Origin: Gammaproteobacteria bacterium
Lineage (GTDB): Bacteria; Pseudomonadota; Gammaproteobacteria; Ga0077554; Ga007554
NCBI GenBank assembly: GCA_040183005.1
Contig: JAMPIW010000002.1
Location: forward strand, 310,001 to 374,000
Direction: 5' to 3'
DNA length: 64,000 nt
Positions 1 to 64,000 of this stretch are shown in pieces. Position 1 is the first letter of the stretch. Each line of letters begins with the position of its first letter. The notes below the pieces were generated by a model that did not search any database, was not told the DNA's origin, and was given only the letters and a program-made list of their open reading frames with translations. Made by a program: the position numbers and the translations under genes.

Positions 1-385
1 CGGTTTCTTCGTCTAGGACCTTGCGTATCGCACGCGTTAGAAACTCGGCTGCACTGCCGGCCTCTTCCAGCTTGCTTGCGCCGAACTTGGCGTGATGCTC
101 GCGTGCGAACATCGCGTGGCTCGTCAGGTGGGAGAACGGATCGTTGGTGCCGTAGGCATTGATCTCATGCGCCACCGCCTCCAGCGACGAGGCGTTCCAA
201 AAAGCATCAATGAATTTGGTGCTGCGGCGCTTGACAAAGAGATGGGCGAGCGCCTTGGTGATGACCAGATACCACGACGCGATCGACATCACCAACAAGA
301 TCGCCAACAGCGTCTTGCTCAGTCCATCGACTTGGGAGATGAAGTGGGCAAAACCAAGTGTTTGGGACGCAACCTGAATTTCCAT
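1..385 (-). CDS. exbB: ExbB, N-terminal part (runs off left edge)
   Basis: Inner-membrane proton-channel subunit of the TonB-ExbB-ExbD complex, which powers TonB-dependent outer-membrane receptors; MotA/TolQ/ExbB family. About 128 codons are visible. The protein begins MEIQVASQTLGFAHF, has a first membrane helix near residues 25-43 (LLAILLVMSIASWYLVI) and then the cytoplasmic loop (VKRRSTKF, later FLTRAIRKVL), as in ExbB. The ATG at 385 has AGGAG seven bases upstream, which fixes the start. It lies downstream of tonB on the same strand, but an insertion sequence (410-1730) now separates the two. The ribosome binding site is intact, so ExbB can be made if transcription reads through or starts inside the IS. 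TolQ is the main alternative; the tonB neighbour and the Fur box favour ExbB. Confidence 0.85.
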   Translation of the reverse strand, partial: MEIQVASQTLGFAHFISQVDGLSKTLLAILLVMSIASWYLVITKALAHLFVKRRSTKFIDAFWNASSLEAVAHEINAYGTNDPFSHLTSHAMFAREHHAKFGASKLEEAGSAAEFLTRAIRKVLDEET

Positions 386-409
386 GACTACTCCTTTTAT
401 AGTTCAAAC

Positions 410-1730
410 CAGAAGTGTCCGGCAATTTCGCAAAGACGGCTATATAACATGATGATGTTGAATAGGAAAGTGTGTGTTTAGGGGTGTCACCGACTTGAAC
501 GTGAATTTTTTGGGAAACTGGGGCTTTCCCCCCAGGAGTTTCCGTCATGTATTCAGGCCAGTTGGTGTTCGCACAACTCATGGAGCATTTGCCCCTTCAC
601 ACATTCCGTCGCTGCGTGCAGCGCTACCCTTCCAAATATCCCACCAAGACTTTTTCGCATCTCGATCAATTTCTCTGCATGGCGTTCGCGCAGCTGACTT
701 ACCGCGAAAGCCTGCGCGACATCGAAACCTGTCTGCGCGCCCACCAAGCCAAGCTCTATCACTTGGGCATACGAGGCAACATCGCCAAGAGCACGCTGGC
801 CGATGCCAACGAGCAACGCGACTGTCGCATCTACGCGGATTTCGCGATGAGCTTAATCCAGACCGCCAGAAAGCTTTACGCCAGCGACAGCTTTGCGGTC
901 GAACTGGAACAGACGGTCTACGCACTCGATACCACGACCATCGACCTGTGCTTGAGCGTCTTTCCGTGGGCACGCTTCCGCTCCACCAAAGCTGCCGTCA
1001 AGATGCATACGCTGCTCGACCTGCGCGGCAACATTCCAACCTTCATCCACATCAGCGATGGCAAGATGCACGAGGTCAATGTGCTCGATATCCTGATACC
1101 CGAAGCCGGCAGCTTTTACATCATGGATCGTGGCTTCACCGACTTCGCTCGCTGGTTCACCCTGCATCAAGCACAGGCGTTCTTTGTCATCCGTGGCAAA
1201 TCCAATCTGCTCTTTCGTCGCGTCTACTCTCGCACCGTGGACAAGTCCACTGGACTGCGCTGCGACCAGACCATTGCATTGACTGCTCGCAAGGCCAGCA
1301 AGGATTACCCGCAGCACCTGCGACGCATCAAGTTCTACGATGCCGAACACGACAGGTTTCTGGTCTTTCTGACCAACAACTTCGACCTGCCTGCGCTGAC
1401 CATCGCTCAGCTTTATCGTTGCCGCTGGCAGGTCGAGCTATTCTTCAAGTGGATCAAACAGCATCTTCGAATCAAGCGGTTCTATGGCACCACCGAGAAT
1501 GCAGTCAAGACGCAAATATGGATCGCCATCGCGGTTTACGTCGTGGTCGCCATCGTGAAAAAGCGGCTCAATACCGAGGCTTCGCTTTACACAATCCTAC
1601 AGATTTTGAGCCTGACTCTTTTCGAGAAAACGCCACTCGATCAATTACTTAAAAATGCGGAGACGCAAATGAGCATGCAGAAAGACAATAACCAATTGAA
1701 TCTATTCAATTAAATTACCGGACACTTCTG
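410..1730 (+). mobile_element. IS4-family insertion sequence, copy A (1321 bp)
   Basis: Complete insertion sequence. The left end CAGAAGTGTCCGGCAATTT and the right end (reverse complement CAGAAGTGTCCGGTAATTT) match at 18 of 19 positions. It is flanked by 9-bp direct repeats AGTTCAAAC at 401-409 and 1731-1739, the target duplication. One transposase gene fills it. An identical-looking copy lies at 43822-45142 with a different 9-bp duplication, so the element has moved recently. It sits exactly between tonB and exbB, within the tonB stop region. Confidence 0.97.
547..1713 (+). CDS. IS4-family transposase (DUF4372-type N-terminus)
   Basis: DDE transposase of 388 aa. The N-terminal part (MYSGQLVFAQLMEHLP, then KTFSHLDQFLCMAFAQLTYR) matches the DUF4372-type domain found in one IS4 subgroup. 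The catalytic core shows the first Asp in YALDTTTIDL, the second in IMDRGF, and the IS4 YREK signature in YRCRWQVELFFKWIK (Y, R+3, E+7, K+14). Length is normal and the frame is intact, so it is probably active. The ATG lies 137 bp inside the left end and GGAG precedes it closely. A second long open frame, 474-1652, overlaps it in another frame and is a shadow. Confidence 0.95.
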   Translation: MYSGQLVFAQLMEHLPLHTFRRCVQRYPSKYPTKTFSHLDQFLCMAFAQLTYRESLRDIETCLRAHQAKLYHLGIRGNIAKSTLADANEQRDCRIYADFAMSLIQTARKLYASDSFAVELEQTVYALDTTTIDLCLSVFPWARFRSTKAAVKMHTLLDLRGNIPTFIHISDGKMHEVNVLDILIPEAGSFYIMDRGFTDFARWFTLHQAQAFFVIRGKSNLLFRRVYSRTVDKSTGLRCDQTIALTARKASKDYPQHLRRIKFYDAEHDRFLVFLTNNFDLPALTIAQLYRCRWQVELFFKWIKQHLRIKRFYGTTENAVKTQIWIAIAVYVVVAIVKKRLNTEASLYTILQILSLTLFEKTPLDQLLKNAETQMSMQKDNNQLNLFN

Positions 1731-2374
1731 AGTTCAAACATGATTGGGATGAGGGCATATGCATGCAGCGCAATGCCATTTTCGGTATAGGGTTTGAAGA
1801 GGGCGGCGAGCACCGCGTTGATGGCCGCCTGGTCCAATCGCGAGGAACCCGACGAAAGGTGAGCCAGCGCCTGCTCAGGCCTGCCTTGGGGGTTGATCAA
1901 CACGCGCACGATGACCTTGCCTTCTTCATTCATACGGCGCGAGATCATCGGATACCCGGGCTGAGGCGGCCGCACATACTCCACGCCCGAGACCAGCTTG
2001 GGTTGCGGAGTAGGCGGTGCCAGTGGCGCAGGTGGAATTATAATTGCAGCAACAGAGGCAACGGGCGCTTCCAGAGCGGGAGAGACCGATGCAGGAGCTA
2101 GCGGAGGCGCGTCGAAGGTCGCTGGCGTCAAGCCAGGGGTCGGGGTAGCGATAAGGGGCAGCGGCGCCTTAGGTTTAGGCGGCACAACCACCTTGGGTAC
2201 CAATGCTGGTGACGCAGACGGCGCAGCGGCAGGGCGGACGAACTCCACGAAGAGCGGCGCTGCTTCTTGTACGACCTGACGGACCGCTTCGATTCGTAGC
2301 AACGCATAGCCAGCTACCATATGCAAGCCCACAACAGCGAGTGCGGACACGAATCGCAGGCGCGCGCCGGGCAC
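1715..2374 (-). CDS. tonB: TonB, energy transducer, C-terminus altered by IS insertion
   Basis: Periplasm-spanning protein that transfers ExbB-ExbD energy to outer-membrane siderophore/heme receptors. Visible in order: an N-terminal anchor (RFVSALAVVGLHMVAGYALL), a Pro/Ala/Lys-rich spacer (VVPPKPKAPLPL), and a TonB C-terminal domain with YPMISRRMNEEGKVIVRVLI and a conserved AAINAVLAALFKPY helix. The open frame reaches 2650, but the extra N-terminal 92 residues are Cys/Gly-rich, unlike TonB, and have weaker codon bias; I prefer the GTG at 2374 (219 aa). The uninterrupted gene would end IPIMFEL-stop. The IS begins at the last codon, keeps Leu (CTA to CTC) and adds RSVR before a new stop inside the IS end. 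A Fur box lies upstream at 2802-2820. Confidence 0.85.
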   Translation of the reverse strand: MPGARLRFVSALAVVGLHMVAGYALLRIEAVRQVVQEAAPLFVEFVRPAAAPSASPALVPKVVVPPKPKAPLPLIATPTPGLTPATFDAPPLAPASVSPALEAPVASVAAIIIPPAPLAPPTPQPKLVSGVEYVRPPQPGYPMISRRMNEEGKVIVRVLINPQGRPEQALAHLSSGSSRLDQAAINAVLAALFKPYTENGIALHAYALIPIMFELRSVR

Positions 2375-2613
2375 GACTGCATGGATGCAGGCCACTCCTG
2401 CACATCCTGCGCCTGCGGCACTCGCACCTCCCTGTGCATCGGAGGTAGGGCAACGCAGGGCGCCGTTGCCGAGGATGTCCAAGTGCGGTGAGCGGTCGCT
2501 CTCGGCATCCCTGTCTCCCGCGACACTAGCGCTTCCATGCACGTCGCAGGATGTGCAAGAACCGCCAGCGCCACCAGTGCGGTGCCCGAGGTGATTGCGC
2601 TGCCGAAGATCAA
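2314..2613 (-). other. Possible small exported protein overlapping the tonB start
   Basis: Low-confidence open frame of 99 codons from a TTG at 2613, in the +1 frame relative to the long tonB frame. Its first residues (MIFGSAITSGTALVALAVLA) look like a signal peptide, and third codon positions are more G/C-rich than in the tonB extension over the same stretch. The C-terminal half is Cys-rich and overlaps tonB. No strong ribosome binding site is seen. It may be a real leader gene of the tonB operon, a remnant, or chance. I recognise no family. Confidence 0.25.
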
Positions 2614-2801
2614 AAGGTTCCGTAGCAGCGTCTGCCATTGTCATCGCCAATCGTCCAAAAAGTCGTGACCGTTGACCTGTAAGCCGCTGGATGCGGCTGT
2701 CAGGGCAATTCCGGTCGAAACATCATTGGCTGGCTAACGAGGCAGACGCCTCTGGCTGGCTACAAGGTGCGGCCTCTAACGGCCCAGCACCGAAATATAT
2801 C

Positions 2802-2820
2802 TAAATGAGAATCATTACCG
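2802..2820 (-). promoter_or_regulatory. Fur box upstream of tonB-exbB
   Basis: TAAATGAGAATCATTACCG closely matches the 19-bp Fur consensus (core ATGAGAATCATT). It lies about 430 bp above the preferred tonB start and about 150 bp above the longest possible one. Fur repression under iron-replete conditions fits a TonB-ExbB locus. The rest of 2821-2992 shows no supported gene. Confidence 0.75.
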
Positions 2821-2992
2821 ATTATATAGAGGGAGTATTAACTACGCAATAGCAGGCAAGATGTTTTCGCACCTGCCATGGCAAATGGTGCATTTGATAT
2901 TTAGGGAACATCTGAAAAACGTCATGCAATGCAGGGCATTTCTGCTTTGCGTTGAACGTCCGGGGGAAAAGGCTGGAGCCGGGGGGGCTTTA

Positions 2993-4466
2993 CCCCAATG
3001 CCGTTGACTTAAGCATCGCAAGCCATTTTTTTCATAGCCGTCAAGTGACGTGGCTGTTAGAATAAACCGATGAAAAAGGCTATCAATTCAGCTACAAAGA
3101 CCAACGCAAAGGAGTCCATCATGGCACACACATTGCCTTGAAAAACCATGCCAACTCGACGCATTCTGGAAACAATTTTCTGCTCTTATCCCTCGTCTCC
3201 TTCCCGATCATCCCGACCACCATTCCCAGCATTTTATTCGCGATCGCAAACTGCCCTTGCCCAAGCTGATGTCGTTTGTCTTGTCGCTGGCCGCCTCGGG
3301 CGCTGAGCAGGGCATGGCGATGCTATTTGAACAGTTCGCGGAGCGCGCCTGCGATCAAGGTGCATGGCCACGGGCGGACGCCGTTCATGCCTCGGCGTTG
3401 ACCAAGGCCCGCGCTAAGCTTTCGTGGTGCGTATTCGACACCTTGCTCAAGCAAACCGCCGCGTTGGCGCAAACATTGTTCCCCGCCGCAGACTGTTACC
3501 AATGGAAAGGCATGAGCGTGTACGCCATTGACGGCTCCAAATATCAGCTGCCCGCGAGTGTAGCTATTCGTGCGCATTTTGACCCTGATAGCGGCCTGCA
3601 TCCCGACAATCCAGGGCGCGGCCACTATCCGATGGCGTTGGTGTCCACCGCGTATGATGTGTTTCGGCAGCTGCCGGTCGCACGCGCGGTGGTGTCCATT
3701 GCCGACGCCGATGAGCGTATTCAAGCACAAGCGCTGCTGCCGCACATACCGCCCGGCGGGGTGCTCGTCTTCGACCAGGGTTACCCCAGTTACGACATGC
3801 TGCTGAAGTGCCAGCAATCCTATGACGGCTATTTTTTGTTTCGCTGCCCCGCCAAAAATTCTTTCTCGGCTGTTGAGGCGTTCATCCGCGGCGGGAAGTC
3901 ATCGGCGATGCTCGAGTTGACTCCCACCTTGCGCGTGCGCGCGATCCGGCTGCGCTCGCCCGACGGCAATCTCTCGGTCTTGCTGACCAATCTCATCGAC
4001 CCAAAAACGTTTTCGCGCCAATCCATCGTCAAACTCTACCTGCGCCGCTGGAAGATCGAAGATCACTACCGCGCCGAAAAGCGCGATTGCAAAATCGAAT
4101 GTTTTCACTCGCGCAGTGTTAACGGCGTCAAGCAAGAGCTGTTCGCCGCCGCCATTACGATGGTGATGGCGCAAACGCTCAAGGCCATCGCCGCCCCGCC
4201 GCGCGTCACCAATAAATGCATTGTCTTCGCACAGTCTAAAAACGCTGTCGCCGCCTTCGCGCAGAAACTCTATGTTCTCACCACCGCATGCCGGCATAGC
4301 GCCATAGCGTTGCTGGAGCGACTCGCCGCATCGTTCGCTCGACACCGTTATTACCAACCCAAGACCTCGAAACCTGGGCAGCCGCGCGTGTCAAAAACAC
4401 CTCAGAATAAATGGCGCAACGCCAAGCAAAAACGGATGGGGAAGGCTTAAGTCAACGGCATTGGGG
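2993..4466 (+). mobile_element. Second IS4-family insertion sequence with 22-bp perfect inverted ends
   Basis: The ends CCCCAATGCCGTTGACTTAAGC (2993-3014) and its exact reverse complement (4445-4466) bound a transposase gene. The 13-bp sequence GGGGCTTTACCCC occurs at both junctions (2984-2996 and 4463-4475). Because this target is nearly palindromic and merges with the CCCC/GGGG at the IS ends, the exact IS end and the duplication length (9 to 13 bp) are ambiguous. It differs in ends and transposase from the copies at 410 and 43822. It lies between the tonB Fur box and the 3' end of the min operon. Confidence 0.92.
3257..4450 (+). CDS. IS4-family transposase, probably frameshifted near its N-terminus
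   Basis: DDE transposase, 397 codons from the TTG at 3257. Catalytic motifs: VYAIDGSKYQLP (first Asp), VLVFDQGYPSYDML (second Asp) and the YREK signature in YLRRWKIEDHYRAEK. The frame is open further upstream and encodes plausible transposase residues (CQLDAFWKQFSALIPRLLPD, then HFIRDRKLPLPKL), but without a good start. An ATG at 3070 with a sensible N-terminus runs in another frame and stops at 3141. The two frames would join if a (CA)4 run at 3125-3132 had one more CA. I infer a slippage frameshift, so the gene may be inactive or made only as a shorter protein. The stop codon lies within the right inverted repeat. Confidence 0.85.
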   Translation: MPKLMSFVLSLAASGAEQGMAMLFEQFAERACDQGAWPRADAVHASALTKARAKLSWCVFDTLLKQTAALAQTLFPAADCYQWKGMSVYAIDGSKYQLPASVAIRAHFDPDSGLHPDNPGRGHYPMALVSTAYDVFRQLPVARAVVSIADADERIQAQALLPHIPPGGVLVFDQGYPSYDMLLKCQQSYDGYFLFRCPAKNSFSAVEAFIRGGKSSAMLELTPTLRVRAIRLRSPDGNLSVLLTNLIDPKTFSRQSIVKLYLRRWKIEDHYRAEKRDCKIECFHSRSVNGVKQELFAAAITMVMAQTLKAIAAPPRVTNKCIVFAQSKNAVAAFAQKLYVLTTACRHSAIALLERLAASFARHRYYQPKTSKPGQPRVSKTPQNKWRNAKQKRMGKA

Positions 4467-4600
4467 CTTTACCCCAGGGAATTTGATTTGCTAATGGGCC
4501 AATGGCGGGGCCAAGGCCCCACCGTCATGCGTTCGACACACGTGCGCAGGCTACTATGCATTAGACTCTAACCAGCTTGGCAGCCTGTGTAAGCGCTCCC

Positions 4601-4879
4601 CTACTGCGTCGCCTTCCTTATGCCATGAACCGAATCGGGCAACACCACGTTCAACTCCAGCACCTCGAAGTTGCCATCGTGTTCCAGGTTGACCTTCACC
4701 TGATCCAGGTCAATCTGGACATACTTTGAAATCACCTGGAGCAACTCCTGGCGCAACTCGGGCAGGAAGTCGGGGCCTTTGCGGTCGACGCGTTCGCGGG
4801 CGAGGATTATTTGCAAGCGATCCTTGGCCACGTGCGCCGTTTTTTTGCGTGTTCCCAGCAGATAATCGAGGAATGACAT
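4601..4879 (-). CDS. minE: MinE, cell division topological specificity factor
   Basis: Stimulates MinD ATPase and drives Min oscillation so that MinC inhibits FtsZ away from mid-cell. 92 aa, typical length. The N-terminal membrane-targeting stretch (MSFLDYLLGTRKKTAHVAKD) is followed by the MinD-contact helix (RLQIILARERV) and the topological-specificity domain (LRQELLQVISKYVQIDLDQV). It is last in minC-minD-minE, 3 bp after minD, so translation is probably coupled. A GGGGCC/GGCCCC hairpin without a T-run lies downstream at about 4506-4522. Confidence 0.97.
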   Translation of the reverse strand: MSFLDYLLGTRKKTAHVAKDRLQIILARERVDRKGPDFLPELRQELLQVISKYVQIDLDQVKVNLEHDGNFEVLELNVVLPDSVHGIRKATQ

Positions 4880-4882
4880 GGC

Positions 4883-5692
4883 CTAGGCTCCAAACAAGCG
4901 GTGGAAAAAGCCTTTTCTCTCGGCCTGCAGAAAACGCATCGGCAGGTCTTCACCCAAAAAGCGCGCTACTACATCGCGGTAGGCTTGGCCCGCGGTGCTT
5001 TCCGCATCGTGGATCACCGGAACACCGGCATTGGAGGATTGCAGCACGGCCTCAGCCTCGGGAATAACGCCAAGCAAGGGAATGCTCAGGATCTCCTGCA
5101 CATCGCTCACGCTCAACATTTCACCCGCATCCGCGCGCTTGGCGGAATAGCGGGTAATCAGCAAATGCTCTTTGATCGGCTCCTGCCCTTCTTCGGCGCG
5201 TCTGGATTTGGCGGCCAGGATGCCCAGGATGCGGTCGGAGTCGCGCACCGATGACACCTCGGGATTAGTCACGATAAGGGCCTCGTCGGCAAAGTACAGC
5301 GCCATCAGCGCACCCTTTTCGATGCCCGCCGGGGAGTCACAAACAATGTAATCATAACTTTCACGCAGCTCATCCAGAATCTTGCCGACCCCTTCCTTGG
5401 TGAGCGCATCCTTGTCCCGTGTCTGGGAGGCGGGAAGCACGAACAGGTTGTCGCAATTCTTGTCCTTGATCATTGCCTGCTTTAATGTGGCCTCGCCGTT
5501 AATGACATTAACAAAGTCATACACCACGCGGCGCTCGCAGCCCATGATCAAATCAAGATTACGCAACCCCACATCAAAGTCAATGACAGCCGTCTTGTGG
5601 CCGCGCAACGCCAAGCCGCTGGCGAAGCTGGAACTGGTGGTGGTTTTGCCCACGCCACCCTTACCGGATGTAACGACGATAATCTTTGCCAA
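4883..5692 (-). CDS. minD: MinD, septum-site-determining ATPase
   Basis: Membrane-associated ParA/MinD ATPase that recruits MinC to the membrane and oscillates with MinE. 269 aa. Deviant Walker A motif SGKGGVGKTT at residues 9-18, Walker B region KTAVIDFDVGLRNLDL, switch II in YIVCDSPAGIEKGA, and the C-terminal amphipathic membrane-binding helix (ERKGFFHRLFGA). It is the middle gene of the operon, 19 bp after minC. Nothing unusual. Confidence 0.98.
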   Translation of the reverse strand: MAKIIVVTSGKGGVGKTTTSSSFASGLALRGHKTAVIDFDVGLRNLDLIMGCERRVVYDFVNVINGEATLKQAMIKDKNCDNLFVLPASQTRDKDALTKEGVGKILDELRESYDYIVCDSPAGIEKGALMALYFADEALIVTNPEVSSVRDSDRILGILAAKSRRAEEGQEPIKEHLLITRYSAKRADAGEMLSVSDVQEILSIPLLGVIPEAEAVLQSSNAGVPVIHDAESTAGQAYRDVVARFLGEDLPMRFLQAERKGFFHRLFGA

Positions 5693-5711
5693 TGTTGTCT
5701 CCTTGAACGAC

Positions 5712-6509
5712 TTAAATTAAAGGTGCGATGATTAGCCGCTCACCATCCAGATACACCTGGACGGGCTTGCCGAACACATCGGCGGCAGGCTGCTGTTCAA
5801 AAATGCGGTAATGACCCGCCACAGACACCAATTCCGCCTCCAACGACTGCGTAAACACACGCGCATTTGTGTCGCCATTCACGCCCGCCAGGGCACGGCC
5901 TCGTAGCGGCGCGTACACATGAATATTGCCATCAGCCAACACCTCCGCCCCGGCATTGACCGGCGCGAGCAGTACCAGATCGCCACCGCGCGCGTAAATC
6001 TGCTGCCCCGAACGTACCGGCTGACGCACGATTCTCGCCGCTACAGCCTGGGGGGAATGGGCAACAGGTTTGGCTACAGCGACCTCTGGCACGGGTGCCT
6101 GCTGAATGGATGGTTGTGGCTGGGGGGAATGGCTAACCGATGCCGCATCCACAGACTCCGGTTTGGAACCGCCTTGCATGACCGCCAGCCCGGCAGAAAT
6201 CGCCACTTCCAGCTGTTCCGGCGTGGCGTGACGCACACCCACTGGCACCAACTGATTGTCACGCAGCAAACGGACTAACGCGTGAAAATCCAACCCAGTA
6301 TCGCGCACCGCTTTGACGTCGATCACCACCGGTGCATTCTGGAAGAATCGCGGCGCCTGCGCCAGGCGCGCTCCCAAGGCCCGCGCCATGGCGTCTATAT
6401 CATTACTTTTCAAACACAATACGGACAAGGTGAACACCGAGCCCTTTATATCCAGAGCGTCCTTCTCAGCACCGCCTGCTTGCCGCACATCCTGCTGTGA
6501 TCTCTGCAC
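5712..6509 (-). CDS. minC: MinC, septum formation inhibitor
   Basis: FtsZ assembly inhibitor positioned by MinD. 265 aa. The N-terminal FtsZ-inhibiting domain (DIKGSVFTLSVL to about residue 110) is followed by a Pro/Gln-rich linker (HSPQPQPSIQQ) and the C-terminal beta-helix MinD-binding domain (RSGQQIYARGGDLVLLAPV, then GNIHVYAPLRGRALAG). The start used is a GTG at 6509 with only a weak ribosome binding site; a start somewhat further in is possible. It is the first gene of the min operon; 6510-6708 holds its promoter region and no other gene that I can support. Confidence 0.95.
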   Translation of the reverse strand: MQRSQQDVRQAGGAEKDALDIKGSVFTLSVLCLKSNDIDAMARALGARLAQAPRFFQNAPVVIDVKAVRDTGLDFHALVRLLRDNQLVPVGVRHATPEQLEVAISAGLAVMQGGSKPESVDAASVSHSPQPQPSIQQAPVPEVAVAKPVAHSPQAVAARIVRQPVRSGQQIYARGGDLVLLAPVNAGAEVLADGNIHVYAPLRGRALAGVNGDTNARVFTQSLEAELVSVAGHYRIFEQQPAADVFGKPVQVYLDGERLIIAPLI

Positions 6510-6708
6510 TATTTAACTGCCCCACTCTGTCACTAGATACAATAGTCCTATTTTACGCAACTCGCCTGCTCCAAAGCAAAACAATATAAAGTGCCCCCTG
6601 AGAAACTCGGAGGTTTCAAGACATAGGGGTGAAGCGATATAAGACGGCATTCCATGAATCGCCATCCCACTGAGAGGCGGGCAAACTTGGCCAGGGTGGC
6701 CTATACGC

Positions 6709-6741
6709 AAAAAAGGCCCCGGACCATCGATCCAAGGCCTT
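6709..6741 (-). terminator. Intrinsic terminator of the tRNA-Lys gene
   Basis: Read on the minus strand: a 13-bp stem with some G-U pairs (AAGGCCTTGGATC / GGTCCGGGGCCTT), a GAT loop and a run of T. It lies 9 bp after the tRNA 3' end. Confidence 0.85.
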
Positions 6742-6750
6742 GCTTAAAAT

Positions 6751-6826
6751 TGGTGGGCCGTCTGCGATTCGAACGCAGGACCAACGGATTAAAAGTCCGC
6801 TGCTCTACCGACTGAGCTAACGGCCC
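6751..6826 (-). tRNA. tRNA-Lys (anticodon TTT)
   Basis: 76 nt with encoded CCA. The acceptor stem GGGCCGT pairs with ACGGCCC. The D-loop reads AGCTCAGTCGGTAGAGC, the anticodon loop CTTTTAA gives TTT, and the T-arm contains GTTCGAATC. All stems are intact. It is a single-gene unit with its own terminator. Confidence 0.98.
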
Positions 6827-6955
6827 GTTCAGGAGTGATACATAAGGTGGTGCATGATACCGATCTTGTGAAAAATAACAAGATGCTGGCACGACAAAAA
6901 TGCCGATTCCTGCCCCTTTCCATTAACTGGGTAAGGGGCAGGTTAGGCGCGTGGC

Positions 6956-8020
6956 TTATTTCACGCGAGGATCAAGCGAGCCGTTGGCGTAGCGCTTGTA
7001 CATTTCTTCCAGATTGATCGCCTTGAGCTTGGAGGCATTACCGGCGGCGCCGAAGGCTTCATAACGAATCGTGCAGATATCCTTCATTGCCTTGGTGGCG
7101 GCTTTGAAGAACTTGCGTGGGTCGAACTCCTTGGGGTTCTCGCCCATAGCCTTGCGCATCGCGCCGGTGGCGGCCAAACGCAGGTCGGTGTCGATATTAA
7201 CCTTGCGCACGCCGTGCTTGATGCCTTCCTGGATCTCTTCCAGCGGCACACCGTAGGTTTCGCCAATGTCACCGCCAAACTGGTCAATGATTTTCAGCCA
7301 TTCCTGGGGTACGGAGGATGAGCCGTGCATCACCAGATGGGTGTCGGGGAGGCGGGCATGAATCTCTTTGATGCGGCCGATAGCCAGGATGTCGCCGGTA
7401 GGTGGGCGGGTAAACTTGTACGCGCCGTGGCTGGTACCGATGGCGATGGCCAGTGCATCCACCTTGCTGGCCTTAACGAATTGAGCCGCTTCTTCGGGGT
7501 CTGTCAACAGCATGGAGTGATCCAGCACGCCTTCCGCGCCACTGCCATCTTCCTCACCGGCCATGCCGGTTTCCAGGGAACCCAAGCAACCCAGCTCGCC
7601 TTCCACGGAAACACCGCAAGCATGGGCCATCTCGACCACTTTGCGTGTCACTTCAACATTGTAGTCATAGCTGGCCGGGGTCTTGGCATCTTCCATCAAG
7701 GAGCCGTCCATCATCACCGAGGTGAACCCGCTCTGGATGGAGCGCATGCACACGGAGGGGGAAGCGCCATGATCCTGGTGCACAACAATGGGGATATGGG
7801 GGTACATTTCCACCGCAGCGAACATCAGGTGGCGCAGGAAGGGTTCGCCGGCGTAGGAACGGGCACCTGCAGAAGCCTGCACGATCACCGGGCTGTCGGT
7901 TTCGTCGGCCGCCTGCATGATGGAGTGCATCTGCTCCATATTGTTCACATTAAATGCGGGCACGCCGTAGCCGTGTTCAGCGGCATGGTCCAGAAGCTGG
8001 CGCAGTGATATTAAAGCCAT
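6956..8020 (-). CDS. fba: Fructose-bisphosphate aldolase, class II
   Basis: Zn-dependent aldolase that interconverts fructose-1,6-bisphosphate with dihydroxyacetone phosphate plus glyceraldehyde-3-phosphate; the CbbA-type enzyme can also make sedoheptulose-1,7-bisphosphate in the Calvin cycle. 354 aa, full length. Visible: start [20 protein letters not shown], the VVHQDHG motif with catalytic Asp and Zn His, [17 protein letters not shown] and the [10 protein letters not shown] phosphate-binding region. It is the last gene of tkt-gap-pgk-pyk-fba, 70 bp after pyk. That gene order suggests a shared glycolysis/Calvin role (inference). Confidence 0.97.
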
Positions 8021-8090
8021 TGTATTCTCCTCTAGGATTTATCGAAGGTTAAAAATTCTTTGTTAATGATTCACCAGTTGAGCGCATCCG

Positions 8091-9536
8091 TCAACTTTGG
8101 GGAGCAACAAGATCGCCCACCCGCACAATTTTCATGGCGTTGGTTCCGCCCTCTACTCCGGTCAAATCGCCCTTGGTGATAATTACAAGATCACCATCAC
8201 GCACCGCGCCACGCCGCACCAGCTCATCTATGGCCTCCTTGTTCACCAATGGATGATCGGTGGAGTTGACATCAAAGCTGAGGGGATACACGCCACGGTA
8301 CAGGGTCACTTTTCTACGCGTCGCCACGTGCGGCGTCAGGGCATAGATCGGGATGCCGGAGCTGATGCGTGACATCCACAAAGGCGTGGAGCCGGATTCG
8401 GTCAACGCCGCGATCGCCTTCACACCAAGGTGATTCGCAGTATACATGCACGCCATTGCGATAGCCTCGTCAATGCGCCCGAAGTGGGTATTGAGGCGGT
8501 GGTCGGAAGTCGTCGCCAAGGGCTGTTTTTCCGCCTCGAAACAGATGCGGTGCATCGCGGCCACCGCTTTGGCGGGGTATTTGCCGCTCGCGGTCTCCGC
8601 CGAGAGCATCACCGCATCCGTGCCATCCAGCACCGCATTAGCCACGTCGAAAACTTCGGCGCGGGTCGGGATCGGGTTTTCAATCATCGACTCCATCATC
8701 TGGGTAGCGGTGATCACCACCCGATTCATGGAGCGAGCCAGCTTGATGATGCGCTTTTGCACGGCGGGCAACTCGGCATCGCCAATTTCGACACCCAGAT
8801 CACCGCGCGCAACCATCACCGCATCGGTGGCGGCAATGATTTCTTCAAGATCTTCAATGGCCTCGGCGCGCTCAATTTTCGCCACAATGCTGCCATGGCC
8901 ACCAGCGGCGCGCAGCAGGCTGCGGGCATAATTAACATCAGCCGCGCTGCGCGGAAAGGATACCGCCACATAATCCGCCTGGATTTCCGCCGCGGTTATG
9001 ATGTCAGCGCGGTCTTTATCAGTGATGGCCGCTGCGGACAAACCACCGCCCTGGCGGTTGATTCCTTTGTTATTGGAGAGCGCGCCGCCCACGACCACCT
9101 GGCAAATAATTTGCTTACCTGTGACCTGTTCCACCCAAAGCACGATACGACCGTCGTCAAGCAACAGGGTATCGCCGCGATTCACATCATTAGGCAAATC
9201 TTTGTAGGTAAGCCCGACCCGTTCCTGATCGCCGTCGTTGACACCGCAGCTTGCATCCAGGACAAACCGCGCGCCCTCAACGAGAATAATCTTGCCATCA
9301 CGGAAACGGTCAATCCTGATCTTGGGACCCTGCAAGTCCACCAGCACGCCCACCTGACGACCATAAGCAACCGCTCGGTTGCGCACTGCCTCGGCGCGCC
9401 GCTTGTGATCCTCGGAGGAACCGTGAGAAAAATTAAGGCGCACCACATCGACACCCGCCTCGATAACGCCATCCAGCACTTTTGGATCATCGGTGGCGGG
9501 CCCGAGTGTTGCAACAATCTTGGTTCGTCTTAGCAA
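8091..9536 (-). CDS. pyk: Pyruvate kinase
   Basis: Converts phosphoenolpyruvate and ADP to pyruvate and ATP. 481 aa. The N-terminal barrel begins MLRRTKIVATLGPATDD, with VRLNFSHGS (substrate and K+ region), a B domain (about residues 70-170), the active-site stretch VAKIERAEAIEDLEEI, VMVARGDLGVEI, and ITATQMMESMIENPIPTRAE. The C-terminal domain (about 350-481) carries the regulatory fold. It lies between pgk and fba on the same strand; the 136-bp gap to pgk may hold an internal promoter. Confidence 0.97.
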   Translation of the reverse strand: MLRRTKIVATLGPATDDPKVLDGVIEAGVDVVRLNFSHGSSEDHKRRAEAVRNRAVAYGRQVGVLVDLQGPKIRIDRFRDGKIILVEGARFVLDASCGVNDGDQERVGLTYKDLPNDVNRGDTLLLDDGRIVLWVEQVTGKQIICQVVVGGALSNNKGINRQGGGLSAAAITDKDRADIITAAEIQADYVAVSFPRSAADVNYARSLLRAAGGHGSIVAKIERAEAIEDLEEIIAATDAVMVARGDLGVEIGDAELPAVQKRIIKLARSMNRVVITATQMMESMIENPIPTRAEVFDVANAVLDGTDAVMLSAETASGKYPAKAVAAMHRICFEAEKQPLATTSDHRLNTHFGRIDEAIAMACMYTANHLGVKAIAALTESGSTPLWMSRISSGIPIYALTPHVATRRKVTLYRGVYPLSFDVNSTDHPLVNKEAIDELVRRGAVRDGDLVIITKGDLTGVEGGTNAMKIVRVGDLVAPQS

Positions 9537-9672
9537 ATCAATAACTCCGTAGCATAATCCAGATTATTCACGCAAAACCGCGCAGTTTAATGCGATATCT
9601 TTGCTATATGTTCCACTTGCCTGTCACAGTGGTTTTTTGTGCATCAACTCTTTGCGGCTCTGCGCGACATTT

Positions 9673-10854
9673 TCACTTCTTCGCAGCACGTTCTTCTAAA
9701 ATCGCCACAGCAGGCAGCTTCTTTCCTTCCAAAAACTCAAGGAAGGCGCCACCACCGGTGGAGATATAGGAAATCTTATCAGCAATATTATACTTGGCCA
9801 CCGCTGCCAACGTGTCCCCACCGCCTGCGATGGAGAAGGCCTTGGAATTGGCGATAGCCAGCGACAGCGCCTTGGTACCGTTGCCGAACTGATCAAATTC
9901 AAAAACGCCAATCGGGCCGTTCCATACAATGGTGCCGGCATTGGCGATGATTTCTTCCAATTGTTTGCTGGACTTGGGGCCGAAGTCGAAAATCATGTCA
10001 TCATCGGCCACGTCTTTAACATCCTTCAATGTGGCAACGGCGGACTCGGAGAACTCCTTGCCGCACACCACATCCACCGGAACAGGCACATCACCGCCTT
10101 TGGCGCGGGCCTCGGCAATGATGTCTTTGGCTTCCTGCACCAAATCGGCTTCCGCCAGCGATTTACCCACTTTATTGCCTTCCGCCAGGATAAAGGTATT
10201 GGCGATACCGCCGCCAACAATCAGTTGATCCACGATTTTCGACAATGATTTAAGCACAGTAAGCTTGGTCGACACTTTCGAGCCGCCAACAATGGCGACC
10301 ATGGGGCGCGCGGGCTTGTCCAGCGCTTTGCCCAACGCTTCCAGCTCGGCGGCCAGCAGCGGACCGGCGCAGGCTGTGGGGGCGAATTTGGCAACGCCGT
10401 GGGTGGATGCCTCGGCGCGGTGCGCGGTACCGAAGGCATCCATCACATAGATGTCGCACAGCGCGGCATATTGTCTGGAAAGGTCATCAGAGTTCTTCTT
10501 CTCGCCCTTGTTGAAGCGCACATTCTCGAAGACCACCACCTCGCCGGGGACGACATCGACGCCGCCAAGATAGTCCTTGACGACCCTTACCGGCTTGCCG
10601 AGCAGGCCGGACAGATGCTCCGCGACGGGCTTCATGGAGTTCTCTTCGCTGTAAACGCCTTCTTCAGGGCGGCCCAGATGCGACATGACCATCACCTTGG
10701 CGCCCGCCTTTACCGCCAACTGGATGGTCGGCAGGGAGGCGCGAATGCGGGTGTCATCGGACACCTTACCATTTTTGAGCGGCACATTGAGATCTTCACG
10801 GATCAACACCCGCTTTCCAGCGAGGTCGAGATCGGACATTTTGATAACAGGCAT
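9673..10854 (-). CDS. pgk: Phosphoglycerate kinase
   Basis: Interconverts 1,3-bisphosphoglycerate/ADP and 3-phosphoglycerate/ATP; it runs toward 1,3-BPG in the Calvin cycle. 393 aa, normal length. N-domain motifs: [45 protein letters not shown]-domain nucleotide-binding motifs: [41 protein letters not shown], and the glycine-rich [12 protein letters not shown]. It lies 115 bp after gap in the run. Confidence 0.98.
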
Positions 10855-10969
10855 GGTTTACTCCTGGCTGAAGTTAAAAGTCATCAGCGAAGGCAGGCGC
10901 CTTGGCTGATAGCTCTTTAGTAAAAAACAGGGCGGGTTAGGCAAAATACGCCAACCCGCCCAACATTTT

Positions 10970-12064
<1,095 letters not shown>

Positions 12065-12065
12065 T

Positions 12066-12139
12066 CAGAACGCAGGGTGCGACTCACGCGCCACGACATC
12101 ATTCAGCAATATCGCTCGGTGCGCACGGCACACCCTACA
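12066..12139. repeat. Short dispersed-type repeat between tkt and gap
   Basis: CAGGGTGCG and, about 40 bp on, GGTGCGCACGGCACACCCTAC form an imperfect inverted pair. Such GGTGCG/CACCC intergenic repeats occur widely in gammaproteobacterial genomes (family knowledge). The 12001-12150 gap otherwise shows nothing. Confidence 0.4.
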
Positions 12140-12150
12140 TTTTTAATTTG

Positions 12151-14145
<1,995 letters not shown>

Positions 14146-14375
14146 GCATTTTTCCTCTAACTCTTTAAAAAACAACGCTAAATCTAAAGTTGACCCGATC
14201 TTTTCAGGACCCAAAGAATGTTATTTTCTCTTAGATTGGACTATTCGGCAATAGCGGGCGTCCAAATGCTGTGGAAAGCACACGGTATTACCGCATATTC
14301 CCTATTGAGGATGACTGTCGGAAATCACGGATTTCTCACTCAGAAGTATTTGTGCAAGTGATTCTGCCTTTACGG

Positions 14376-15506
14376 TCAAGGCGAGTAGCCGATGCGGTAA
14401 ATCGCATCGGCGGCATCATCCGATACCAGCAGCGCCCCATCGGGCATGACCTGCACATCCACCGGCCGGCCCCAGGCGCTGTTGCCTTGCAGCCAGCCTT
14501 CGGCGAAGGGCTGGTATTTCACGGCTCGGCTGCCTTCGAGGTACACCATGGTGACGCGGTAGCCGATCTTGATGCTGCGGTTCCATGAGCCATGTTCAGC
14601 GATAAAGATCTGGTTGCGGTATTTTTCGGGGAACATCGTGCCGGTGTAAAAACGCATGCCGAGGGTGGCGGCATGGGGGCCGAGCGACATGGCGGGCGGG
14701 GTGAACTCGTCGCACTTGCGTGCTTTGCCGAATTCGGGATCGGCGATATCCTTGCCATGGCAGTAGGGATAGCCGAAGTGCATGTCCTTGCGCGGCGCAT
14801 GATTCAGCTCATCGGGCGGCTGATTATCGCCCAGCCAGTCGCGGCCATTGTCGGTGAACCACAGCTCCTTGGTTGTCGGGTGCCAGTCAAAGCCCACAGT
14901 ATTGCGCACGCCGCGGGCATAGGTTTCCTGATTCTTGCCATCCGCATCCATGCGCGTGATTTCTGCATACCCCGGTTCGTCGCAGATATTGCAAGGTGCC
15001 CCGACCGGCACGTAGAGCTTGCCATCCGGGCCAAAGCGGATGAATTTCCAGCCGTGATGCTGTTCCGTCGGAAAGCTGTCGCTGACCACAACGGGGACGG
15101 GTGGGTTTTTGAGGCGAGTCTCGATGTTATCGAAACGCAGCACGCGGTTGATTTCGGCGACATACAACGCACCGTCGCGGAATGCCACACCATTGGGTGA
15201 GTTGAGACCACTGGCGAGAGTGATGATCTCGTCGGCCTTGTTGTCCTTGTTGCGGTCGAGAATTGCATAGACTTTGCCCGCGCTGCGTGTGCCGACGAAC
15301 AGCGTTCCGTTGGGGCTGAGTGCCATCGAGCGCGCCCCGTCTACATTCTGGGCATAGATGCCGATTTTGAATCCGGGGGGCAGTTTGATTCTGTCTAGTG
15401 GCGGGTCTGCCGCGTTGCAGGCGGCATTCGACAACATAAGGAGCAAAATAAGGCGAATGATGAAACGGGCTTGGCGATGGCTTTTCCTGCCGGCAACGCC
15501 ACCCAT
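14376..15506 (-). CDS. PQQ-dependent sugar dehydrogenase-like (sorbosone dehydrogenase family), exported
   Basis: Soluble six-bladed beta-propeller of the glucose/sorbosone dehydrogenase family, expected to oxidise aldoses or similar compounds in the periplasm with PQQ. 376 aa from the ATG at 15506. A signal peptide (ARFIIRLILLLMLSNAAC) is followed by the propeller: PPGFKIGIYAQNVDGARSMA, SGLNSPNGVAFRDGALYVAE, EQHHGWKFIRFGPDGKLYV (conserved His), RGVRNTVGFDWHP, WFTDNGRDWLGD (metal-binding type), IFIAEHGSWNRS. The frame continues to 15659, but a REP-like palindrome at 15536-15568 would then fall in coding sequence, so the shorter start is preferred. The substrate is unknown and no PQQ genes are in view. 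Confidence 0.85.
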   Translation of the reverse strand: MGGVAGRKSHRQARFIIRLILLLMLSNAACNAADPPLDRIKLPPGFKIGIYAQNVDGARSMALSPNGTLFVGTRSAGKVYAILDRNKDNKADEIITLASGLNSPNGVAFRDGALYVAEINRVLRFDNIETRLKNPPVPVVVSDSFPTEQHHGWKFIRFGPDGKLYVPVGAPCNICDEPGYAEITRMDADGKNQETYARGVRNTVGFDWHPTTKELWFTDNGRDWLGDNQPPDELNHAPRKDMHFGYPYCHGKDIADPEFGKARKCDEFTPPAMSLGPHAATLGMRFYTGTMFPEKYRNQIFIAEHGSWNRSIKIGYRVTMVYLEGSRAVKYQPFAEGWLQGNSAWGRPVDVQVMPDGALLVSDDAADAIYRIGYSP

Positions 15507-15535
15507 GCCATCACCACGGATAGCCGGGAAAGCAA

Positions 15536-15568
15536 GTAGCCCGGATGAAGTGAAACGTAATCCGGGGC
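15536..15568. repeat. REP-like palindrome (TAGCCCGGAT...ATCCGGGG)
   Basis: GTAGCCCGGATGAAGTG and CGTAATCCGGGGC form a stem (CCCGGAT / ATCCGGG) of the REP type common between genes in gammaproteobacteria. Its position decides the start of the neighbouring dehydrogenase gene. Confidence 0.65.
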
Positions 15569-15705
15569 GCACTGGACGCCAACTATCTTGGTCACTCAAT
15601 AGAAGCGATCGACTACCGTTTCTAGGTTTAAAGACAGTTGTTGTTTTCTCAAGAGTCATGGAAATTAATTAAAAATTATACATAATCAATTAGTTAAAAA
15701 TTTAA

Positions 15706-15734
15706 TTGCTTTCATGATGTGAATTACATATATT
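15706..15734 (+). promoter_or_regulatory. Sigma-70 type promoter of the toxin-antitoxin pair
   Basis: TTGCTT, 17 bp, TATATT, located 30 bp before the antitoxin ATG. The imperfect palindrome ATGTGAATTACAT overlaps the spacer/-10 and a related ATTACACAT follows near the start codon. Such repeats fit autorepression by the ribbon-helix-helix antitoxin (inference). Confidence 0.6.
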
Positions 15735-15763
15735 GATTTATAAATACAATATGGATTACACAT

Positions 15764-16000
15764 ATGACTACAGTCTCAGTTCGCCTACCAGATGATCTCC
15801 TCAATGAGGCTGACAAACACGCCCACGAATTGCAAATACCGCGGGCCGAATACATCCGCCGGGCAATTGAAACATTGAATGCAGAGGTCACCTCCCAGCA
15901 GCGCCGTGACCGCATGATCAAAGCTTCCCAGCGCGTGCGGGTGGAAAGCATGCGTGTCAACGCCGAATTTAGCATAATAGAAGACGCTCCTAATGCGTAA
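15764..16000 (+). CDS. Ribbon-helix-helix antitoxin
   Basis: Small DNA-binding antitoxin of 78 aa. The N-terminus (TTVSVRLPDDLLNEADKHA) is a typical CopG/Arc beta strand plus helix, continued by RAEYIRRAIETL. The C-terminal half is charged and probably binds the toxin. The toxin start overlaps its last 8 bp, so the two are translationally coupled. It probably represses its own promoter. It differs from the antitoxin at 37970. Confidence 0.85.
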   Translation: MTTVSVRLPDDLLNEADKHAHELQIPRAEYIRRAIETLNAEVTSQQRRDRMIKASQRVRVESMRVNAEFSIIEDAPNA

Positions 16001-16343
16001 GCGCGGGAGCATCTGGCTCGCCAATCTCAATCCCGGCCGCGGCACGGAGCCTGGTAAAATCCGGCCTGTGCTGATCGTGCAAAGCCAAGCCTTACTGGAT
16101 GCGGAGCATCCTTCTACCCTCGTTGTACCGCTCACTACCCACTTGATAGAAGATGCCGAACCACTGCGTTTGCGTATCACCGCCCAATCTGATCTCGACA
16201 AGGAATCAGATCTCCTGCTCGACCAATTACGTGCCATTGATAACAAACAGTTGATCCAAGGCCCATTGCTTCAATGCACCCCAGAATTCATGAGACGGGT
16301 GGATCAAGCATTGATAGAAGTACTGGATATCCTATCTGTTTAG
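15993..16343 (+). CDS. MazF/PemK-family toxin (endoribonuclease)
   Basis: Toxin of a type II toxin-antitoxin pair; MazF relatives cut mRNA at short motifs. 116 aa. The family N-terminus RKRGSIWLANLNPGRGTEPGKIRPVL (given in parts: RGSIWLANLNPGRG, GKIRPVLIVQS) holds the conserved Arg-Pro strand. Later LVVPLTTHL and DQLRAIDNKQL match the second conserved strand and the usual D-x-R region. It overlaps the antitoxin by 8 bp. The pair sits alone between two minus-strand genes, which suggests acquisition as a unit. Confidence 0.9.
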   Translation: MRKRGSIWLANLNPGRGTEPGKIRPVLIVQSQALLDAEHPSTLVVPLTTHLIEDAEPLRLRITAQSDLDKESDLLLDQLRAIDNKQLIQGPLLQCTPEFMRRVDQALIEVLDILSV

Positions 16344-16409
16344 TCTCCGGGTTCTCGTCACCCGTTTCGGAGAGTTTCAAGCAGCAGGTGGGGATTTTTT
16401 CACAGCCTC

Positions 16410-17792
16410 TCAGCCTGCCGGAAACATTTTGTCCGGGTTAAGTATCCCTTTGGGGTCGAACTGGTCCTTGATGCGTTTCATCAATGCCAGGGTGGGTGGG
16501 TCAATCTCACGGCTGACGAAATCGCGCTTTTCGATGCCTACGCCGTGTTCACCGGAGAGTGTGCCATTCAGCGCCAGCACGAGGCTGAAAACCTTATCAA
16601 GACAGTGTTCGGCATTATGCATCTGTACCGGGTCATCGGGGTCGACAAGCAGATTGACGTGGATGTTGCCATTGCCGGCGTGCCCAAAATTGACGATGGT
16701 GATGTTGTGCTCTCGCGCCAGCACGTCCAGGCCGTCGATAAGCTCGGCCATGCGCGATACCGGTACCACGACATCTTCATTGATCTTTTTGGGCGCAATC
16801 GTGCGCAAGGCGGGGGACAGCGCCTTGCGTGTTGCCCACAAATCGCTGACTTCCTGAGGGGTGCGGGCGGCCCATAGATCCAGCAGCCCTTCGCCTTGCG
16901 CCGCGCGGCTCACTGCCGCAACCGCATCATCCATCGCGGCCTGCGAACCGTCCACTTCGATCATCAGCAACGCCCCTGCCCCTGTTGGCAGATCGGCCTT
17001 GGAATAGCTGCGTATCATCTCGATTGCGCGGCCGTCGATGAATTCCAGCGCGCACGGTGTGACGGGTTGCGCCATGATGCGTGACACGGCGGCGGCAGCG
17101 GCGCGCATGTCGCTGTAGACGGCGCGCAGGGTGCGCTTGGTCTCCGGCAATGGGGTGAGTTTCAGCGTCGCTTCGGTAATGATCGCCAGCGTGCCCTCGC
17201 AGCCAATGATCAGCCGCGTGAGGTCGTAGCCGACAACGCCCTTGGTGGTGTAGACCCCCGTGCGAATTTCCTCGCCCGCACCGGTGACCGCGTGCAAACC
17301 CAGGGTATTTTCACGCGGCGTACCATATTTGACGGCGCGCGGGCCGGCGGAGTTATAGGCCAGATTACCGCCCACCGTACAGAAAGCGGCACTGGTGGGG
17401 TCGGGCGGCCAGAAAAAGCCGTGCGTGGCGGCGGCGTCTTGCACCTGCTGATTGGTGACGCCCGGCTCCACTACCATGACGCGGTTGTCCGGGTCGACGC
17501 GCAGAATACGATCCATGCGCTCCAACGCCATCACGAGACCACCGCGCAATGGCACGGTGGCGCCAGTGGTGCCGGTACCCCGCCCGCGCGGCACCAGCGG
17601 CACATCATGGCGATTGCACAGTCGCACAATGTCACGCACTTGTTCGTGCGTGGTGGCGAAGACCACTGCATCGGGTAACGCATGGCGCCGGCTGTTGTCA
17701 TAGCCATACGGCCAGCAGTCGGCGGCATCGCTCAGCACATTTTCTGCTCCGGCAATGGCCGTGAGCTGCTCCAGAAAGACGGGCGGTATCAT
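16410..17792 (-). CDS. FAD-linked oxidase, GlcD/D-lactate dehydrogenase-like
   Basis: Flavoprotein of the VAO/PCMH family that oxidises a 2-hydroxy acid such as D-lactate or glycolate. 460 aa. FAD-binding PCMH domain: VPRGRGTGTTGATVPLRGG and VEPGVTNQQVQDAA (about residues 65-115), CTVGGNLAYNSAGPRAVKYG, and GYDLTRLIIGCEGTLAII. C-terminal substrate/metal domain: NFGHAGNGNIHVNLL and LSGEHGVGIEKRDF. Partners GlcE and GlcF are not adjacent, so the exact substrate is open; a single-subunit D-lactate dehydrogenase is likely. Neighbours give no pathway clue. Confidence 0.9.
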   Translation of the reverse strand: MIPPVFLEQLTAIAGAENVLSDAADCWPYGYDNSRRHALPDAVVFATTHEQVRDIVRLCNRHDVPLVPRGRGTGTTGATVPLRGGLVMALERMDRILRVDPDNRVMVVEPGVTNQQVQDAAATHGFFWPPDPTSAAFCTVGGNLAYNSAGPRAVKYGTPRENTLGLHAVTGAGEEIRTGVYTTKGVVGYDLTRLIIGCEGTLAIITEATLKLTPLPETKRTLRAVYSDMRAAAAAVSRIMAQPVTPCALEFIDGRAIEMIRSYSKADLPTGAGALLMIEVDGSQAAMDDAVAAVSRAAQGEGLLDLWAARTPQEVSDLWATRKALSPALRTIAPKKINEDVVVPVSRMAELIDGLDVLAREHNITIVNFGHAGNGNIHVNLLVDPDDPVQMHNAEHCLDKVFSLVLALNGTLSGEHGVGIEKRDFVSREIDPPTLALMKRIKDQFDPKGILNPDKMFPAG

Positions 17793-17826
17793 GGTCTTCT
17801 AATATCTACCGCAAAAGGATTTCGTT

Positions 17827-17920
17827 TTAACCACAGAGCACGCGAAGATCGCAGAGACATCGGAGTTAAGGGGAATAACGTCGGAAAATCTCCGCGTTCT
17901 CTGCGCTCTCTGTTGTTAAG
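17827..17920. repeat. Inverted-repeat element (AACCACAGAG...CTCTGTTGTT)
   Basis: TTAACCACAGAGCACGCGAA with GATCGCAGAGA on the left, and TCTCCGCGTTCTCTGCG with CTCTCTGTTGTTAA on the right, form an imperfect long hairpin. Elements built from such CACAGAG/CTCTG units recur between genes in many proteobacteria. It sits between the GlcD-like gene and the BON lipoprotein gene. Confidence 0.6.
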
Positions 17921-17923
17921 TCT

Positions 17924-18505
17924 TCAGTCAAGATATTCAAAAATCCTGACCACGCGCTCCACGCCGTCGGTGCGGCTGGCGATGTCACTGGCAATATCCG
18001 CTTCTTTGCGGGTCACTACGCCCATCAGGTAAACAACGCTGCTGTCGGTGACCACCTTGATATCATTGGCGCTGATTTCTTTTGCGCCCAGCAACATGGT
18101 TTTGACCTTGGTGGTGATCCAGGAATCGCGGCTGGCGGTCTGAAATGCGATGGGCTGGCCGACGGTAATTTCGCTATGTACCCGTTTCACTTTTGTAATG
18201 CCTTTGACCTTGTCGGCAGCGCGTGTACGGAGTTCCTCGGTGGGCGCCTGTCCGGTTAACAGCACTACACCGTTAAAGCTGGTGATGCTGATGCGCGCCT
18301 TGTCCGACAATTCCGAATCGGAGAATATCGCCCGCATCGCCTTGAATTCAATAGACTGATCATCCACTACTTCCCCTACCGTGCGGCGGTCGCTGGCCAC
18401 GGCGGCACCGGTTGCACCACCCGCAATAATCGCCCCGGCGCAGCCCTGCAACAATGCAGCCGTCAATAATCCATTGATCATCAGTAAAGACAGTTTTCTA
18501 TTCAC
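17924..18505 (-). CDS. BON-domain outer-membrane lipoprotein (YraP/DolP-like)
   Basis: Envelope lipoprotein of 193 aa. The signal peptide ends in the lipobox LLQGC at about residues 19-23. Two BON domains follow: about 55-120 (IRAIFSDSELSDKARIS-type, seen as MRAIFSDSELSDKARI with GVVLLTGQAPT) and about 130-193 (TTKVKTMLLGAKEISAND with SVVYLMGVVTRKEAD). DolP of E. coli has the same layout and acts in outer-membrane integrity. It lies downstream of yraN and lpoA as in the E. coli yra cluster, but without diaA. Confidence 0.88.
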   Translation of the reverse strand: MNRKLSLLMINGLLTAALLQGCAGAIIAGGATGAAVASDRRTVGEVVDDQSIEFKAMRAIFSDSELSDKARISITSFNGVVLLTGQAPTEELRTRAADKVKGITKVKRVHSEITVGQPIAFQTASRDSWITTKVKTMLLGAKEISANDIKVVTDSSVVYLMGVVTRKEADIASDIASRTDGVERVVRIFEYLD

Positions 18506-18531
18506 GTCAACCTCCTATTTTATTAATGGCA

Positions 18532-18906
18532 TCATGCCCCAAACGCATTTTGTATCCAGAGCACTTCGTCATGCTGCGCGCCAGGCGAAATCGAGATTAC
18601 ATCAAAACGCGCCGGGCACTTGGCCGCAGCCCTGTGCGATTGCAGATAGTGTAACGCAGTGGCGGTAAGTTTGGCCTGCTTGCGCCGGTCGATGCTCTCC
18701 GCGCCGCTGCCAAAGCGCGCACTGCGCCGGTAGCGGACCTCGACAAACACGAGGCTGCCCGCATGGCGCATGACCAGATCAATTTCGCCGCACGGACAAT
18801 GGTAGTTGCGCTCCACCAGTTGCAGGCCGCGCTCCAGCAGGTAGCGGCAGGCCAGGTCTTCCGCCTCGCCCCCGCGCACCGGCGGCCTTCCGCTTGGCGG
18901 GATCAT
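18532..18906 (-). CDS. YraN family protein (UPF0102, nuclease-like fold)
   Basis: 124 aa from the ATG at 18906, which begins MIPPSGRPPVRGGEAEDLA. The frame is open to 18960, but that would overlap lpoA. Family signature: EDLACRYLLERGLQLVERNY, CGEIDLVMR, LVFVEVRYRRSARFG and KLTATALHYL. The E-D-(x)-E-V-R pattern resembles a PD-(D/E)xK nuclease core. Its role is not established; it is nearly always encoded next to lpoA and rsmI, as here. Confidence 0.9.
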   Translation of the reverse strand: MIPPSGRPPVRGGEAEDLACRYLLERGLQLVERNYHCPCGEIDLVMRHAGSLVFVEVRYRRSARFGSGAESIDRRKQAKLTATALHYLQSHRAAAKCPARFDVISISPGAQHDEVLWIQNAFGA

Positions 18907-18911
18907 ATCGT

Positions 18912-20072
18912 TCAAGGCTGCGCGATGATACGCGGCTCGCCATCCACGAAACGTGCACACACCAATGCCCGGTGAATACGCTGCCCTTTATCCAGACTCA
19001 GGTTGCCGGTCTCTCCCGCCATACGTTCACTGGGATCTGCACGCATTCTGCTCAGGTAAGGCAAGAGATTATAAGCGTCCACGCCCAATGCATAGAGACG
19101 CTTGAACTGGTCTGCGGATTGAGGCCAGCGCTGAGAAATGATACGCGACAGGGCCTGTTGCCCCTCCTCCAGCACCCAGGGCATATCGCAAAACAGCACA
19201 TCATTTACATCGGTATCGGCATTTTTATCAATCCGCCCTGTGTAAACATGCGAGGTGGCGTAAACCGGCACATCGCCCGCAAAGTTAAAGTTCAGCTGGG
19301 GGCGGATCTGGCGCGCCTGACGTGGAAAGGCGACCATGAACAAGGCATCCACATCCTGACGGCGGCGGCGCTCCTTGCTGCTGATATTGAATAGCGTGCG
19401 CACAGGGGTTGCGAAATCGCTACCCGCCGGGTCGTATGTCTGTTGCGCAACCACGCTGCCGCCAAGCTCCTCAAACCGTGCTTTAAACGTGTTAAACACC
19501 CGCGCGCCCCACTCCCCCACGGGGATTAACGCGACAGCTTGGCGGCGGCCATCCTGCCACGCGCGCTCCGCCACCGCGCGCGCCTCATCCTCCGGCGCCA
19601 GACCGAACTGGAAAAGATTGCCGGGCTTGGCATTTTCGTCCTCGGCATAGTTAAGTGTCAGCGTGGGTACGGCCAAATCAGCACTGCGCGCCAGCGCCTT
19701 CACGCCGTCCTTGTCCAGCGGCCCAATCACCACATTCGCACCTTCCGCCAATGCCTGCCGATACGCCGCCAGCACCGCAGCAGGCTGAGTGCCTGCGTCA
19801 TAGAGCCGGATGGTGGGCTGATAAAGCTTGTTGAGACGCTGATAATAGGCCGCGAAAAAGCCGTCACGCAGCGCAACCGCTGTTTTTGCAAACGGGCCAC
19901 TGGAAGGCAACAACAACGCGATATTGGCGGGCGGCTCGGCCAGGCGCGACTGCTCCGGTATTGCGGCAACAACGTCACCTGGATTGATGGCAAAGGCACG
20001 CCCCGCACACACCAGCGTTGCACCGAGCAGCAGGAAGGATATGTATTTGGCTATGACTAAACTTGGTTGCAT
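18912..20072 (-). CDS. LpoA-like penicillin-binding protein activator, short form
   Basis: Periplasmic-binding-fold protein (LppC family) related to LpoA, which activates PBP1A in the outer membrane. 386 aa from the ATG at 20072 (MQPSLVIAKYISFLLLGATL). The signal peptide ends near AFA-INPG. The fold begins IALLLPSSGPFAKTAVALRD and continues with GANVVIGPLDKDGVKALAR, VPTLTLNY, VDALFMVAFPRQARQIRPQL and YALGVDAYNLLPYL. E. coli LpoA is about 680 aa with an N-terminal TPR domain; that domain and a clear lipobox Cys are absent here. It is divergent from rsmI and upstream of yraN. Confidence 0.85.
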   Translation of the reverse strand: MQPSLVIAKYISFLLLGATLVCAGRAFAINPGDVVAAIPEQSRLAEPPANIALLLPSSGPFAKTAVALRDGFFAAYYQRLNKLYQPTIRLYDAGTQPAAVLAAYRQALAEGANVVIGPLDKDGVKALARSADLAVPTLTLNYAEDENAKPGNLFQFGLAPEDEARAVAERAWQDGRRQAVALIPVGEWGARVFNTFKARFEELGGSVVAQQTYDPAGSDFATPVRTLFNISSKERRRRQDVDALFMVAFPRQARQIRPQLNFNFAGDVPVYATSHVYTGRIDKNADTDVNDVLFCDMPWVLEEGQQALSRIISQRWPQSADQFKRLYALGVDAYNLLPYLSRMRADPSERMAGETGNLSLDKGQRIHRALVCARFVDGEPRIIAQP

Positions 20073-20118
20073 GGCATGATTATATGCCATGTCCGGTGGT
20101 TTTTGAGGATCTCAAGCA

Positions 20119-20973
20119 GTGTCAAACAACAATAAGGGTGTGCTTTACGTCGTGGCGACGCCTATCGGCAATCTTGGCGACATGTCACCGCGCGCGGTGG
20201 GGGCGCTGTCAGCGGCCGACGTGATTGCCGCCGAGGACACCCGCCACAGCCTGCCGCTACTTCGACATTTCGGCATCAAAACACCGTGCATCGCCGTCCA
20301 CGAACACAATGAGCGCGAGCGTTGTGCCGAACTGGTAGGTCGCTTGCAGGCTGGCGAATCAATTGCACTGATCAGCGACGCAGGCACACCGCTGGTTAGC
20401 GACCCCGGCTATCATCTGGTACGCGCGGCACGCGAACAGGGGATACGTGTCATACCGATCCCCGGCCCCAGCGCCCTGATCAGCGCGCTATCGGCCTCTG
20501 GCCTACCGACAGACCACTTCATCTTTGAAGGCTTTTTACCTGCCAAGTCGGCGGCCCGCCGCCACCGGCTGACTGAACTTGCCAATGACACTCGTACCAT
20601 AGCGTTTTTTGAGTCATCCCACCGCATCCTCGACTCCCTGAACGACATGGCGCAGGTGTTCGGCGCGGACCGGAGGGCGGTGGTGGCACGTGAACTGACC
20701 AAGATGTTCGAGACTATTCATGGCGATACGCTGGGGGCGCTGTGCGATTGGATGGGCGCCGACGCTCATCAGCAAAAGGGCGAGTTTGTCGTCCTTGTCC
20801 ATGGCGCCGCGCCACGCGACGAAACGGAAGGCAGCGCCGAAGCGGAACGAGTACTGCGCATCCTGCTAAGCGAACTGCCGGTAAAGCAGGCCGCCTTGCT
20901 GGCTGCAAAACTTACTGGGCAGAAAAAGAACTTTTTATATGATCTGGCGGTCACAATAATCGGTAGCGAATAG
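20119..20973 (+). CDS. rsmI: 16S rRNA (cytidine1402-2'-O)-methyltransferase RsmI
   Basis: SAM-dependent tetrapyrrole-methylase-fold enzyme that 2'-O-methylates C1402 of 16S rRNA in the decoding centre. 284 aa. Signature YVVATPIGNLGDMSPRAV at residues 10-27, then AEDTRHSLPLLRHFGI, ALISDAGTPLVSDPG, IPGPSALISALSASGLPTD, FEGFLPAK, FFESSHRI and AVVARELTKMFETIHGD. It is divergent from lpoA, as in most gammaproteobacteria; the 46-bp gap must hold both promoters. Confidence 0.97.
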   Translation: MSNNNKGVLYVVATPIGNLGDMSPRAVGALSAADVIAAEDTRHSLPLLRHFGIKTPCIAVHEHNERERCAELVGRLQAGESIALISDAGTPLVSDPGYHLVRAAREQGIRVIPIPGPSALISALSASGLPTDHFIFEGFLPAKSAARRHRLTELANDTRTIAFFESSHRILDSLNDMAQVFGADRRAVVARELTKMFETIHGDTLGALCDWMGADAHQQKGEFVVLVHGAAPRDETEGSAEAERVLRILLSELPVKQAALLAAKLTGQKKNFLYDLAVTIIGSE

Positions 20974-21060
20974 TTGAGTGCAAGGGTTAGCTTTTACGGG
21001 AGGGGAATACCCTGGTCATTAGCTATTCGTTACCTTTGACGTGCGCACAGCGTACGTCAG

Positions 21061-21693
21061 CTAACTTAACCCTGGAAGCAGTTGACGTAACCCGTCCACG
21101 ATAAACTCCACTGATATAGCGGCAAGCAGCAGCCCCATAAGGCGCGTGACAATATTGATGCCGGTTCGTCCGAGCATCGTGCTCAATGGGAGCGCCATGC
21201 GCAGGGCCGCCCACACTGTGAGCGCGACAACCGTGCAACTCACGATGACCAACGCCACCCCCAGCCAGTTTGCTTCCTGATGGGCATATATGATTACGGT
21301 ACTGATGGCGCCGGGGCCGGCGAGTATCGGGATCGCCAGCGGGACAACCGCGGCGCTCTGCCTGTCTGCCGCCTCTGCCGCCTCCTCTGGCGTATGTTTG
21401 GCGGCCACGGTGGAGGCATTCATCATGGCAACGGCCATCAACAGGATAAGAATGCCGCCGCCCACGCGAAACGAGGCGATGCTGATGCCGAAGAAACCCA
21501 AAATCGTGTCGCCCGCCAGGCATGCCACGGCCAACACGATGGCCACCGATAGCGCCGTGATGCGTGGCATACGATGGCGTTCCCTGATAGAGCGGTCAGC
21601 CGTGAGACTCAGAAATAAAGGGACAGCGCCAAGCGGGTTGACAATGACGAAGATGGCAGTAAAAACCTTCGCGTAATGGCCCCAGTCAGTCAT
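21061..21693 (-). CDS. MarC family integral membrane protein
   Basis: Inner-membrane protein of 210 aa from the ATG at 21693 (MTDWGHYAKVFTAIFVIVNP). Six hydrophobic segments are visible. Family motifs: FVIVNPLGAVPLFLSLT, ILGFFGISIASFRVGGGILI, VPLAIPILAGPGAISTVI, and near the end LLGRTGINIVTRLMGLLLAA. MarC proteins have no proven transport function; the early multidrug-resistance link is not supported in E. coli. It stands alone between rsmI and the DUF2892 gene. Confidence 0.93.
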   Translation of the reverse strand: MTDWGHYAKVFTAIFVIVNPLGAVPLFLSLTADRSIRERHRMPRITALSVAIVLAVACLAGDTILGFFGISIASFRVGGGILILLMAVAMMNASTVAAKHTPEEAAEAADRQSAAVVPLAIPILAGPGAISTVIIYAHQEANWLGVALVIVSCTVVALTVWAALRMALPLSTMLGRTGINIVTRLMGLLLAAISVEFIVDGLRQLLPGLS

Positions 21694-21924
21694 GATCGCC
21701 CTCTTCTCCACACACTTTCAGCGCCCCTCGGAAAATTTTAAAATAGAAAAAGGAGCGTCATCCTTTTTCATCGGGACATGGTGCAAGCTGCACGACTTTC
21801 AGTGCCAGGGTAAGCCCTGCACCCCGAAACCCACACCCACCCGGTACCCGCGACATTGTCACACCCGTAAAGAGCGCAATGCCTTTACGGTGAAGGGCAC
21901 AATGTCCAATCGCCGTTTCACAGA

Positions 21925-21965
21925 TTGAAATATACTGCGCGCGCATGTATATTAGCGTTATCTAA
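21925..21965 (+). promoter_or_regulatory. Promoter with inverted-repeat operator on the -10 box
   Basis: TTGAAA at 21925-21930, 17 bp, and TATTAG at 21948-21953. The -10 is the left arm of the perfect inverted repeat TATTAGCGTTATCTAATA (21948-21965). AT-rich 6+6 repeats over the -10 are typical of ArsR-family repressors, including persulfide sensors that control DUF2892/YgaP genes (family knowledge). The regulator itself is not in the window. Confidence 0.55.
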
Positions 21966-21984
21966 TAAACTAAAGGGCCACGCC

Positions 21985-22221
21985 ATGACTATCAATCGCA
22001 CTGTCCGCATCATCGCCGGTTTTTTTATCTTGCTGTCCTTGGCATTGGGTGTTGAGGCCAGCCCGGTATTTCATAACGTGAACTGGCTATGGTTCACGGC
22101 ATTTGTCGGGGCGAATTTGTTCCAGAGCGGCATCACCAACTGGTGCCTGATGGACATGATCCTGACGAAGTTGGGCGTGCCCGCCACGGCCCCCTGCTCA
22201 TCAGGCCGCAAGACCGCGTAA
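21985..22221 (+). CDS. DUF2892 membrane protein (YgaP transmembrane-domain type)
   Basis: 78 aa from the ATG at 21985; the longer frame to 21925 would read through the promoter. Two hydrophobic helices: RIIAGFFILLSLALG and NWLWFTAFVGANLFQSG, then CLMDMILTKLGV and a Cys near the C-terminus. This is the DUF2892 pattern, the membrane half of E. coli YgaP, where it is fused to a rhodanese. Here there is no rhodanese domain. A sulfur-related role is suggested only by the family and the operator. Confidence 0.8.
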   Translation: MTINRTVRIIAGFFILLSLALGVEASPVFHNVNWLWFTAFVGANLFQSGITNWCLMDMILTKLGVPATAPCSSGRKTA

Positions 22222-22223
22222 GT

Positions 22224-22853
22224 TTATCTGCGCCGCGCGAGATAACTCATGATGAATTCAACAATCTCTACGCGGTTGTAGGCCTCCTGCGCATCGCCGC
22301 CCCACACGGTGATGCCGTGCCCGCGTATCATCAGCGCGGGGATGCGCGGTGCAGTAACCTGGAAGCGCTGGTCAATAGCCACCGCTATGCGCGCAACATC
22401 GAGCAGATTGTCGAACAACGGCAATGCGACACTGGGAAGCTGCTCCCATATCCCTAGGCCCTTCACCATCTCCAAGGGCGGTAATGGCATTTCCTGTACG
22501 TCTGAAGGGATGTCTTCGCACGCCAGGCAAGCGTCCACGGAATGCACATGCAGGCAAGCACCCGCATCGGGAAAATGTTGGTAGACCACTTGATGGATGG
22601 AACACTCGGCAGAGGGTTTGGCGTTAGCGTGTAATCGCTCTACAACATCCCCATCCTGAATGCGCATCCGCAGAAAATCCGTTTCTTCCAAGCGTCCCTT
22701 GGGTAGGCCACTGGCGGTGATCCAGAAGCTGCTGTCGTCCGCGCGGATGCTAAGGTTACCCGCCGTGCCGGCCATCCAGCCGCGCGCATGAAAGTCGCGC
22801 GCGATTTCGACAAGGGCTGCGCGTGGCGCAAGCTGGTCTAGGGTGATTGCCAA
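22224..22853 (-). CDS. mtnB: Methylthioribulose-1-phosphate dehydratase
   Basis: Zn-dependent class II aldolase-fold enzyme of the methionine salvage pathway; dehydrates 5-methylthioribulose-1-phosphate. 209 aa. Motifs: MAGTAGNLSIRADDSSFWIT (substrate-phosphate loop), KPSAECSIHQVVY with the catalytic/ligand Glu, the zinc ligands HVHS, and RGHGITVWGG (third His). It lies 27 bp after mtnD on the same strand. MtnA and MtnC are not adjacent, so the rest of the pathway is elsewhere. Confidence 0.93.
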   Translation of the reverse strand: MAITLDQLAPRAALVEIARDFHARGWMAGTAGNLSIRADDSSFWITASGLPKGRLEETDFLRMRIQDGDVVERLHANAKPSAECSIHQVVYQHFPDAGACLHVHSVDACLACEDIPSDVQEMPLPPLEMVKGLGIWEQLPSVALPLFDNLLDVARIAVAIDQRFQVTAPRIPALMIRGHGITVWGGDAQEAYNRVEIVEFIMSYLARRR

Positions 22854-22880
22854 AGCCGCTCTCCTGGGAAGGTTCGCCGC

Positions 22881-23423
22881 TCAGGCAGTGAATTGTAAAG
22901 GGCGCCCGGTATAAACGGGTGTCCAGCCGCTGGTGTCGATAAAGTAACGCACCGCCTTGATGCGTTTGGAATCACCCAGAATGAACCAGTGCTCAGTGTT
23001 GGCGGGGACATTAATATAATCACCCGCAGTCACTTCAAGCATGAACTGCTTGCCATCGGGCTCTACAAAACCGAAATACCCCTTGCCTGCCAGGATGTAC
23101 CGCACCTCATCGTCGGTGTGGTAGTGGATTTTTTCAAATTTGGCGAGCATTTCGGCAAGGCCGGGGATGTTTTCATGAATCACGATCATGTCGCGTGTGA
23201 CATATCCCGCCTCGCGCTTTAGCTCCTCAAAGCGGTCATCCACGACAGCGAGCAGTTCCTGCTTTTCGGTGTCATCCAGCACCGCCTTCCCCATCAACTC
23301 CAGGCTGCGTAACTGAGCAGGCGCCGGCCAATGGCGCAGTGTGATGCCTATCGTCGTCAACTTGGCTTGGATAACGGACAAATCCCGCGTGTCGGTCTGG
23401 TCGGGAAAGATCATGCGCGCCAT
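22881..23423 (-). CDS. mtnD: Acireductone dioxygenase
   Basis: Cupin metal enzyme of methionine salvage; with Fe it gives the 2-keto-acid precursor of methionine and formate, with Ni an off-pathway product. 180 aa. The metal site is H-x-H...E...H: KIHYHTDDEVRYILAGKG and PANTEHWFILGD. The N-terminus MARMIFPDQTD is typical. First gene of the mtnD-mtnB pair. Length and motifs are normal. Confidence 0.95.
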   Translation of the reverse strand: MARMIFPDQTDTRDLSVIQAKLTTIGITLRHWPAPAQLRSLELMGKAVLDDTEKQELLAVVDDRFEELKREAGYVTRDMIVIHENIPGLAEMLAKFEKIHYHTDDEVRYILAGKGYFGFVEPDGKQFMLEVTAGDYINVPANTEHWFILGDSKRIKAVRYFIDTSGWTPVYTGRPLQFTA

Positions 23424-23460
23424 GTTTCGCTCCTTAATTTCACAAAATGATTTCCTGAAC

Positions 23461-24765
23461 TTATGCTTTTCTCGGCCTGTGCGCCGGTCTTGAAGCCGAA
23501 CTCCCGTGGCGCTTCTGGCCGGAGGGGGTGGGTCGACTACGCATGCGGTCCCCCGCCCCGCTATGCCGCCCAGCCACGACGGCAGGCGTCACAGGCGTAG
23601 CCAGCACGTCGTCGCTGAGGCGGCCTACCGGGATTTTGTGGCCGATGTATTCTTCGATCTCAGGAATCGAAAAGGCATATTCCTCACAGGCAAAGCTGAT
23701 CGCATCGCCGCTTGCACCGGCACGCGCAGTGCGGCCAATGCGATGCACATAATCCTCGGCATCCTGCGGGAGATCGAAGTTGAACACATGACTGACTTCG
23801 GAAATATGCAGGCCGCGCGCCGCGACATCGGTGGCGACCAGCACGGGCAGCTCGCCTTGCTGGAATTGCTCCAGCAACGACATGCGCTTGTTCTGCGGCA
23901 CATCGCCCGACAATATGGCAGCTTTGAAGCCATTACTTTCAAGATGAGCCCACACCTGGTCGGCCGCGCGCTTGGTGTTGACGAAAACAATGGTGCGTTT
24001 GGGATCCATATGTTTCAGCAGACCGATCAGCGCAGGTATTTTTTCTTCGCTAGCGGTGTGATAAATGATCTGTGAGACATTGTCAGCCGTCACCTTATCG
24101 CTCTCGATTTTCACGAGCTGGGGGTTATTCATGTGCTCGTAGGCAAGCTCGGTGACGCGCAGCGACAGGGTCGCCGAAAACAACATGCTGAGACGCTTGT
24201 CGGGCTTGGGCAGCTGGCGCAGCAGGAAACGGATATCCTTGATGAAACCAAGGTCAAGCATACGGTCAGCCTCATCCAGCACCGCCACCTGCACAGCCTT
24301 CAAGTCAAACACGCCCTGCCTGAAGTAATCAATGATGCGGCCCGGCGTGCCGATCAGGATGTCCACACCATCATCGAACATGGCGCGCTGCGCTTCGTAG
24401 CCTGTCCCTCCGTAGACCAATCCTAGAGTGAGGCCGGCATGGCTGCCTAAAAGGAGTGCGTCTTTGTGAATCTGGATCGCCAATTCGCGGGTCGGCGCCA
24501 ATATCACGGCGCGCGGCTGGTTGGGCCGCCGCTTTGGAGAGGCGGGCACCGTCAGCAGGTGATTCATCACCGCCAGCAGGAAAGCAGCTGTTTTGCCGGT
24601 GCCGGTTTGCGCCTGTCCCGCAACATCCTTGCCCGACAGCGCCAGCGGCAGGGTTGCAGCCTGGATCGGCGTACAACGGGAAAACCCCGCGTCTTCGATT
24701 CCTTGCCTCAAGGAATCGGGAAAATCAAAACTGGAGAATGAGATATCTGACAAATGATCGTTCAT
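23461..24765 (-). CDS. rhlE: DEAD-box RNA helicase, RhlE type
   Basis: ATP-dependent RNA helicase of ribosome assembly or RNA turnover. 434 aa. Q motif [15 protein letters not shown], Walker [36 protein letters not shown] in [16 protein letters not shown] in LFSATLS, then in the second domain [11 protein letters not shown] and [10 protein letters not shown]. The C-terminal tail (about 390-434) is basic and Gly/Ser/Arg-rich ([20 protein letters not shown]), as in RhlE proteins. Divergent from trxA. Confidence 0.93.
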
Positions 24766-24935
24766 AAATCAAAGAATAACAGAATTGCCGGGCGATTGGA
24801 CTTGAAATATGCAGCAGATTAGGCTTGAATGTGAGAAAATAAACCTTAATATAAATATCAAACCTCTGTAAGAGGCCATATAACAATAAAAACAGGGCTC
24901 TCAAACCCACATCAATCAATCGGAGACGCATTAAC

Positions 24936-25262
24936 GTGAGCAAAAACATCATTTATGTCACCGACGCCACCTTCGACAACGAGGTGCTTAAAAGCGATAC
25001 GCCGGTACTGGTCGATTTCTGGGCCGAATGGTGCGGCCCCTGCAAGATGATCGCCCCGATTCTGGACGAAATATCTGAAGAATATGCGGGCAGAGTTAAG
25101 GTCGCCAAGCTCAACATTGACGAAAATCCAGCGACGCCGTCTCAATACGGCATACGCGGCATCCCCACCCTCATGCTGTTTAAAAATGGCAATGTTGAAG
25201 CCACCAAGGTGGGCGCCGTATCCAAGTCTCAATTGACGGCGTTTATTGATAGCAATCTTTAA
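24936..25262 (+). CDS. trxA: Thioredoxin 1
   Basis: Cytoplasmic disulfide reductase of 108 aa. Active site [13 protein letters not shown] at about residues 28-40, cis-Pro in [14 protein letters not shown], and the buried Asp in VLVDFWAEW. It is upstream of rho, an order conserved in many gammaproteobacteria. A weak GGGGC/GCCCC hairpin with ATTTT at about 25306-25330 may end trxA transcription. Confidence 0.97.
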
Positions 25263-25515
25263 TCTGTATCGTGCGCCCTACAATAGCCTCTCGCAATTTA
25301 ATCCGCGGGGGGCTAGACGTGGCCCCATTTTAGTGGTAGCTTTACAAAAATCGCAAATAATTTATTCGAGCAGTGCCAGTATTTCTGGCAACAGCGGAAC
25401 CTCCCCCAGCAACACATCAGCGGCACGAGAAACATACGGGCGTCCCTACATACAGGGCCATTCGTTTCTTTAACTTCATCTGCACACCCATTCCAAAACC
25501 TGACGATCATCCATC

Positions 25516-26772
25516 ATGAACCTGACTGAACTTAAACAAAAATCACCCTCTGAATTGATCGACCTCGCGCAATCCATGGGCATCGAGGGCATGGCCCGGT
25601 CACGCAAGCAAGACGTGATCTTCGCCATTCTCAAGGGCCATGCGCACAAAGGCGAAGACATCTCCGGCGACGGCGTTCTGGAGATCCTGCAGGATGGCTT
25701 CGGCTTCCTGCGCTCGGCGGACAGCTCTTATCTGGCCGGCCCGGATGATATCTATGTCTCGCCCAGCCAGATCCGGCGCTTCAATCTGCGCACCGGCGAC
25801 ACCATTTCCGGCAAGATCCGCCCTCCAAAAGAAGGGGAGCGTTACTTCGCGCTGCTGAAGGTAAGCGAGATCAACTTCGAGGCACCCGAGAACGCTAAGA
25901 ACAAGGTGCTGTTCGAGAACCTGACGCCGCTGTTCGCCAACGAACGGCTTACCATGGAAATCGGCAATGGCAGCACAGAAGACCTGACCGCACGCGTCAT
26001 TGATCTGGTAGCGCCCATCGGGAAAGGCCAGCGCGGCATGATCGTATCGCCGCCCAAGGCCGGTAAGACCATGATGCTGCAACATATCGCCCAGTCCATC
26101 GCCGCCAAGCACCCCGAATGTTACCTGATCGTGCTGCTGATTGACGAGCGCCCGGAAGAAGTGACAGAGATGGCGCGCTCGGTACGTGGCGAGGTAGTCT
26201 CCAGCACCTTTGATGAGCCTGCCAGCCGCCATGTGCAGGTCGCTGAAATGGTGATTGAAAAAGCCAAGCGCCTGGTCGAACACAAGCGCGACGTGGTGAT
26301 CCTGCTTGATTCCGTTACCCGTCTGGCACGCGCCTACAACACTGTAATCCCTTCGTCGGGCAAAGTGCTCACCGGTGGTGTCGATGCCAACGCACTGCAC
26401 CGCCCGAAGCGCTTCTTTGGCGCGGCACGCAACATTGAGGAAGGCGGCAGCCTGACCATCATCGCCACCGCCTTGATCGATACCGGCTCGCGCATGGACG
26501 ACGTGATCTACGAAGAGTTCAAAGGTACCGGCAACATGGAAGTCCACCTGGACCGGAAGATCGCCGAGCGGCGCATTTACCCCTCCATCAACATCAACCG
26601 CTCCGGCACGCGCCGCGAAGAACTGCTGACGCACCCGGACGAGTTGCAAAAGATGTGGATTCTGCGCAAGCTGTTGCACCCCATGGAAGATCTGGCTGCG
26701 ATGGAGTTTTTGCTCGACAAACTCAAGGCGACCAAGACCAATTCAGAGTTTTTTGATTCAATGAGGCGGTGA
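25516..26772 (+). CDS. rho: Transcription termination factor Rho
   Basis: Hexameric RNA-dependent ATPase that ends transcription. 418 aa, normal length. N-terminal helix bundle ([19 protein letters not shown]), cold-shock RNA-binding domain with [14 protein letters not shown] and [16 protein letters not shown], then the RecA-like domain: Walker [25 protein letters not shown], Walker [20 protein letters not shown]-loop region [20 protein letters not shown], and [13 protein letters not shown]. The long leader after trxA (253 bp) may carry attenuation, as in E. coli. A strong terminator follows at 26829. Confidence 0.98.
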
Positions 26773-26779
26773 CGGTTTT

Positions 26780-26816
26780 TGTAGGTCAGGGTGCGTTAAC
26801 AACACCCCGGCCTACA
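26780..26816. repeat. REP-like imperfect hairpin after rho
   Basis: TGTAGGTCAGGGTG and CACCCCGGCCTACA flank a GCGTTAACAA loop region and form an imperfect stem. This resembles the common TAGG(T/C)..GGGTG intergenic repeat family. Confidence 0.5.
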
Positions 26817-26828
26817 GACTATGCTGCC

Positions 26829-26867
26829 AATAATAACGGGCGGACTTTATGTCCGCCCGTTATTATT
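26829..26867. terminator. Bidirectional intrinsic terminator between rho and glgP
   Basis: Perfect 17-bp stem (AATAATAACGGGCGGAC with its reverse complement) around a TTTAT loop. It carries an A/T tract on both sides and so can act for rho (+) and glgP (-). The glgP stop codon lies within the right arm. Confidence 0.92.
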
Positions 26868-29382
26868 TCTGCTTAACCTTCTTACTCTCCGTCCGCTGTT
26901 CCAGCGTGATCTTTACCGGTTTGACATCCCATATTTCCTCCGCGTATTCACGGATGGTGCGGTCACTGGAGAATTTCCCCATGTGCGCCACGTTGAGAAT
27001 GGCCTTGCGTGTCCATTCCTGAGGATCGGCATAAAGCTCGGCAACCCGTTCTTGCGCAGATATATATGAAGCATAATCGGCAAGCAGCAGGTAATGATCG
27101 CCACCATGCGTCAAAGCGTCAATGATGGGCTTGAACAGATCAGGTTCGTCGGGCGAGAAATAGCCCGAGCTGATCATGTCGAGCACTTGCTTCAACTCGT
27201 GGTTTGCATGGTAGTAATCCCACGGGTTATAGCCATTTCTGCGCACTTCCTCGGCCTGCTGGGCCGTCAGCCCAAAGATGAAAATATTATCCTCACCCAC
27301 CTCTTCGCGGATTTCAACATTCGCTCCGTCCAGCGTGCCGATGGTAAGGGCACCGTTAAGCGCGAGTTTCATATTGCCTGTGCCGGAAGCCTCTGTGCCC
27401 GCTGTGGATATCTGTTGCGAGAGATCGCTGGCCGGGATGAGATCTTCCGCCGTGGAGACATTGTAGTTGGGAACAAACAACACCTTCAGGCGACTGCCAA
27501 TGGCCGGATCGTTATTCACGATGTCGGCAACGTCATTGATGAGTTTGATAATAAGTTTGGCCATGGCATAACCCGGTGCCGCCTTGCCGGCAAAAATCAC
27601 CAGGCGTGGCACGACATGCGTGCCGGTATTGAACCGGATGCGGTTGTACACCGTAATGATATGCAGCACGTTTAGCAACTGGCGCTTATATTCATGAATG
27701 CGTTTAATATGCACATCAAACATCGCATCAGGATTCACGTCTATGCCTAGGTGTTTCTTGACCAAGCCGGTAACCCGCTCCTTATTGGCGCGCTTGACAG
27801 CACGAAACTCATCTCTGAAAACGGGATCATCGGCCAGTGGAGCCAGCTTCTTCAGCTCATCAAGATTTGCTGTCCACGCGTCGCCAATACGCGAGGTAAT
27901 AAGATCGGACAATAGTGGGTTGGCATGATGCAACCAGCGCCGTGGCGTGATACCGTTGGTTTTGTTGACGATCTTGCCGGGGTAAAAGCGGTCAAAGTCG
28001 GCAAAGGTGGACGACTTCATCAAGAGGGTATGTAGCGCCGCGACACCGTTCACTTTATGGCTGCCGACTACGGCCAGGTGCCCCATGCGAATGCGCTTCC
28101 CATTATTCTCATCGACAATCGACATGTGCCGCAGCAAATCGAAATTGCCGGGATATTGATGCATAACATCTTTCAGGAAGTGGTGGTTGATTTCATAAAT
28201 AATCTGCAGATGGCGCGGTAACATTTCCTCAAACAACTTCACCGGCCAGGTTTCCAGCGCCTCGGGCAGCAGCGTGTGATTGGTGTATGAGAAGGTACGC
28301 ACCGTGATATTCCAGGCACGCGCCCACGACAGGCCATGGAGATCCATCAATATCCGCATCAATTCGGGAATAGCCAGTACCGGATGGGTATCGTTAAGCT
28401 GAATGGCCACCTTGTCCGGCAGCTTGTCGAAGTGGAAATGAGCCTTCTGGAAGCGGCGCAGAATGTCTTGCAATGATGCGCTGACAAAGAAATATTGCTG
28501 TTTTAGCCGCAGCTCTCGGCCCATCGCGGTGGTGTCATCGGGATAGAGTACCTTGGAGAGATTTTCAGATTCATTTTTATCCTCCAGGGCCTTAATGTAA
28601 TTGCCTTCGTTGAAATATTTCAAATTAAAATCGCGCGTCGCCTTGGCAGACCACAGGCGCATATTGTTCACGGTGTTGGTGTTATAGCCTGGGATCGGTG
28701 TGTCATAGGCCATCGCCATGACCTCATCTGCATCAACCCAGTGGTAGCGCTTCTGGCCTGTTTCATCAGGATATTCCACGACCCGGCCATGAAATTTCAC
28801 GGGATAGAGTACTTCGGGACGCGAGAACTCCCAGGGATTGCCGTAGCGCAGCCAATTCTCAGGGTGTTCAACCTGATGGCCATTCTCGATACGTTGAGTG
28901 AACATGCCATATTCATAACGGATGCCATAGCCATACGACGGTATGCCAAGCGTCGCCATGGAATCAAGAAAACACGCCGCCAGCCGCCCCAGACCGCCAT
29001 TACCCAATGCCGCATCCGGCTCCAGTTCGCGGATCTCCTCCAGATTAAGCCCGATGTCATGCAAGGCCTGTTCACATTCTCCCTGAATCCCTACGTTAAG
29101 CAGGCTGTTGCTCAGTGTGCGGCCAATCAGGAATTCCAGGGAGAGGTAATAGACACGCTTGGCGTCTTCGCGGTAATAGGTGCGCATGGTTTCCATCCAG
29201 CGCTCCATGAGGCGGTCACGCACCGCGTAGGCCGTGACGTTGTACCAGTCGCGATCAGTGGCGGTATGAAGATCCTTGCCTACTTCGTATTCAAGTCGAT
29301 TGGCCATTGAGTATTTGATGGACTCGGCGTCCAGACCCATGTAATCGTACTTGAAGGAACGCATGGTACTTTTCATCGGCAT
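26863..29382 (-). CDS. glgP: Glycogen/starch/alpha-glucan phosphorylase
   Basis: PLP-dependent phosphorylase that releases glucose-1-phosphate from alpha-1,4-glucans. 839 aa, normal. The ATG at 29382 has GGGAGA nine bases upstream. Motifs: RVYYLSLEFLIGRTLSN, DAALGNGGLGRLAACFLDS, YGIRYEYGMF, QLNDTHPVLAIPELMRIL, FDVHIKRIHEYKRQLLN, and the PLP-lysine region EASGTGNMKLALNGALTIGT. Implies glycogen storage; synthesis genes are not in the window. Monocistronic, with its own terminator. Confidence 0.97.
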   Translation of the reverse strand: MPMKSTMRSFKYDYMGLDAESIKYSMANRLEYEVGKDLHTATDRDWYNVTAYAVRDRLMERWMETMRTYYREDAKRVYYLSLEFLIGRTLSNSLLNVGIQGECEQALHDIGLNLEEIRELEPDAALGNGGLGRLAACFLDSMATLGIPSYGYGIRYEYGMFTQRIENGHQVEHPENWLRYGNPWEFSRPEVLYPVKFHGRVVEYPDETGQKRYHWVDADEVMAMAYDTPIPGYNTNTVNNMRLWSAKATRDFNLKYFNEGNYIKALEDKNESENLSKVLYPDDTTAMGRELRLKQQYFFVSASLQDILRRFQKAHFHFDKLPDKVAIQLNDTHPVLAIPELMRILMDLHGLSWARAWNITVRTFSYTNHTLLPEALETWPVKLFEEMLPRHLQIIYEINHHFLKDVMHQYPGNFDLLRHMSIVDENNGKRIRMGHLAVVGSHKVNGVAALHTLLMKSSTFADFDRFYPGKIVNKTNGITPRRWLHHANPLLSDLITSRIGDAWTANLDELKKLAPLADDPVFRDEFRAVKRANKERVTGLVKKHLGIDVNPDAMFDVHIKRIHEYKRQLLNVLHIITVYNRIRFNTGTHVVPRLVIFAGKAAPGYAMAKLIIKLINDVADIVNNDPAIGSRLKVLFVPNYNVSTAEDLIPASDLSQQISTAGTEASGTGNMKLALNGALTIGTLDGANVEIREEVGEDNIFIFGLTAQQAEEVRRNGYNPWDYYHANHELKQVLDMISSGYFSPDEPDLFKPIIDALTHGGDHYLLLADYASYISAQERVAELYADPQEWTRKAILNVAHMGKFSSDRTIREYAEEIWDVKPVKITLEQRTESKKVKQK

Positions 29383-29472
29383 ATTCCATTCTCCCTTAGT
29401 GATAAATTCCAGCAGTGGTGTCCCTTAGTTATCGGACAACTGATTTATTTCTAAACATTCGGGTTGACCCAC

Positions 29473-29499
29473 AAAAAGAAAACCCCGCATCGAGCGGGG
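29473..29499 (-). terminator. Intrinsic terminator of ssb
   Basis: On the minus strand GCCCCGCTCGATGCGGGG is followed by TTTTCTTTTT: a short GC-rich stem with a T-run, about 50 bp after the ssb stop. Confidence 0.8.
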
Positions 29500-29551
29500 C
29501 CATCTTTCACCCCGAAGGGCGCCTATTACTTGTACCTTTTGGACTCAGGCT

Positions 29552-30073
29552 TCAAAACGGGATGTCATCGTCAAAATCATCAAAATTCCCGCCAGGTGCC
29601 GGTTGTGACCCTGAACCTTTCTGTCCTTCGTTCTGGGTATTTGAGCTGCGCCCACCTCCCTGCGAAGACGGTCTATCCCCCTGAGAGGAGGCTGCGCGCG
29701 ATCCTTCAGAGGAGAAATCCCCCCCGCCACCAGCGCGACCATCAAGCATTTGCATCTCGCTGGCCACAATTTTGGTGATATAGCGGTCAGCGCCCGTGGT
29801 TTTATCCTGGTATTTCTCCGTCTTGAGCGAGCCCTCGATATACACCTTCGAGCCTTTTTTGAGATATTCGCCCGCGATCTCCGCGAGGCGGTTGAAAAAT
29901 ACTACGTTGTGCCACTCGGTACTTTCCTTCTTTTCGCCGGTCTGCTTATCCTTCCAGCTATCGGCGGTGGCGACGGTTATGTTGGCTACGGCGGATCCGG
30001 AGGGCATATAGCGCACTTCCGGGTCTTTGCCGAGGTTGCCGATCAGAATGACTTTGTTAATGCCTCTTGCCAT
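29552..30073 (-). CDS. ssb: Single-stranded DNA-binding protein
   Basis: Binds ssDNA as a tetramer in replication, repair and recombination. 173 aa. OB-fold: [60 protein letters not shown] Gly/Ser/Gln-rich linker follows, and the acidic protein-interaction tip is DFDDDIPF. It lies next to uvrA with one MFS gene between, a variant of the common divergent ssb/uvrA order. Confidence 0.97.
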
Positions 30074-30140
30074 AGGGGGCCTCTTAATAGATTTCGGGTT
30101 TCAGGGGTACTTAACAAGCTGGAGATTTGTAACAACTATC

Positions 30141-31502
30141 TTACGCCTTCACCGCCGAAAATTCACGTAGTGCGTCATTATCCAAAATATGCGGATCAAC
30201 CTTGAGGTAGGCGACGCCGTCTTCGGCAATGACCGTAACTTCGGCCACCCCTTTGACTTGCGCCATGCGCGCGGCCAGTTCGCGCGCCTGCCCCTCGTCG
30301 ACCATGCCGACATTCACCATATGATTGCTCAGGTAACGTGGCGATCTCATGGTTGCCGCCAGCCCCGCCCAGGCCGCCGCGATAATGGCGCACAGCAAAA
30401 ATACGCTTCCCAGGCCGAAGGCGCCGTATAACCAGCCGCCCAAAGTACCGCCGCAAAAGGCCCCCAAAAACTGGGTGGTGGAGTAGACGCCCATCGCCGT
30501 GCCCTTTTTATGAGAAGGCGCGGTCTTTGCGATCAGTGAGGGCAGCGTGGCTTCCAGCACATTAAACGCCATAAAAAACAGCACCAGCAACAACGAGATG
30601 CCTACCAGCGAATCATGGGCGAAGGTCAGTCCGGCTTGACTCAGCGCTACCGCTATGACCGATCCTACGAACACCTGTTTCATGCGGCGGTGCTTTTCGG
30701 CCTGGATAATGAGCGGCACCATCGCCACCATCGAAATCAGTTGCACGCCCAGATAAACCATCCAGTGCTGACCGGCATCAAGCCCGGCATGGTCACGCAG
30801 TGCCACCGGCACCACCACAAAGCTCGCCATCAAAATCATGTGCAGCGCGAAGATGCCGAAATTCAGGCGCAGCAACTCTTTATCCGCAAGAATATCCTTG
30901 AATTGCGCCGGGACGGCCTCGGCATCGCGATGGAATGTGCTGTGCTCCGGTTGCGGCACGCCGAAATGCAACACGGCGATGCCGCTCAGCGCCAGCACGG
31001 CGGTGAGCCAGAAAATGCCGGGCACGCCGATCCAGCCGTTGAGGACAGGCCCGATGACGAATGACAGGGAGAATGACAGGCCGATGGTCATGCCGATCAC
31101 GGCCATGATTTTGAGGCGGTGTTCCTCGCGGGTGAGATCGGCGGCCAGCGCCATGACGGCGGCGGCGATGGCCCCGCCACCCTGCAAGGCACGGCCAATG
31201 ATGACGCCAGTGATTGAGTCGGCCAGCGCGGCCACCACGCTGCCGATGGCGAAGATCACCAAGCCGAATGCGATGATGGGCTTGCGCCCGAAACGGTCGG
31301 ACAGCATGCCGAAGGGGATCTGGAAAACGGCATTGGCGAGACCGTAAATCCCAATCGCCAGGCCGATCAGCATGGGCGTGGCGCCACTCAGATGATCGTG
31401 CGCGTAGAGCGAAAACACTGGCAGGATCATGAACAATCCCATCATGCGTAGCGCATAGATACTGGAAAGCGAAAACGCGGCCTTGCGTTCCCCCGGATTC
31501 AT
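30141..31502 (-). CDS. MFS transporter with a C-terminal soluble domain
   Basis: Twelve-helix major facilitator drug/sugar-efflux-type transporter. 453 aa from the ATG at 31502 ([20 protein letters not shown]); the open frame reaches 31652, but that part lies in the uvrA promoter region. MFS signature [13 protein letters not shown] after helix 2; [20 protein letters not shown] in helix 5. After the last helix (about residue 390) a soluble stretch follows: [37 protein letters not shown]. It resembles a small alpha-beta regulatory fold. The substrate is unknown. It lies between ssb and uvrA. Confidence 0.9.
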
Positions 31503-31616
31503 GCCCTGTTGATTTGCGTGTTGTTTTGTTCGTCGAACCACGGTGTGCTCTGCTCTTTGCCTGATGAGGGTAAAAGGGCGTATACTAGCAGACCTAGTCA
31601 GGTAGTAGGTAGTCGC

Positions 31617-34457
31617 ATGGAAACCATCCGCATCCGCGGCGCCCGTACTCATAATTTACAAAATATTGACCTTGACCTGCCACGCGGCAAGCTGATCGTG
31701 ATCACCGGCCTGTCCGGCTCCGGCAAGTCATCACTGGCCTTCGACACCATCTATGCCGAGGGACAGCGGCGTTACGTGGAGTCGCTGTCGAGCTATGCGC
31801 GCCAGTTTCTGGCGATCATGGAAAAGCCGGACGTGGACCACATCGAGGGCCTATCGCCCGCGATCTCCATCGAGCAGAAATCCACCTCGCACAACCCGCG
31901 TTCCACGGTCGGTACCGTTACCGAAATCTACGATTACCTGCGCCTGCTGTATGCCCGCGCCGGTGAGCCGCGCTGCCCGGAACACGGTGTGGTGCTCGAT
32001 GCCCAGACCGTCAGCCAGATGGTCGATCATGTGCTGGCGCTGCCCGCCGAAACGCGGCTGATGCTGCTCGCGCCGGTGGTGGAGGGGCGTAAGGGCGAGT
32101 ACACCGAGGTGCTGGAGGAGCTGCGTGCGCAAGGTTACGTGCGGGCACGCATCGACGGCACAGTGGTGGAGCTGGATCAGGCGCCCAAGCTCGATCTGCG
32201 CAAAAAACACACCATCGAGGTGGTGGTGGACCGTTTCAAGGTGCGCCCTGAGGTGCAGCAGCGCCTGGCGGAATCGTTCGAGACGGCGTTGCGCCTGGCC
32301 GACGGTCTGGCACGCGTGGCGTTCATGGACGATCCCGAGCACGATGACGTGGTGTTTTCCGCCAAATTCGCCTGTCCACAATGTGGCTACAGCATCACCG
32401 AGCTGGAGCCACGCCTGTTCTCGTTCAATAACCCGGCGGGGGCCTGCCCTGGATGTGATGGTTTAGGGATCAAGCAGTTCTTCGACCCGGCACGCGTAGT
32501 ATCCAATCCCGAACTGAGCCTGGCGGGCGGGGCGGTGCGCGGCTGGGATCGCCGCAATGCCTACTACTTTCAGATGATCGGCGCGCTGGCCGGGCATTAC
32601 GGATTCGATGTCGAGACTCCCTTCCAGGAGCTGCCGCAACGCGTGCGCGACATCATTCTGTTCGGCAGCGGCAAGGAAGAAATCGAATTTGATTATTACA
32701 ACGATCGCGGCGTACCCGCCCGGCGCGCCCACCCGTTTGAAGGTGTCATCCCCAACATGACACGCCGCCACCGCGAGACCGAATCCGGCGCGGTGCGCGA
32801 GGAGCTATCCAAATACCTGAGCACCCAGCCCTGCCCCGACTGCCAGGGCGCCCGGCTGCGGCGTGAGGCACGTAATGTGTTTGTGGGTGGCAAAACCCTG
32901 CCCGAAACGGTCGCCATGCCGGTAGGACGGGCACGGGAGTTTTTCGGCGGGCTGATACTGCCCGGCTGGCGCGGTGAAATCGCCGCCAAGATCGTCAAGG
33001 AAGTCGGCCAGCGGCTGGATTTTCTGGTCAACGTCGGGCTGGACTACCTGACGCTGAACCGCAGCGCCGATAGCCTGTCGGGCGGTGAGGCACAGCGCAT
33101 CCGGCTCGCCAGCCAGATCGGCGCGGGGCTGGTGGGCGTGATGTATGTGCTGGACGAGCCATCCATCGGCCTGCACCAGCGCGACAACGAGCGCTTGCTG
33201 CACACCTTGGTCTATCTGCGTGACCTGGGCAATACCGTGATCGTGGTCGAGCACGACGAGGACGCCATCCGCCTCGCCGATTACGTGGTCGACATCGGCC
33301 CCGGCGCGGGCGTACACGGCGGCAAGATCGTGGCGCAAGGCACGCCGCAAGAGATCATCGACAATCCTGCCTCGCTCACCGGACAATACCTGTGCGGCCA
33401 CCGCAAGATCGACGTGCCCATCGCACGCATCGCGCCCGACCCGGAGCGCCAACTGCTCATCCGTGGCGCCAGCGGCCACAACTTAAAGGGCGTCAATGTC
33501 GACATCCCGCTGGGACTGATGACCTGCGTCACCGGCGTGTCCGGCTCCGGCAAATCCACCCTGGTCAACGACACCCTCTATCGTCAGGCGGCGCGTGCGC
33601 TGTACGGCAGCACTGAAGAACCCGCACCCTGCGCGGAGATCATCGGCCTGGAGCAGTTCGAGAAGGTGGTGAGCATCGACCAAAGCCCCATCGGGCGCAC
33701 ACCACGCTCCAACCCCGCCACCTACACCGGCCTGTTCACGCCGATCCGCGAACTGTTCTCGGGCACACAGGAGGCACGGGCGCGCGGCTACAATCCGGGC
33801 CGCTTCAGCTTTAACGTCAAGGGCGGACGCTGCGAGGCCTGCCAGGGCGACGGCGTGATCAAGGTGGAGATGCACTTTCTGCCCGACATCTACGTGCCGT
33901 GCGATGTGTGCAAGGGTAAACGCTATAATCGCGAGACGCTGGAAGTGCGCTACAAGGGCAGGAACATCCAGGAGGTGCTGGATATGACTATCGAGGACGC
34001 GTTGAACTTCTTCAGTGCCGTGCCGGTCATCCACCGCAAGCTGCAAACCCTGATGGATGTCGGACTGTCCTACATCAAACTCGGCCAGAACGCCACCACC
34101 CTGTCCGGTGGCGAGGCACAGCGCGTCAAACTGTCACGCGAACTCTCCAAGCGCGAATCCGGCAGCACGCTCTACATCCTCGACGAACCCACTACCGGCC
34201 TGCACTTCCACGACATCAAGCAACTGCTCGCCGTGCTGCACCAGTTACGCGACCACGGCAACACCATCGTGGTAATCGAACACAACCTCGATGTTATCAA
34301 AACCGCCGACTGGCTCATCGACATGGGACCGGAGGGCGGCGACAAGGGTGGCGAAGTGCTGGTCGTCGGCACACCTGAAGACATCGCCGCGTATCCCGAT
34401 TCGCACACCGGGCGGTTTCTCAGGCCGGTGCTGGAGCGGGAACATCTGGCAGCCTGA
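31617..34457 (+). CDS. uvrA: UvrA, excinuclease ABC subunit A
   Basis: Damage-recognition ATPase of nucleotide excision repair. 946 aa from the ATG at 31617; the open frame extends 36 codons upstream, but [16 protein letters not shown] is the standard UvrA start. Two ABC modules: Walker [17 protein letters not shown] and [16 protein letters not shown], signatures [16 protein letters not shown] and [15 protein letters not shown]. Zinc modules: CPQCGYSI...CPGCDGLG and CEACQGDG...CDVCKGKR. Divergent from the MFS gene. I see no convincing LexA box in 31503-31616. Confidence 0.98.
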
Positions 34458-34497
34458 CGGGCTTAGCCCGAATGTTTCATAAATTCGGGTTAGGTCA

Positions 34498-34609
34498 CAA
34501 TACTGTTCACTTAAGAAAAATTCCGTTCGCCCTGAGCTTGTCGAAGGGCCTTGGGTGAGTGGCTGGTGGTTCGACAAGCTCACCACGAACGGTTAAGTGA
34601 ACAGTATTG
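34498..34609. mobile_element. 112-bp MITE-like element with 17-bp perfect terminal repeats
   Basis: The ends CAATACTGTTCACTTAA and TTAAGTGAACAGTATTG are exact reverse complements. GGTTAGGTCA flanks both sides as a 10-bp direct repeat (34488-34497 and 34610-34619), which fits a target duplication. Inside lies a second palindrome: CCGTTCGCCCTGAGCTTGTC with CGAAGGG, against GGTTCGACAAGCTC with ACCACGAACGG. It has no coding capacity. The termini do not match either IS in this window, so any mobilising transposase is elsewhere. Confidence 0.8.
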
Positions 34610-34738
34610 GGTTAGGTCAGGACTGCCCCGTATTATTGGTGTCGGTGTAAATCTCCACGTCCATGAACATCTTCTTGGAGATGGCGCCCTGGACTTCGCC
34701 TACAAGCCATTAAAAAAGGATCTGAGCGACGCGACTGA

Positions 34739-37447
34739 TTACCCTTTGAGCTTGTTGGCAATTTGCTGGCTGACATTCCGCCCCTGCACATCTTCCTCCA
34801 CCGCCATCAGGAACAGGAAGCGCCCGCCGTTGGATTGCTCCCACTGGTGGCCCACCTGCATTTTCTCTCGCGAGTCGTCGTTGGTTTTATAGGGCTCGCC
34901 CTTGTATTCGACCATCAACACCCGGCCATCGGTCAATTCACAAACGAAATCCGGATAGAAGTAATCCGTCGAAGTTGGCAACCAGAAAGAGAAACGATCC
35001 TCCCTTTCCACGTTTCGCACCCAATGCTTTATTTGCGGGTTCAGGTCGATGGCTTGGGCGCACAAGAATTCCTCAGCGAGCTGGCCGTCAGCACGCTTCT
35101 CGCGCAAGCCGTGGATCACTGGATAATAGTGATGCTGGAAACGGTAGCGCCCGGAATAGAACGGCGGTCGTGCCGGGTAATGATTGGGGTGAAAAGTGAA
35201 GGCATAACGAAAGCTCTCTTCCAGCCGTGGGGCGGCAAAAAAGCCCGGCAGCGACTTCTGAAAACCCGCCTTGACCGCAGCTTGCCTGCGCCGGTCAATC
35301 TCCCGCCGCACGGCCTCCGCCAGCGGATACTTGGCGCGCACCAGCGCCGTAAGTGTGAGACTCCGGTCGGCAATCAGGTGGCGAACCAGTGCCAACAACC
35401 ACTTGATGAGCACGGCCTGACCCACATCAATCTGGCGGCATTCCCGATCCAGCCAGCGCACCAGATCGTTTTCGCTGGCATGGGCGGCAATTTCGTTGAG
35501 GTGAAGCTGGCCGCTGTCCGTGGCCTGATAGACCACCTTGCCGCCCTCCACATCAATTTCGAAAGCCGCGCCGCTCTCGCGGATGGTAAAACCGGCCAGG
35601 TTCATCGGCTCCGCGAATAGATCAAAATCGCCTAATTCAGAAAGCAACCTTTTTTCCACCGGCTGCACTTCGCCATCCCAATCGAGGCACAGTTGCGGCA
35701 GGGGAGCGAAGCGCTCACCCCGCGCCGATGGCGCCAGCAGTGCCGCCTGCCGGGTACGCTCGCGCTCTATAGCCTCTTTCACCGCCTCTTGCTGTTTCGC
35801 GCCCTTGCAGGTCGTGAGCAGGAAATCTTCCACTGCCTCGGACAATTCTCCACGCACGATGGCCGTTGCGCCGTTCGTGGTGGGGCGTATCTCAATACAC
35901 TCCTTGAGCGCCTCGGGAATTGGTTGTGTCGGTGTTACTGGCAGTGAAATCACTGCTTCCGCCGGGCGAGGTTGGTGGTGGCCGCTGCCATCCAGCAAAG
36001 GCAATATGCTCTGCGCCGGGGCAATTGCCAGCGCGGCCTCATACGCCTCAAAGCCCATGTTGTTCACCAGTCGGTCGGCCAGTTGATCCGCCACCCGCGC
36101 GGTCACGCTAGAAACCATGTGAGCATAGGCCTTGCTCAGTTCCGGTTGATTACGCGGGCGGGCATAGGGCATACGCAGCACTCGTCCGAGAATCTGCTCC
36201 ACGTCCTTGGAGCTTTTCATGTCCTGTAAGCCGCACAGCACATAGGCAAAGGGGCAGTCCCAGCCTTCCTTGAGTGCTTCCACGGTGATGACGTAGCGGA
36301 TTGAGCAGGCCGGATCAGCTATCACGATACCGTCCAATTCCTTCTGGTCGCCGGTGGCCACGGCAATTTGCTTGCGGTCGAGTTTTTCGCCATCAGCACT
36401 CGTCAGGTGCACCAGCAGTTTTTCGACCGTAGCCTCACCGTTCTTCGGCTCGGCCTGAAACAACAGCACCGGGCGGATGAAGTCTGGCTCCCTGGCCGCC
36501 AGCGTTTCCAGTCGGTCACGGGTCAGAATGGCGTCGCGCACCGCATCTTTCCAGCCGGTCGGGTGCTCCATCAGCACGATAGGCAGCTTGATCATGTCTT
36601 CCCGCGCCAGCGCCTGCGCGCCAACGTGAAACAGCACATTGCTACCGCTTACCGGCGTGGCGGTCATTTCAATCAAACAGGCCGGGTGCAAGTTTCTAAG
36701 AGTGCGGAAGGCCAGATCGGTGCGGTTGTTGTGCGCCTCGTCCACCACCACTATCGGCTGATGGAGCGTCAGCCAGTTAGCCAGCGATGCCTTGATCTTG
36801 CCGATGTCGGCGGCAGTCAGATAAGGCTGGGCGGCAATATCCGCTTCCGTCACCTTGTCCAGCCGCGCTTCCTGTTGTGGCGTCAGTGCCTGAAAGTGGG
36901 GCGCAAGGCTTTCATCGAAGGAATAGACATTGCGCTTGGTTTTGTCGGTAATGGCAAAGGATTGAATCGTCGCCACCACGATAATGGCGGAACCGCTCAC
37001 ACTATTCTGGCCCACCTCATGCCGCCCCACTGTGGCCAGCTCATCCAGTGCGCAAACGCGGACTCTTTCGCCGAAATACTCCGTCAGCGCCTCGCGGCAA
37101 GGGTGGCGCGGTGTCGAGAGCGAGGCCAGGGTCTGGGAGCGGATGGCATCGGAAGGCACCAGCCACAAAACCACCGGCGCGTCGGTATCACAGTAACTTT
37201 TGCCTACCCGCGCCACCGCATGGGCAGCGAGAAAAGTCTTGCCGCCACCGGTGGGGATACGCACGCACACTGCAGGTACCTCGCCCAGCGCATTGGCGTC
37301 ATAATCGGCCTGCCAGGCTTGACCATTCTTTTCCTGCACCGGCGCACAATCCTGCCAGGCAGCTTCCAGCCCGGCCATGCGCAGCTTGCGAAAGAACGCA
37401 TCCAGCGTCACCAGCGCCTTGTCCTGATAATCCTTGAGCTTGAACAT
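34739..37447 (-). CDS. res: Type III restriction enzyme, Res subunit
   Basis: ATP-dependent helicase-nuclease that acts with Mod to cut DNA near pairs of unmethylated sites. 902 aa. SF2 helicase motifs: Walker A IPTGGGKTFLAAHA near residue 65, DEAH in IVVVDEAHNN, MTATPVSGSN, and QILGRVLRMPYARPR. The C-terminal PD-(D/E)xK nuclease is seen in YPDFVCELTDGRVLMVEYKGE (PD and E-x-K; shown over 21 residues as PDFVCELTDGRVL plus MVEYKGE). It is the last gene of a minus-strand operon that starts near 41034, separated from mod by three small genes. Motifs look intact, so it is probably functional. Confidence 0.93.
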   Translation of the reverse strand: MFKLKDYQDKALVTLDAFFRKLRMAGLEAAWQDCAPVQEKNGQAWQADYDANALGEVPAVCVRIPTGGGKTFLAAHAVARVGKSYCDTDAPVVLWLVPSDAIRSQTLASLSTPRHPCREALTEYFGERVRVCALDELATVGRHEVGQNSVSGSAIIVVATIQSFAITDKTKRNVYSFDESLAPHFQALTPQQEARLDKVTEADIAAQPYLTAADIGKIKASLANWLTLHQPIVVVDEAHNNRTDLAFRTLRNLHPACLIEMTATPVSGSNVLFHVGAQALAREDMIKLPIVLMEHPTGWKDAVRDAILTRDRLETLAAREPDFIRPVLLFQAEPKNGEATVEKLLVHLTSADGEKLDRKQIAVATGDQKELDGIVIADPACSIRYVITVEALKEGWDCPFAYVLCGLQDMKSSKDVEQILGRVLRMPYARPRNQPELSKAYAHMVSSVTARVADQLADRLVNNMGFEAYEAALAIAPAQSILPLLDGSGHHQPRPAEAVISLPVTPTQPIPEALKECIEIRPTTNGATAIVRGELSEAVEDFLLTTCKGAKQQEAVKEAIERERTRQAALLAPSARGERFAPLPQLCLDWDGEVQPVEKRLLSELGDFDLFAEPMNLAGFTIRESGAAFEIDVEGGKVVYQATDSGQLHLNEIAAHASENDLVRWLDRECRQIDVGQAVLIKWLLALVRHLIADRSLTLTALVRAKYPLAEAVRREIDRRRQAAVKAGFQKSLPGFFAAPRLEESFRYAFTFHPNHYPARPPFYSGRYRFQHHYYPVIHGLREKRADGQLAEEFLCAQAIDLNPQIKHWVRNVEREDRFSFWLPTSTDYFYPDFVCELTDGRVLMVEYKGEPYKTNDDSREKMQVGHQWEQSNGGRFLFLMAVEEDVQGRNVSQQIANKLKG

Positions 37448-37450
37448 GGG

Positions 37451-37633
37451 TTAATCAGCGCTTTGCTTATCGGCAGGCTCTGGCCGCACTGTAGCCGCGA
37501 CCTTATCGGCTACAATAAGCCGGGTCCCCGTTTGCTCGGCCAAGCGGCGGGCCTGCGCCGCCGCGCGCTTCATGGCTTCCTGCGACTTCAGCAAATCAGG
37601 AAAGCGCAGAATGAGTTCGGGAGGAATGGTCAT
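37451..37633 (-). CDS. Small charged protein of the restriction operon, unknown
   Basis: 60 aa. It begins MTIPPELILRFPDLLKSQEA, then an Ala/Arg-rich helix (MKRAAAQARRLAEQTGTRLI) and a charged tail. The start overlaps the toxin stop by 4 bp (ATGA) and the stop lies 3 bp before res, so it is translationally coupled on both sides. I recognise no family. It may be an accessory to the toxin pair or to Res; its reality rests on the tight spacing. Confidence 0.6.
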   Translation of the reverse strand: MTIPPELILRFPDLLKSQEAMKRAAAQARRLAEQTGTRLIVADKVAATVRPEPADKQSAD

Positions 37634-37980
37634 GGTTTGACTCCCGTGTCCAGCAGTACGCTTAATGCATGCCTGACCTCACTCTCGTCGGCACTATCCA
37701 GCCGCCCCAACACGCCCCGCACCAGGCTATGATCCAACGTAAAAAGTTTGAAGCGCACCTTTGACGGTGTGCTCAGCCCCGCTGCTTGCAGGTTATGCAA
37801 GACACAGTCAAGCGGCCAAGGTGGATTAGCCTCGGAAGTAATCATCGCCATCACCGAGTGGCCAATGGGTGTATTGAAAGCCGTTTCATCCGAAAGAATC
37901 AACGCCGGTCGGTTTTTCGTCGCATTGCGGTCGGAAAACGGGAATGGCACACGAACCACATCAAAAGCCCTATAGGTCAC
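37630..37980 (-). CDS. PemK/MazF-like toxin
   Basis: 116 aa from the GTG at 37980, which has GAGG nine bases upstream. An ATG at 37995 is possible but would overlap the antitoxin more and lacks a good binding site. Family pattern: FDVVRVPFPFSDRNATKNRPALIL (seen as VVRVPFPFSD and KNRPALILSD), then HSVMAMITSEANPPWPLDC and VRFKLFTLDHSLV. MazF-type endoribonuclease activity is likely. It overlaps the antitoxin by 11 bp and sits between mod and res, an uncommon place for a toxin-antitoxin pair. Confidence 0.85.
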   Translation of the reverse strand: MTYRAFDVVRVPFPFSDRNATKNRPALILSDETAFNTPIGHSVMAMITSEANPPWPLDCVLHNLQAAGLSTPSKVRFKLFTLDHSLVRGVLGRLDSADESEVRHALSVLLDTGVKP

Positions 37981-38179
37981 GATAAGCCACCTCATCAGCC
38001 TGCTCAGCCCATTCGGTCAAGGAGGCCGCCACTCCAAGGAGATAATCATTATCTTCCTGCAACTCGCGGCGCTTTTTTCTGGCAGCGACAAACTCAACAA
38101 AATCAAGAACCTCAAGCAAGCGCACATCGTCCATTTGATGCAAACGTTCAAGGATCTGGTTTTCCAGCAGGGTATTCAT
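37970..38179 (-). CDS. Antitoxin of the PemK-like pair (DUF2281-like)
   Basis: 69 aa from the ATG at 38179, which follows AGGAGG directly; a start at 38197 would place this binding site inside the gene. Sequence: LLENQILERLHQMDDVRLLE, VLDFVEFVAARKKRRELQ, and a C-terminal acidic stretch. The VLDFVEF helix is typical of DUF2281-like antitoxins found with PemK/MazF-like toxins. It lies 21 bp before the mod stop in gene order, cotranscribed with the R-M genes. Confidence 0.8.
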   Translation of the reverse strand: MNTLLENQILERLHQMDDVRLLEVLDFVEFVAARKKRRELQEDNDYLLGVAASLTEWAEQADEVAYRDL

Positions 38180-38200
38180 GGGTTTCCTCCTGTTCAAAGA

Positions 38201-39775
38201 TTAGCGCGCCTTGATGTCGTAGGGAATCTGCTTGAAGGTAATGCCCGCCTCGCGCAAGCGCGTCTCACCCAATCGGGTGGTTTCGCCGTAGATCACGCGT
38301 GGACCATCATGGGGGAACTGTTCTTCAAGGTGCGCCAGCACAGTGGAAGTCAGTACGTTTCCGCCCTGCGGTCGCCGGTCACCCAGGATGCCGTTATAGA
38401 GTAGATAATAGGCCGTGCCGTTATGGATGCCGAGCAAGGGTGTTGGCATTGGCATTAGCGCACCCTCTCCCCCTGCGGGGGGAGAGGGCTGGGGTGAGGG
38501 GGGCAATCCCCACGGCTCCCCAGTCTCGAAATGCCAGAGAAAGGCGGCCAGCGCCTTGAATCGCACGGCGGGGTGAATGCCGCCATCGGCATCGAACACC
38601 GGCTCGCCCAGGGTGTGAAAGCGGAAACCGCCGCCGCCCTGCCAGCCGATGGTTTTTGAAATGCCGCCCTGCTCGCCATCAATCACTTTTTGCAGTCGTG
38701 GCAGGCAATGGGTGACGGCGTGCTCTCCCATCTCGATGCCGATCCAGCGGCGGCCCATTTTATGGGCTACGGCAGCGGTCGTGCCGCTGCCAAGGAAGCT
38801 GTCTAGCACGAGATCGCCGGGGGTCGAGGCAATGTGGAGGATGCGTTGCAAAAGAAGTTCCGGCTTGGGGGTGCCAAAAGCGTTTGAGAACAATGCTTTC
38901 TGCTCTGTCATTGAGATCTGTGTACTGCCAGCATCCGATGCCGTCCAGACACTTCTTGGAACCACGGGTTCTGCATTGGTAAGGAACATTTTCATCCGAG
39001 GAGCTTTTGAGTCGCCGTTCTTTCCCCAATATAGCAGTCCCTGTTCCTCATTCTTGCGGTGCGTTTCTTCGCCGTAACGCCATGTAAGGGTTTTTGGAGG
39101 AAAAACCAGTTCGTTTGTATTTGGATTTCGGATGCCGTAGTACAGATTCGGTCGTTCTGCTCGCGTTTTGTTGCCGGTATATGTTACGGAGTTCCAGTCC
39201 CCACGCGTGTCGTTATCCGGGTTTTTGTAGTACGAGTTTTGCAACTCAGTGCGCTCAAGGCGGTTTAACGACCACGTATTTTTTTTCTTTGCGAAAACTA
39301 TTACGTTGTCGTGGTCGCTGCTGAAATGAGTGGCATCGTTGGCAGGAGAAACTCGTTTCTGCCAAACCACATTCGTCACAAAATTCGACCGCCCGAATAC
39401 TTCATCCATCAACACCTTCAGGTAATGCCCCTCGTTGTCGTCTATGGTCACCCAGATGCTGCCGTCCTCGGCCAGCAGTTCGCGCAGCAGCACCAGGCGG
39501 GGATACATGGTGGAAAGCCATTGCGAGTGCTCCAGCTTGTCGTCGTAATGCTCGAAGGCGGATTGGGTGTTGTACGGCGGGTCGATGAAGATGCACTTCA
39601 CCTGCCCCCGGTAGAAAGGCAGCAGCGCTTTCAGCGCCTTGAGGTTGTCGCCCTGAATCAGCAGATTTTCCGCGCTGGTATCACCATGCGCGGATTCAAA
39701 TTGCAGCAGGTGGTAAGGCACATCGGCGGCACTGCTCACCGCCTGGGCCTTATTCACCCAATCGAGAAACGGCAT
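38201..39775 (-). CDS. mod: Type III DNA methyltransferase, Mod subunit
   Basis: Adenine-N6 methyltransferase that gives the R-M system its sequence specificity. 524 aa. The catalytic motif IV DPPYNTQS is at about residue 65, followed by the target-recognition region (about 130-290) and then SAM motif I DSFLGSGTTAAVAHKMGR near residue 325, the beta-class order. A run PPSPQPSPPAGGEG at about residues 427-440 is encoded by a palindromic repeat inserted in frame (38459-38502) and is unlikely to be native. First R-M gene after the DUF1828 module, 6 bp from it. Confidence 0.93.
   Translation of the reverse strand: MPFLDWVNKAQAVSSAADVPYHLLQFESAHGDTSAENLLIQGDNLKALKALLPFYRGQVKCIFIDPPYNTQSAFEHYDDKLEHSQWLSTMYPRLVLLRELLAEDGSIWVTIDDNEGHYLKVLMDEVFGRSNFVTNVVWQKRVSPANDATHFSSDHDNVIVFAKKKNTWSLNRLERTELQNSYYKNPDNDTRGDWNSVTYTGNKTRAERPNLYYGIRNPNTNELVFPPKTLTWRYGEETHRKNEEQGLLYWGKNGDSKAPRMKMFLTNAEPVVPRSVWTASDAGSTQISMTEQKALFSNAFGTPKPELLLQRILHIASTPGDLVLDSFLGSGTTAAVAHKMGRRWIGIEMGEHAVTHCLPRLQKVIDGEQGGISKTIGWQGGGGFRFHTLGEPVFDADGGIHPAVRFKALAAFLWHFETGEPWGLPPSPQPSPPAGGEGALMPMPTPLLGIHNGTAYYLLYNGILGDRRPQGGNVLTSTVLAHLEEQFPHDGPRVIYGETTRLGETRLREAGITFKQIPYDIKAR
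38459..38502. repeat. Palindromic repeat inside the mod coding sequence
   Basis: CCCTCTCCCCCTGCGGGGGG with AGAGGGCTGGGGTGAGGGG: a GC-rich hairpin of the CCCTCTCCC...GGGAGAGGG family that is common between genes. Here it lies in frame within mod and encodes a Pro/Ser/Gly-rich insert. Confidence 0.75.
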
Positions 39776-39781
39776 CGGTAT

Positions 39782-40549
39782 TCAGGCCGCGCGGCGGAAA
39801 CGCGGCAGCCACTGGTCACGGTGGCTGAACAGCAGCACTATGGAAGTATAGCTTAGTAGTGTGACGGCTTTGCCCAATTCCTCATCGCCTGGGCTATCTT
39901 CCACAATGACAATCCGCTGAGATTCTTCCGCGCCAGCGGATTTGAGATCGAACATCTGGCCTGAAGCCTTGTACACATTGCCCCAGTCCACCCGCTCATC
40001 ACCGTAAGCCACGGGCTGGATAAACTGGCGGCCTGCCGCAGGGTCGTCAATGGCAAAAGGGAACTTAATCTGATGGCCGGAAACCCCGCTGACTGTGATG
40101 TTGCGTTGCAGCTTCTTGCCCGCCACGGCTTCCAGTTCCTGCCCTACGGTGGCGATAAATTTCTGCTCTCGGGTCTTTGGTCTCCAGCTTTCTTCCGCAT
40201 GGCTGATGGCAATGGCCGTGTTCAGTACTTCGGTTACAGTGCGCGCCAGGTTGTCCTGATCGGTCACCGCCATCAGCGCGCCACCTTCGGAAATCTTCAC
40301 ATCAGCGAACTGCGCGCGGATTTTGTTCAGCCTGTATGGGGTGAGCTCGGCACCGTGGGCGCTGGCGTGCATGAGGGTGTCGGCGTGGTCAGTCACCAGC
40401 CATTGGCCGTTGCCCGACGGTTCCAGAAACAGGCCAAGGTGTTCACCATCATCGAAAGTAAAGGGCGACCATAGGCGCAACGCGCCATTCTGGCGCGGCG
40501 CGCAGGTGTAACCAAGATTTTCGAGTAAGTTGGCGCAGTTCATTTTCAA
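39782..40549 (-). CDS. DUF1828/DUF1829-type protein
   Basis: 255 aa of unknown function. The N-terminal half (ALRLWSPFTFDDGEHLGLFL, then WLVTDHADTLMHASAHGAEL) fits the DUF1828 pattern. The C-terminal half (FPFAIDDPAAGRQFIQPVAY, then IVIVEDSPGDEELGKAVTLL) fits DUF1829. No catalytic motif is evident. The upstream gene overlaps its start by 4 bp and mod follows after 6 bp, so it belongs to the R-M operon. Such proteins are often found near phage and R-M genes; an anti-phage or regulatory role is only a guess. Confidence 0.75.
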   Translation of the reverse strand: MKMNCANLLENLGYTCAPRQNGALRLWSPFTFDDGEHLGLFLEPSGNGQWLVTDHADTLMHASAHGAELTPYRLNKIRAQFADVKISEGGALMAVTDQDNLARTVTEVLNTAIAISHAEESWRPKTREQKFIATVGQELEAVAGKKLQRNITVSGVSGHQIKFPFAIDDPAAGRQFIQPVAYGDERVDWGNVYKASGQMFDLKSAGAEESQRIVIVEDSPGDEELGKAVTLLSYTSIVLLFSHRDQWLPRFRRAA

Positions 40550-41034
40550 AGTAAGTTCAGTTGTATGCTGGAAGGCGACTTGAAACCGCCTTCCACAGCC
40601 AAATTGGCCTTATGACAAAAGTAGTCGAACAATGCCGAGAAATCTGGGAAATCCGGCGAAATCGGTTCGGCATACCCATATCCATCTTCTGACCAGGTAT
40701 GCTCATGCGTTCCCGGCCCAAAGCGCTTCCTATACAGTGCCCGGCCTTTGCCACAATTGTTGGTATGCTGTCCATCCGGGTCAAAGTCAACGGCATAAAC
40801 CCGGTCAACCCGGTAAACCAGCCCGCAATTGTATTTGTCTCCAGCAGCGCCCACGCTAGGCCTCCACTGGACAATAAACTGGACATCTTCAACCACCACT
40901 CCATCAAGCTCAACCGCGCTGACATATTCCCACCATTGGGGGTCTTTCTTCATTAGCTTCTCCCGCCAGTTCATGGGAACAACTGTATTCTTTGCGGCAG
41001 CCATGAAGATGTCAATATCAGTTCGAGTCGTCAT
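40546..41034 (-). CDS. Hypothetical protein, first gene of the restriction operon
   Basis: 162 aa; I do not recognise the family. Visible: an N-terminal helical part (MTTRTDIDIFMAAAKNTVVP, then WREKLMKKDPQWWEYVSAVE), a beta-rich middle with aromatic residues (VQFIVQWRPSVG, YNCGLVYRVDRVYAVDFDPD), and a HTWSEDGYGYAEP stretch. It overlaps the DUF1828 gene by 4 bp (translational coupling), which suggests that the two proteins work together. A candidate promoter lies about 100 bp upstream. Confidence 0.7.
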   Translation of the reverse strand: MTTRTDIDIFMAAAKNTVVPMNWREKLMKKDPQWWEYVSAVELDGVVVEDVQFIVQWRPSVGAAGDKYNCGLVYRVDRVYAVDFDPDGQHTNNCGKGRALYRKRFGPGTHEHTWSEDGYGYAEPISPDFPDFSALFDYFCHKANLAVEGGFKSPSSIQLNLL

Positions 41035-41129
41035 TTCCTGGTGCGTTTACAGGCCAACCTTAGGTGGCATTATTGTTTTGGTTCGTATTTGCTTGGTTGT
41101 CGACTATAGCCGAATGCCAGTATACGACT

Positions 41130-41158
41130 TTACTATACATGCGCGGACTTGGAGTCAA
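41130..41158 (-). promoter_or_regulatory. Candidate promoter of the type III R-M operon
   Basis: On the minus strand: TTGACT, 17 bp, TAGTAA, with TG two bases before the -10 region. It lies about 96 bp above the 162-aa gene. No other convincing promoter is seen in 41035-41160. Confidence 0.4.
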
Positions 41159-41742
41159 CAAGTTATGTTATTTCACTACCAAGCTCGCCACGACTAAACC
41201 GTGACATTCATAATCTGCATATTCACAACCGCATCGAAGTACTCAGCCTGGGCCTGTTTCCGGGGCGGATTACGCCCGCCAATATTGAGAGAGCCGGTTC
41301 ATTTGCGCGCAACCCGTTGATTGCCCACAATCTGCGGGAATTCCCAGAACCGCCAAATGTGGATGCCGGAGAAGGGGTACGGATGATGTTTAGCCTGATG
41401 AAGACCAGCGACCTTTACCCGCCTTTTTACAGGGAACTTCGCGATCAGGCGCAAGAGGCTGTATCGGTAACGCCACTCAACGAGGCGCGCCCCCCGATGT
41501 GGGAACAAGTTAGCGGCTGGATCGACCGCAATGGCCCTATTTCCAATGCTGACCTATGTCAGATTGCCGGTACCGACACCTCGCGTGCTTCGAGAATGCT
41601 CAAACGGTGGGTCGAGCAAGGGGTGCTTGTTCAGGCTGAGGGGCGCGCCAAGCGCAATATGGTCTACCACAAACCTGTTCAGAACGGGAGGGAGGATGAG
41701 CCGAGGTTATTTGCAGACACATCTAATAATAACGACAGATAA
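41149..41742 (+). pseudogene. Truncated ATP-binding/Schlafen-AlbA-type regulator, C-terminal remnant
   Basis: 197 codons that match only the C-terminal part of AlbA-type putative transcriptional regulators (ATP-binding, RecG-related). The family block is HNRIEVLSLGLFPGRITPAN, then RNPLIAHNLREFPEPPNVDA and GEGVRMMFSLM, followed by a winged-helix region (IDRNGPISNADLCQIAGTD, then RASRMLKRWVEQGVLV). The first ~20 residues look like read-in from non-coding DNA, and the N-terminal AlbA domain is missing. It is therefore a decayed gene, cut off at the promoter side of the R-M operon. Confidence 0.7.
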
Positions 41743-41858
41743 CGAATCAACAGCAATAAAAACAAACAGATATAAAGTTGTTTATTTTCATGGGGTGGTT
41801 TTCATGATCTCGATTTTCGGCTGATCACCTCAAAAGCTGGCGCGGTTCAACGCCTATA

Positions 41859-41945
41859 GTTTATTATCCATGCGCCAGATAACAATGCGAAATAAACAAT
41901 AATGTGCTTAATAAACAACATGGTATGTGGCACATTATTATCTTG
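41859..41945. repeat. Direct repeat, left copy, upstream of the SWIM gene
   Basis: Begins GTTTATTATCCATGCGCCAG and ends CATTATTATCTTG, about 87 bp. A second copy with clear similarity lies downstream of the SWIM-domain gene and is split by IS copy B. Internally it has the inverted pair AATAATGTGC / GCACATTATT and GTTTATT / AATAAAC, so it could form hairpins. Confidence 0.75.
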
Positions 41946-41992
41946 AGGCTGAAGACCGCCCCCATGTATCCCGGAAATGAACGGCCAAAACA

Positions 41993-43744
41993 ATGCTCAA
42001 CAACCTGATCTCCCGATCCACCCTCGAAGACCTCGCCGGCAGCACCGCCTTCCAGCGCGGCGAGGAATATTGTTATGTCGGCGCCGTCGAGCGTCTTCGT
42101 GCGACAGATGGCAAGATCACCGCCCAAGTTGAAGGCACGGAAACCTATCAGGTCGAGCTGCGGGATGACGGTGGCGATCTGGCCTACGATTGCACCTGCC
42201 CACGCGCCGCCGACGGTTATTTCTGCAAGCACTGCGTGGCGGTTGGTTTGGCGTGGCTGGAAGAGAACGCGGCCGCTCCAAAATCCGGCGCCGCCTCCGG
42301 CAAGAAGAAGCAGCGCGATCCGTGGCGCGATATCAAGGAATATCTGACCACACAGCCATCGGAAGCCTTGGTCGAGCTGTTGCTGGACGTAGCCCAGCGC
42401 GACGATAGGCTCTACCAGTCGCTATTGCTCAAGACTGAACGTAGCAGCAGTGGCGGGAACGTGGCCAAGGCGTACCAAAGGGCCATCGACGGCGCGACGC
42501 GCATCCACGGCTTTGTCGACTGGCGGGAGGTTGGCACCTTCGCCGGTAATATCGACCAGGTGGCAGATTCACTGGCTGAACTGCTCAAGCCCGACACCGC
42601 CGCCATGCTGGTCGATCTGGCCGAGTACGCCATCGAGCGCGTCGAGAATGCGCTGGAGCAAGTTGACGACTCGAACGGCGAGATCGGCAGCATCGTCTAT
42701 CGCTTGGGCGAATTACATTTGAAGGCCTGCACCATGGCGCGGCCGGAGTCCACAGGGCTGGCCGAACGTCTGTTCCGGTTCGAGACAACGCTACCATTCG
42801 GCGTGTGCAGCTTCGATGTCACCACTTATGGCGACGCCCTCGGCAAGGAAGGTCTGCGCCGCTATCGAGAGCTGGCGGAAGCCGAGTGGCGCAAGCTCAA
42901 GCCACGGGATGTGAAGGACAGCTACGATACTCACCGGGCAACGATCACCCGCATCATGGAGCGGCTGGCCGAGGCGAGCGGCAACGTCGAGGAACTGGTG
43001 GCTATCAAGTCGCAGGATCTTTCGTCCTGCTACCGCTATCTCGACATCGCCGAAATCTGGACCAAGGCCAAGCAGCCGGACAAAGCGCTGGAATGGGCGG
43101 AACGCGGCCTGAAGGCTTTTCCGGAGCGGCCCGACAACCGGCTCCGGGATTTTCTGGTGGCGGCGTACCTTGCGCGCAAACGCAATGACGAGGCATTGCA
43201 ACTCACCTGGATTCAGTTCGAGGAGCGATCGAGTCTTGAACACTACAAGAAGCTGCACGATGTTGCCGGCAAGCTCGGCCTTTGGCCGGAGCAGCGCGAC
43301 CGGGCATTGGCAAGGGTCACCGAGATCATCGCACGCGAGGCGAGTGCGACGAGCCACTGGAAACCGAAGCCGTCGATGCCCAACTACTCGTTGCGTGTGG
43401 AAATAGCGCTGTGGGAGCAGGATTTGGATGCGGCCTGGACAGCTGCACATGAAGGCGCCTGTGATCGCGGCCTACTCGTCACATTGGCCGGTAAGCTCGA
43501 ATCTTCGCGTCCCGATGATGCCATTAACCTCTACCGCCGCGTGGTGCCGCCCATCGTCGCACAGACCAATAATACTGCCTATGAGGAGGCGACTAAATTT
43601 ATTCGTAAAGTGGGCGCGCTAATGAATGCGCAGAACCAGTCACGGCAATTTGGCGACTACCTAGCGGAGCTACGTGTGCAGTACAAGCCGAAGCGGAATT
43701 TCATCAAGTTGCTGGATGGGGTGGCGCGGAGTGCTGTGAAATGA
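41993..43744 (+). CDS. SWIM zinc-finger protein
   Basis: 583 aa. N-terminal SWIM domain: YDCTCPRAADGYFCKHCVAV at about residues 64-83 gives the C-x-C...C-x-H zinc pattern, which binds DNA or protein in this class. A Lys-rich linker follows (SGAASGKKKQRDPW). The rest (about 110-583) is helical, with repeat-like segments (YRYLDIAEIWTKAKQPDKAL, then EWAERGLKAFPERPDNRL and DFLVAAYLARKRNDEALQ) resembling a TPR-type solenoid. The function is unknown. It lies alone between imperfect direct repeats, next to the R-M island, which suggests a mobile cassette (inference). Confidence 0.88.
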   Translation: MLNNLISRSTLEDLAGSTAFQRGEEYCYVGAVERLRATDGKITAQVEGTETYQVELRDDGGDLAYDCTCPRAADGYFCKHCVAVGLAWLEENAAAPKSGAASGKKKQRDPWRDIKEYLTTQPSEALVELLLDVAQRDDRLYQSLLLKTERSSSGGNVAKAYQRAIDGATRIHGFVDWREVGTFAGNIDQVADSLAELLKPDTAAMLVDLAEYAIERVENALEQVDDSNGEIGSIVYRLGELHLKACTMARPESTGLAERLFRFETTLPFGVCSFDVTTYGDALGKEGLRRYRELAEAEWRKLKPRDVKDSYDTHRATITRIMERLAEASGNVEELVAIKSQDLSSCYRYLDIAEIWTKAKQPDKALEWAERGLKAFPERPDNRLRDFLVAAYLARKRNDEALQLTWIQFEERSSLEHYKKLHDVAGKLGLWPEQRDRALARVTEIIAREASATSHWKPKPSMPNYSLRVEIALWEQDLDAAWTAAHEGACDRGLLVTLAGKLESSRPDDAINLYRRVVPPIVAQTNNTAYEEATKFIRKVGALMNAQNQSRQFGDYLAELRVQYKPKRNFIKLLDGVARSAVK

Positions 43745-43773
43745 GTGCCGAGGCGTCCATTTGACCCTCCACC

Positions 43774-43821
43774 GTTTATTATCCATGCGCCAGATAACAA
43801 TGCAAAATAAACTAAACATGT
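43774..43821. repeat. Direct repeat, right copy, first part (IS-interrupted)
   Basis: Begins GTTTATTATCCATGCGCCAG like the left copy at 41859 and continues after the IS at 45152 (TATTAATAAACAACATG ... GTTATTATCTTGG, to about 45194). The two copies agree closely in the first 39 bp and in TAATAAACAACATG and TTATTATCTTG, and differ between. The last 9 bp (TAAACATGT) are the IS target duplication. Confidence 0.75.
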
Positions 43822-45142
43822 CAGAAGTGTCCGGCAATTTCGCAAAGACGGCTATATAACATGATGATGTTGAATAGGAAAGTGTGTGTTTAGGGGTGTC
43901 ACCGACTTGAACGTGAATTTTTTGGGAAACTGGGGCTTTCCCCCCAGGAGTTTCCGTCATGTATTCAGGCCAGTTGGTGTTCGCACAACTCATGGAGCAT
44001 TTGCCCCTTCACACATTCCGTCGCTGCGTGCAGCGCTACCCTTCCAAATATCCCACCAAGACTTTTTCGCATCTCGATCAATTTCTCTGCATGGCGTTCG
44101 CGCAGCTGACTTACCGCGAAAGCCTGCGCGACATCGAAACCTGTCTGCGCGCCCACCAAGCCAAGCTCTATCACTTGGGCATACGAGGCAACATCGCCAA
44201 GAGCACGCTGGCCGATGCCAACGAGCAACGCGACTGTCGCATCTACGCGGATTTCGCGATGAGCTTAATCCAGACCGCCAGAAAGCTTTACGCCAGCGAC
44301 AGCTTTGCGGTCGAACTGGAACAGACGGTCTACGCACTCGATACCACGACCATCGACCTGTGCTTGAGCGTCTTTCCGTGGGCACGCTTCCGCTCCACCA
44401 AAGCTGCCGTCAAGATGCATACGCTGCTCGACCTGCGCGGCAACATTCCAACCTTCATCCACATCAGCGATGGCAAGATGCACGAGGTCAATGTGCTCGA
44501 TATCCTGATACCCGAAGCCGGCAGCTTTTACATCATGGATCGTGGCTTCACCGACTTCGCTCGCTGGTTCACCCTGCATCAAGCACAGGCGTTCTTTGTC
44601 ATCCGTGGCAAATCCAATCTGCTCTTTCGTCGCGTCTACTCTCGCACCGTGGACAAGTCCACTGGACTGCGCTGCGACCAGACCATTGCATTGACTGCTC
44701 GCAAGGCCAGCAAGGATTACCCGCAGCACCTGCGACGCATCAAGTTCTACGATGCCGAACACGACAGGTTTCTGGTCTTTCTGACCAACAACTTCGACCT
44801 GCCTGCGCTGACCATCGCTCAGCTTTATCGTTGCCGCTGGCAGGTCGAGCTATTCTTCAAGTGGATCAAACAGCATCTTCGAATCAAGCGGTTCTATGGC
44901 ACCACCGAGAATGCAGTCAAGACGCAAATATGGATCGCCATCGCGGTTTACGTCGTGGTCGCCATCGTGAAAAAGCGGCTCAATACCGAGGCTTCGCTTT
45001 ACACAATCCTACAGATTTTGAGCCTGACTCTTTTCGAGAAAACGCCACTCGATCAATTACTTAAAAATGCGGAGACGCAAATGAGCATGCAGAAAGACAA
45101 TAACCAATTGAATCTATTCAATTAAATTACCGGACACTTCTG
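43822..45142 (+). mobile_element. IS4-family insertion sequence, copy B (1321 bp)
   Basis: Same length, ends and transposase as copy A at 410-1730, in the same orientation. Flanked by 9-bp direct repeats TAAACATGT (43813-43821 and 45143-45151). It is inserted in the right direct repeat behind the SWIM gene. The lack of visible differences from copy A points to recent transposition. Confidence 0.97.
43959..45125 (+). CDS. IS4-family transposase, copy B
   Basis: 388 aa, identical in translation to the transposase at 547-1713: the same DUF4372-type N-terminus, Asp motifs YALDTTTIDL and IMDRGF, and YREK signature YRCRWQVELFFKWIK. The frame is intact. It stands downstream of the SWIM gene; the IS end separates it from the Dabb/alr genes, which are on the opposite strand. 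Confidence 0.95.
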   Translation: MYSGQLVFAQLMEHLPLHTFRRCVQRYPSKYPTKTFSHLDQFLCMAFAQLTYRESLRDIETCLRAHQAKLYHLGIRGNIAKSTLADANEQRDCRIYADFAMSLIQTARKLYASDSFAVELEQTVYALDTTTIDLCLSVFPWARFRSTKAAVKMHTLLDLRGNIPTFIHISDGKMHEVNVLDILIPEAGSFYIMDRGFTDFARWFTLHQAQAFFVIRGKSNLLFRRVYSRTVDKSTGLRCDQTIALTARKASKDYPQHLRRIKFYDAEHDRFLVFLTNNFDLPALTIAQLYRCRWQVELFFKWIKQHLRIKRFYGTTENAVKTQIWIAIAVYVVVAIVKKRLNTEASLYTILQILSLTLFEKTPLDQLLKNAETQMSMQKDNNQLNLFN

Positions 45143-45208
45143 TAAACATGTTATTAATAAACAACATGATATGCTGCGCGTTATTATCTTGGCGCAAAAA
45201 ACCCGCCC

Positions 45209-45511
45209 TCAAACCTCATAATCAACCAGACGCCGTTCCGAGCGCACCGCCATCACAAACCCCTTGACCTCTTCGTGCAGCGGATGGCTTTGATATACAT
45301 CCAGCGCCGCCCTGCTCTCGAACTCGGAATAGAGCGCGACATCGGATGACGCATCCTCCTTGCTGAAATCTATTCCAACCTCAAGGCGCAACATGCCGGG
45401 GATCTGCCCGTTAAGCGCCTCCAAACGCCGCTTTACTTCCAGGGCATTCTCCGCCGCGCTACGACCTGCGGCGGTTTCTTTGAGTTTCCACAACACAATG
45501 TGTTTAATCAT
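45209..45511 (-). CDS. Dabb family (stress-responsive alpha/beta barrel) protein
   Basis: 100 aa with a ferredoxin-like dimeric barrel. The start MIKHIVLWKLKETAAGRSAA and the end VKGFVMAVRSERRLVDYEV are typical, with DVALYSEFESRAALDVYQSH between. Members include plant stress proteins and uncharacterised bacterial proteins; no reaction can be assigned. Its start overlaps the alr stop by 8 bp, so it is likely the last gene of the ribosomal/dnaB/alr run. Confidence 0.88.
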   Translation of the reverse strand: MIKHIVLWKLKETAAGRSAAENALEVKRRLEALNGQIPGMLRLEVGIDFSKEDASSDVALYSEFESRAALDVYQSHPLHEEVKGFVMAVRSERRLVDYEV

Positions 45512-46607
45512 ACCTTTCTCCGCTCTCGACTATTTTCACCCGCTGCGTCACCCCGCACAATAATTGGTAAGGAATGGTCGAGGCACAATGCGCCACTTCT
45601 TCCACCGGCAACCCTTTCCCCCACAACGTCACCGGGTCACCAATCTGCGCGTTGGGTTGACTGCTCAAATCGACGGTGATCATATCCATAGACACGCGCC
45701 CGATCAGCGGTACCCGCTTACCATTGACCAGCACCGGCGTACCCGGCGTGGCGTGGCGTGGATAGCCGTCGCCGTAGCCAATCGCGACGACCCCTACCGG
45801 CATATCCTGCGGGCACACCCAGGATGCCGCATAACCAATCGCATCACCCTTTTTGAAGTGGTTTACGGAGATAAGTTTGGAAGTGAGTGTCATCACCGGC
45901 TTGAGATTATCACTTACCGCCACGCCAACAACGAAAGGCGACACACCGTACAGCATAATGCCTGGGCGCACCCAATCGGCATGGGTCTGCGGCCAGCCGA
46001 GTATCCCCGCCGAATTGGCGATGCTGCGCTCACCTTCGATGCCGGCGATTGCGGCACTAAAGCAGGCCAACTGACGTAGCGTCTGCGAACTATGGCGGTC
46101 ATCGGCACTGGCGAGATGGGTCATCAGACGGATCGGGTTAGCTACCCAGCGGCATGCCTTGAGACGCCGCCAGGCATTCTGCGCGTTTTCCGGGGCAAAG
46201 CCCAGCCGGTGCATGCCTGAGTCGATTTTGAGCCACGTGGGGATGGGTGTCGATAAGGGATGCGCTTCGAGAATGTCGAGCTGCGCGGCGTGATGTATCA
46301 CCACACCAAGGCGGTGATGCTGGATCAGCGCCAGCTCCTGCGCCTCAAAAAAACCTTCCAGTAGAGTGATCGGGGTATCGATGCCAGCCTCGCGCAGCAC
46401 GATGGCCTCATCGATGCTTGCCACGCCAAAGGCATCGGCGCTGGTATCGGCATGGGTCAGCGCGCGCGCCACGCGCACCATGCCGTGCCCGTAGCCGTTG
46501 GCCTTGATGATGGCCATCACATGGCGTCCCGGCGCCGCCTCGCGCACGCGCTGCAGGTTGTGCCGCAACGCATCCAGATCGATCAGCGCCGCAGCAGCAC
46601 GCGCCAT
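45504..46607 (-). CDS. alr: Alanine racemase
   Basis: PLP enzyme that makes D-alanine for peptidoglycan. 367 aa. PLP lysine in HVMAIIKANGYGHG (about residues 29-42), the Arg/His barrel residues in WLKIDSGMHRLGF, VRPGIMLYGVSPF, the catalytic Tyr in VAIGYGDGYPRHA, and the C-terminal domain LIGRVSMDMITVDLSS. It follows dnaB directly (stop and start adjacent), an order common in gammaproteobacteria. Confidence 0.97.
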   Translation of the reverse strand: MARAAAALIDLDALRHNLQRVREAAPGRHVMAIIKANGYGHGMVRVARALTHADTSADAFGVASIDEAIVLREAGIDTPITLLEGFFEAQELALIQHHRLGVVIHHAAQLDILEAHPLSTPIPTWLKIDSGMHRLGFAPENAQNAWRRLKACRWVANPIRLMTHLASADDRHSSQTLRQLACFSAAIAGIEGERSIANSAGILGWPQTHADWVRPGIMLYGVSPFVVGVAVSDNLKPVMTLTSKLISVNHFKKGDAIGYAASWVCPQDMPVGVVAIGYGDGYPRHATPGTPVLVNGKRVPLIGRVSMDMITVDLSSQPNAQIGDPVTLWGKGLPVEEVAHCASTIPYQLLCGVTQRVKIVESGERYD

Positions 46608-47999
46608 TTACTCGCCATCGTTGTAGCGGTTGGATGTGAAGTTTTCAAATCGCGTGTATTGCCCGAGGAAGGTCAAGCGCGTGGTACCGATGGGACCATT
46701 ACGCTGCTTGGCGATGATGATCTCCGCCGTGCCCTTGTCCTGGCTATCCGTGTTATAAACCTCGTCACGATAAATGAACACGATCAAATCCGCATCCTGT
46801 TCGATAGCGCCGGATTCGCGCAGGTCCGACATCACCGGGCGCTTGTTGGGGCGCTGCTCCAGGCTGCGGTTGAGCTGTGACAGCGCGACTACCGGGACAC
46901 TCAATTCCTTGGCCAGCGACTTGAGAGAACGCGAGATTTCCGAGATCTCGGTGGCACGGTTTTCCTTATTGCCCAACACCTGCATCAACTGCAGATAGTC
47001 GATAACGATCATGCCCAGGCCGTGCTCACGCGCCAGACGACGCGCGCGCGCGCGCAGGTCGGTGGGTGTCAGCGCTGGTGTATCGTCGATAAATAGCGGG
47101 GCTTCGGCAAGTATCCCCACCGCCGAGGTAACACGCGGCCAGTCGTCGTCATCAAGCTTGCCGGTGCGCAGCTTGTGCTGATCGATGCGTCCCAGTGACG
47201 ACATCATACGCATCGCCAGCTGCTCGCCAGGCATTTCCATGCTGAACACCGCCACTGGCAGGCCGGTCTTGATCGCGGCATGCTCCGCCAAGTTCATCGC
47301 AAATGTAGTTTTGCCCATTGACGGGCGGCCAGCGACAATAACAAGATCCGAGCGCTGCAGGCCGGAAGTCATCTCATCAAAATCGCTAAATCCGGTGGGA
47401 ATACCAGTGATCGGGTTGTCCTGCTGGAACAGGGTATCGATACGATCCACCGCCTTGACCAACAAATCCTTGATCGAAGTAAAGCCGCGCTTGCCGCGCG
47501 CGCCCCGCTCGGCGATTTCAAACACCAGCTTTTCCGCGTTATCGAGCAATTCGGGGCTATCACGCCCCTCCGCCGCGTACGCGCTGTTGGCGATCTCTGT
47601 ACCAACGCGGATTAACTGACGAAATACCGAACGCTCGCGCACAATGGCGGCGTAGGCTTTGATATTGGCGGCGGTGGGGGTATTCTTGGCGAGCATACCA
47701 AGATAGGCCAAGCCACCGGCATTCTCCAACTCGCTGATGGCTTCGAGCCGTTCGGAGAGAGTAATTACATCGAAAGGAGTGTTGCGACTGGAGAGATCGA
47801 CGATAGCGCGGAATATCAGGCGATGATCGCGGCGATAAAAATCCTCCTCGACCACCATGTCAGCCACCTGATCCCAGGCGCTGTTCTCGAGCATCAGGCC
47901 GCCGATGACGGCTTGTTCAGCCTCAATCGAATTCGGCGGGACCTTCAGCGCCTCGGTCGCCACATCGGGGGATCTTGTTGCGAAGGCTAAGTCGTGCAT
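46608..47999 (-). CDS. dnaB: Replicative DNA helicase DnaB
   Basis: Hexameric 5'-3' helicase of the replication fork. 463 aa. N-terminal primase-contact domain with PPNSIEAEQAVIGGLMLE; linker; RecA-type domain with Walker A GRPSMGKTTFAMN, Walker B LGMIVIDYLQLMQV, and SQLNRSLEQRPNKRPVMSDL, then ESGAIEQDADLIVFIYRDE. No intein. It follows rplI after a short gap in the conserved rpsF-rpsR-rplI-dnaB-alr order. Confidence 0.97.
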   Translation of the reverse strand: MHDLAFATRSPDVATEALKVPPNSIEAEQAVIGGLMLENSAWDQVADMVVEEDFYRRDHRLIFRAIVDLSSRNTPFDVITLSERLEAISELENAGGLAYLGMLAKNTPTAANIKAYAAIVRERSVFRQLIRVGTEIANSAYAAEGRDSPELLDNAEKLVFEIAERGARGKRGFTSIKDLLVKAVDRIDTLFQQDNPITGIPTGFSDFDEMTSGLQRSDLVIVAGRPSMGKTTFAMNLAEHAAIKTGLPVAVFSMEMPGEQLAMRMMSSLGRIDQHKLRTGKLDDDDWPRVTSAVGILAEAPLFIDDTPALTPTDLRARARRLAREHGLGMIVIDYLQLMQVLGNKENRATEISEISRSLKSLAKELSVPVVALSQLNRSLEQRPNKRPVMSDLRESGAIEQDADLIVFIYRDEVYNTDSQDKGTAEIIIAKQRNGPIGTTRLTFLGQYTRFENFTSNRYNDGE

Positions 48000-48081
48000 A
48001 TTTTAGGAAAAAGATAGCGGGGATCAGTATCAGCTCGAAATTGCTTTCACTGATCCCCGTCTCTTGATCCCTAGCCTCTGA

Positions 48082-48531
48082 TTACGCCTCAGGCGCTATG
48101 ACAATCTTCACCTGGGCATTAACATCTGGGTGCAGGTGAATCTCGACATCATACTCACCCACTTGGCGCAGCGCCCCTGCGGGGAGTCGCACTTCATGCT
48201 TCTCAACGGCGACACCGGCGGCGGTCACCGCCTCGGCGATATCGCGCGTACCTACGGAGCCAAATAGCCGGCCTCCCTCGCCCGCCTGGCTGCGCACCGT
48301 GACAACTTTGTCAACCAGCGCTGCAGCACGCGCCTGAGCGGATGCCAGCACCTCGGCCGCTGCCTTTTCCAGCTCAGCACGGCGCGCTTCATATTTGGCA
48401 CGATTCTCAGGGGTAGCAACCGCCGCCTTGCCACGCGGGATCAGGTAATTCCGGCCATAGCCAGGCTTGACTGACACCACTTCACCCAAAACACCCAAAT
48501 TCTGAACTTTCTCAAGAAGAATCAAATCCAT
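48082..48531 (-). CDS. rplI: 50S ribosomal protein L9
   Basis: 149 aa from the ATG at 48531 ([20 protein letters not shown]); the open frame starts 5 codons earlier, without family support. N-terminal rRNA-binding domain: [17 protein letters not shown] long connecting helix ([20 protein letters not shown]) follows, then the C-terminal domain ([20 protein letters not shown]). It lies 39 bp after the DUF2232 gene. Confidence 0.97.
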
Positions 48532-48570
48532 CTCACAATACCTCACTCACGCAGTGATAATAAAAACTGT

Positions 48571-49512
48571 TCAACCTTCAGCGGGCGGCTTCCGGTTAAC
48601 GCCAAAATAAGATCGGATATTCAACCAATTGTCAGCAAGACCCACACCAGCCAGCGCCACTGCCACAAAAGGCAGTAAAATCGCCATCAAGGTATAAAGG
48701 GCCATCAACCACGCTGGGTTTGCCTTGGCAGCCGCGGCCACGCCATGCGCTACTGCAAGCCCTTGCAACATATACACCCCGGTCAGCACCACCAGCAGGT
48801 CTTTCGCAGCATCACCGATACTGCCCGAAACAAACAGGCCCGCGCCAAGCACAATCAAGGCCGGATAGGCCAGGCGATCCCCCAGGCGAAGAGCGTTATA
48901 TTCACTCCCGAAACCACCTGGATTGTAGAGCAACGCCTGCCACCAGCGCGCGATTACCAGACTGAACAACAGGGTCAACACCTGCGCCCCAGCCAGTATA
49001 CCGGTCATGCGCGACAACACGGCGCCCAGCACCTGCCGTACCTGATCGGCATCGCCCATACCCGCCTGCTGCATCGCAGGGAGCATAACGGCCTCAAACA
49101 TCTTGCCCCACCATGCCGCCGGATCAGGCAGCACCGCATACACGGCGAGAACGATCAACCCACCCAGCAGCGCTGCCGCCTGAAAAGCCAGCGCCAGGGA
49201 AACGGTGGCTCGCAATAGCAGTGCCAGCAGCCACACCGGCAGCCAAATCACCGCTGCAAACACCAGCCCCGGTGCCGGATTCCCCAGTGTCACCAAGGTA
49301 AGCGCCGACACCCCTAGCGCCGCCCCTATAACGACAAAGACGCCTTCCCGCGCGCCAAGACGCAGCGCCACCAAGGCAACCACGGCCCCACTCACAACGG
49401 TCATCAAGGGCTGCGCGAATGGCAACAACAAAGAGAGGATGCCAAACAGCGCCGCTACCAGCATCGCCTGGATACGGCCGCGCATAATAAATGCGGCAAA
49501 TTTTTGCATCAA
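48571..49512 (-). CDS. DUF2232 membrane protein (ribosomal operon)
   Basis: 313 aa with about eight hydrophobic segments (MLVAALFGILSLLLPFAQPL, GAVVALVALRLGAREGVFVV, LVFAAVIWLPVWLLALLLRA, YPALIVLGAGLFVSGSI). DUF2232/YybS-like proteins occur between rpsR and rplI in many gamma- and betaproteobacteria; the function is unknown. The late segment VGLADNWLNIRSYFG precedes a short polar tail. Confidence in the family rests on position and hydropathy. Confidence 0.82.
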   Translation of the reverse strand: MMQKFAAFIMRGRIQAMLVAALFGILSLLLPFAQPLMTVVSGAVVALVALRLGAREGVFVVIGAALGVSALTLVTLGNPAPGLVFAAVIWLPVWLLALLLRATVSLALAFQAAALLGGLIVLAVYAVLPDPAAWWGKMFEAVMLPAMQQAGMGDADQVRQVLGAVLSRMTGILAGAQVLTLLFSLVIARWWQALLYNPGGFGSEYNALRLGDRLAYPALIVLGAGLFVSGSIGDAAKDLLVVLTGVYMLQGLAVAHGVAAAAKANPAWLMALYTLMAILLPFVAVALAGVGLADNWLNIRSYFGVNRKPPAEG

Positions 49513-49626
49513 ACCGCGCTCGCGCTCGTATCAAATCACGCCGACGCCACGAAACCTATCGTCACCAGCACAGCCCCAGGAAATAAAGGCGCAGAGCTTA
49601 ACAAAAACTCCCCGCGCCTTCCGCAA

Positions 49627-49851
49627 TCAATGCGCGTCGCAATAGGGCAGCAATGCCAGATAACGTGCGCGCTTGATGGCGGTGGTCAACTGCCGCTGAT
49701 ATCTGGCACGGGTTCCGGTAATACGGCTCGGCACAATCTTGCCAGTCTCCGTGACGTAGTTCTTCAATACGGCGATATCTTTGTAATCAATTTCTTTGAC
49801 TTTTTCAGCGGTAAAGCGGCAAAACTTTCTGCGACGGAAAAAACGCGACAT
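49627..49851 (-). CDS. rpsR: 30S ribosomal protein S18
   Basis: 74 aa, normal length. [40 protein letters not shown] and [20 protein letters not shown] are the conserved S18 blocks. It binds S6 in the platform of the small subunit and is encoded 48 bp after rpsF. Confidence 0.98.
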
Positions 49852-49899
49852 AAATAATCTCCAGATCTATCGAATCAATTGTGATGCAAGGGTCGCAGC

Positions 49900-50310
49900 T
49901 TACTCTGCCGCCACTGCCAGATCGCCCTCGACTTCTTCGGCGATCTCTTCAACATCCGGCCGGAACTTGACCTCACGATCTTCACGGTCCTCAGTAGATT
50001 TGGCCAAAAGCGATGGCGTGGTGATCGCTTCGCTGCATGAGACAACCAGATTACGCAGCACAGCGTCGTTGAAGCGGAAGGCACTGGTGAGTTCGCTGAT
50101 AGTCTCTGTGCCGCATTCGATATTCATCAGCACATAATGTGCCTTATGGACCTTATTGATCGGGTAAGCCAACTGACGGCGACCCCAGTCTTCAAGGCGA
50201 TGGATTGCCCCACCCTTGGATTCGATAGTCGAGCGATAACGCTCGATCATGGCGGGAACCTGCTCACTCTGGTCTGGATGGACCAGAAACACGATTTCAT
50301 AATGCTTCAT
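49900..50310 (-). CDS. rpsF: 30S ribosomal protein S6
   Basis: 136 aa. Conserved blocks: [40 protein letters not shown] and [20 protein letters not shown]. The C-terminal tail (about 105-136) is long and acidic ([20 protein letters not shown]), like the variable, often glutamylated, tails of S6. First gene of the rpsF-to-alr run. In the 287 bp upstream only an inverted pair GCAAGGAGT / ACTCCTTGC stands out. Confidence 0.97.
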
Positions 50311-50597
50311 TGAATTCTCCTTACGGTTTATAGCAGCCTTCTACGCCTTTGCTATTGAAATGACGCGGGAAGGCAAGGAGTGAAAATTTACATAAACAAA
50401 CAACTACAACCAACTAAGCCGGACATTGTACATTACTCCTTGCAAACCATGCAATTTGTTTAACTCCGCCGCCAGGAAGAGTACACGCAGAAAAAGCTAA
50501 AAAAGCATTGCGTTTCCCATTCCAATGCTTTATATATAACCGAGGTTGGTTAGATCTGACAAACCGCCAAACACACAATGATGGGAGGGTGTAAGTA

Positions 50598-50726
50598 ATG
50601 GTTCAAAATATTGGCATCAACATTCTGATTCCTTTGGCGATATTTGGCTTCCTGATCTTTGGCTCAGGCTTGATCGCAAGCGCCGCTTTCAAGGATATAG
50701 CCGGAAGAAAAGGCAAGAAGGGCTAA
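50598..50726 (+). CDS. 42-aa single-helix membrane peptide
   Basis: A small gene: MVQNIGINILIPLAIFGFLI and FGSGLIASAAFKDIAGRKGK, then KG. One hydrophobic helix (about residues 7-30) precedes a basic tail, typical of small inner-membrane peptides. Strong support: GGGAGG nine bases before the ATG, and an intrinsic terminator 20 bp after the stop. No family recognised. Confidence 0.7.
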   Translation: MVQNIGINILIPLAIFGFLIFGSGLIASAAFKDIAGRKGKKG

Positions 50727-50745
50727 CGCTCGTTACGGCCCTGAA

Positions 50746-50776
50746 TAAAAAAGCCCGGCAATGCCGGGCTTTTTTA
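50746..50776. terminator. Bidirectional intrinsic terminator
   Basis: AAAAAAGCCCGGC and GCCGGGCTTTTTT form a perfect stem with A- and T-runs on both sides. It serves the 42-aa gene (+) and the MFS/spermidine-synthase-like gene (-). Confidence 0.93.
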
Positions 50777-50798
50777 TTTCAGCGATTATCAAGACTTG

Positions 50799-53531
50799 CT
50801 AATTTTGAACTGACAACGAAGGCCGGAGCTTTTTCTGCGCCTGCCCCATCCCAAGGTCATAAATATCACGATCCAGGGGGCTGACCACCTTGAGCCGGGC
50901 ACGATATAAGGCCGCCATTTTACCATCGCCGGCATCCTTCTCCACGCGCCATAAAGCCCGTAAGGCCTCGGCATGATCTGGACGCACCTTCAAAATAGCC
51001 TGCAACGCCTGCCGTTTGTTCATACCGTGATCCAGCGCCTGCGGCAATGTCGCCAGCATTTTGTCGGCCAGATCAAAACCAATCCAGCGATCACGGGGAT
51101 TGGCTTCAAAGGCGAGGCGCATCAGACGCTGCGCTTCGCCCGTATTATCACCCCGTAGAGCGGCGACCCAGCTTCTCACCGCCAAAAAAGAGGCCACATA
51201 GCTGCGCTCGAATTCCTGCATGGCATTAGCCGGCACATTCAAGGCGAGCGCTGCCTGCATCAAGCCAGGCCGCTGCCCCAGCAGCCTAGACAATAACGCA
51301 TCAAGATTAAATGCATCACGGTATCGCGCGCGCGGTAAACGGTATTCGATCTGCGGCGCCCATTCGTCTTGCACCGGACCCACACTCGGCGGAATCGGTC
51401 CCCAGTACCGGCCCAGCCATGTCCATGCGCCCTCCCCGCCCGTCGCGGCGGACTGCCCGGCTTGCGCCAGACGGCCCAAATTTGCGAGCAAGGCGGGCGC
51501 GCCCTGCACAACATCCTTCGGACCTACCAGCGCGACACGGAAACCGTCCATAAAAATGACCGCGCCGGGGAAAACCTGTCGAAAACTGCGGAAAATAATA
51601 TCCAGCGATCCGGCATCAAACTGATTGAGCGCCAGCCACTGCACAAACAACCCATTTTCCGTCAACCTGTCACGGGCGCGCTGAAACTGTTGCACGGATA
51701 ACAAGGCGCTATGCCCAACCAGATCGGGATGAAACAAATCGCCGATAATGACATCGTAATGCCCTGTGTCCCGGCGTAAAAAGCGCCGCGCGTCATCTCG
51801 CGTCACAGCCAGCTTGCCCATCACATTCTGATTCACCGGCGCAAACCACTGCGCCGCCGCTGTAATAGCCCCCTGCGAAAGCTCCACTGCCTTGCGTGAC
51901 AATTGCGGGTACGGCAGCGATCCCGCCGCAGATATCCCCGTGCCCAAGCCAAGAAACAGTACCGAGCGCGGCGCGGGGTGCAGCATCAATGGCAGACGGG
52001 CCTGATTTTGCTGCGCCTCGACAGCAGCGGGATCGGAAGATGCGTCCATACGTTGCAAATCGGCCAGCAACAAACGCTGATCGTCGATCCGCTCCACAAC
52101 GTGCGTAATGGATATGGCGTCTTCATGCACATAAACATCCTGGCTGCCCGCCTGAGTCACGGGCAGCAGCGCACTCACCGCAGGCAGTTCATACACCCTG
52201 CCCACCCCCGCCAGCACCACTACGCCAAGCATAGCCAGCCAGGGCCAGCGTCCATCAGCCCACGCCATGCCGCACGCGAACAATGCAACTGCCGCCACGC
52301 ACAGAGTGGCCATGGTTCCCAGCCAGGGTATGAGCACGAATCCCGCCAGCACCGCACCCAACGCCGCACCGAGCGAATTGACGCCATACAGCCACGACCC
52401 CGTGCCATGCTGATCCCCCAGCCGGCTATTGAGCAATGGCAACCACGCGCCGAGTATAAACGTCACCGGCAAGGTCAGCGCGGCGACAGCCAGGCCTTGC
52501 CACCACAATGCACCCGCGAGGGATGAAAAATGTGCTTGTTCGACCCATCCCGCCAACTTCGGCACCAGCCACAGACCCAGCAGGCTAAAACTGCCCCCTA
52601 GCAATGGCAGAACGGCAAACCAGCGCACACCGCGCATGTGCCGTGCCGCCAGACTACCCAGACCAATACCCACCAGGAACACTGCCAACAGTACTGCCAG
52701 CACATACTCGGTACGCAGCAGGATCATGCCGAACAGACGCGTCCAACCCACCTGCAGCATCAATGCCGCCGCGCCCACACCAGCATAGGCAGCAAGCGAC
52801 ACGAAAGATAACCGCGCAACGCCTCCCTCTGGGTTTTCCTTCGCGGTCGCGGCATTCGTCAGTGGCGTAAAGGACAGAAAAAATGCCGCTATGCCCACAC
52901 ACAAGCCGATGCCAGCAACCACCTGCACCGCGCTAGACCATCCCAGCCATGGCAACAGCAGCAAGGGCAATAACGCTCCCACCGCGCCACCCACAGCATT
53001 GAAGCCATAGATCTTGCCTAATGAGACGCTGGGTGATGCGGCGCCGCCCGCAAGCACCCTCAGCACCAGAGGGAATCCCGCCCCCATCGCCAGCGCCGGG
53101 ATAAAGAGCAACACCAATGCAGTCAGGGATTGCAATACATACCAGGCCGTGAGGCTCGCCTGCGCAGCGTACACACCCAGCCAGCCATCGAACATCTGCT
53201 GCATCCACGGCATGCACAAGGCATAGAGAGCAATCCCAACCTCCAGCGCGGCAAAAGCCACCAGCGGCGCCCGTATGTTGCGTGCAAACCTCACTCCCAG
53301 CAAACTGCCCAGACCAAGGCCAGCCATGAAGGTGGCAACCGTCACCACCACACCGAAAATGCTGACGCCAAACTGCAAGCCCAACATGCGAGCCCACAAG
53401 ACTTCATAGGCAAGACTGGTAAGGCCAGAGACAAAATAGAGCAGGATCAGCACCCAAACCCAAAGACGGGGGACACTGGCTTGTGGAGAGAAACCGCTCA
53501 ATTCGGGATTGAGCGCCTGATCAACTTGCAT
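50799..53531 (-). CDS. Fused MFS-like membrane domain and spermidine-synthase-like domain
   Basis: 910 aa. Residues ~20-470 form many membrane helices (LTSLAYEVLWARMLGLQFGV is the typical opening; FVLIPWLGTMATLCVAAVAL near the end). A spermidine-synthase-type SAM/dcSAM-binding fold follows at ~510-700: RSVLFLGLGTGISAAGSLPY, AVTRDDARRFLRRD, YDVIIGDLFHPD, LTENGLFVQWLAL. A helical, TPR-like C-terminus ends it (NTGEAQRLMRLAFEANPRDR, ILKVRPDHAEALRALWRVEK). Such fusions are widespread and of unknown function; true aminopropyl transfer is doubtful. It follows the HCO cluster but has its own terminator. Confidence 0.85.
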   Translation of the reverse strand: MQVDQALNPELSGFSPQASVPRLWVWVLILLYFVSGLTSLAYEVLWARMLGLQFGVSIFGVVVTVATFMAGLGLGSLLGVRFARNIRAPLVAFAALEVGIALYALCMPWMQQMFDGWLGVYAAQASLTAWYVLQSLTALVLLFIPALAMGAGFPLVLRVLAGGAASPSVSLGKIYGFNAVGGAVGALLPLLLLPWLGWSSAVQVVAGIGLCVGIAAFFLSFTPLTNAATAKENPEGGVARLSFVSLAAYAGVGAAALMLQVGWTRLFGMILLRTEYVLAVLLAVFLVGIGLGSLAARHMRGVRWFAVLPLLGGSFSLLGLWLVPKLAGWVEQAHFSSLAGALWWQGLAVAALTLPVTFILGAWLPLLNSRLGDQHGTGSWLYGVNSLGAALGAVLAGFVLIPWLGTMATLCVAAVALFACGMAWADGRWPWLAMLGVVVLAGVGRVYELPAVSALLPVTQAGSQDVYVHEDAISITHVVERIDDQRLLLADLQRMDASSDPAAVEAQQNQARLPLMLHPAPRSVLFLGLGTGISAAGSLPYPQLSRKAVELSQGAITAAAQWFAPVNQNVMGKLAVTRDDARRFLRRDTGHYDVIIGDLFHPDLVGHSALLSVQQFQRARDRLTENGLFVQWLALNQFDAGSLDIIFRSFRQVFPGAVIFMDGFRVALVGPKDVVQGAPALLANLGRLAQAGQSAATGGEGAWTWLGRYWGPIPPSVGPVQDEWAPQIEYRLPRARYRDAFNLDALLSRLLGQRPGLMQAALALNVPANAMQEFERSYVASFLAVRSWVAALRGDNTGEAQRLMRLAFEANPRDRWIGFDLADKMLATLPQALDHGMNKRQALQAILKVRPDHAEALRALWRVEKDAGDGKMAALYRARLKVVSPLDRDIYDLGMGQAQKKLRPSLSVQN

Positions 53532-53561
53532 GAGGTTTTTTTAAATTAAGCAAAAAGCGCT

Positions 53562-53942
53562 TCAGAAAGGAAAGAACCAGACAATTGCGGTAACAGCATG
53601 GGCAATCGCCAGAAAGACGCTGAATCCCGCAAATACCATATGCGCAACAAAAACTTGCTTGCCAAACACGGCCATTGCGATACCAAACGCGGCAGCGCCA
53701 ATAATGCCAATCAGCAGCAGGATACCCATGACAAATAAAATCTGGTGCTTCTTTTTGTCAGCAATCAAAACATCTTTGCCGACAGTTTGCTCCTTGTTGA
53801 CAAAGGATTGCATCACCTCGTGACTTTCATTTGCATTTGCACTGACCGGCGGCGAGGCCAGCACACCCGTAAAAATCGCCACAAGGAATAAAACCAACCA
53901 GCTTTTACTGGCACTCATCATGCGGCAACTTGCTGCTGTCAT
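53562..53942 (-). CDS. Small membrane protein with signal peptide, unknown
   Basis: 126 aa from the ATG at 53942, which has GGAG eight bases upstream; the longer frame to 54005 would run through the terminator at 53965 and is rejected. The N-terminus has a signal peptide (WLVLFLVAIFTGVLASPPVS, cut near ANA). After a polar stretch come three helices: QILFVMGILLLIGIIGAAAF, GIAMAVFGKQVFVAHMVFAG and FLAIAHAVTAIVWFFPF. Several His are in or near membrane segments, so heme or metal binding is possible but unproven. It lies just outside the HCO units and may be functionally linked. Confidence 0.72.
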   Translation of the reverse strand: MTAASCRMMSASKSWLVLFLVAIFTGVLASPPVSANANESHEVMQSFVNKEQTVGKDVLIADKKKHQILFVMGILLLIGIIGAAAFGIAMAVFGKQVFVAHMVFAGFSVFLAIAHAVTAIVWFFPF

Positions 53943-53964
53943 GCTTCCAACTCCGGCACATATT

Positions 53965-53986
53965 AAAAAGCCCCGTACGGGGCTTT
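53965..53986 (-). terminator. Intrinsic terminator of the second HCO unit
   Basis: AAAGCCCCGTACGGGGCTTT on the minus strand, continued by TT: a perfect short stem and T-run, 34 bp after the 79-aa gene. It separates the unit from the 126-aa gene. Confidence 0.88.
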
Positions 53987-54020
53987 GGTCAACGATGACT
54001 TTCATCTTGGAACAAACCTG

Positions 54021-54260
54021 CTACGCCTCCTCTGGCTCCTTGGCTACCTCAGCCCCCTCCGCACGCTTACGCATGGCAAAATACCAATAAAGGATCGCAA
54101 TAATAATGATGGGACCCAACACCATGGGCAACAGAAACAGAAAAATGAACCAAGGGGTATCAATCGTAACATGCAAATAGCGGTAGCTATCTAATGCCAG
54201 GGCAGAATCTGACAACACCAGCAGCGAAAAAGCGCCCATTAAACCAACATATTTTTTCAT
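54021..54260 (-). CDS. 79-aa membrane protein, last gene of the HCO unit
   Basis: Signal peptide or first helix (VGLMGAFSLLVLSDSALA), a periplasmic segment (LDSYRYLHVTIDTPW), then a long helix (FIFLFLLPMVLGPIIIIAIL) and a charged cytoplasmic tail. The layout (Sec signal, short exposed loop, one helix) is like small accessory subunits of respiratory complexes. No family recognised. It lies 15 bp after the SUMF1-type gene. Confidence 0.75.
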   Translation of the reverse strand: MKKYVGLMGAFSLLVLSDSALALDSYRYLHVTIDTPWFIFLFLLPMVLGPIIIIAILYWYFAMRKRAEGAEVAKEPEEA

Positions 54261-54275
54261 AAGTACCGCCTCATA

Positions 54276-55340
54276 TCAGGAGGAGCCAGCGTCTTTAGCG
54301 CAACGAAACCCAAAAAAATCGGACGCAGCATAAGGCCAGGAAAAATTCCGGTGATATGTCGAGGTGGAAAATGGATCGCTCTTCCAAGAGCCGCCGCGCA
54401 GAACCTTGTAGCGTTTTTCTGTGGGCACCAAATCGACAACTTTCAGCGACCTGTCCGCCGCCGAATTTATTTGAGCAACCTTGGCCTTAAAAACATCCTC
54501 CGGCGCATCACTGCCCGCATACGGCAGCAGATCATTTTCAACCCACTGACTGACATTGCCCGCCATACCAAGCACCCCATAGGGACTTGCTCCTGAAGGA
54601 TAAGCTGTTACGGGCGTGGTTGAGCCTACTGAATAATAGGTATTCAATCGCGTCGGGTCCATTTTATCCCCCCATGGCCAGCGCCGTCCATCCACGCCGC
54701 GCGCTGCCTTCTCCCACTCCGCTTCAGTGGGCAAGCGTTTCCCCGCCCATTTTGCGTAACTCACCGCATCAAACCACGACACCATCGTCACAGGATGCAG
54801 CTCGGTGCCCTCGGGAATCCTGCCCTTACGCCAATTCAGAGGCGGCCGATGACCCGCCGCCACAAAACGCGCATATTGGGCGTTGGTTACCGGGTATTTG
54901 TCAATCAGATAGGTTTTTAATACAACGCGATGCTGCGGACGGTTTTGCATATCATCACGCTCACGATCCGTCCCCATCGCAAATTCACCAGCGGGGATCG
55001 ACAGCATCGAATCCACTTCACGCCACTGTTCAGGCGTCAGCAGCGCCTCCACCTCGGCTAGCGTGTAAGCTGCCGCCACAGGCCCCGCTTTCGCTTTGTT
55101 CTTGTTAAGGGTTATATCCTCACCTGCTGCCCGGATCTTGCTATGCATCTCCTTGAGATCGTAAGAGGCTTTACTGCGCATATCCGCCATGCGGTTGGAG
55201 CCGAGCTTCACTACATGCAAAGTTGCAAAGATCATGGTCAAGGCAACACATGAAACCAAAGTCGCCGCAATATACCGTTTGCGTATAGCAATCTGCACTG
55301 GTGTAGCAACTCGCCCACCACGTATCCCACCCGACCTCAC
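54276..55340 (-). CDS. Membrane-anchored SUMF1-fold protein in the HCO cluster
   Basis: 354 aa. An N-terminal helix (YIAATLVSCVALTMIFATLH, ~23-42) anchors it, a charged linker follows, then a SUMF1/formylglycine-generating-enzyme fold (~115-354): MLSIPAGEFAMGTDRERDD, KYPVTNAQYARFVAAG, MVSWFDAVSYAKWAGKRLPT, EAEWEKAARG, GMAGNVSQWVEND, VLRGGSWKSDPFSTST, FFGFRCAKDA. The two cysteines that bind copper in active FGEs, expected after RGGS, are absent, so formylglycine formation is unlikely. Related non-catalytic SUMF1 proteins include NirV beside copper nitrite reductases. It overlaps the 174-aa gene by 4 bp. Role in complex assembly is an inference. Confidence 0.88.
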   Translation of the reverse strand: MRSGGIRGGRVATPVQIAIRKRYIAATLVSCVALTMIFATLHVVKLGSNRMADMRSKASYDLKEMHSKIRAAGEDITLNKNKAKAGPVAAAYTLAEVEALLTPEQWREVDSMLSIPAGEFAMGTDRERDDMQNRPQHRVVLKTYLIDKYPVTNAQYARFVAAGHRPPLNWRKGRIPEGTELHPVTMVSWFDAVSYAKWAGKRLPTEAEWEKAARGVDGRRWPWGDKMDPTRLNTYYSVGSTTPVTAYPSGASPYGVLGMAGNVSQWVENDLLPYAGSDAPEDVFKAKVAQINSAADRSLKVVDLVPTEKRYKVLRGGSWKSDPFSTSTYHRNFSWPYAASDFFGFRCAKDAGSS

Positions 55341-55861
55341 TTGTCTACTCCAGACGGGACACCATCGGTAACTGGCAAGCTCTCAGGAACCAACTCGTCG
55401 CCGCCTGCTTTTTTGTAAATCCTGTAGCGCAAATGCCTGGGGGTACGCCCATAGGTCTTCTTTATAATAACCTCACCCACCAATCCACCGAGACCAGCGA
55501 ACTCCATGGCAATTAGAACAACCAACGCCCAGTAGACAACAGGAAGCAGCCTGGCACCCTCCGGCATCACGGCGCCACCGTAAAATGCGTCCAGATACTT
55601 ATACCCCTGCACAATAAAAGGCACAAAAAATGCCAATAGCTTACCCCCAAACCCATAAATCAGCGCAACGGGGAGCCCGGCAACAAACGGTATAAAAAAG
55701 AGGGTGATAGCCCAATCATAGGTGAAGTAATCAATTCCGAAAAATAAATGCAACTGGACACCTGTCCAACTATCACCAATAACATTAATTAAAACTCCCA
55801 CCGTTACGGCAGCAGCCGCGACTAGAACATCAAGAAGTCTAATTTTTATTTTCCCGTTCAT
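55337..55861 (-). CDS. Polytopic membrane protein of the HCO cluster, unknown
   Basis: 174 aa with about four helices: LLDVLVAAAAVTVGVLINVI, WAITLFFIPFVAGLPVALIY, LLAFFVPFIVQGYKYL, LPVVYWALVVLIAMEFAGLG. A cytoplasmic basic patch (KKTYGRTPRHLRYRIYKKAG) and a polar tail follow. A His at VQLHLFFGIDYFTYDW lies at the membrane edge. It overlaps both neighbours by 4 bp, so it is coupled to the cytochrome c and SUMF1 genes. No family recognised. Confidence 0.75.
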   Translation of the reverse strand: MNGKIKIRLLDVLVAAAAVTVGVLINVIGDSWTGVQLHLFFGIDYFTYDWAITLFFIPFVAGLPVALIYGFGGKLLAFFVPFIVQGYKYLDAFYGGAVMPEGARLLPVVYWALVVLIAMEFAGLGGLVGEVIIKKTYGRTPRHLRYRIYKKAGGDELVPESLPVTDGVPSGVDK

Positions 55862-56367
55862 TGGGGCGTTTTACCTGCTGCGAGATAAGGTTTGCCTGTC
55901 AGCTTTTCAAACTCTGCCTTTTTAGTCTCTTCCAAATACCAGTCCTGCACCTTAAGGCTAGCCATATAAGAAGCGAGGACTTTACGCTCATCCTCGGAAA
56001 GATGCGCATAAGAAGGCATTTTATACATCTTCTTCAATCGCGTAGGCAGAATCACCTGAGGATTCTCGGCAGAGAAATACGTATAAAACCACTGTTCATC
56101 ACGCAATGAACCAATGCCATCCAATGCCGGGGCCGGCACATTAGCACTCATATCACGCACGCTCCACAACGAGTGGCAGTTTTTACATTCAAGGCGGCGA
56201 TAAAGATCGGAACCTGCAACCTCCAACTTGGAAGACGCCGCTGAATAAAAGGGGATGCCACGATCCACCTCTTTTTTTTCGGTACTCAATTGCCATATTT
56301 TATGGCCCACCAGCACCACAGACAATACAGCAATAACGGCAAGAATGCCTTTCTCGCCTTTACGCAT
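55858..56367 (-). CDS. Membrane-anchored monoheme cytochrome c
   Basis: 169 aa. N-terminal helix (GILAVIAVLSVVLVGHKIWQ) anchors the protein with the C-terminal domain in the periplasm. Heme c motif CKNCH at ~61-65 (LECKNCHSLWSV); the likely Met ligand is in KKMYKMPSYAHL. A typical class I c-type fold end follows: DERKVLASYMASLKV. It probably delivers electrons to the CcoN/CcoO-like core, taking the place of the missing diheme CcoP. It overlaps the 174-aa gene by 4 bp. Confidence 0.88.
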   Translation of the reverse strand: MRKGEKGILAVIAVLSVVLVGHKIWQLSTEKKEVDRGIPFYSAASSKLEVAGSDLYRRLECKNCHSLWSVRDMSANVPAPALDGIGSLRDEQWFYTYFSAENPQVILPTRLKKMYKMPSYAHLSEDERKVLASYMASLKVQDWYLEETKKAEFEKLTGKPYLAAGKTPQ

Positions 56368-56375
56368 TTGAATTC

Positions 56376-56636
56376 CTACTTGTTTTTCTTTGCCAGGTTC
56401 TCTTCCCGACGCTGCATCTGCTGCTTCATCACTTCCTGGCTTTTCGCGAAATCCTCGGGTGACATCTTGTTCTTATCCTTCTCATCGAAGATAACGTATT
56501 TAATGTCTTCATCAAACTGCTCGTTCTTGGCCGCCCACCACATAAAATAACCAGCCACAATCAAAATCATTGCCGCAGCGACAAGCCAAACATATATGGT
56601 CCAACCATCAGGTAAAGATTGCAGATATTCAGTCAT
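56376..56636 (-). CDS. CcoS-like small membrane protein
   Basis: 86 aa. One helix (IYVWLVAAAMILIVAGYFMW) is followed by WWAAKNEQFDEDIKYVIFDE, which resembles the CcoS pattern (W-x-x-x-x-G/N-Q-F-D-D...). CcoS is needed for heme and Cu loading of cbb3 oxidases. A Lys/Glu-rich tail (KQQMQRREENLAKKNK) is extra. It supports a cbb3-type relationship for the cluster; assignment is by motif only. Confidence 0.65.
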   Translation of the reverse strand: MTEYLQSLPDGWTIYVWLVAAAMILIVAGYFMWWAAKNEQFDEDIKYVIFDEKDKNKMSPEDFAKSQEVMKQQMQRREENLAKKNK

Positions 56637-56645
56637 GTCTTTCTC

Positions 56646-56993
56646 CTAGAAGAGGTAACCTTCGATCATTTGCGTCCAACCAAAAATCACCCCAATAATA
56701 ATGCCCATAATGAGGGCGCCGAACATCACCTTTTCCCCGGTTTTCAATACACGCTTGCTTTTTTTCATGTAAATGAAAATCATGAAGGAAAACAATATAA
56801 CCTGCATGATTAAAAAAACGAAAATGGCAATACTGTAACGATGGCTATTCAACCCTTCAATGGTCAGATCCAGGCCAAAAAGAGCGCTGGGGCCTTCTTG
56901 CACCTTTACTAGCATCGCTCCAGAATATTCCCCGAACCGGGCATTTGCAAGAAGAGTTGAAAAGAGAGACTGAAACTCATTCCACATATTCAT
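56646..56993 (-). CDS. 115-aa membrane protein of the HCO cluster, unknown
   Basis: Start taken at the ATG at 56993 (MNMWNEFQSLFSTLL), about 13 bases after AGG; an ATG two codons on is possible, and the open frame to 57068 adds a non-typical basic leader. Two helices: SIAIFVFLIMQVILFSFMIF and VMFGALIMGIIIGVIFGWTQ, between basic loops. An N-terminal amphipathic stretch contains EYSGAMLVKVQEGP. It is the first gene of the second transcription unit. Family not recognised. Confidence 0.7.
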   Translation of the reverse strand: MNMWNEFQSLFSTLLANARFGEYSGAMLVKVQEGPSALFGLDLTIEGLNSHRYSIAIFVFLIMQVILFSFMIFIYMKKSKRVLKTGEKVMFGALIMGIIIGVIFGWTQMIEGYLF

Positions 56994-57157
56994 AATTAAA
57001 TACTTACCTAACACACCGTATCGCCGCATGATAAGAATGGGCATTATCCAATGCGCCCGCCTCGTCACTCAAGCCCATCGTCACTCTATCCACGGGCCAA
57101 AGATCAACCCTATGCCAAGTTGGACAGAAGCTGGCAATGATGGTTCGTTTTTTTGAG

Positions 57158-57169
57158 AGTTGTACAACT
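57158..57169. promoter_or_regulatory. 12-bp palindrome between the two HCO units
   Basis: AGTTGTACAACT is a perfect palindrome, about 165 bp above the 115-aa gene and 29 bp past the terminator of the upstream unit. It could be an operator for the second unit. No regulator can be named. Confidence 0.35.
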
Positions 57170-57197
57170 TTACCTGACCACCAGAAGTGCAGGCCAA

Positions 57198-57233
57198 TAA
57201 AAAAGATGCCGCCCTTTATCAGAGCGGCATCTT
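57198..57233 (-). terminator. Intrinsic terminator of the first HCO unit
   Basis: On the minus strand AAGATGCCGC and GCGGCATCTT form a perfect 10-bp stem followed by TTTT. It lies 43 bp after the 50-aa gene, so the cluster is two transcription units. Confidence 0.92.
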
Positions 57234-57275
57234 AGCAGGATATTACATTACCCACCGGGTAGGTAGGTATAAAGA

Positions 57276-57428
57276 CTACTTGAATGCCTCGGCATCCTTT
57301 GCCATTTGCTTGTCTTCCTTATGCTCCCGCCAGTATTTATCCACGATTGTGCTGTACAGCAGGGGGGCACCAAATACAAAGGCAATGATTCCTGCCGTCA
57401 CATAAGAGAGATTGTCGATATCTATCAT
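57276..57428 (-). CDS. 50-aa single-helix protein, CcoQ-like in size
   Basis: MIDIDNLSYVTAGIIAFVFG, APLLYSTIVDKYWREHKEDK, QMAKDAEAFK. One helix (~10-27) is followed by a strongly charged cytoplasmic tail, the layout of CcoQ and other small oxidase subunits. GAGGA lies nine bases before the ATG, and the gene is packed between the 210-aa gene and a terminator, so it is very probably real. No sequence family is recognised. Confidence 0.75.
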   Translation of the reverse strand: MIDIDNLSYVTAGIIAFVFGAPLLYSTIVDKYWREHKEDKQMAKDAEAFK

Positions 57429-57455
57429 GCTTTAGTCCTCTTCAAACTAATTAAA

Positions 57456-58088
57456 TCAAGTGGTGACGGGTTTCTTGGAAAAGTGCGGCAAGCGTTTGAT
57501 CATAATGATCATCCACAAGCAGTAGTAGCTCACGTAGAATACATCGATAGTGTATCCCTTGTCCCACCACGGCTGCTTACGCTCCCTGACGCCATCGGCA
57601 CGGAAGTTGCCCTCGAAGTTCGCCAACACAACTGTATCACCCAACACTGTGAAGTTATCGAGAGGATACTTGGTCTGCTTCTGCAACTCAATGATGTGTG
57701 GGGCCAGATTCTGCAAGTCATACCAATCAATGGGATGACGCTCAAGCTGACCTTTCAAAGCATTATCCGGTGCCCTGTTATACGCCTCGGTGTTGATGTA
57801 CTTCATCTTCTCCTCAGCCGTAGCCAGCTTCTGCACCTCCGGAGAATTCATCAACTCCACATGAGTTTGGTAAATCGCAGCTGTTGGCCTTTGCCCCCAT
57901 ATCGGCATGGTAAGCATGAACGCCGTGAGGATGATCAGTGCGATCAGGAACGTCAGCGCGAAGGGCAGGCGATTATTCGCCGGGTGTATCAACCCACCCA
58001 TCCTTTCCTCACCCCACATCTTTAATATTTCCTGCTGCTCTTGCTCATCGGAAAGCGAGTACAGCGGGTTATCCATTTTCCAGGCCAT
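57456..58088 (-). CDS. 210-aa membrane protein of the HCO core operon, unknown
   Basis: Long polar N-terminus (LSDEQEQQEILKMWGEERMG), first helix FALTFLIALIILTAFMLTMP, a periplasmic domain (~65-175) with conserved-looking aromatic and charged residues (PIDWYDLQNLAPHIIELQKQ, YPLDNFTVLGDTVVLANFEG), and a C-terminal helix (IDVFYVSYYCLWMIIMI). No CxxCH or copper motif. It takes the place of CcoP in gene order after the CcoO-like gene but is not a cytochrome. Family not recognised. Confidence 0.78.
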   Translation of the reverse strand: MAWKMDNPLYSLSDEQEQQEILKMWGEERMGGLIHPANNRLPFALTFLIALIILTAFMLTMPIWGQRPTAAIYQTHVELMNSPEVQKLATAEEKMKYINTEAYNRAPDNALKGQLERHPIDWYDLQNLAPHIIELQKQTKYPLDNFTVLGDTVVLANFEGNFRADGVRERKQPWWDKGYTIDVFYVSYYCLWMIIMIKRLPHFSKKPVTT

Positions 58089-58116
58089 AATAATACCCCT
58101 TTTAATATGTGATCGA

Positions 58117-59091
58117 TTACTTCAGACTCAGAACCCAGTCAATCAAAGCCCGTATTTCGCTATTGGGCGCGTAATCAGGCACTTCTGGCGGATAGGTTCT
58201 CTTGCCGACGGAGTATTCCAGATACTCGGCGCGCCACTTATCAAAATCGATAGTGTTGCCTTGAGCATCTTTATCGCCCCATAGGTAGTCATAACGCGGC
58301 ATGATGGAGTTGACCTGCACCAATCTTGGATTGAAGAAGTGCATCATCATCCACTCGCGAGAGGAGTTTCTGGAGGCTACATGGAGAATATCCGGTGCTT
58401 TACGGTCGGAACCGAAGGCGGTCGGGTTTTCACCATTGAAGTCGCCCAGATAGGGGGGGGCGCCAAAAGCCTGCCAATCCTGAGTCTGCTCAGGCAAGAG
58501 TGTATGGCACCACCAGCAACCTTGCACGACAAACTCCGTCTTGCCTTTGGAAATGAGATGGGTATTCTTATCTCCGGCAGCAGCGAGGGTAGCATCAGGC
58601 GTCCAGCCCTTGGTTACCGAGGCATTCTCGATGTAGGTCAGCTCTTCACCATTGAACTCTCCGAGCGCCAGTGTGAAAACCACACCTTCCTGAGTCCCTT
58701 TGGTATGGTTCGAGCCGCTGACAGCGGTAATCTGACCCTGGCTTTCGCTCAGGTCGTATACGCCCTTACCCAGATCGTGGGGATGCCGGATATTCGGCGG
58801 CATCGGAACACCTGGCTTGTACACATACGCTCTGATTGGCGGATCCAATTTGGCACCTGTTTTGGGGTCCGTTTCCAGGTCGACAGTAATAGGCCTGTTG
58901 ATACCCAGCAGCAGCGGATCAGCATAACCAAAGCCTATGTCAAAGCCCGCGGACAACTGCTTCTCCAAGGCCATCTTGGTTGACACCGCAGATCTCAAAT
59001 CGAAGCTAGGCATGAACAGCGTGATTGTCATCGAGAGCCCCAACGCGCCCCCGACCATTGCAGCACCTAATCTATACTCTTTAAAAGCCAT
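58117..59091 (-). CDS. CcoO-like monoheme cytochrome c subunit
   Basis: 324 aa from the ATG at 59091, which has GGAGGG six bases upstream. N-terminal anchor (MVGGALGLSMTITLFMPSFD). Heme c motif CWWCH in VVQGCWWCHTLLPEQ at ~170-182, with the CcoO-like block FGSDRKAPDILHVASRNSSR and EWMMMHFFNPR, and the Met ligand in NSIMPRYDYLWG. CcoO is ~200 aa; this one has ~120 extra residues between anchor and heme (YADPLLLGINRPITVDLETD, VFTLALGEFNGEELTYIE). It follows the CcoN-like gene and probably passes electrons to it. Confidence 0.87.
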   Translation of the reverse strand: MAFKEYRLGAAMVGGALGLSMTITLFMPSFDLRSAVSTKMALEKQLSAGFDIGFGYADPLLLGINRPITVDLETDPKTGAKLDPPIRAYVYKPGVPMPPNIRHPHDLGKGVYDLSESQGQITAVSGSNHTKGTQEGVVFTLALGEFNGEELTYIENASVTKGWTPDATLAAAGDKNTHLISKGKTEFVVQGCWWCHTLLPEQTQDWQAFGAPPYLGDFNGENPTAFGSDRKAPDILHVASRNSSREWMMMHFFNPRLVQVNSIMPRYDYLWGDKDAQGNTIDFDKWRAEYLEYSVGKRTYPPEVPDYAPNSEIRALIDWVLSLK

Positions 59092-59182
59092 TTTTATCCC
59101 TCCCAACTATTGGTTCACATTATATCCCCCGGCAACCTGGCGTCCGGGGGATTTTAGGATGTAACGATATCAGATGTCTCTT

Positions 59183-60592
59183 TTAACGCTCGTATGCCAG
59201 TTCATGGGCATAACGGCCATCTGGAACCAACGTACCTACACGGGCAGTCATCCACATATTGTAGAGCCACACCAAATTACCGGTAAACACCATGGTGCCC
59301 CCAATCCAGCGTGCAATCATGTAGGGATGCTCTGCAATCACGACGTCGATATAAGGCACTTCATAGACCTTGCCTGCACCCTGGATCAGACCTGCAATGG
59401 TCATGGATATCCAGTAGGTACAGAAACCGATCAGCACGAACCAGTAGTGGAAGTTGGCTAAAGCCAAGGAATACAGCTTTCTCTTCAGCATTTGTTGCAG
59501 ACCGAAGTAGACCGCCGCAATTTCCAGGAAGGTTGACATACCCAGCAAAGCTAAATGGGCGTGAGCCACAATCCAACCCGTACCATGGATGAACCAGTTA
59601 ATGGAGCGGGTTTGCTGGAATCCACCCTGCATGTTTAGTGGGATCGCCAAAAACACGCCGGTAATGGAGAATTTGACTTCCATGTTCTCCACAAACATGC
59701 TCCATTTGCCTTTCATGGTCAACAGAATATTGGCAACAAAGGCAACGGCGGGGATCAAAATCAACACGCCTTCTACTGAGGCGAATGACTTCAACCATTC
59801 AGGCAACGGCGAAGACATCAAGTGATGCGAGGCCGGGGTAGAATAAAACACGACAATCGACCAAAAGTGCATATGGCCAATACGGTGTGAGTAGAGCGGA
59901 TTACCTGTCAGCTTGGGGATCGTATAGTACGCAATCGCAGCAGCAACGGGCGTAATCCACAGACCCAGAAGATTATGGGCGTTCCACCACGTCAGGTAGG
60001 CTTCGGATAAGCCTGTAAGGTGGAAGTACTCAGGGGAGTTACCCACCAGCAATACGATACCCACCATGAAGGTACAGGCGCCGAAAAACCAGTTGGTGAT
60101 GTAAATACCTTGCGTACGACGGTGAGCAATCGTCATGATGACGTTGACGCACAACGGCGTGATTACACCAAACAGGATCACCAGATCAAACGGCCAAGCA
60201 AAATCGGAATACTCACGGCCCGATGTAATACCGATCCAGAGACTAATAAGCGCAGAGGACAGACCCACGTTCCACAGGAGCGCCGTCCACAGACCTAATT
60301 TTTCCGACCACATGCGGGTATTACCCAGCGCTGGCGTCATGTACATCATGGTCATGGCGAAGGCCATGGAAATCCAGCCAACGATCACCGCGAGAACGTG
60401 CACCTGTCGCATGTGACCAAAAGCGAACAACTCAGTGCCGGTCACAAAGTCCGGGAACGCCAGCTTGGCGGCATTGAACGAGCCCAAACCTGTCCCTACC
60501 ACAAACCAGAAAATAGCGGAAAACCCAAAGAATATCGCCGCTGATCCTGGCGGGATATCCTCATTCTTTGCGGACAAATATTTAAATAACAT
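59183..60592 (-). CDS. Divergent cbb3-like heme-copper oxidoreductase, catalytic subunit
   Basis: 469 aa with about 12 helices. Low-spin heme ligand in FGHMRQVHVLAVIVGW. CuB His in WWNAHNLLGLWITP and SHHLMSSPLPEW. The helix-VII Tyr in VVFYSTPASHHL aligns with the cross-linked Tyr of CcoN. The heme pair is in WIVAHAHLALLG. All match the CcoN pattern (Y-x-x-x-x-x-H-H; GHVH becomes AHAH). Where CcoN has STFEGPMMS, this protein reads GVFLAIPLN, so the active-site-near Glu is missing. It is probably an O2 or NO reductase of the C family; which one is open. AGGTGAGGGG precedes the ATG. The best analogue is not a standard CcoN. Confidence 0.88.
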   Translation of the reverse strand: MLFKYLSAKNEDIPPGSAAIFFGFSAIFWFVVGTGLGSFNAAKLAFPDFVTGTELFAFGHMRQVHVLAVIVGWISMAFAMTMMYMTPALGNTRMWSEKLGLWTALLWNVGLSSALISLWIGITSGREYSDFAWPFDLVILFGVITPLCVNVIMTIAHRRTQGIYITNWFFGACTFMVGIVLLVGNSPEYFHLTGLSEAYLTWWNAHNLLGLWITPVAAAIAYYTIPKLTGNPLYSHRIGHMHFWSIVVFYSTPASHHLMSSPLPEWLKSFASVEGVLILIPAVAFVANILLTMKGKWSMFVENMEVKFSITGVFLAIPLNMQGGFQQTRSINWFIHGTGWIVAHAHLALLGMSTFLEIAAVYFGLQQMLKRKLYSLALANFHYWFVLIGFCTYWISMTIAGLIQGAGKVYEVPYIDVVIAEHPYMIARWIGGTMVFTGNLVWLYNMWMTARVGTLVPDGRYAHELAYER

Positions 60593-60646
60593 AACCCCTC
60601 ACCTCCCAGGTAGTAACACTAACCTTTATTCTGCCCAAACAAACAA

Positions 60647-60739
60647 CTACTCTTTCATCATATTCAGGATATACCAAGACATCCACATACTTGAAAACGC
60701 GAGCAAAATACCGCAACCACCAGCGAATGTCGCCAACAT
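60647..60739 (-). CDS. 30-aa single-helix peptide upstream of the CcoN-like gene
   Basis: MLATFAGGCGILLAFSSMWM, SWYILNMMKE. It is almost wholly one helix with a short charged end, like CydX or other tiny oxidase subunits. AAAGGGGG precedes the ATG by about six bases, and it lies 54 bp before the CcoN-like gene in the same unit. Very short, so reality is inferred from the binding site, the hydrophobicity and the place. Confidence 0.55.
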   Translation of the reverse strand: MLATFAGGCGILLAFSSMWMSWYILNMMKE

Positions 60740-60811
60740 AATGAAACCCCCTTTAATCTCAATAACTGAAGTGACTAATAGCCAGCAAAGAAATCTATGA
60801 TTCCCCAGCCA

Positions 60812-61117
60812 CTAGAAATACGCTGGCTTTTCACCCTTAGCGATCGCAGCAGCCTCAAGCGCGCCATGCCTAGCCATCGCCATTACCATAATGATAAAGA
60901 ACGCAGCCCCAAAGACGAACATCATCCAGTCGACAAACCCCGAAAAAGTCGCCGGATTATAAGCATCCATACCCCAACCGCCCCAGCTTTCGTAGGGGCC
61001 ACGCCCTACGGCGCACATCACTGCAGCGCCGAACACACTTCCATTACCCATGCCGGTGGTAAAGCCACCGATAAAAGCGGGGAAAAAAATCTTCCCCAGA
61101 GTCAGCTTATTATTCAT
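60812..61117 (-). CDS. 101-aa membrane protein, first gene of the HCO core operon
   Basis: Two or three helices: IFFPAFIGGFTTGMGNGSVF, GAAVMCAVGRGPYESWGGWG, FVDWMMFVFGAAFFIIMVMA. The Gly/Trp-rich middle and MARHGALEAAAIAKGEKPAY at the C-terminus are notable. GGAGGG lies five bases before the ATG. No family recognised. Being first in the unit, it is probably an accessory or assembly subunit of the complex. Confidence 0.75.
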   Translation of the reverse strand: MNNKLTLGKIFFPAFIGGFTTGMGNGSVFGAAVMCAVGRGPYESWGGWGMDAYNPATFSGFVDWMMFVFGAAFFIIMVMAMARHGALEAAAIAKGEKPAYF

Positions 61118-61173
61118 CTATCCCTCCCATATGGTTGCTGCTTATGCACTTGCTCGTTAACTGTGCAAACCCG

Positions 61174-61198
61174 GAATGACACATGGCAAATGTCATTC
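61174..61198 (-). promoter_or_regulatory. 25-bp inverted repeat upstream of the HCO operon
   Basis: GAATGACA, 9 bp, TGTCATTC: an 8-bp perfect inverted repeat, 57-81 bp above the first gene. A dimeric regulator site is likely. It does not match FNR/DNR (TTGAT-N4-ATCAA) or NorR (GTCA-N7-TGAC, reversed order). A weak -35/-10 pair (TTGCAC, 18 bp, TAAGCA) lies between it and the gene. The 61199-61493 stretch beyond shows no supported gene. Confidence 0.6.
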
Positions 61199-61493
61199 GT
61201 TATGTATTTACCACCAATAAAGAGAAATTGCAAGGTGGTATCAAGCTAATCCCTTATAAACTGCATCCCAAATCGGATCGTGCCACATGGTTACATCCGG
61301 CGTCAAGACGTGTTTTGAATTTATGTTTGCATGTCATCCATGACGTCTTTCGACAGCCATTTCACGCAATCGGGCATCAAGCATTTACGCAAGCCACCCG
61401 TACCAATTGTAGCTTGGTATTCGCACATAAACGCCTGCGACGAATGCGGCGGGCGCAGAGCGAGACAGGACACGAACTCATGAAATATCCGCG

Positions 61494-62261
61494 CTAGAAA
61501 TCGTACTCGAGGATTAGCGGGGCATGATCGGAGAAGCGCTGCTCTTTGTAAATAGACGCTTCTTTGATTTTATCTTTCAGGCCCGGCGTAATAACTTGGT
61601 AGTCAATGCGCCACCCCACGTTTTTGGCCCACGCCTGGCCTCGGTTGGACCACCAGGTATATTGACCTGTCTCCTGGTTGACGACGCGAAAAGCGTCCAC
61701 AAACCCCAGCGGGCCGAACAATTCATCCATCCAGGCGCGCTCTTCCGGTAGAAATCCGGAGTTTTTCCGGTTGCCACGCCAGTTTTTGAGATCAATCTCT
61801 TTATGGGCTATGTTCCAGTCGCCACAGATAATGTATTCGCGCTGATCTTCCTGGAATTGCCTGAGAACGGGCTTGATGCGCTCCATTAGGTCGAATTTCA
61901 CCGCCTGGCGCTGCTCGCCGCTGCTGCCCGATGGCATGTACAGGGAGATCACGCTGAGGTTGTCGAAATCAGCCTGGATAAATCTTCCCTCCGCATCGAT
62001 ATCCTTCCAGCCCAGCCCCATCACCACGCGATCCGGCTTCTTTTTGCAATACAGTGCCACGCCGCTATACCCTTTCTTTTCTGCATCATGAAAATAGGCG
62101 TGGTAGCCGGGCGGGCGATAGGTTTCGGGAGGAAGCTGATGTTCTTGCGCTTTGGTCTCCTGTAGACACACAACGTCGGCGTTCTGCTTTAGCATCCACT
62201 CAAAAAATCCCTTACTGGCGGCAGAGCGGATGCCGTTGGTGTTGAGTGCGATTATTTTCAT
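61494..62261 (-). CDS. xthA: Exodeoxyribonuclease III family (AP endonuclease)
   Basis: Mg-dependent enzyme that cuts at abasic sites and degrades 3' ends in base excision repair. 255 aa. Motifs: MKIIALNTNGIRSAASKG, VVCLQETKAQEHQL (catalytic Glu), GYSGVALYCKKKPDRVVMGL, YIICGDWNIAHKEIDLKNW (Asp/Asn), and SDHAPLILEYDF (Asp-His pair). It is divergent from pyrE, 62 bp apart. Confidence 0.95.
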   Translation of the reverse strand: MKIIALNTNGIRSAASKGFFEWMLKQNADVVCLQETKAQEHQLPPETYRPPGYHAYFHDAEKKGYSGVALYCKKKPDRVVMGLGWKDIDAEGRFIQADFDNLSVISLYMPSGSSGEQRQAVKFDLMERIKPVLRQFQEDQREYIICGDWNIAHKEIDLKNWRGNRKNSGFLPEERAWMDELFGPLGFVDAFRVVNQETGQYTWWSNRGQAWAKNVGWRIDYQVITPGLKDKIKEASIYKEQRFSDHAPLILEYDF

Positions 62262-62323
62262 GTGTTTTCCATTATGCGACGAGGCCGGTACAATAGCCGA
62301 AATTTAATCACGGGCAAACCTCC

Positions 62324-62977
62324 ATGCAAAATTATCAGCGCGAATTCCTTGATTTTGTGATTACTACAGGTGTGCTGCGTTTTGGGGAGTTCACCCTGAA
62401 ATCCGGGCGCATCAGCCCCTACTTTTTCAACAGCGGCCTGTTCAATACCGGCGGCAGCATCGCGCGATTGGGGCGCCATTATGCTGCCGCGCTGGAAAAT
62501 GCAAATCTAAGCTATGACATGCTGTTTGGCCCGGCTTATAAGGGCATACCGCTGGCAGTAGCTACGTCGATCGCGCTCGCCGATCATCACCGGCGCGATA
62601 TCCCTTATGCCTTCAACCGCAAGGAGGCCAAGGATCATGGCGAGGGCGGTACAACGGTGGGGGCGAAGCTGGAAGGCAAAGTAATGATTATCGACGATGT
62701 GATCTCGGCGGGCACGTCGGTGCGTGAATCGATTGTAATCATCAAGGCGGCGGGGGCGGTTCCGGCGGGCGTTGTCATTGCGCTGGACAGACAAGAGCGC
62801 GGCGTGGGCGCGTTATCTGCGATCCAGGAAGTAGAAGAGGCGCATGGGCTCAAGGTGGCAAGCATTGTCAATCTGGACAATTTGATTGAATACTTGTCGG
62901 CACAGCCAGCGATGACGGATGCGCTGGAGAACATCCGCGCCTATCAGGCGCGATATGGGATACGCGGCTGCGCGTAG
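62324..62977 (+). CDS. pyrE: Orotate phosphoribosyltransferase
   Basis: Joins orotate to PRPP to make orotidine-5'-phosphate in pyrimidine synthesis. 217 aa. N-terminal [20 protein letters not shown], substrate Lys in [35 protein letters not shown] loop, and the PRPP motif [18 protein letters not shown]. It is convergent with argB (7-bp gap). Confidence 0.97.
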
Positions 62978-62984
62978 CGAGCCT

Positions 62985-64000
<1,016 letters not shown>

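What the first reader, a model, noticed from the sequence alone, without database searches (positions are those of the whole stretch)
59183..60592. Catalytic subunit keeps the Tyr and all His ligands but has lost the active-site-near glutamate
The helix-VII tyrosine (VVFYSTPASHHL) and CuB histidines are kept, as in O2-reducing cbb3. The Glu of the CcoN block STFEGPMMS aligns with Leu in GVFLAIPLN. In cbb3 this Glu region serves proton entry, and in cNOR glutamates lie at the active site. Its loss points to a changed proton path or a different reaction. The alignment was made by eye.
Basis: partly seen in the sequence, partly recalled or inferred. Interest (0 to 1): 0.65.

Follow-up and report, generated by a model that had tools for sequence, protein, structure and literature searches.

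The report
Divergent cbb3-type oxidase, glutamate replaced by glutamine
The gene makes the core of an unusual oxygen-respiring enzyme, shared by iron- and nitrite-oxidising bacteria, in which the acidic residue near the active site has been swapped for glutamine and the proton path around it rebuilt, so it very probably still makes water from oxygen but may move protons differently from textbook cbb3 oxidase.

Summary
Window 59183-60592 (minus strand) encodes a 469-aa C-family heme-copper subunit I (CcoN-like). All His ligands and the helix-VII Tyr are kept. Gln322 is invariant in 114/114 distinct relatives, while canonical CcoNs have Glu (21/21). Other K-channel-region positions also changed (Y237H, S240G, I241H, S276G), and new conserved acids appeared (Glu274, Glu357). 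The gene sits in a conserved operon with two CcoO-like cytochromes, a CcoS-like protein, a formylglycine-enzyme-like protein and unknown membrane proteins, but no recognisable CcoP. The clade occurs in Ca. Nitrotoga, Gallionella, Sideroxydans, Ferrovaceae, a biocathode MAG and a second class (probably Zetaproteobacteria). In three Nitrotoga genomes and the window's own genome it is the only full-length heme-copper subunit I, and no bd oxidase was found, so O2 reduction is the best reading and NO reduction is unlikely. Papers already call such enzymes cbb3 (Ferrovum: 'missing subunit III'; 'proximal/distal' forms); the remodelled proton-path residues were not mentioned in the passages I read.

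The parts
59183..60592 (-). CcoN-like catalytic subunit I, 469 aa; ligands H65, H206, H256, H257, H344, H346; Tyr250
59627..59629 (-). codon of Gln322, the position of CcoN Glu323; Gln in 114/114 distinct relatives
   Evidence: alignment; coordinates computed from the gene start
59771..59773 (-). codon of Glu274 (TM VIII), clade-specific acid next to the lost Ser276 position
   Evidence: 113/114
59522..59524 (-). codon of Glu357 (TM X), clade-specific acid at the CcoN Ser358 position
   Evidence: 114/114
60812..61117 (-). 101-aa membrane protein, first gene of the cluster; conserved H84/E88 in the second TM
   Evidence: found in 80/80 loci; residues
60647..60739 (-). 30-aa single-TM ORF upstream of subunit I; a similar 67-aa ORF lies at the same place in L070
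   Evidence: by eye only
58117..59106 (-). CcoO/FixO-like monoheme cytochrome c (CWWCH) with a long inserted domain, 329 aa
   Evidence: PF02433 52 bits; 80/80 loci
57456..58088 (-). 210-aa membrane protein of unknown family
   Evidence: 77/80 loci
57276..57428 (-). 50-aa single-TM ORF, possible CcoQ-like small subunit
   Evidence: inference from size and place
56646..57068 (-). ORF of 140 aa (true start probably further in), membrane protein
   Evidence: 70/80 loci
56376..56636 (-). 86-aa CcoS/FixS-like protein
   Evidence: PF03597 23.4 bits, just over its cut-off of 23.1; 74/80 loci
55858..56367 (-). second CcoO-like monoheme cytochrome c, 169 aa (CKNCH)
   Evidence: 76/80 loci
55337..55861 (-). 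174-aa polytopic membrane protein with conserved intramembrane K74, E130, K134
   Evidence: 69/80 loci; residues
54276..55340 (-). membrane-anchored formylglycine-generating-enzyme-like protein, 354 aa
   Evidence: PF03781 190 bits; 71/80 loci
54021..54260 (-). 79-aa single-TM protein (DSYRYLHVTIDTPW), counterpart in L025, L060 and L070
53562..54005 (-). 147-aa membrane protein
   Evidence: 64/80 loci
50799..53531 (-). 910-aa membrane protein with a spermidine-synthase-like domain, end of the conserved cluster
   Evidence: 62/80 loci; PF01564

Best explanation
This is the catalytic subunit of a divergent C-type (cbb3-like) cytochrome c oxidase that reduces O2 to water. Electrons most likely enter from periplasmic cytochromes c through the two CcoO-like monoheme subunits to heme b and the heme b3-CuB centre (inferred from the kept ligands and neighbouring genes). 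The Glu323 position carries an invariant Gln, which can hydrogen-bond but not carry a proton. Proton delivery must therefore bypass it, probably through a remodelled K-type path built around His236/His240/His242, Tyr250 and perhaps Glu274 or Glu357 (inferred). Shown by sequence: residue replacements, kept ligands, operon, distribution, absence of other oxidases. Inferred: O2 as substrate, the route of protons, and whether pumping is changed.
For: C-family fold and sequence: only cbb3 structures match by sequence (3MK7 E=1e-61), and Foldseek ranks 3MK7 first. Ligands and Tyr are invariant and Q322 is 114/114. Zero gaps between H206 and H346. Separate clade with 100/100 support. Conserved operon. 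Sole full-length heme-copper subunit I with no cydA in the host genome and in three Ca. Nitrotoga genomes. Ca. Nitrotoga is described as respiring nitrite electrons to O2 with a cbb3-type oxidase (PMC6050957). Concerted K-channel-region changes and new acids.
Against: No biochemistry. The AlphaFold model is weak (mean pLDDT 54.8, lowest around residues 158-295 and 317-348), so side-chain geometry and proton routes are untested. Sole-oxidase arguments rest on genome sets of finite completeness and on PF00115/PF01654 only. Whether Glu323 is essential in ordinary cbb3 was not found in the papers read.
Confidence: 0.78

Rival explanations
1. The enzyme is a nitric oxide reductase or catalyses another reaction, and the lost Glu reflects the new chemistry.
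For: Active-site-near residues differ from canonical CcoN; the half-CcoN and cytochrome genes around it are unusual.
Against: The two glutamates that mark cNOR (Glu211 and Glu280; PMC3431322) have no counterpart (G210, Q322). The helix-VII Tyr and three CuB His are kept. It is the only oxidase candidate found in three Nitrotoga genomes and the host genome. No NOR structure matches by sequence at E<=0.001.
Confidence: 0.06
2. Glu323 is dispensable; the E-to-Q change and neighbouring changes are neutral drift and proton uptake and pumping are the same as in textbook cbb3.
For: Gln is isosteric with Glu. The more distant C-family protein L017 also has Gln there.
Against: Gln is fixed (114/114) while canonical CcoNs are 21/21 Glu. 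Four other K-channel-region positions and the subunit set changed as well.
Confidence: 0.22
3. The operon encodes a larger respiratory assembly in which the oxidase and the two half-CcoN modules also help drive uphill electron flow, rather than a stand-alone oxidase.
For: Of the 15 named genomes searched with PF00115, 14 carry two half-length paralogues, and one is usually in the operon. In Ca. Tenderia a terminal-oxidase homologue called complex IV-2 clusters in expression with alternative complex III and complex I (PMC5371394). The host has RuBisCO and a QrcB/ActB-type molybdoprotein.
Against: No physical evidence. The half modules cover only the last part of PF00115 and so lack the CuB ligands, and the host's copy lies about 333 kb away on the contig.
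Confidence: 0.1

Closest known systems
Canonical cbb3 oxidase subunit CcoN (P. stutzeri, PDB 3MK7)
   Same: Twelve-helix C-family fold, about 30% identity, all heme and CuB ligands and the helix-VII Tyr, CcoO-like partner, CcoS-like gene
   Different: Glu323 is Gln; Y237H, S240G, I241H, S276G, D340G; new E274 and E357; no recognisable CcoP; extra subunits including an FGE-like protein; half-CcoN paralogues
cbb3-type oxidase of Ferrovum JA12 described as lacking subunit III (PMC4725956) and the 'proximal/distal' ccoN forms of iron oxidisers (PMC10734462, PMC7029218, PMC8788666)
   Same: Same groups of organisms. In JA12 only subunits I and II plus co-located c-type cytochromes, with tag spacing (FERRO_02570, 02560, 02510) that fits this operon's order
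   Different: I could not match the published distal sequences directly. The passages read do not mention the residue changes
Ca. Tenderia electrophaga complex IV-2 (PMC5371394)
   Same: A highly expressed terminal-oxidase homologue in a biocathode autotroph, distinct from its canonical ccoNOPQ
   Different: Identity with this clade is an inference; its sequence was not compared
cNOR (NorB)
   Same: Related fold (Foldseek rank 8, RdNOR 4XYD)
   Different: Lacks NOR Glu211 and Glu280; keeps Tyr

Membership tests
C-type (cbb3) heme-copper oxygen reductase | CcoN-like 12-helix subunit I with six His ligands | tested here: met
C-type (cbb3) heme-copper oxygen reductase | Active-site Tyr on helix VII | tested here: met
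   Y250 in all sequences; the His-Tyr cross-link itself is not testable here
C-type (cbb3) heme-copper oxygen reductase | Glu323 near the active site | tested here: not met
   Gln322, 114/114; canonical Glu 21/21
C-type (cbb3) heme-copper oxygen reductase | K-channel-region residues Tyr237, Ser240, His243, Ser276 (channel roles partly from memory) | tested here: not met
   only the His is kept (H242); Y237H, S240G, S276G
C-type (cbb3) heme-copper oxygen reductase | CcoO monoheme subunit | tested here: met
   PF02433 52 bits, with a long insertion; below the ccoO equivalog cut-off
C-type (cbb3) heme-copper oxygen reductase | CcoP diheme subunit in the operon | tested here: not met
   no CcoP-like gene between the 101-aa gene and the 910-aa gene; two monoheme CcoO-like cytochromes instead
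NCBIfam ccoN equivalog (TIGR00780) | score over the curated cut-off of 583 | tested here: not met
   225.8 bits
Distal cbb3 subtree (Ducluzeau 2008) | placement in the published tree | not testable with these tools
   the paper and its sequences are not held; the deep split is compatible
Nitric oxide reductase (cNOR) | Glu at NorB 211 and 280, no helix-VII Tyr | tested here: not met
   G210, Q322, Y250
O2 reduction as activity | oxygen consumption by the enzyme | not testable with these tools
   only the sole-oxidase argument

The most novel reading that the evidence does not exclude
A second design of C-type oxygen reductase, used by bacteria that live on high-potential electron donors (Fe2+, nitrite, cathodes), in which proton delivery no longer uses the conserved glutamate but a histidine-rich path with relocated acids, inside a larger complex that includes an FGE-like protein and half-CcoN heme modules, with an H+/e- ratio tuned to a small driving force.
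Probability: 0.35. Interest if true: 0.65.

Novelty: new variant of a known kind. Interest (0 to 1): 0.45.

Why it matters
Genome papers on Nitrotoga and Ferrovum treat these enzymes as proton-pumping cbb3 oxidases by homology and build energy budgets on that. If the proton path is rebuilt and the carboxylate near the active site is gone, the pumping stoichiometry of a respiratory enzyme of iron and nitrite oxidisers is an open question that can be measured. It also offers a natural E-to-Q variant fixed across several lineages for testing what this residue does in C-type oxidases.

Tried and rejected
Leu315 as the Glu replacement: rejected, ungapped register and variable column. NO reductase: rejected as main reading (see rivals). 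Structure prediction with 29 close homologues: mean pLDDT 54.8, lowest around helices VI-IX, so not used for side-chain geometry. The fold search was used only for overall fold. First alignment A1 mixed strands and was discarded. Cyc2 iron-oxidase motif: 0 matches in the host and its family, so the host cannot be called a Cyc2 iron oxidiser. Literature searches for the residue by name (E323, Glu323) gave nothing on cbb3.

Full report
What is there. The ORF at 59183-60592 is on the minus strand and encodes 469 aa. It matches PF00115 with 249 bits. Its only relatives among solved structures by sequence at E<=0.001 are cbb3 CcoN chains, best 3MK7 (E 1e-61, about 30% identity). A structure prediction was poor (pLDDT 54.8), but Foldseek still ranks 3MK7 first, then other cbb3 chains, then an NOR.

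The residue in question. The HMMER alignment and a MAFFT alignment with canonical CcoNs from other genomes agree. From the CuB ligand H206 (H207 in 3MK7) to the heme ligand H346 (H347) there is not one gap, so the register is fixed from both sides. Glu323 of CcoN falls on Gln322, not on Leu315. Leu315 sits opposite Phe316 and varies between Leu, Met and Phe, whereas Gln322 is Gln in all 114 distinct relatives. No shifted register supplies an acid.

It is not an isolated change. Compared with 21 canonical CcoNs the clade has Y237H, S240G, I241H, S276G and D340G, while H243, Y251, R57 and E122 are kept and E125 is Asp. New conserved acids inside predicted helices are Glu274, one residue from the lost Ser276, and Glu357 on helix X (113/114 and 114/114). 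Whether they compensate is not shown. In the small subunits, conserved charged residues in predicted membrane segments include E88 of the 101-aa protein and K74, E130 and K134 of the 174-aa protein. The 210-aa protein has no conserved acid in its predicted TM segment.

The operon. The same gene order recurs in about 80 loci: 101-aa protein, subunit I, CcoO-like cytochrome, 210-aa protein, 140-aa ORF, CcoS-like, second CcoO-like cytochrome, 174-aa protein, FGE-like protein, small membrane proteins, 910-aa protein. It is often preceded by a monoheme cytochrome, a half-length CcoN-like protein and a thioredoxin-like protein. No CcoP-like gene is present. In the window's genome the half-CcoN group lies elsewhere on the same contig (L157).

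Who has it. Named relatives at 78-99% identity are uncultured Gammaproteobacteria, Ca. Nitrotoga, Gallionella, Sideroxydans, Ferrovaceae and a biocathode MAG. A second class of the same phylum carries it at 66-79% in about half of 78 genomes. That class is probably Zetaproteobacteria. This is inferred from its size and from two single-contig genomes without any hit, which fit the aa3-only CP strains (PMC5513912). The clade is a separate, fully supported branch from canonical CcoN.

What it does. In Ca. Nitrotoga LAW, HW29 and MKT, the window's genome, the biocathode MAG and several others, this protein is the only full-length heme-copper subunit I and no cytochrome bd was found. Ca. Nitrotoga is described as respiring O2 on nitrite with a cbb3-type oxidase (PMC6050957). 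O2 reduction is therefore the best reading. The NOR glutamates are absent (PMC3431322).

What is known. Such enzymes are already reported as cbb3. Ferrovum JA12 has subunits I and II with a missing subunit III and co-located cytochromes (PMC4725956), whose tag spacing fits this operon. Iron oxidisers are reported to have proximal and distal ccoN. Ca. Tenderia has a highly expressed complex IV-2. I found no discussion of the residue changes in the passages read, but most subscription literature is not held.

Limits. The substrate and the proton route are inferred. Roles of Y237, S240 and S276 as K-channel residues rest partly on memory. The host lacks the Cyc2 motif. It has RuBisCO, NapA and a QrcB/ActB-type molybdoprotein, so it is probably an autotroph of unknown donor.

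Noticed in passing
window 410-1730 and 43822-45142: Two identical 1321-bp copies of an insertion sequence (DDE transposase with DUF4372) bounded by the inverted repeat CAGAAGTGTCCGG/CCGGACACTTCTG.
   Followed up: partly
L157 7683-8210 and L158 10695 (host contig C2): Two half-length CcoN paralogues (175 and 179 aa, matching only the last part of PF00115 with its HxH motif). 14 of 15 searched named genomes with this oxidase have two such half copies; their role is unknown.
   Followed up: partly
window 54276-55340: A membrane-anchored formylglycine-generating-enzyme-like protein is a conserved member of a respiratory operon; why is unexplained.
   Followed up: partly
window 34739-39775: ResIII-type helicase next to an N6/N4 DNA methylase, probably a type III restriction-modification pair.
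   Followed up: no
window 6956-14214: Carbon-metabolism cluster: class II aldolase, pyruvate kinase, PGK, GAPDH, transketolase.
   Followed up: no
L017 (genome of another family in the same class): A distant C-family protein also has Gln at the Glu323 position, but with a Glu four residues on (QGSIE) and no His at the H243 position; a further variant not studied here.
   Followed up: no
window 50799-53531: 910-aa multi-helix protein with a spermidine-synthase-like domain travels with the oxidase operon.
   Followed up: no
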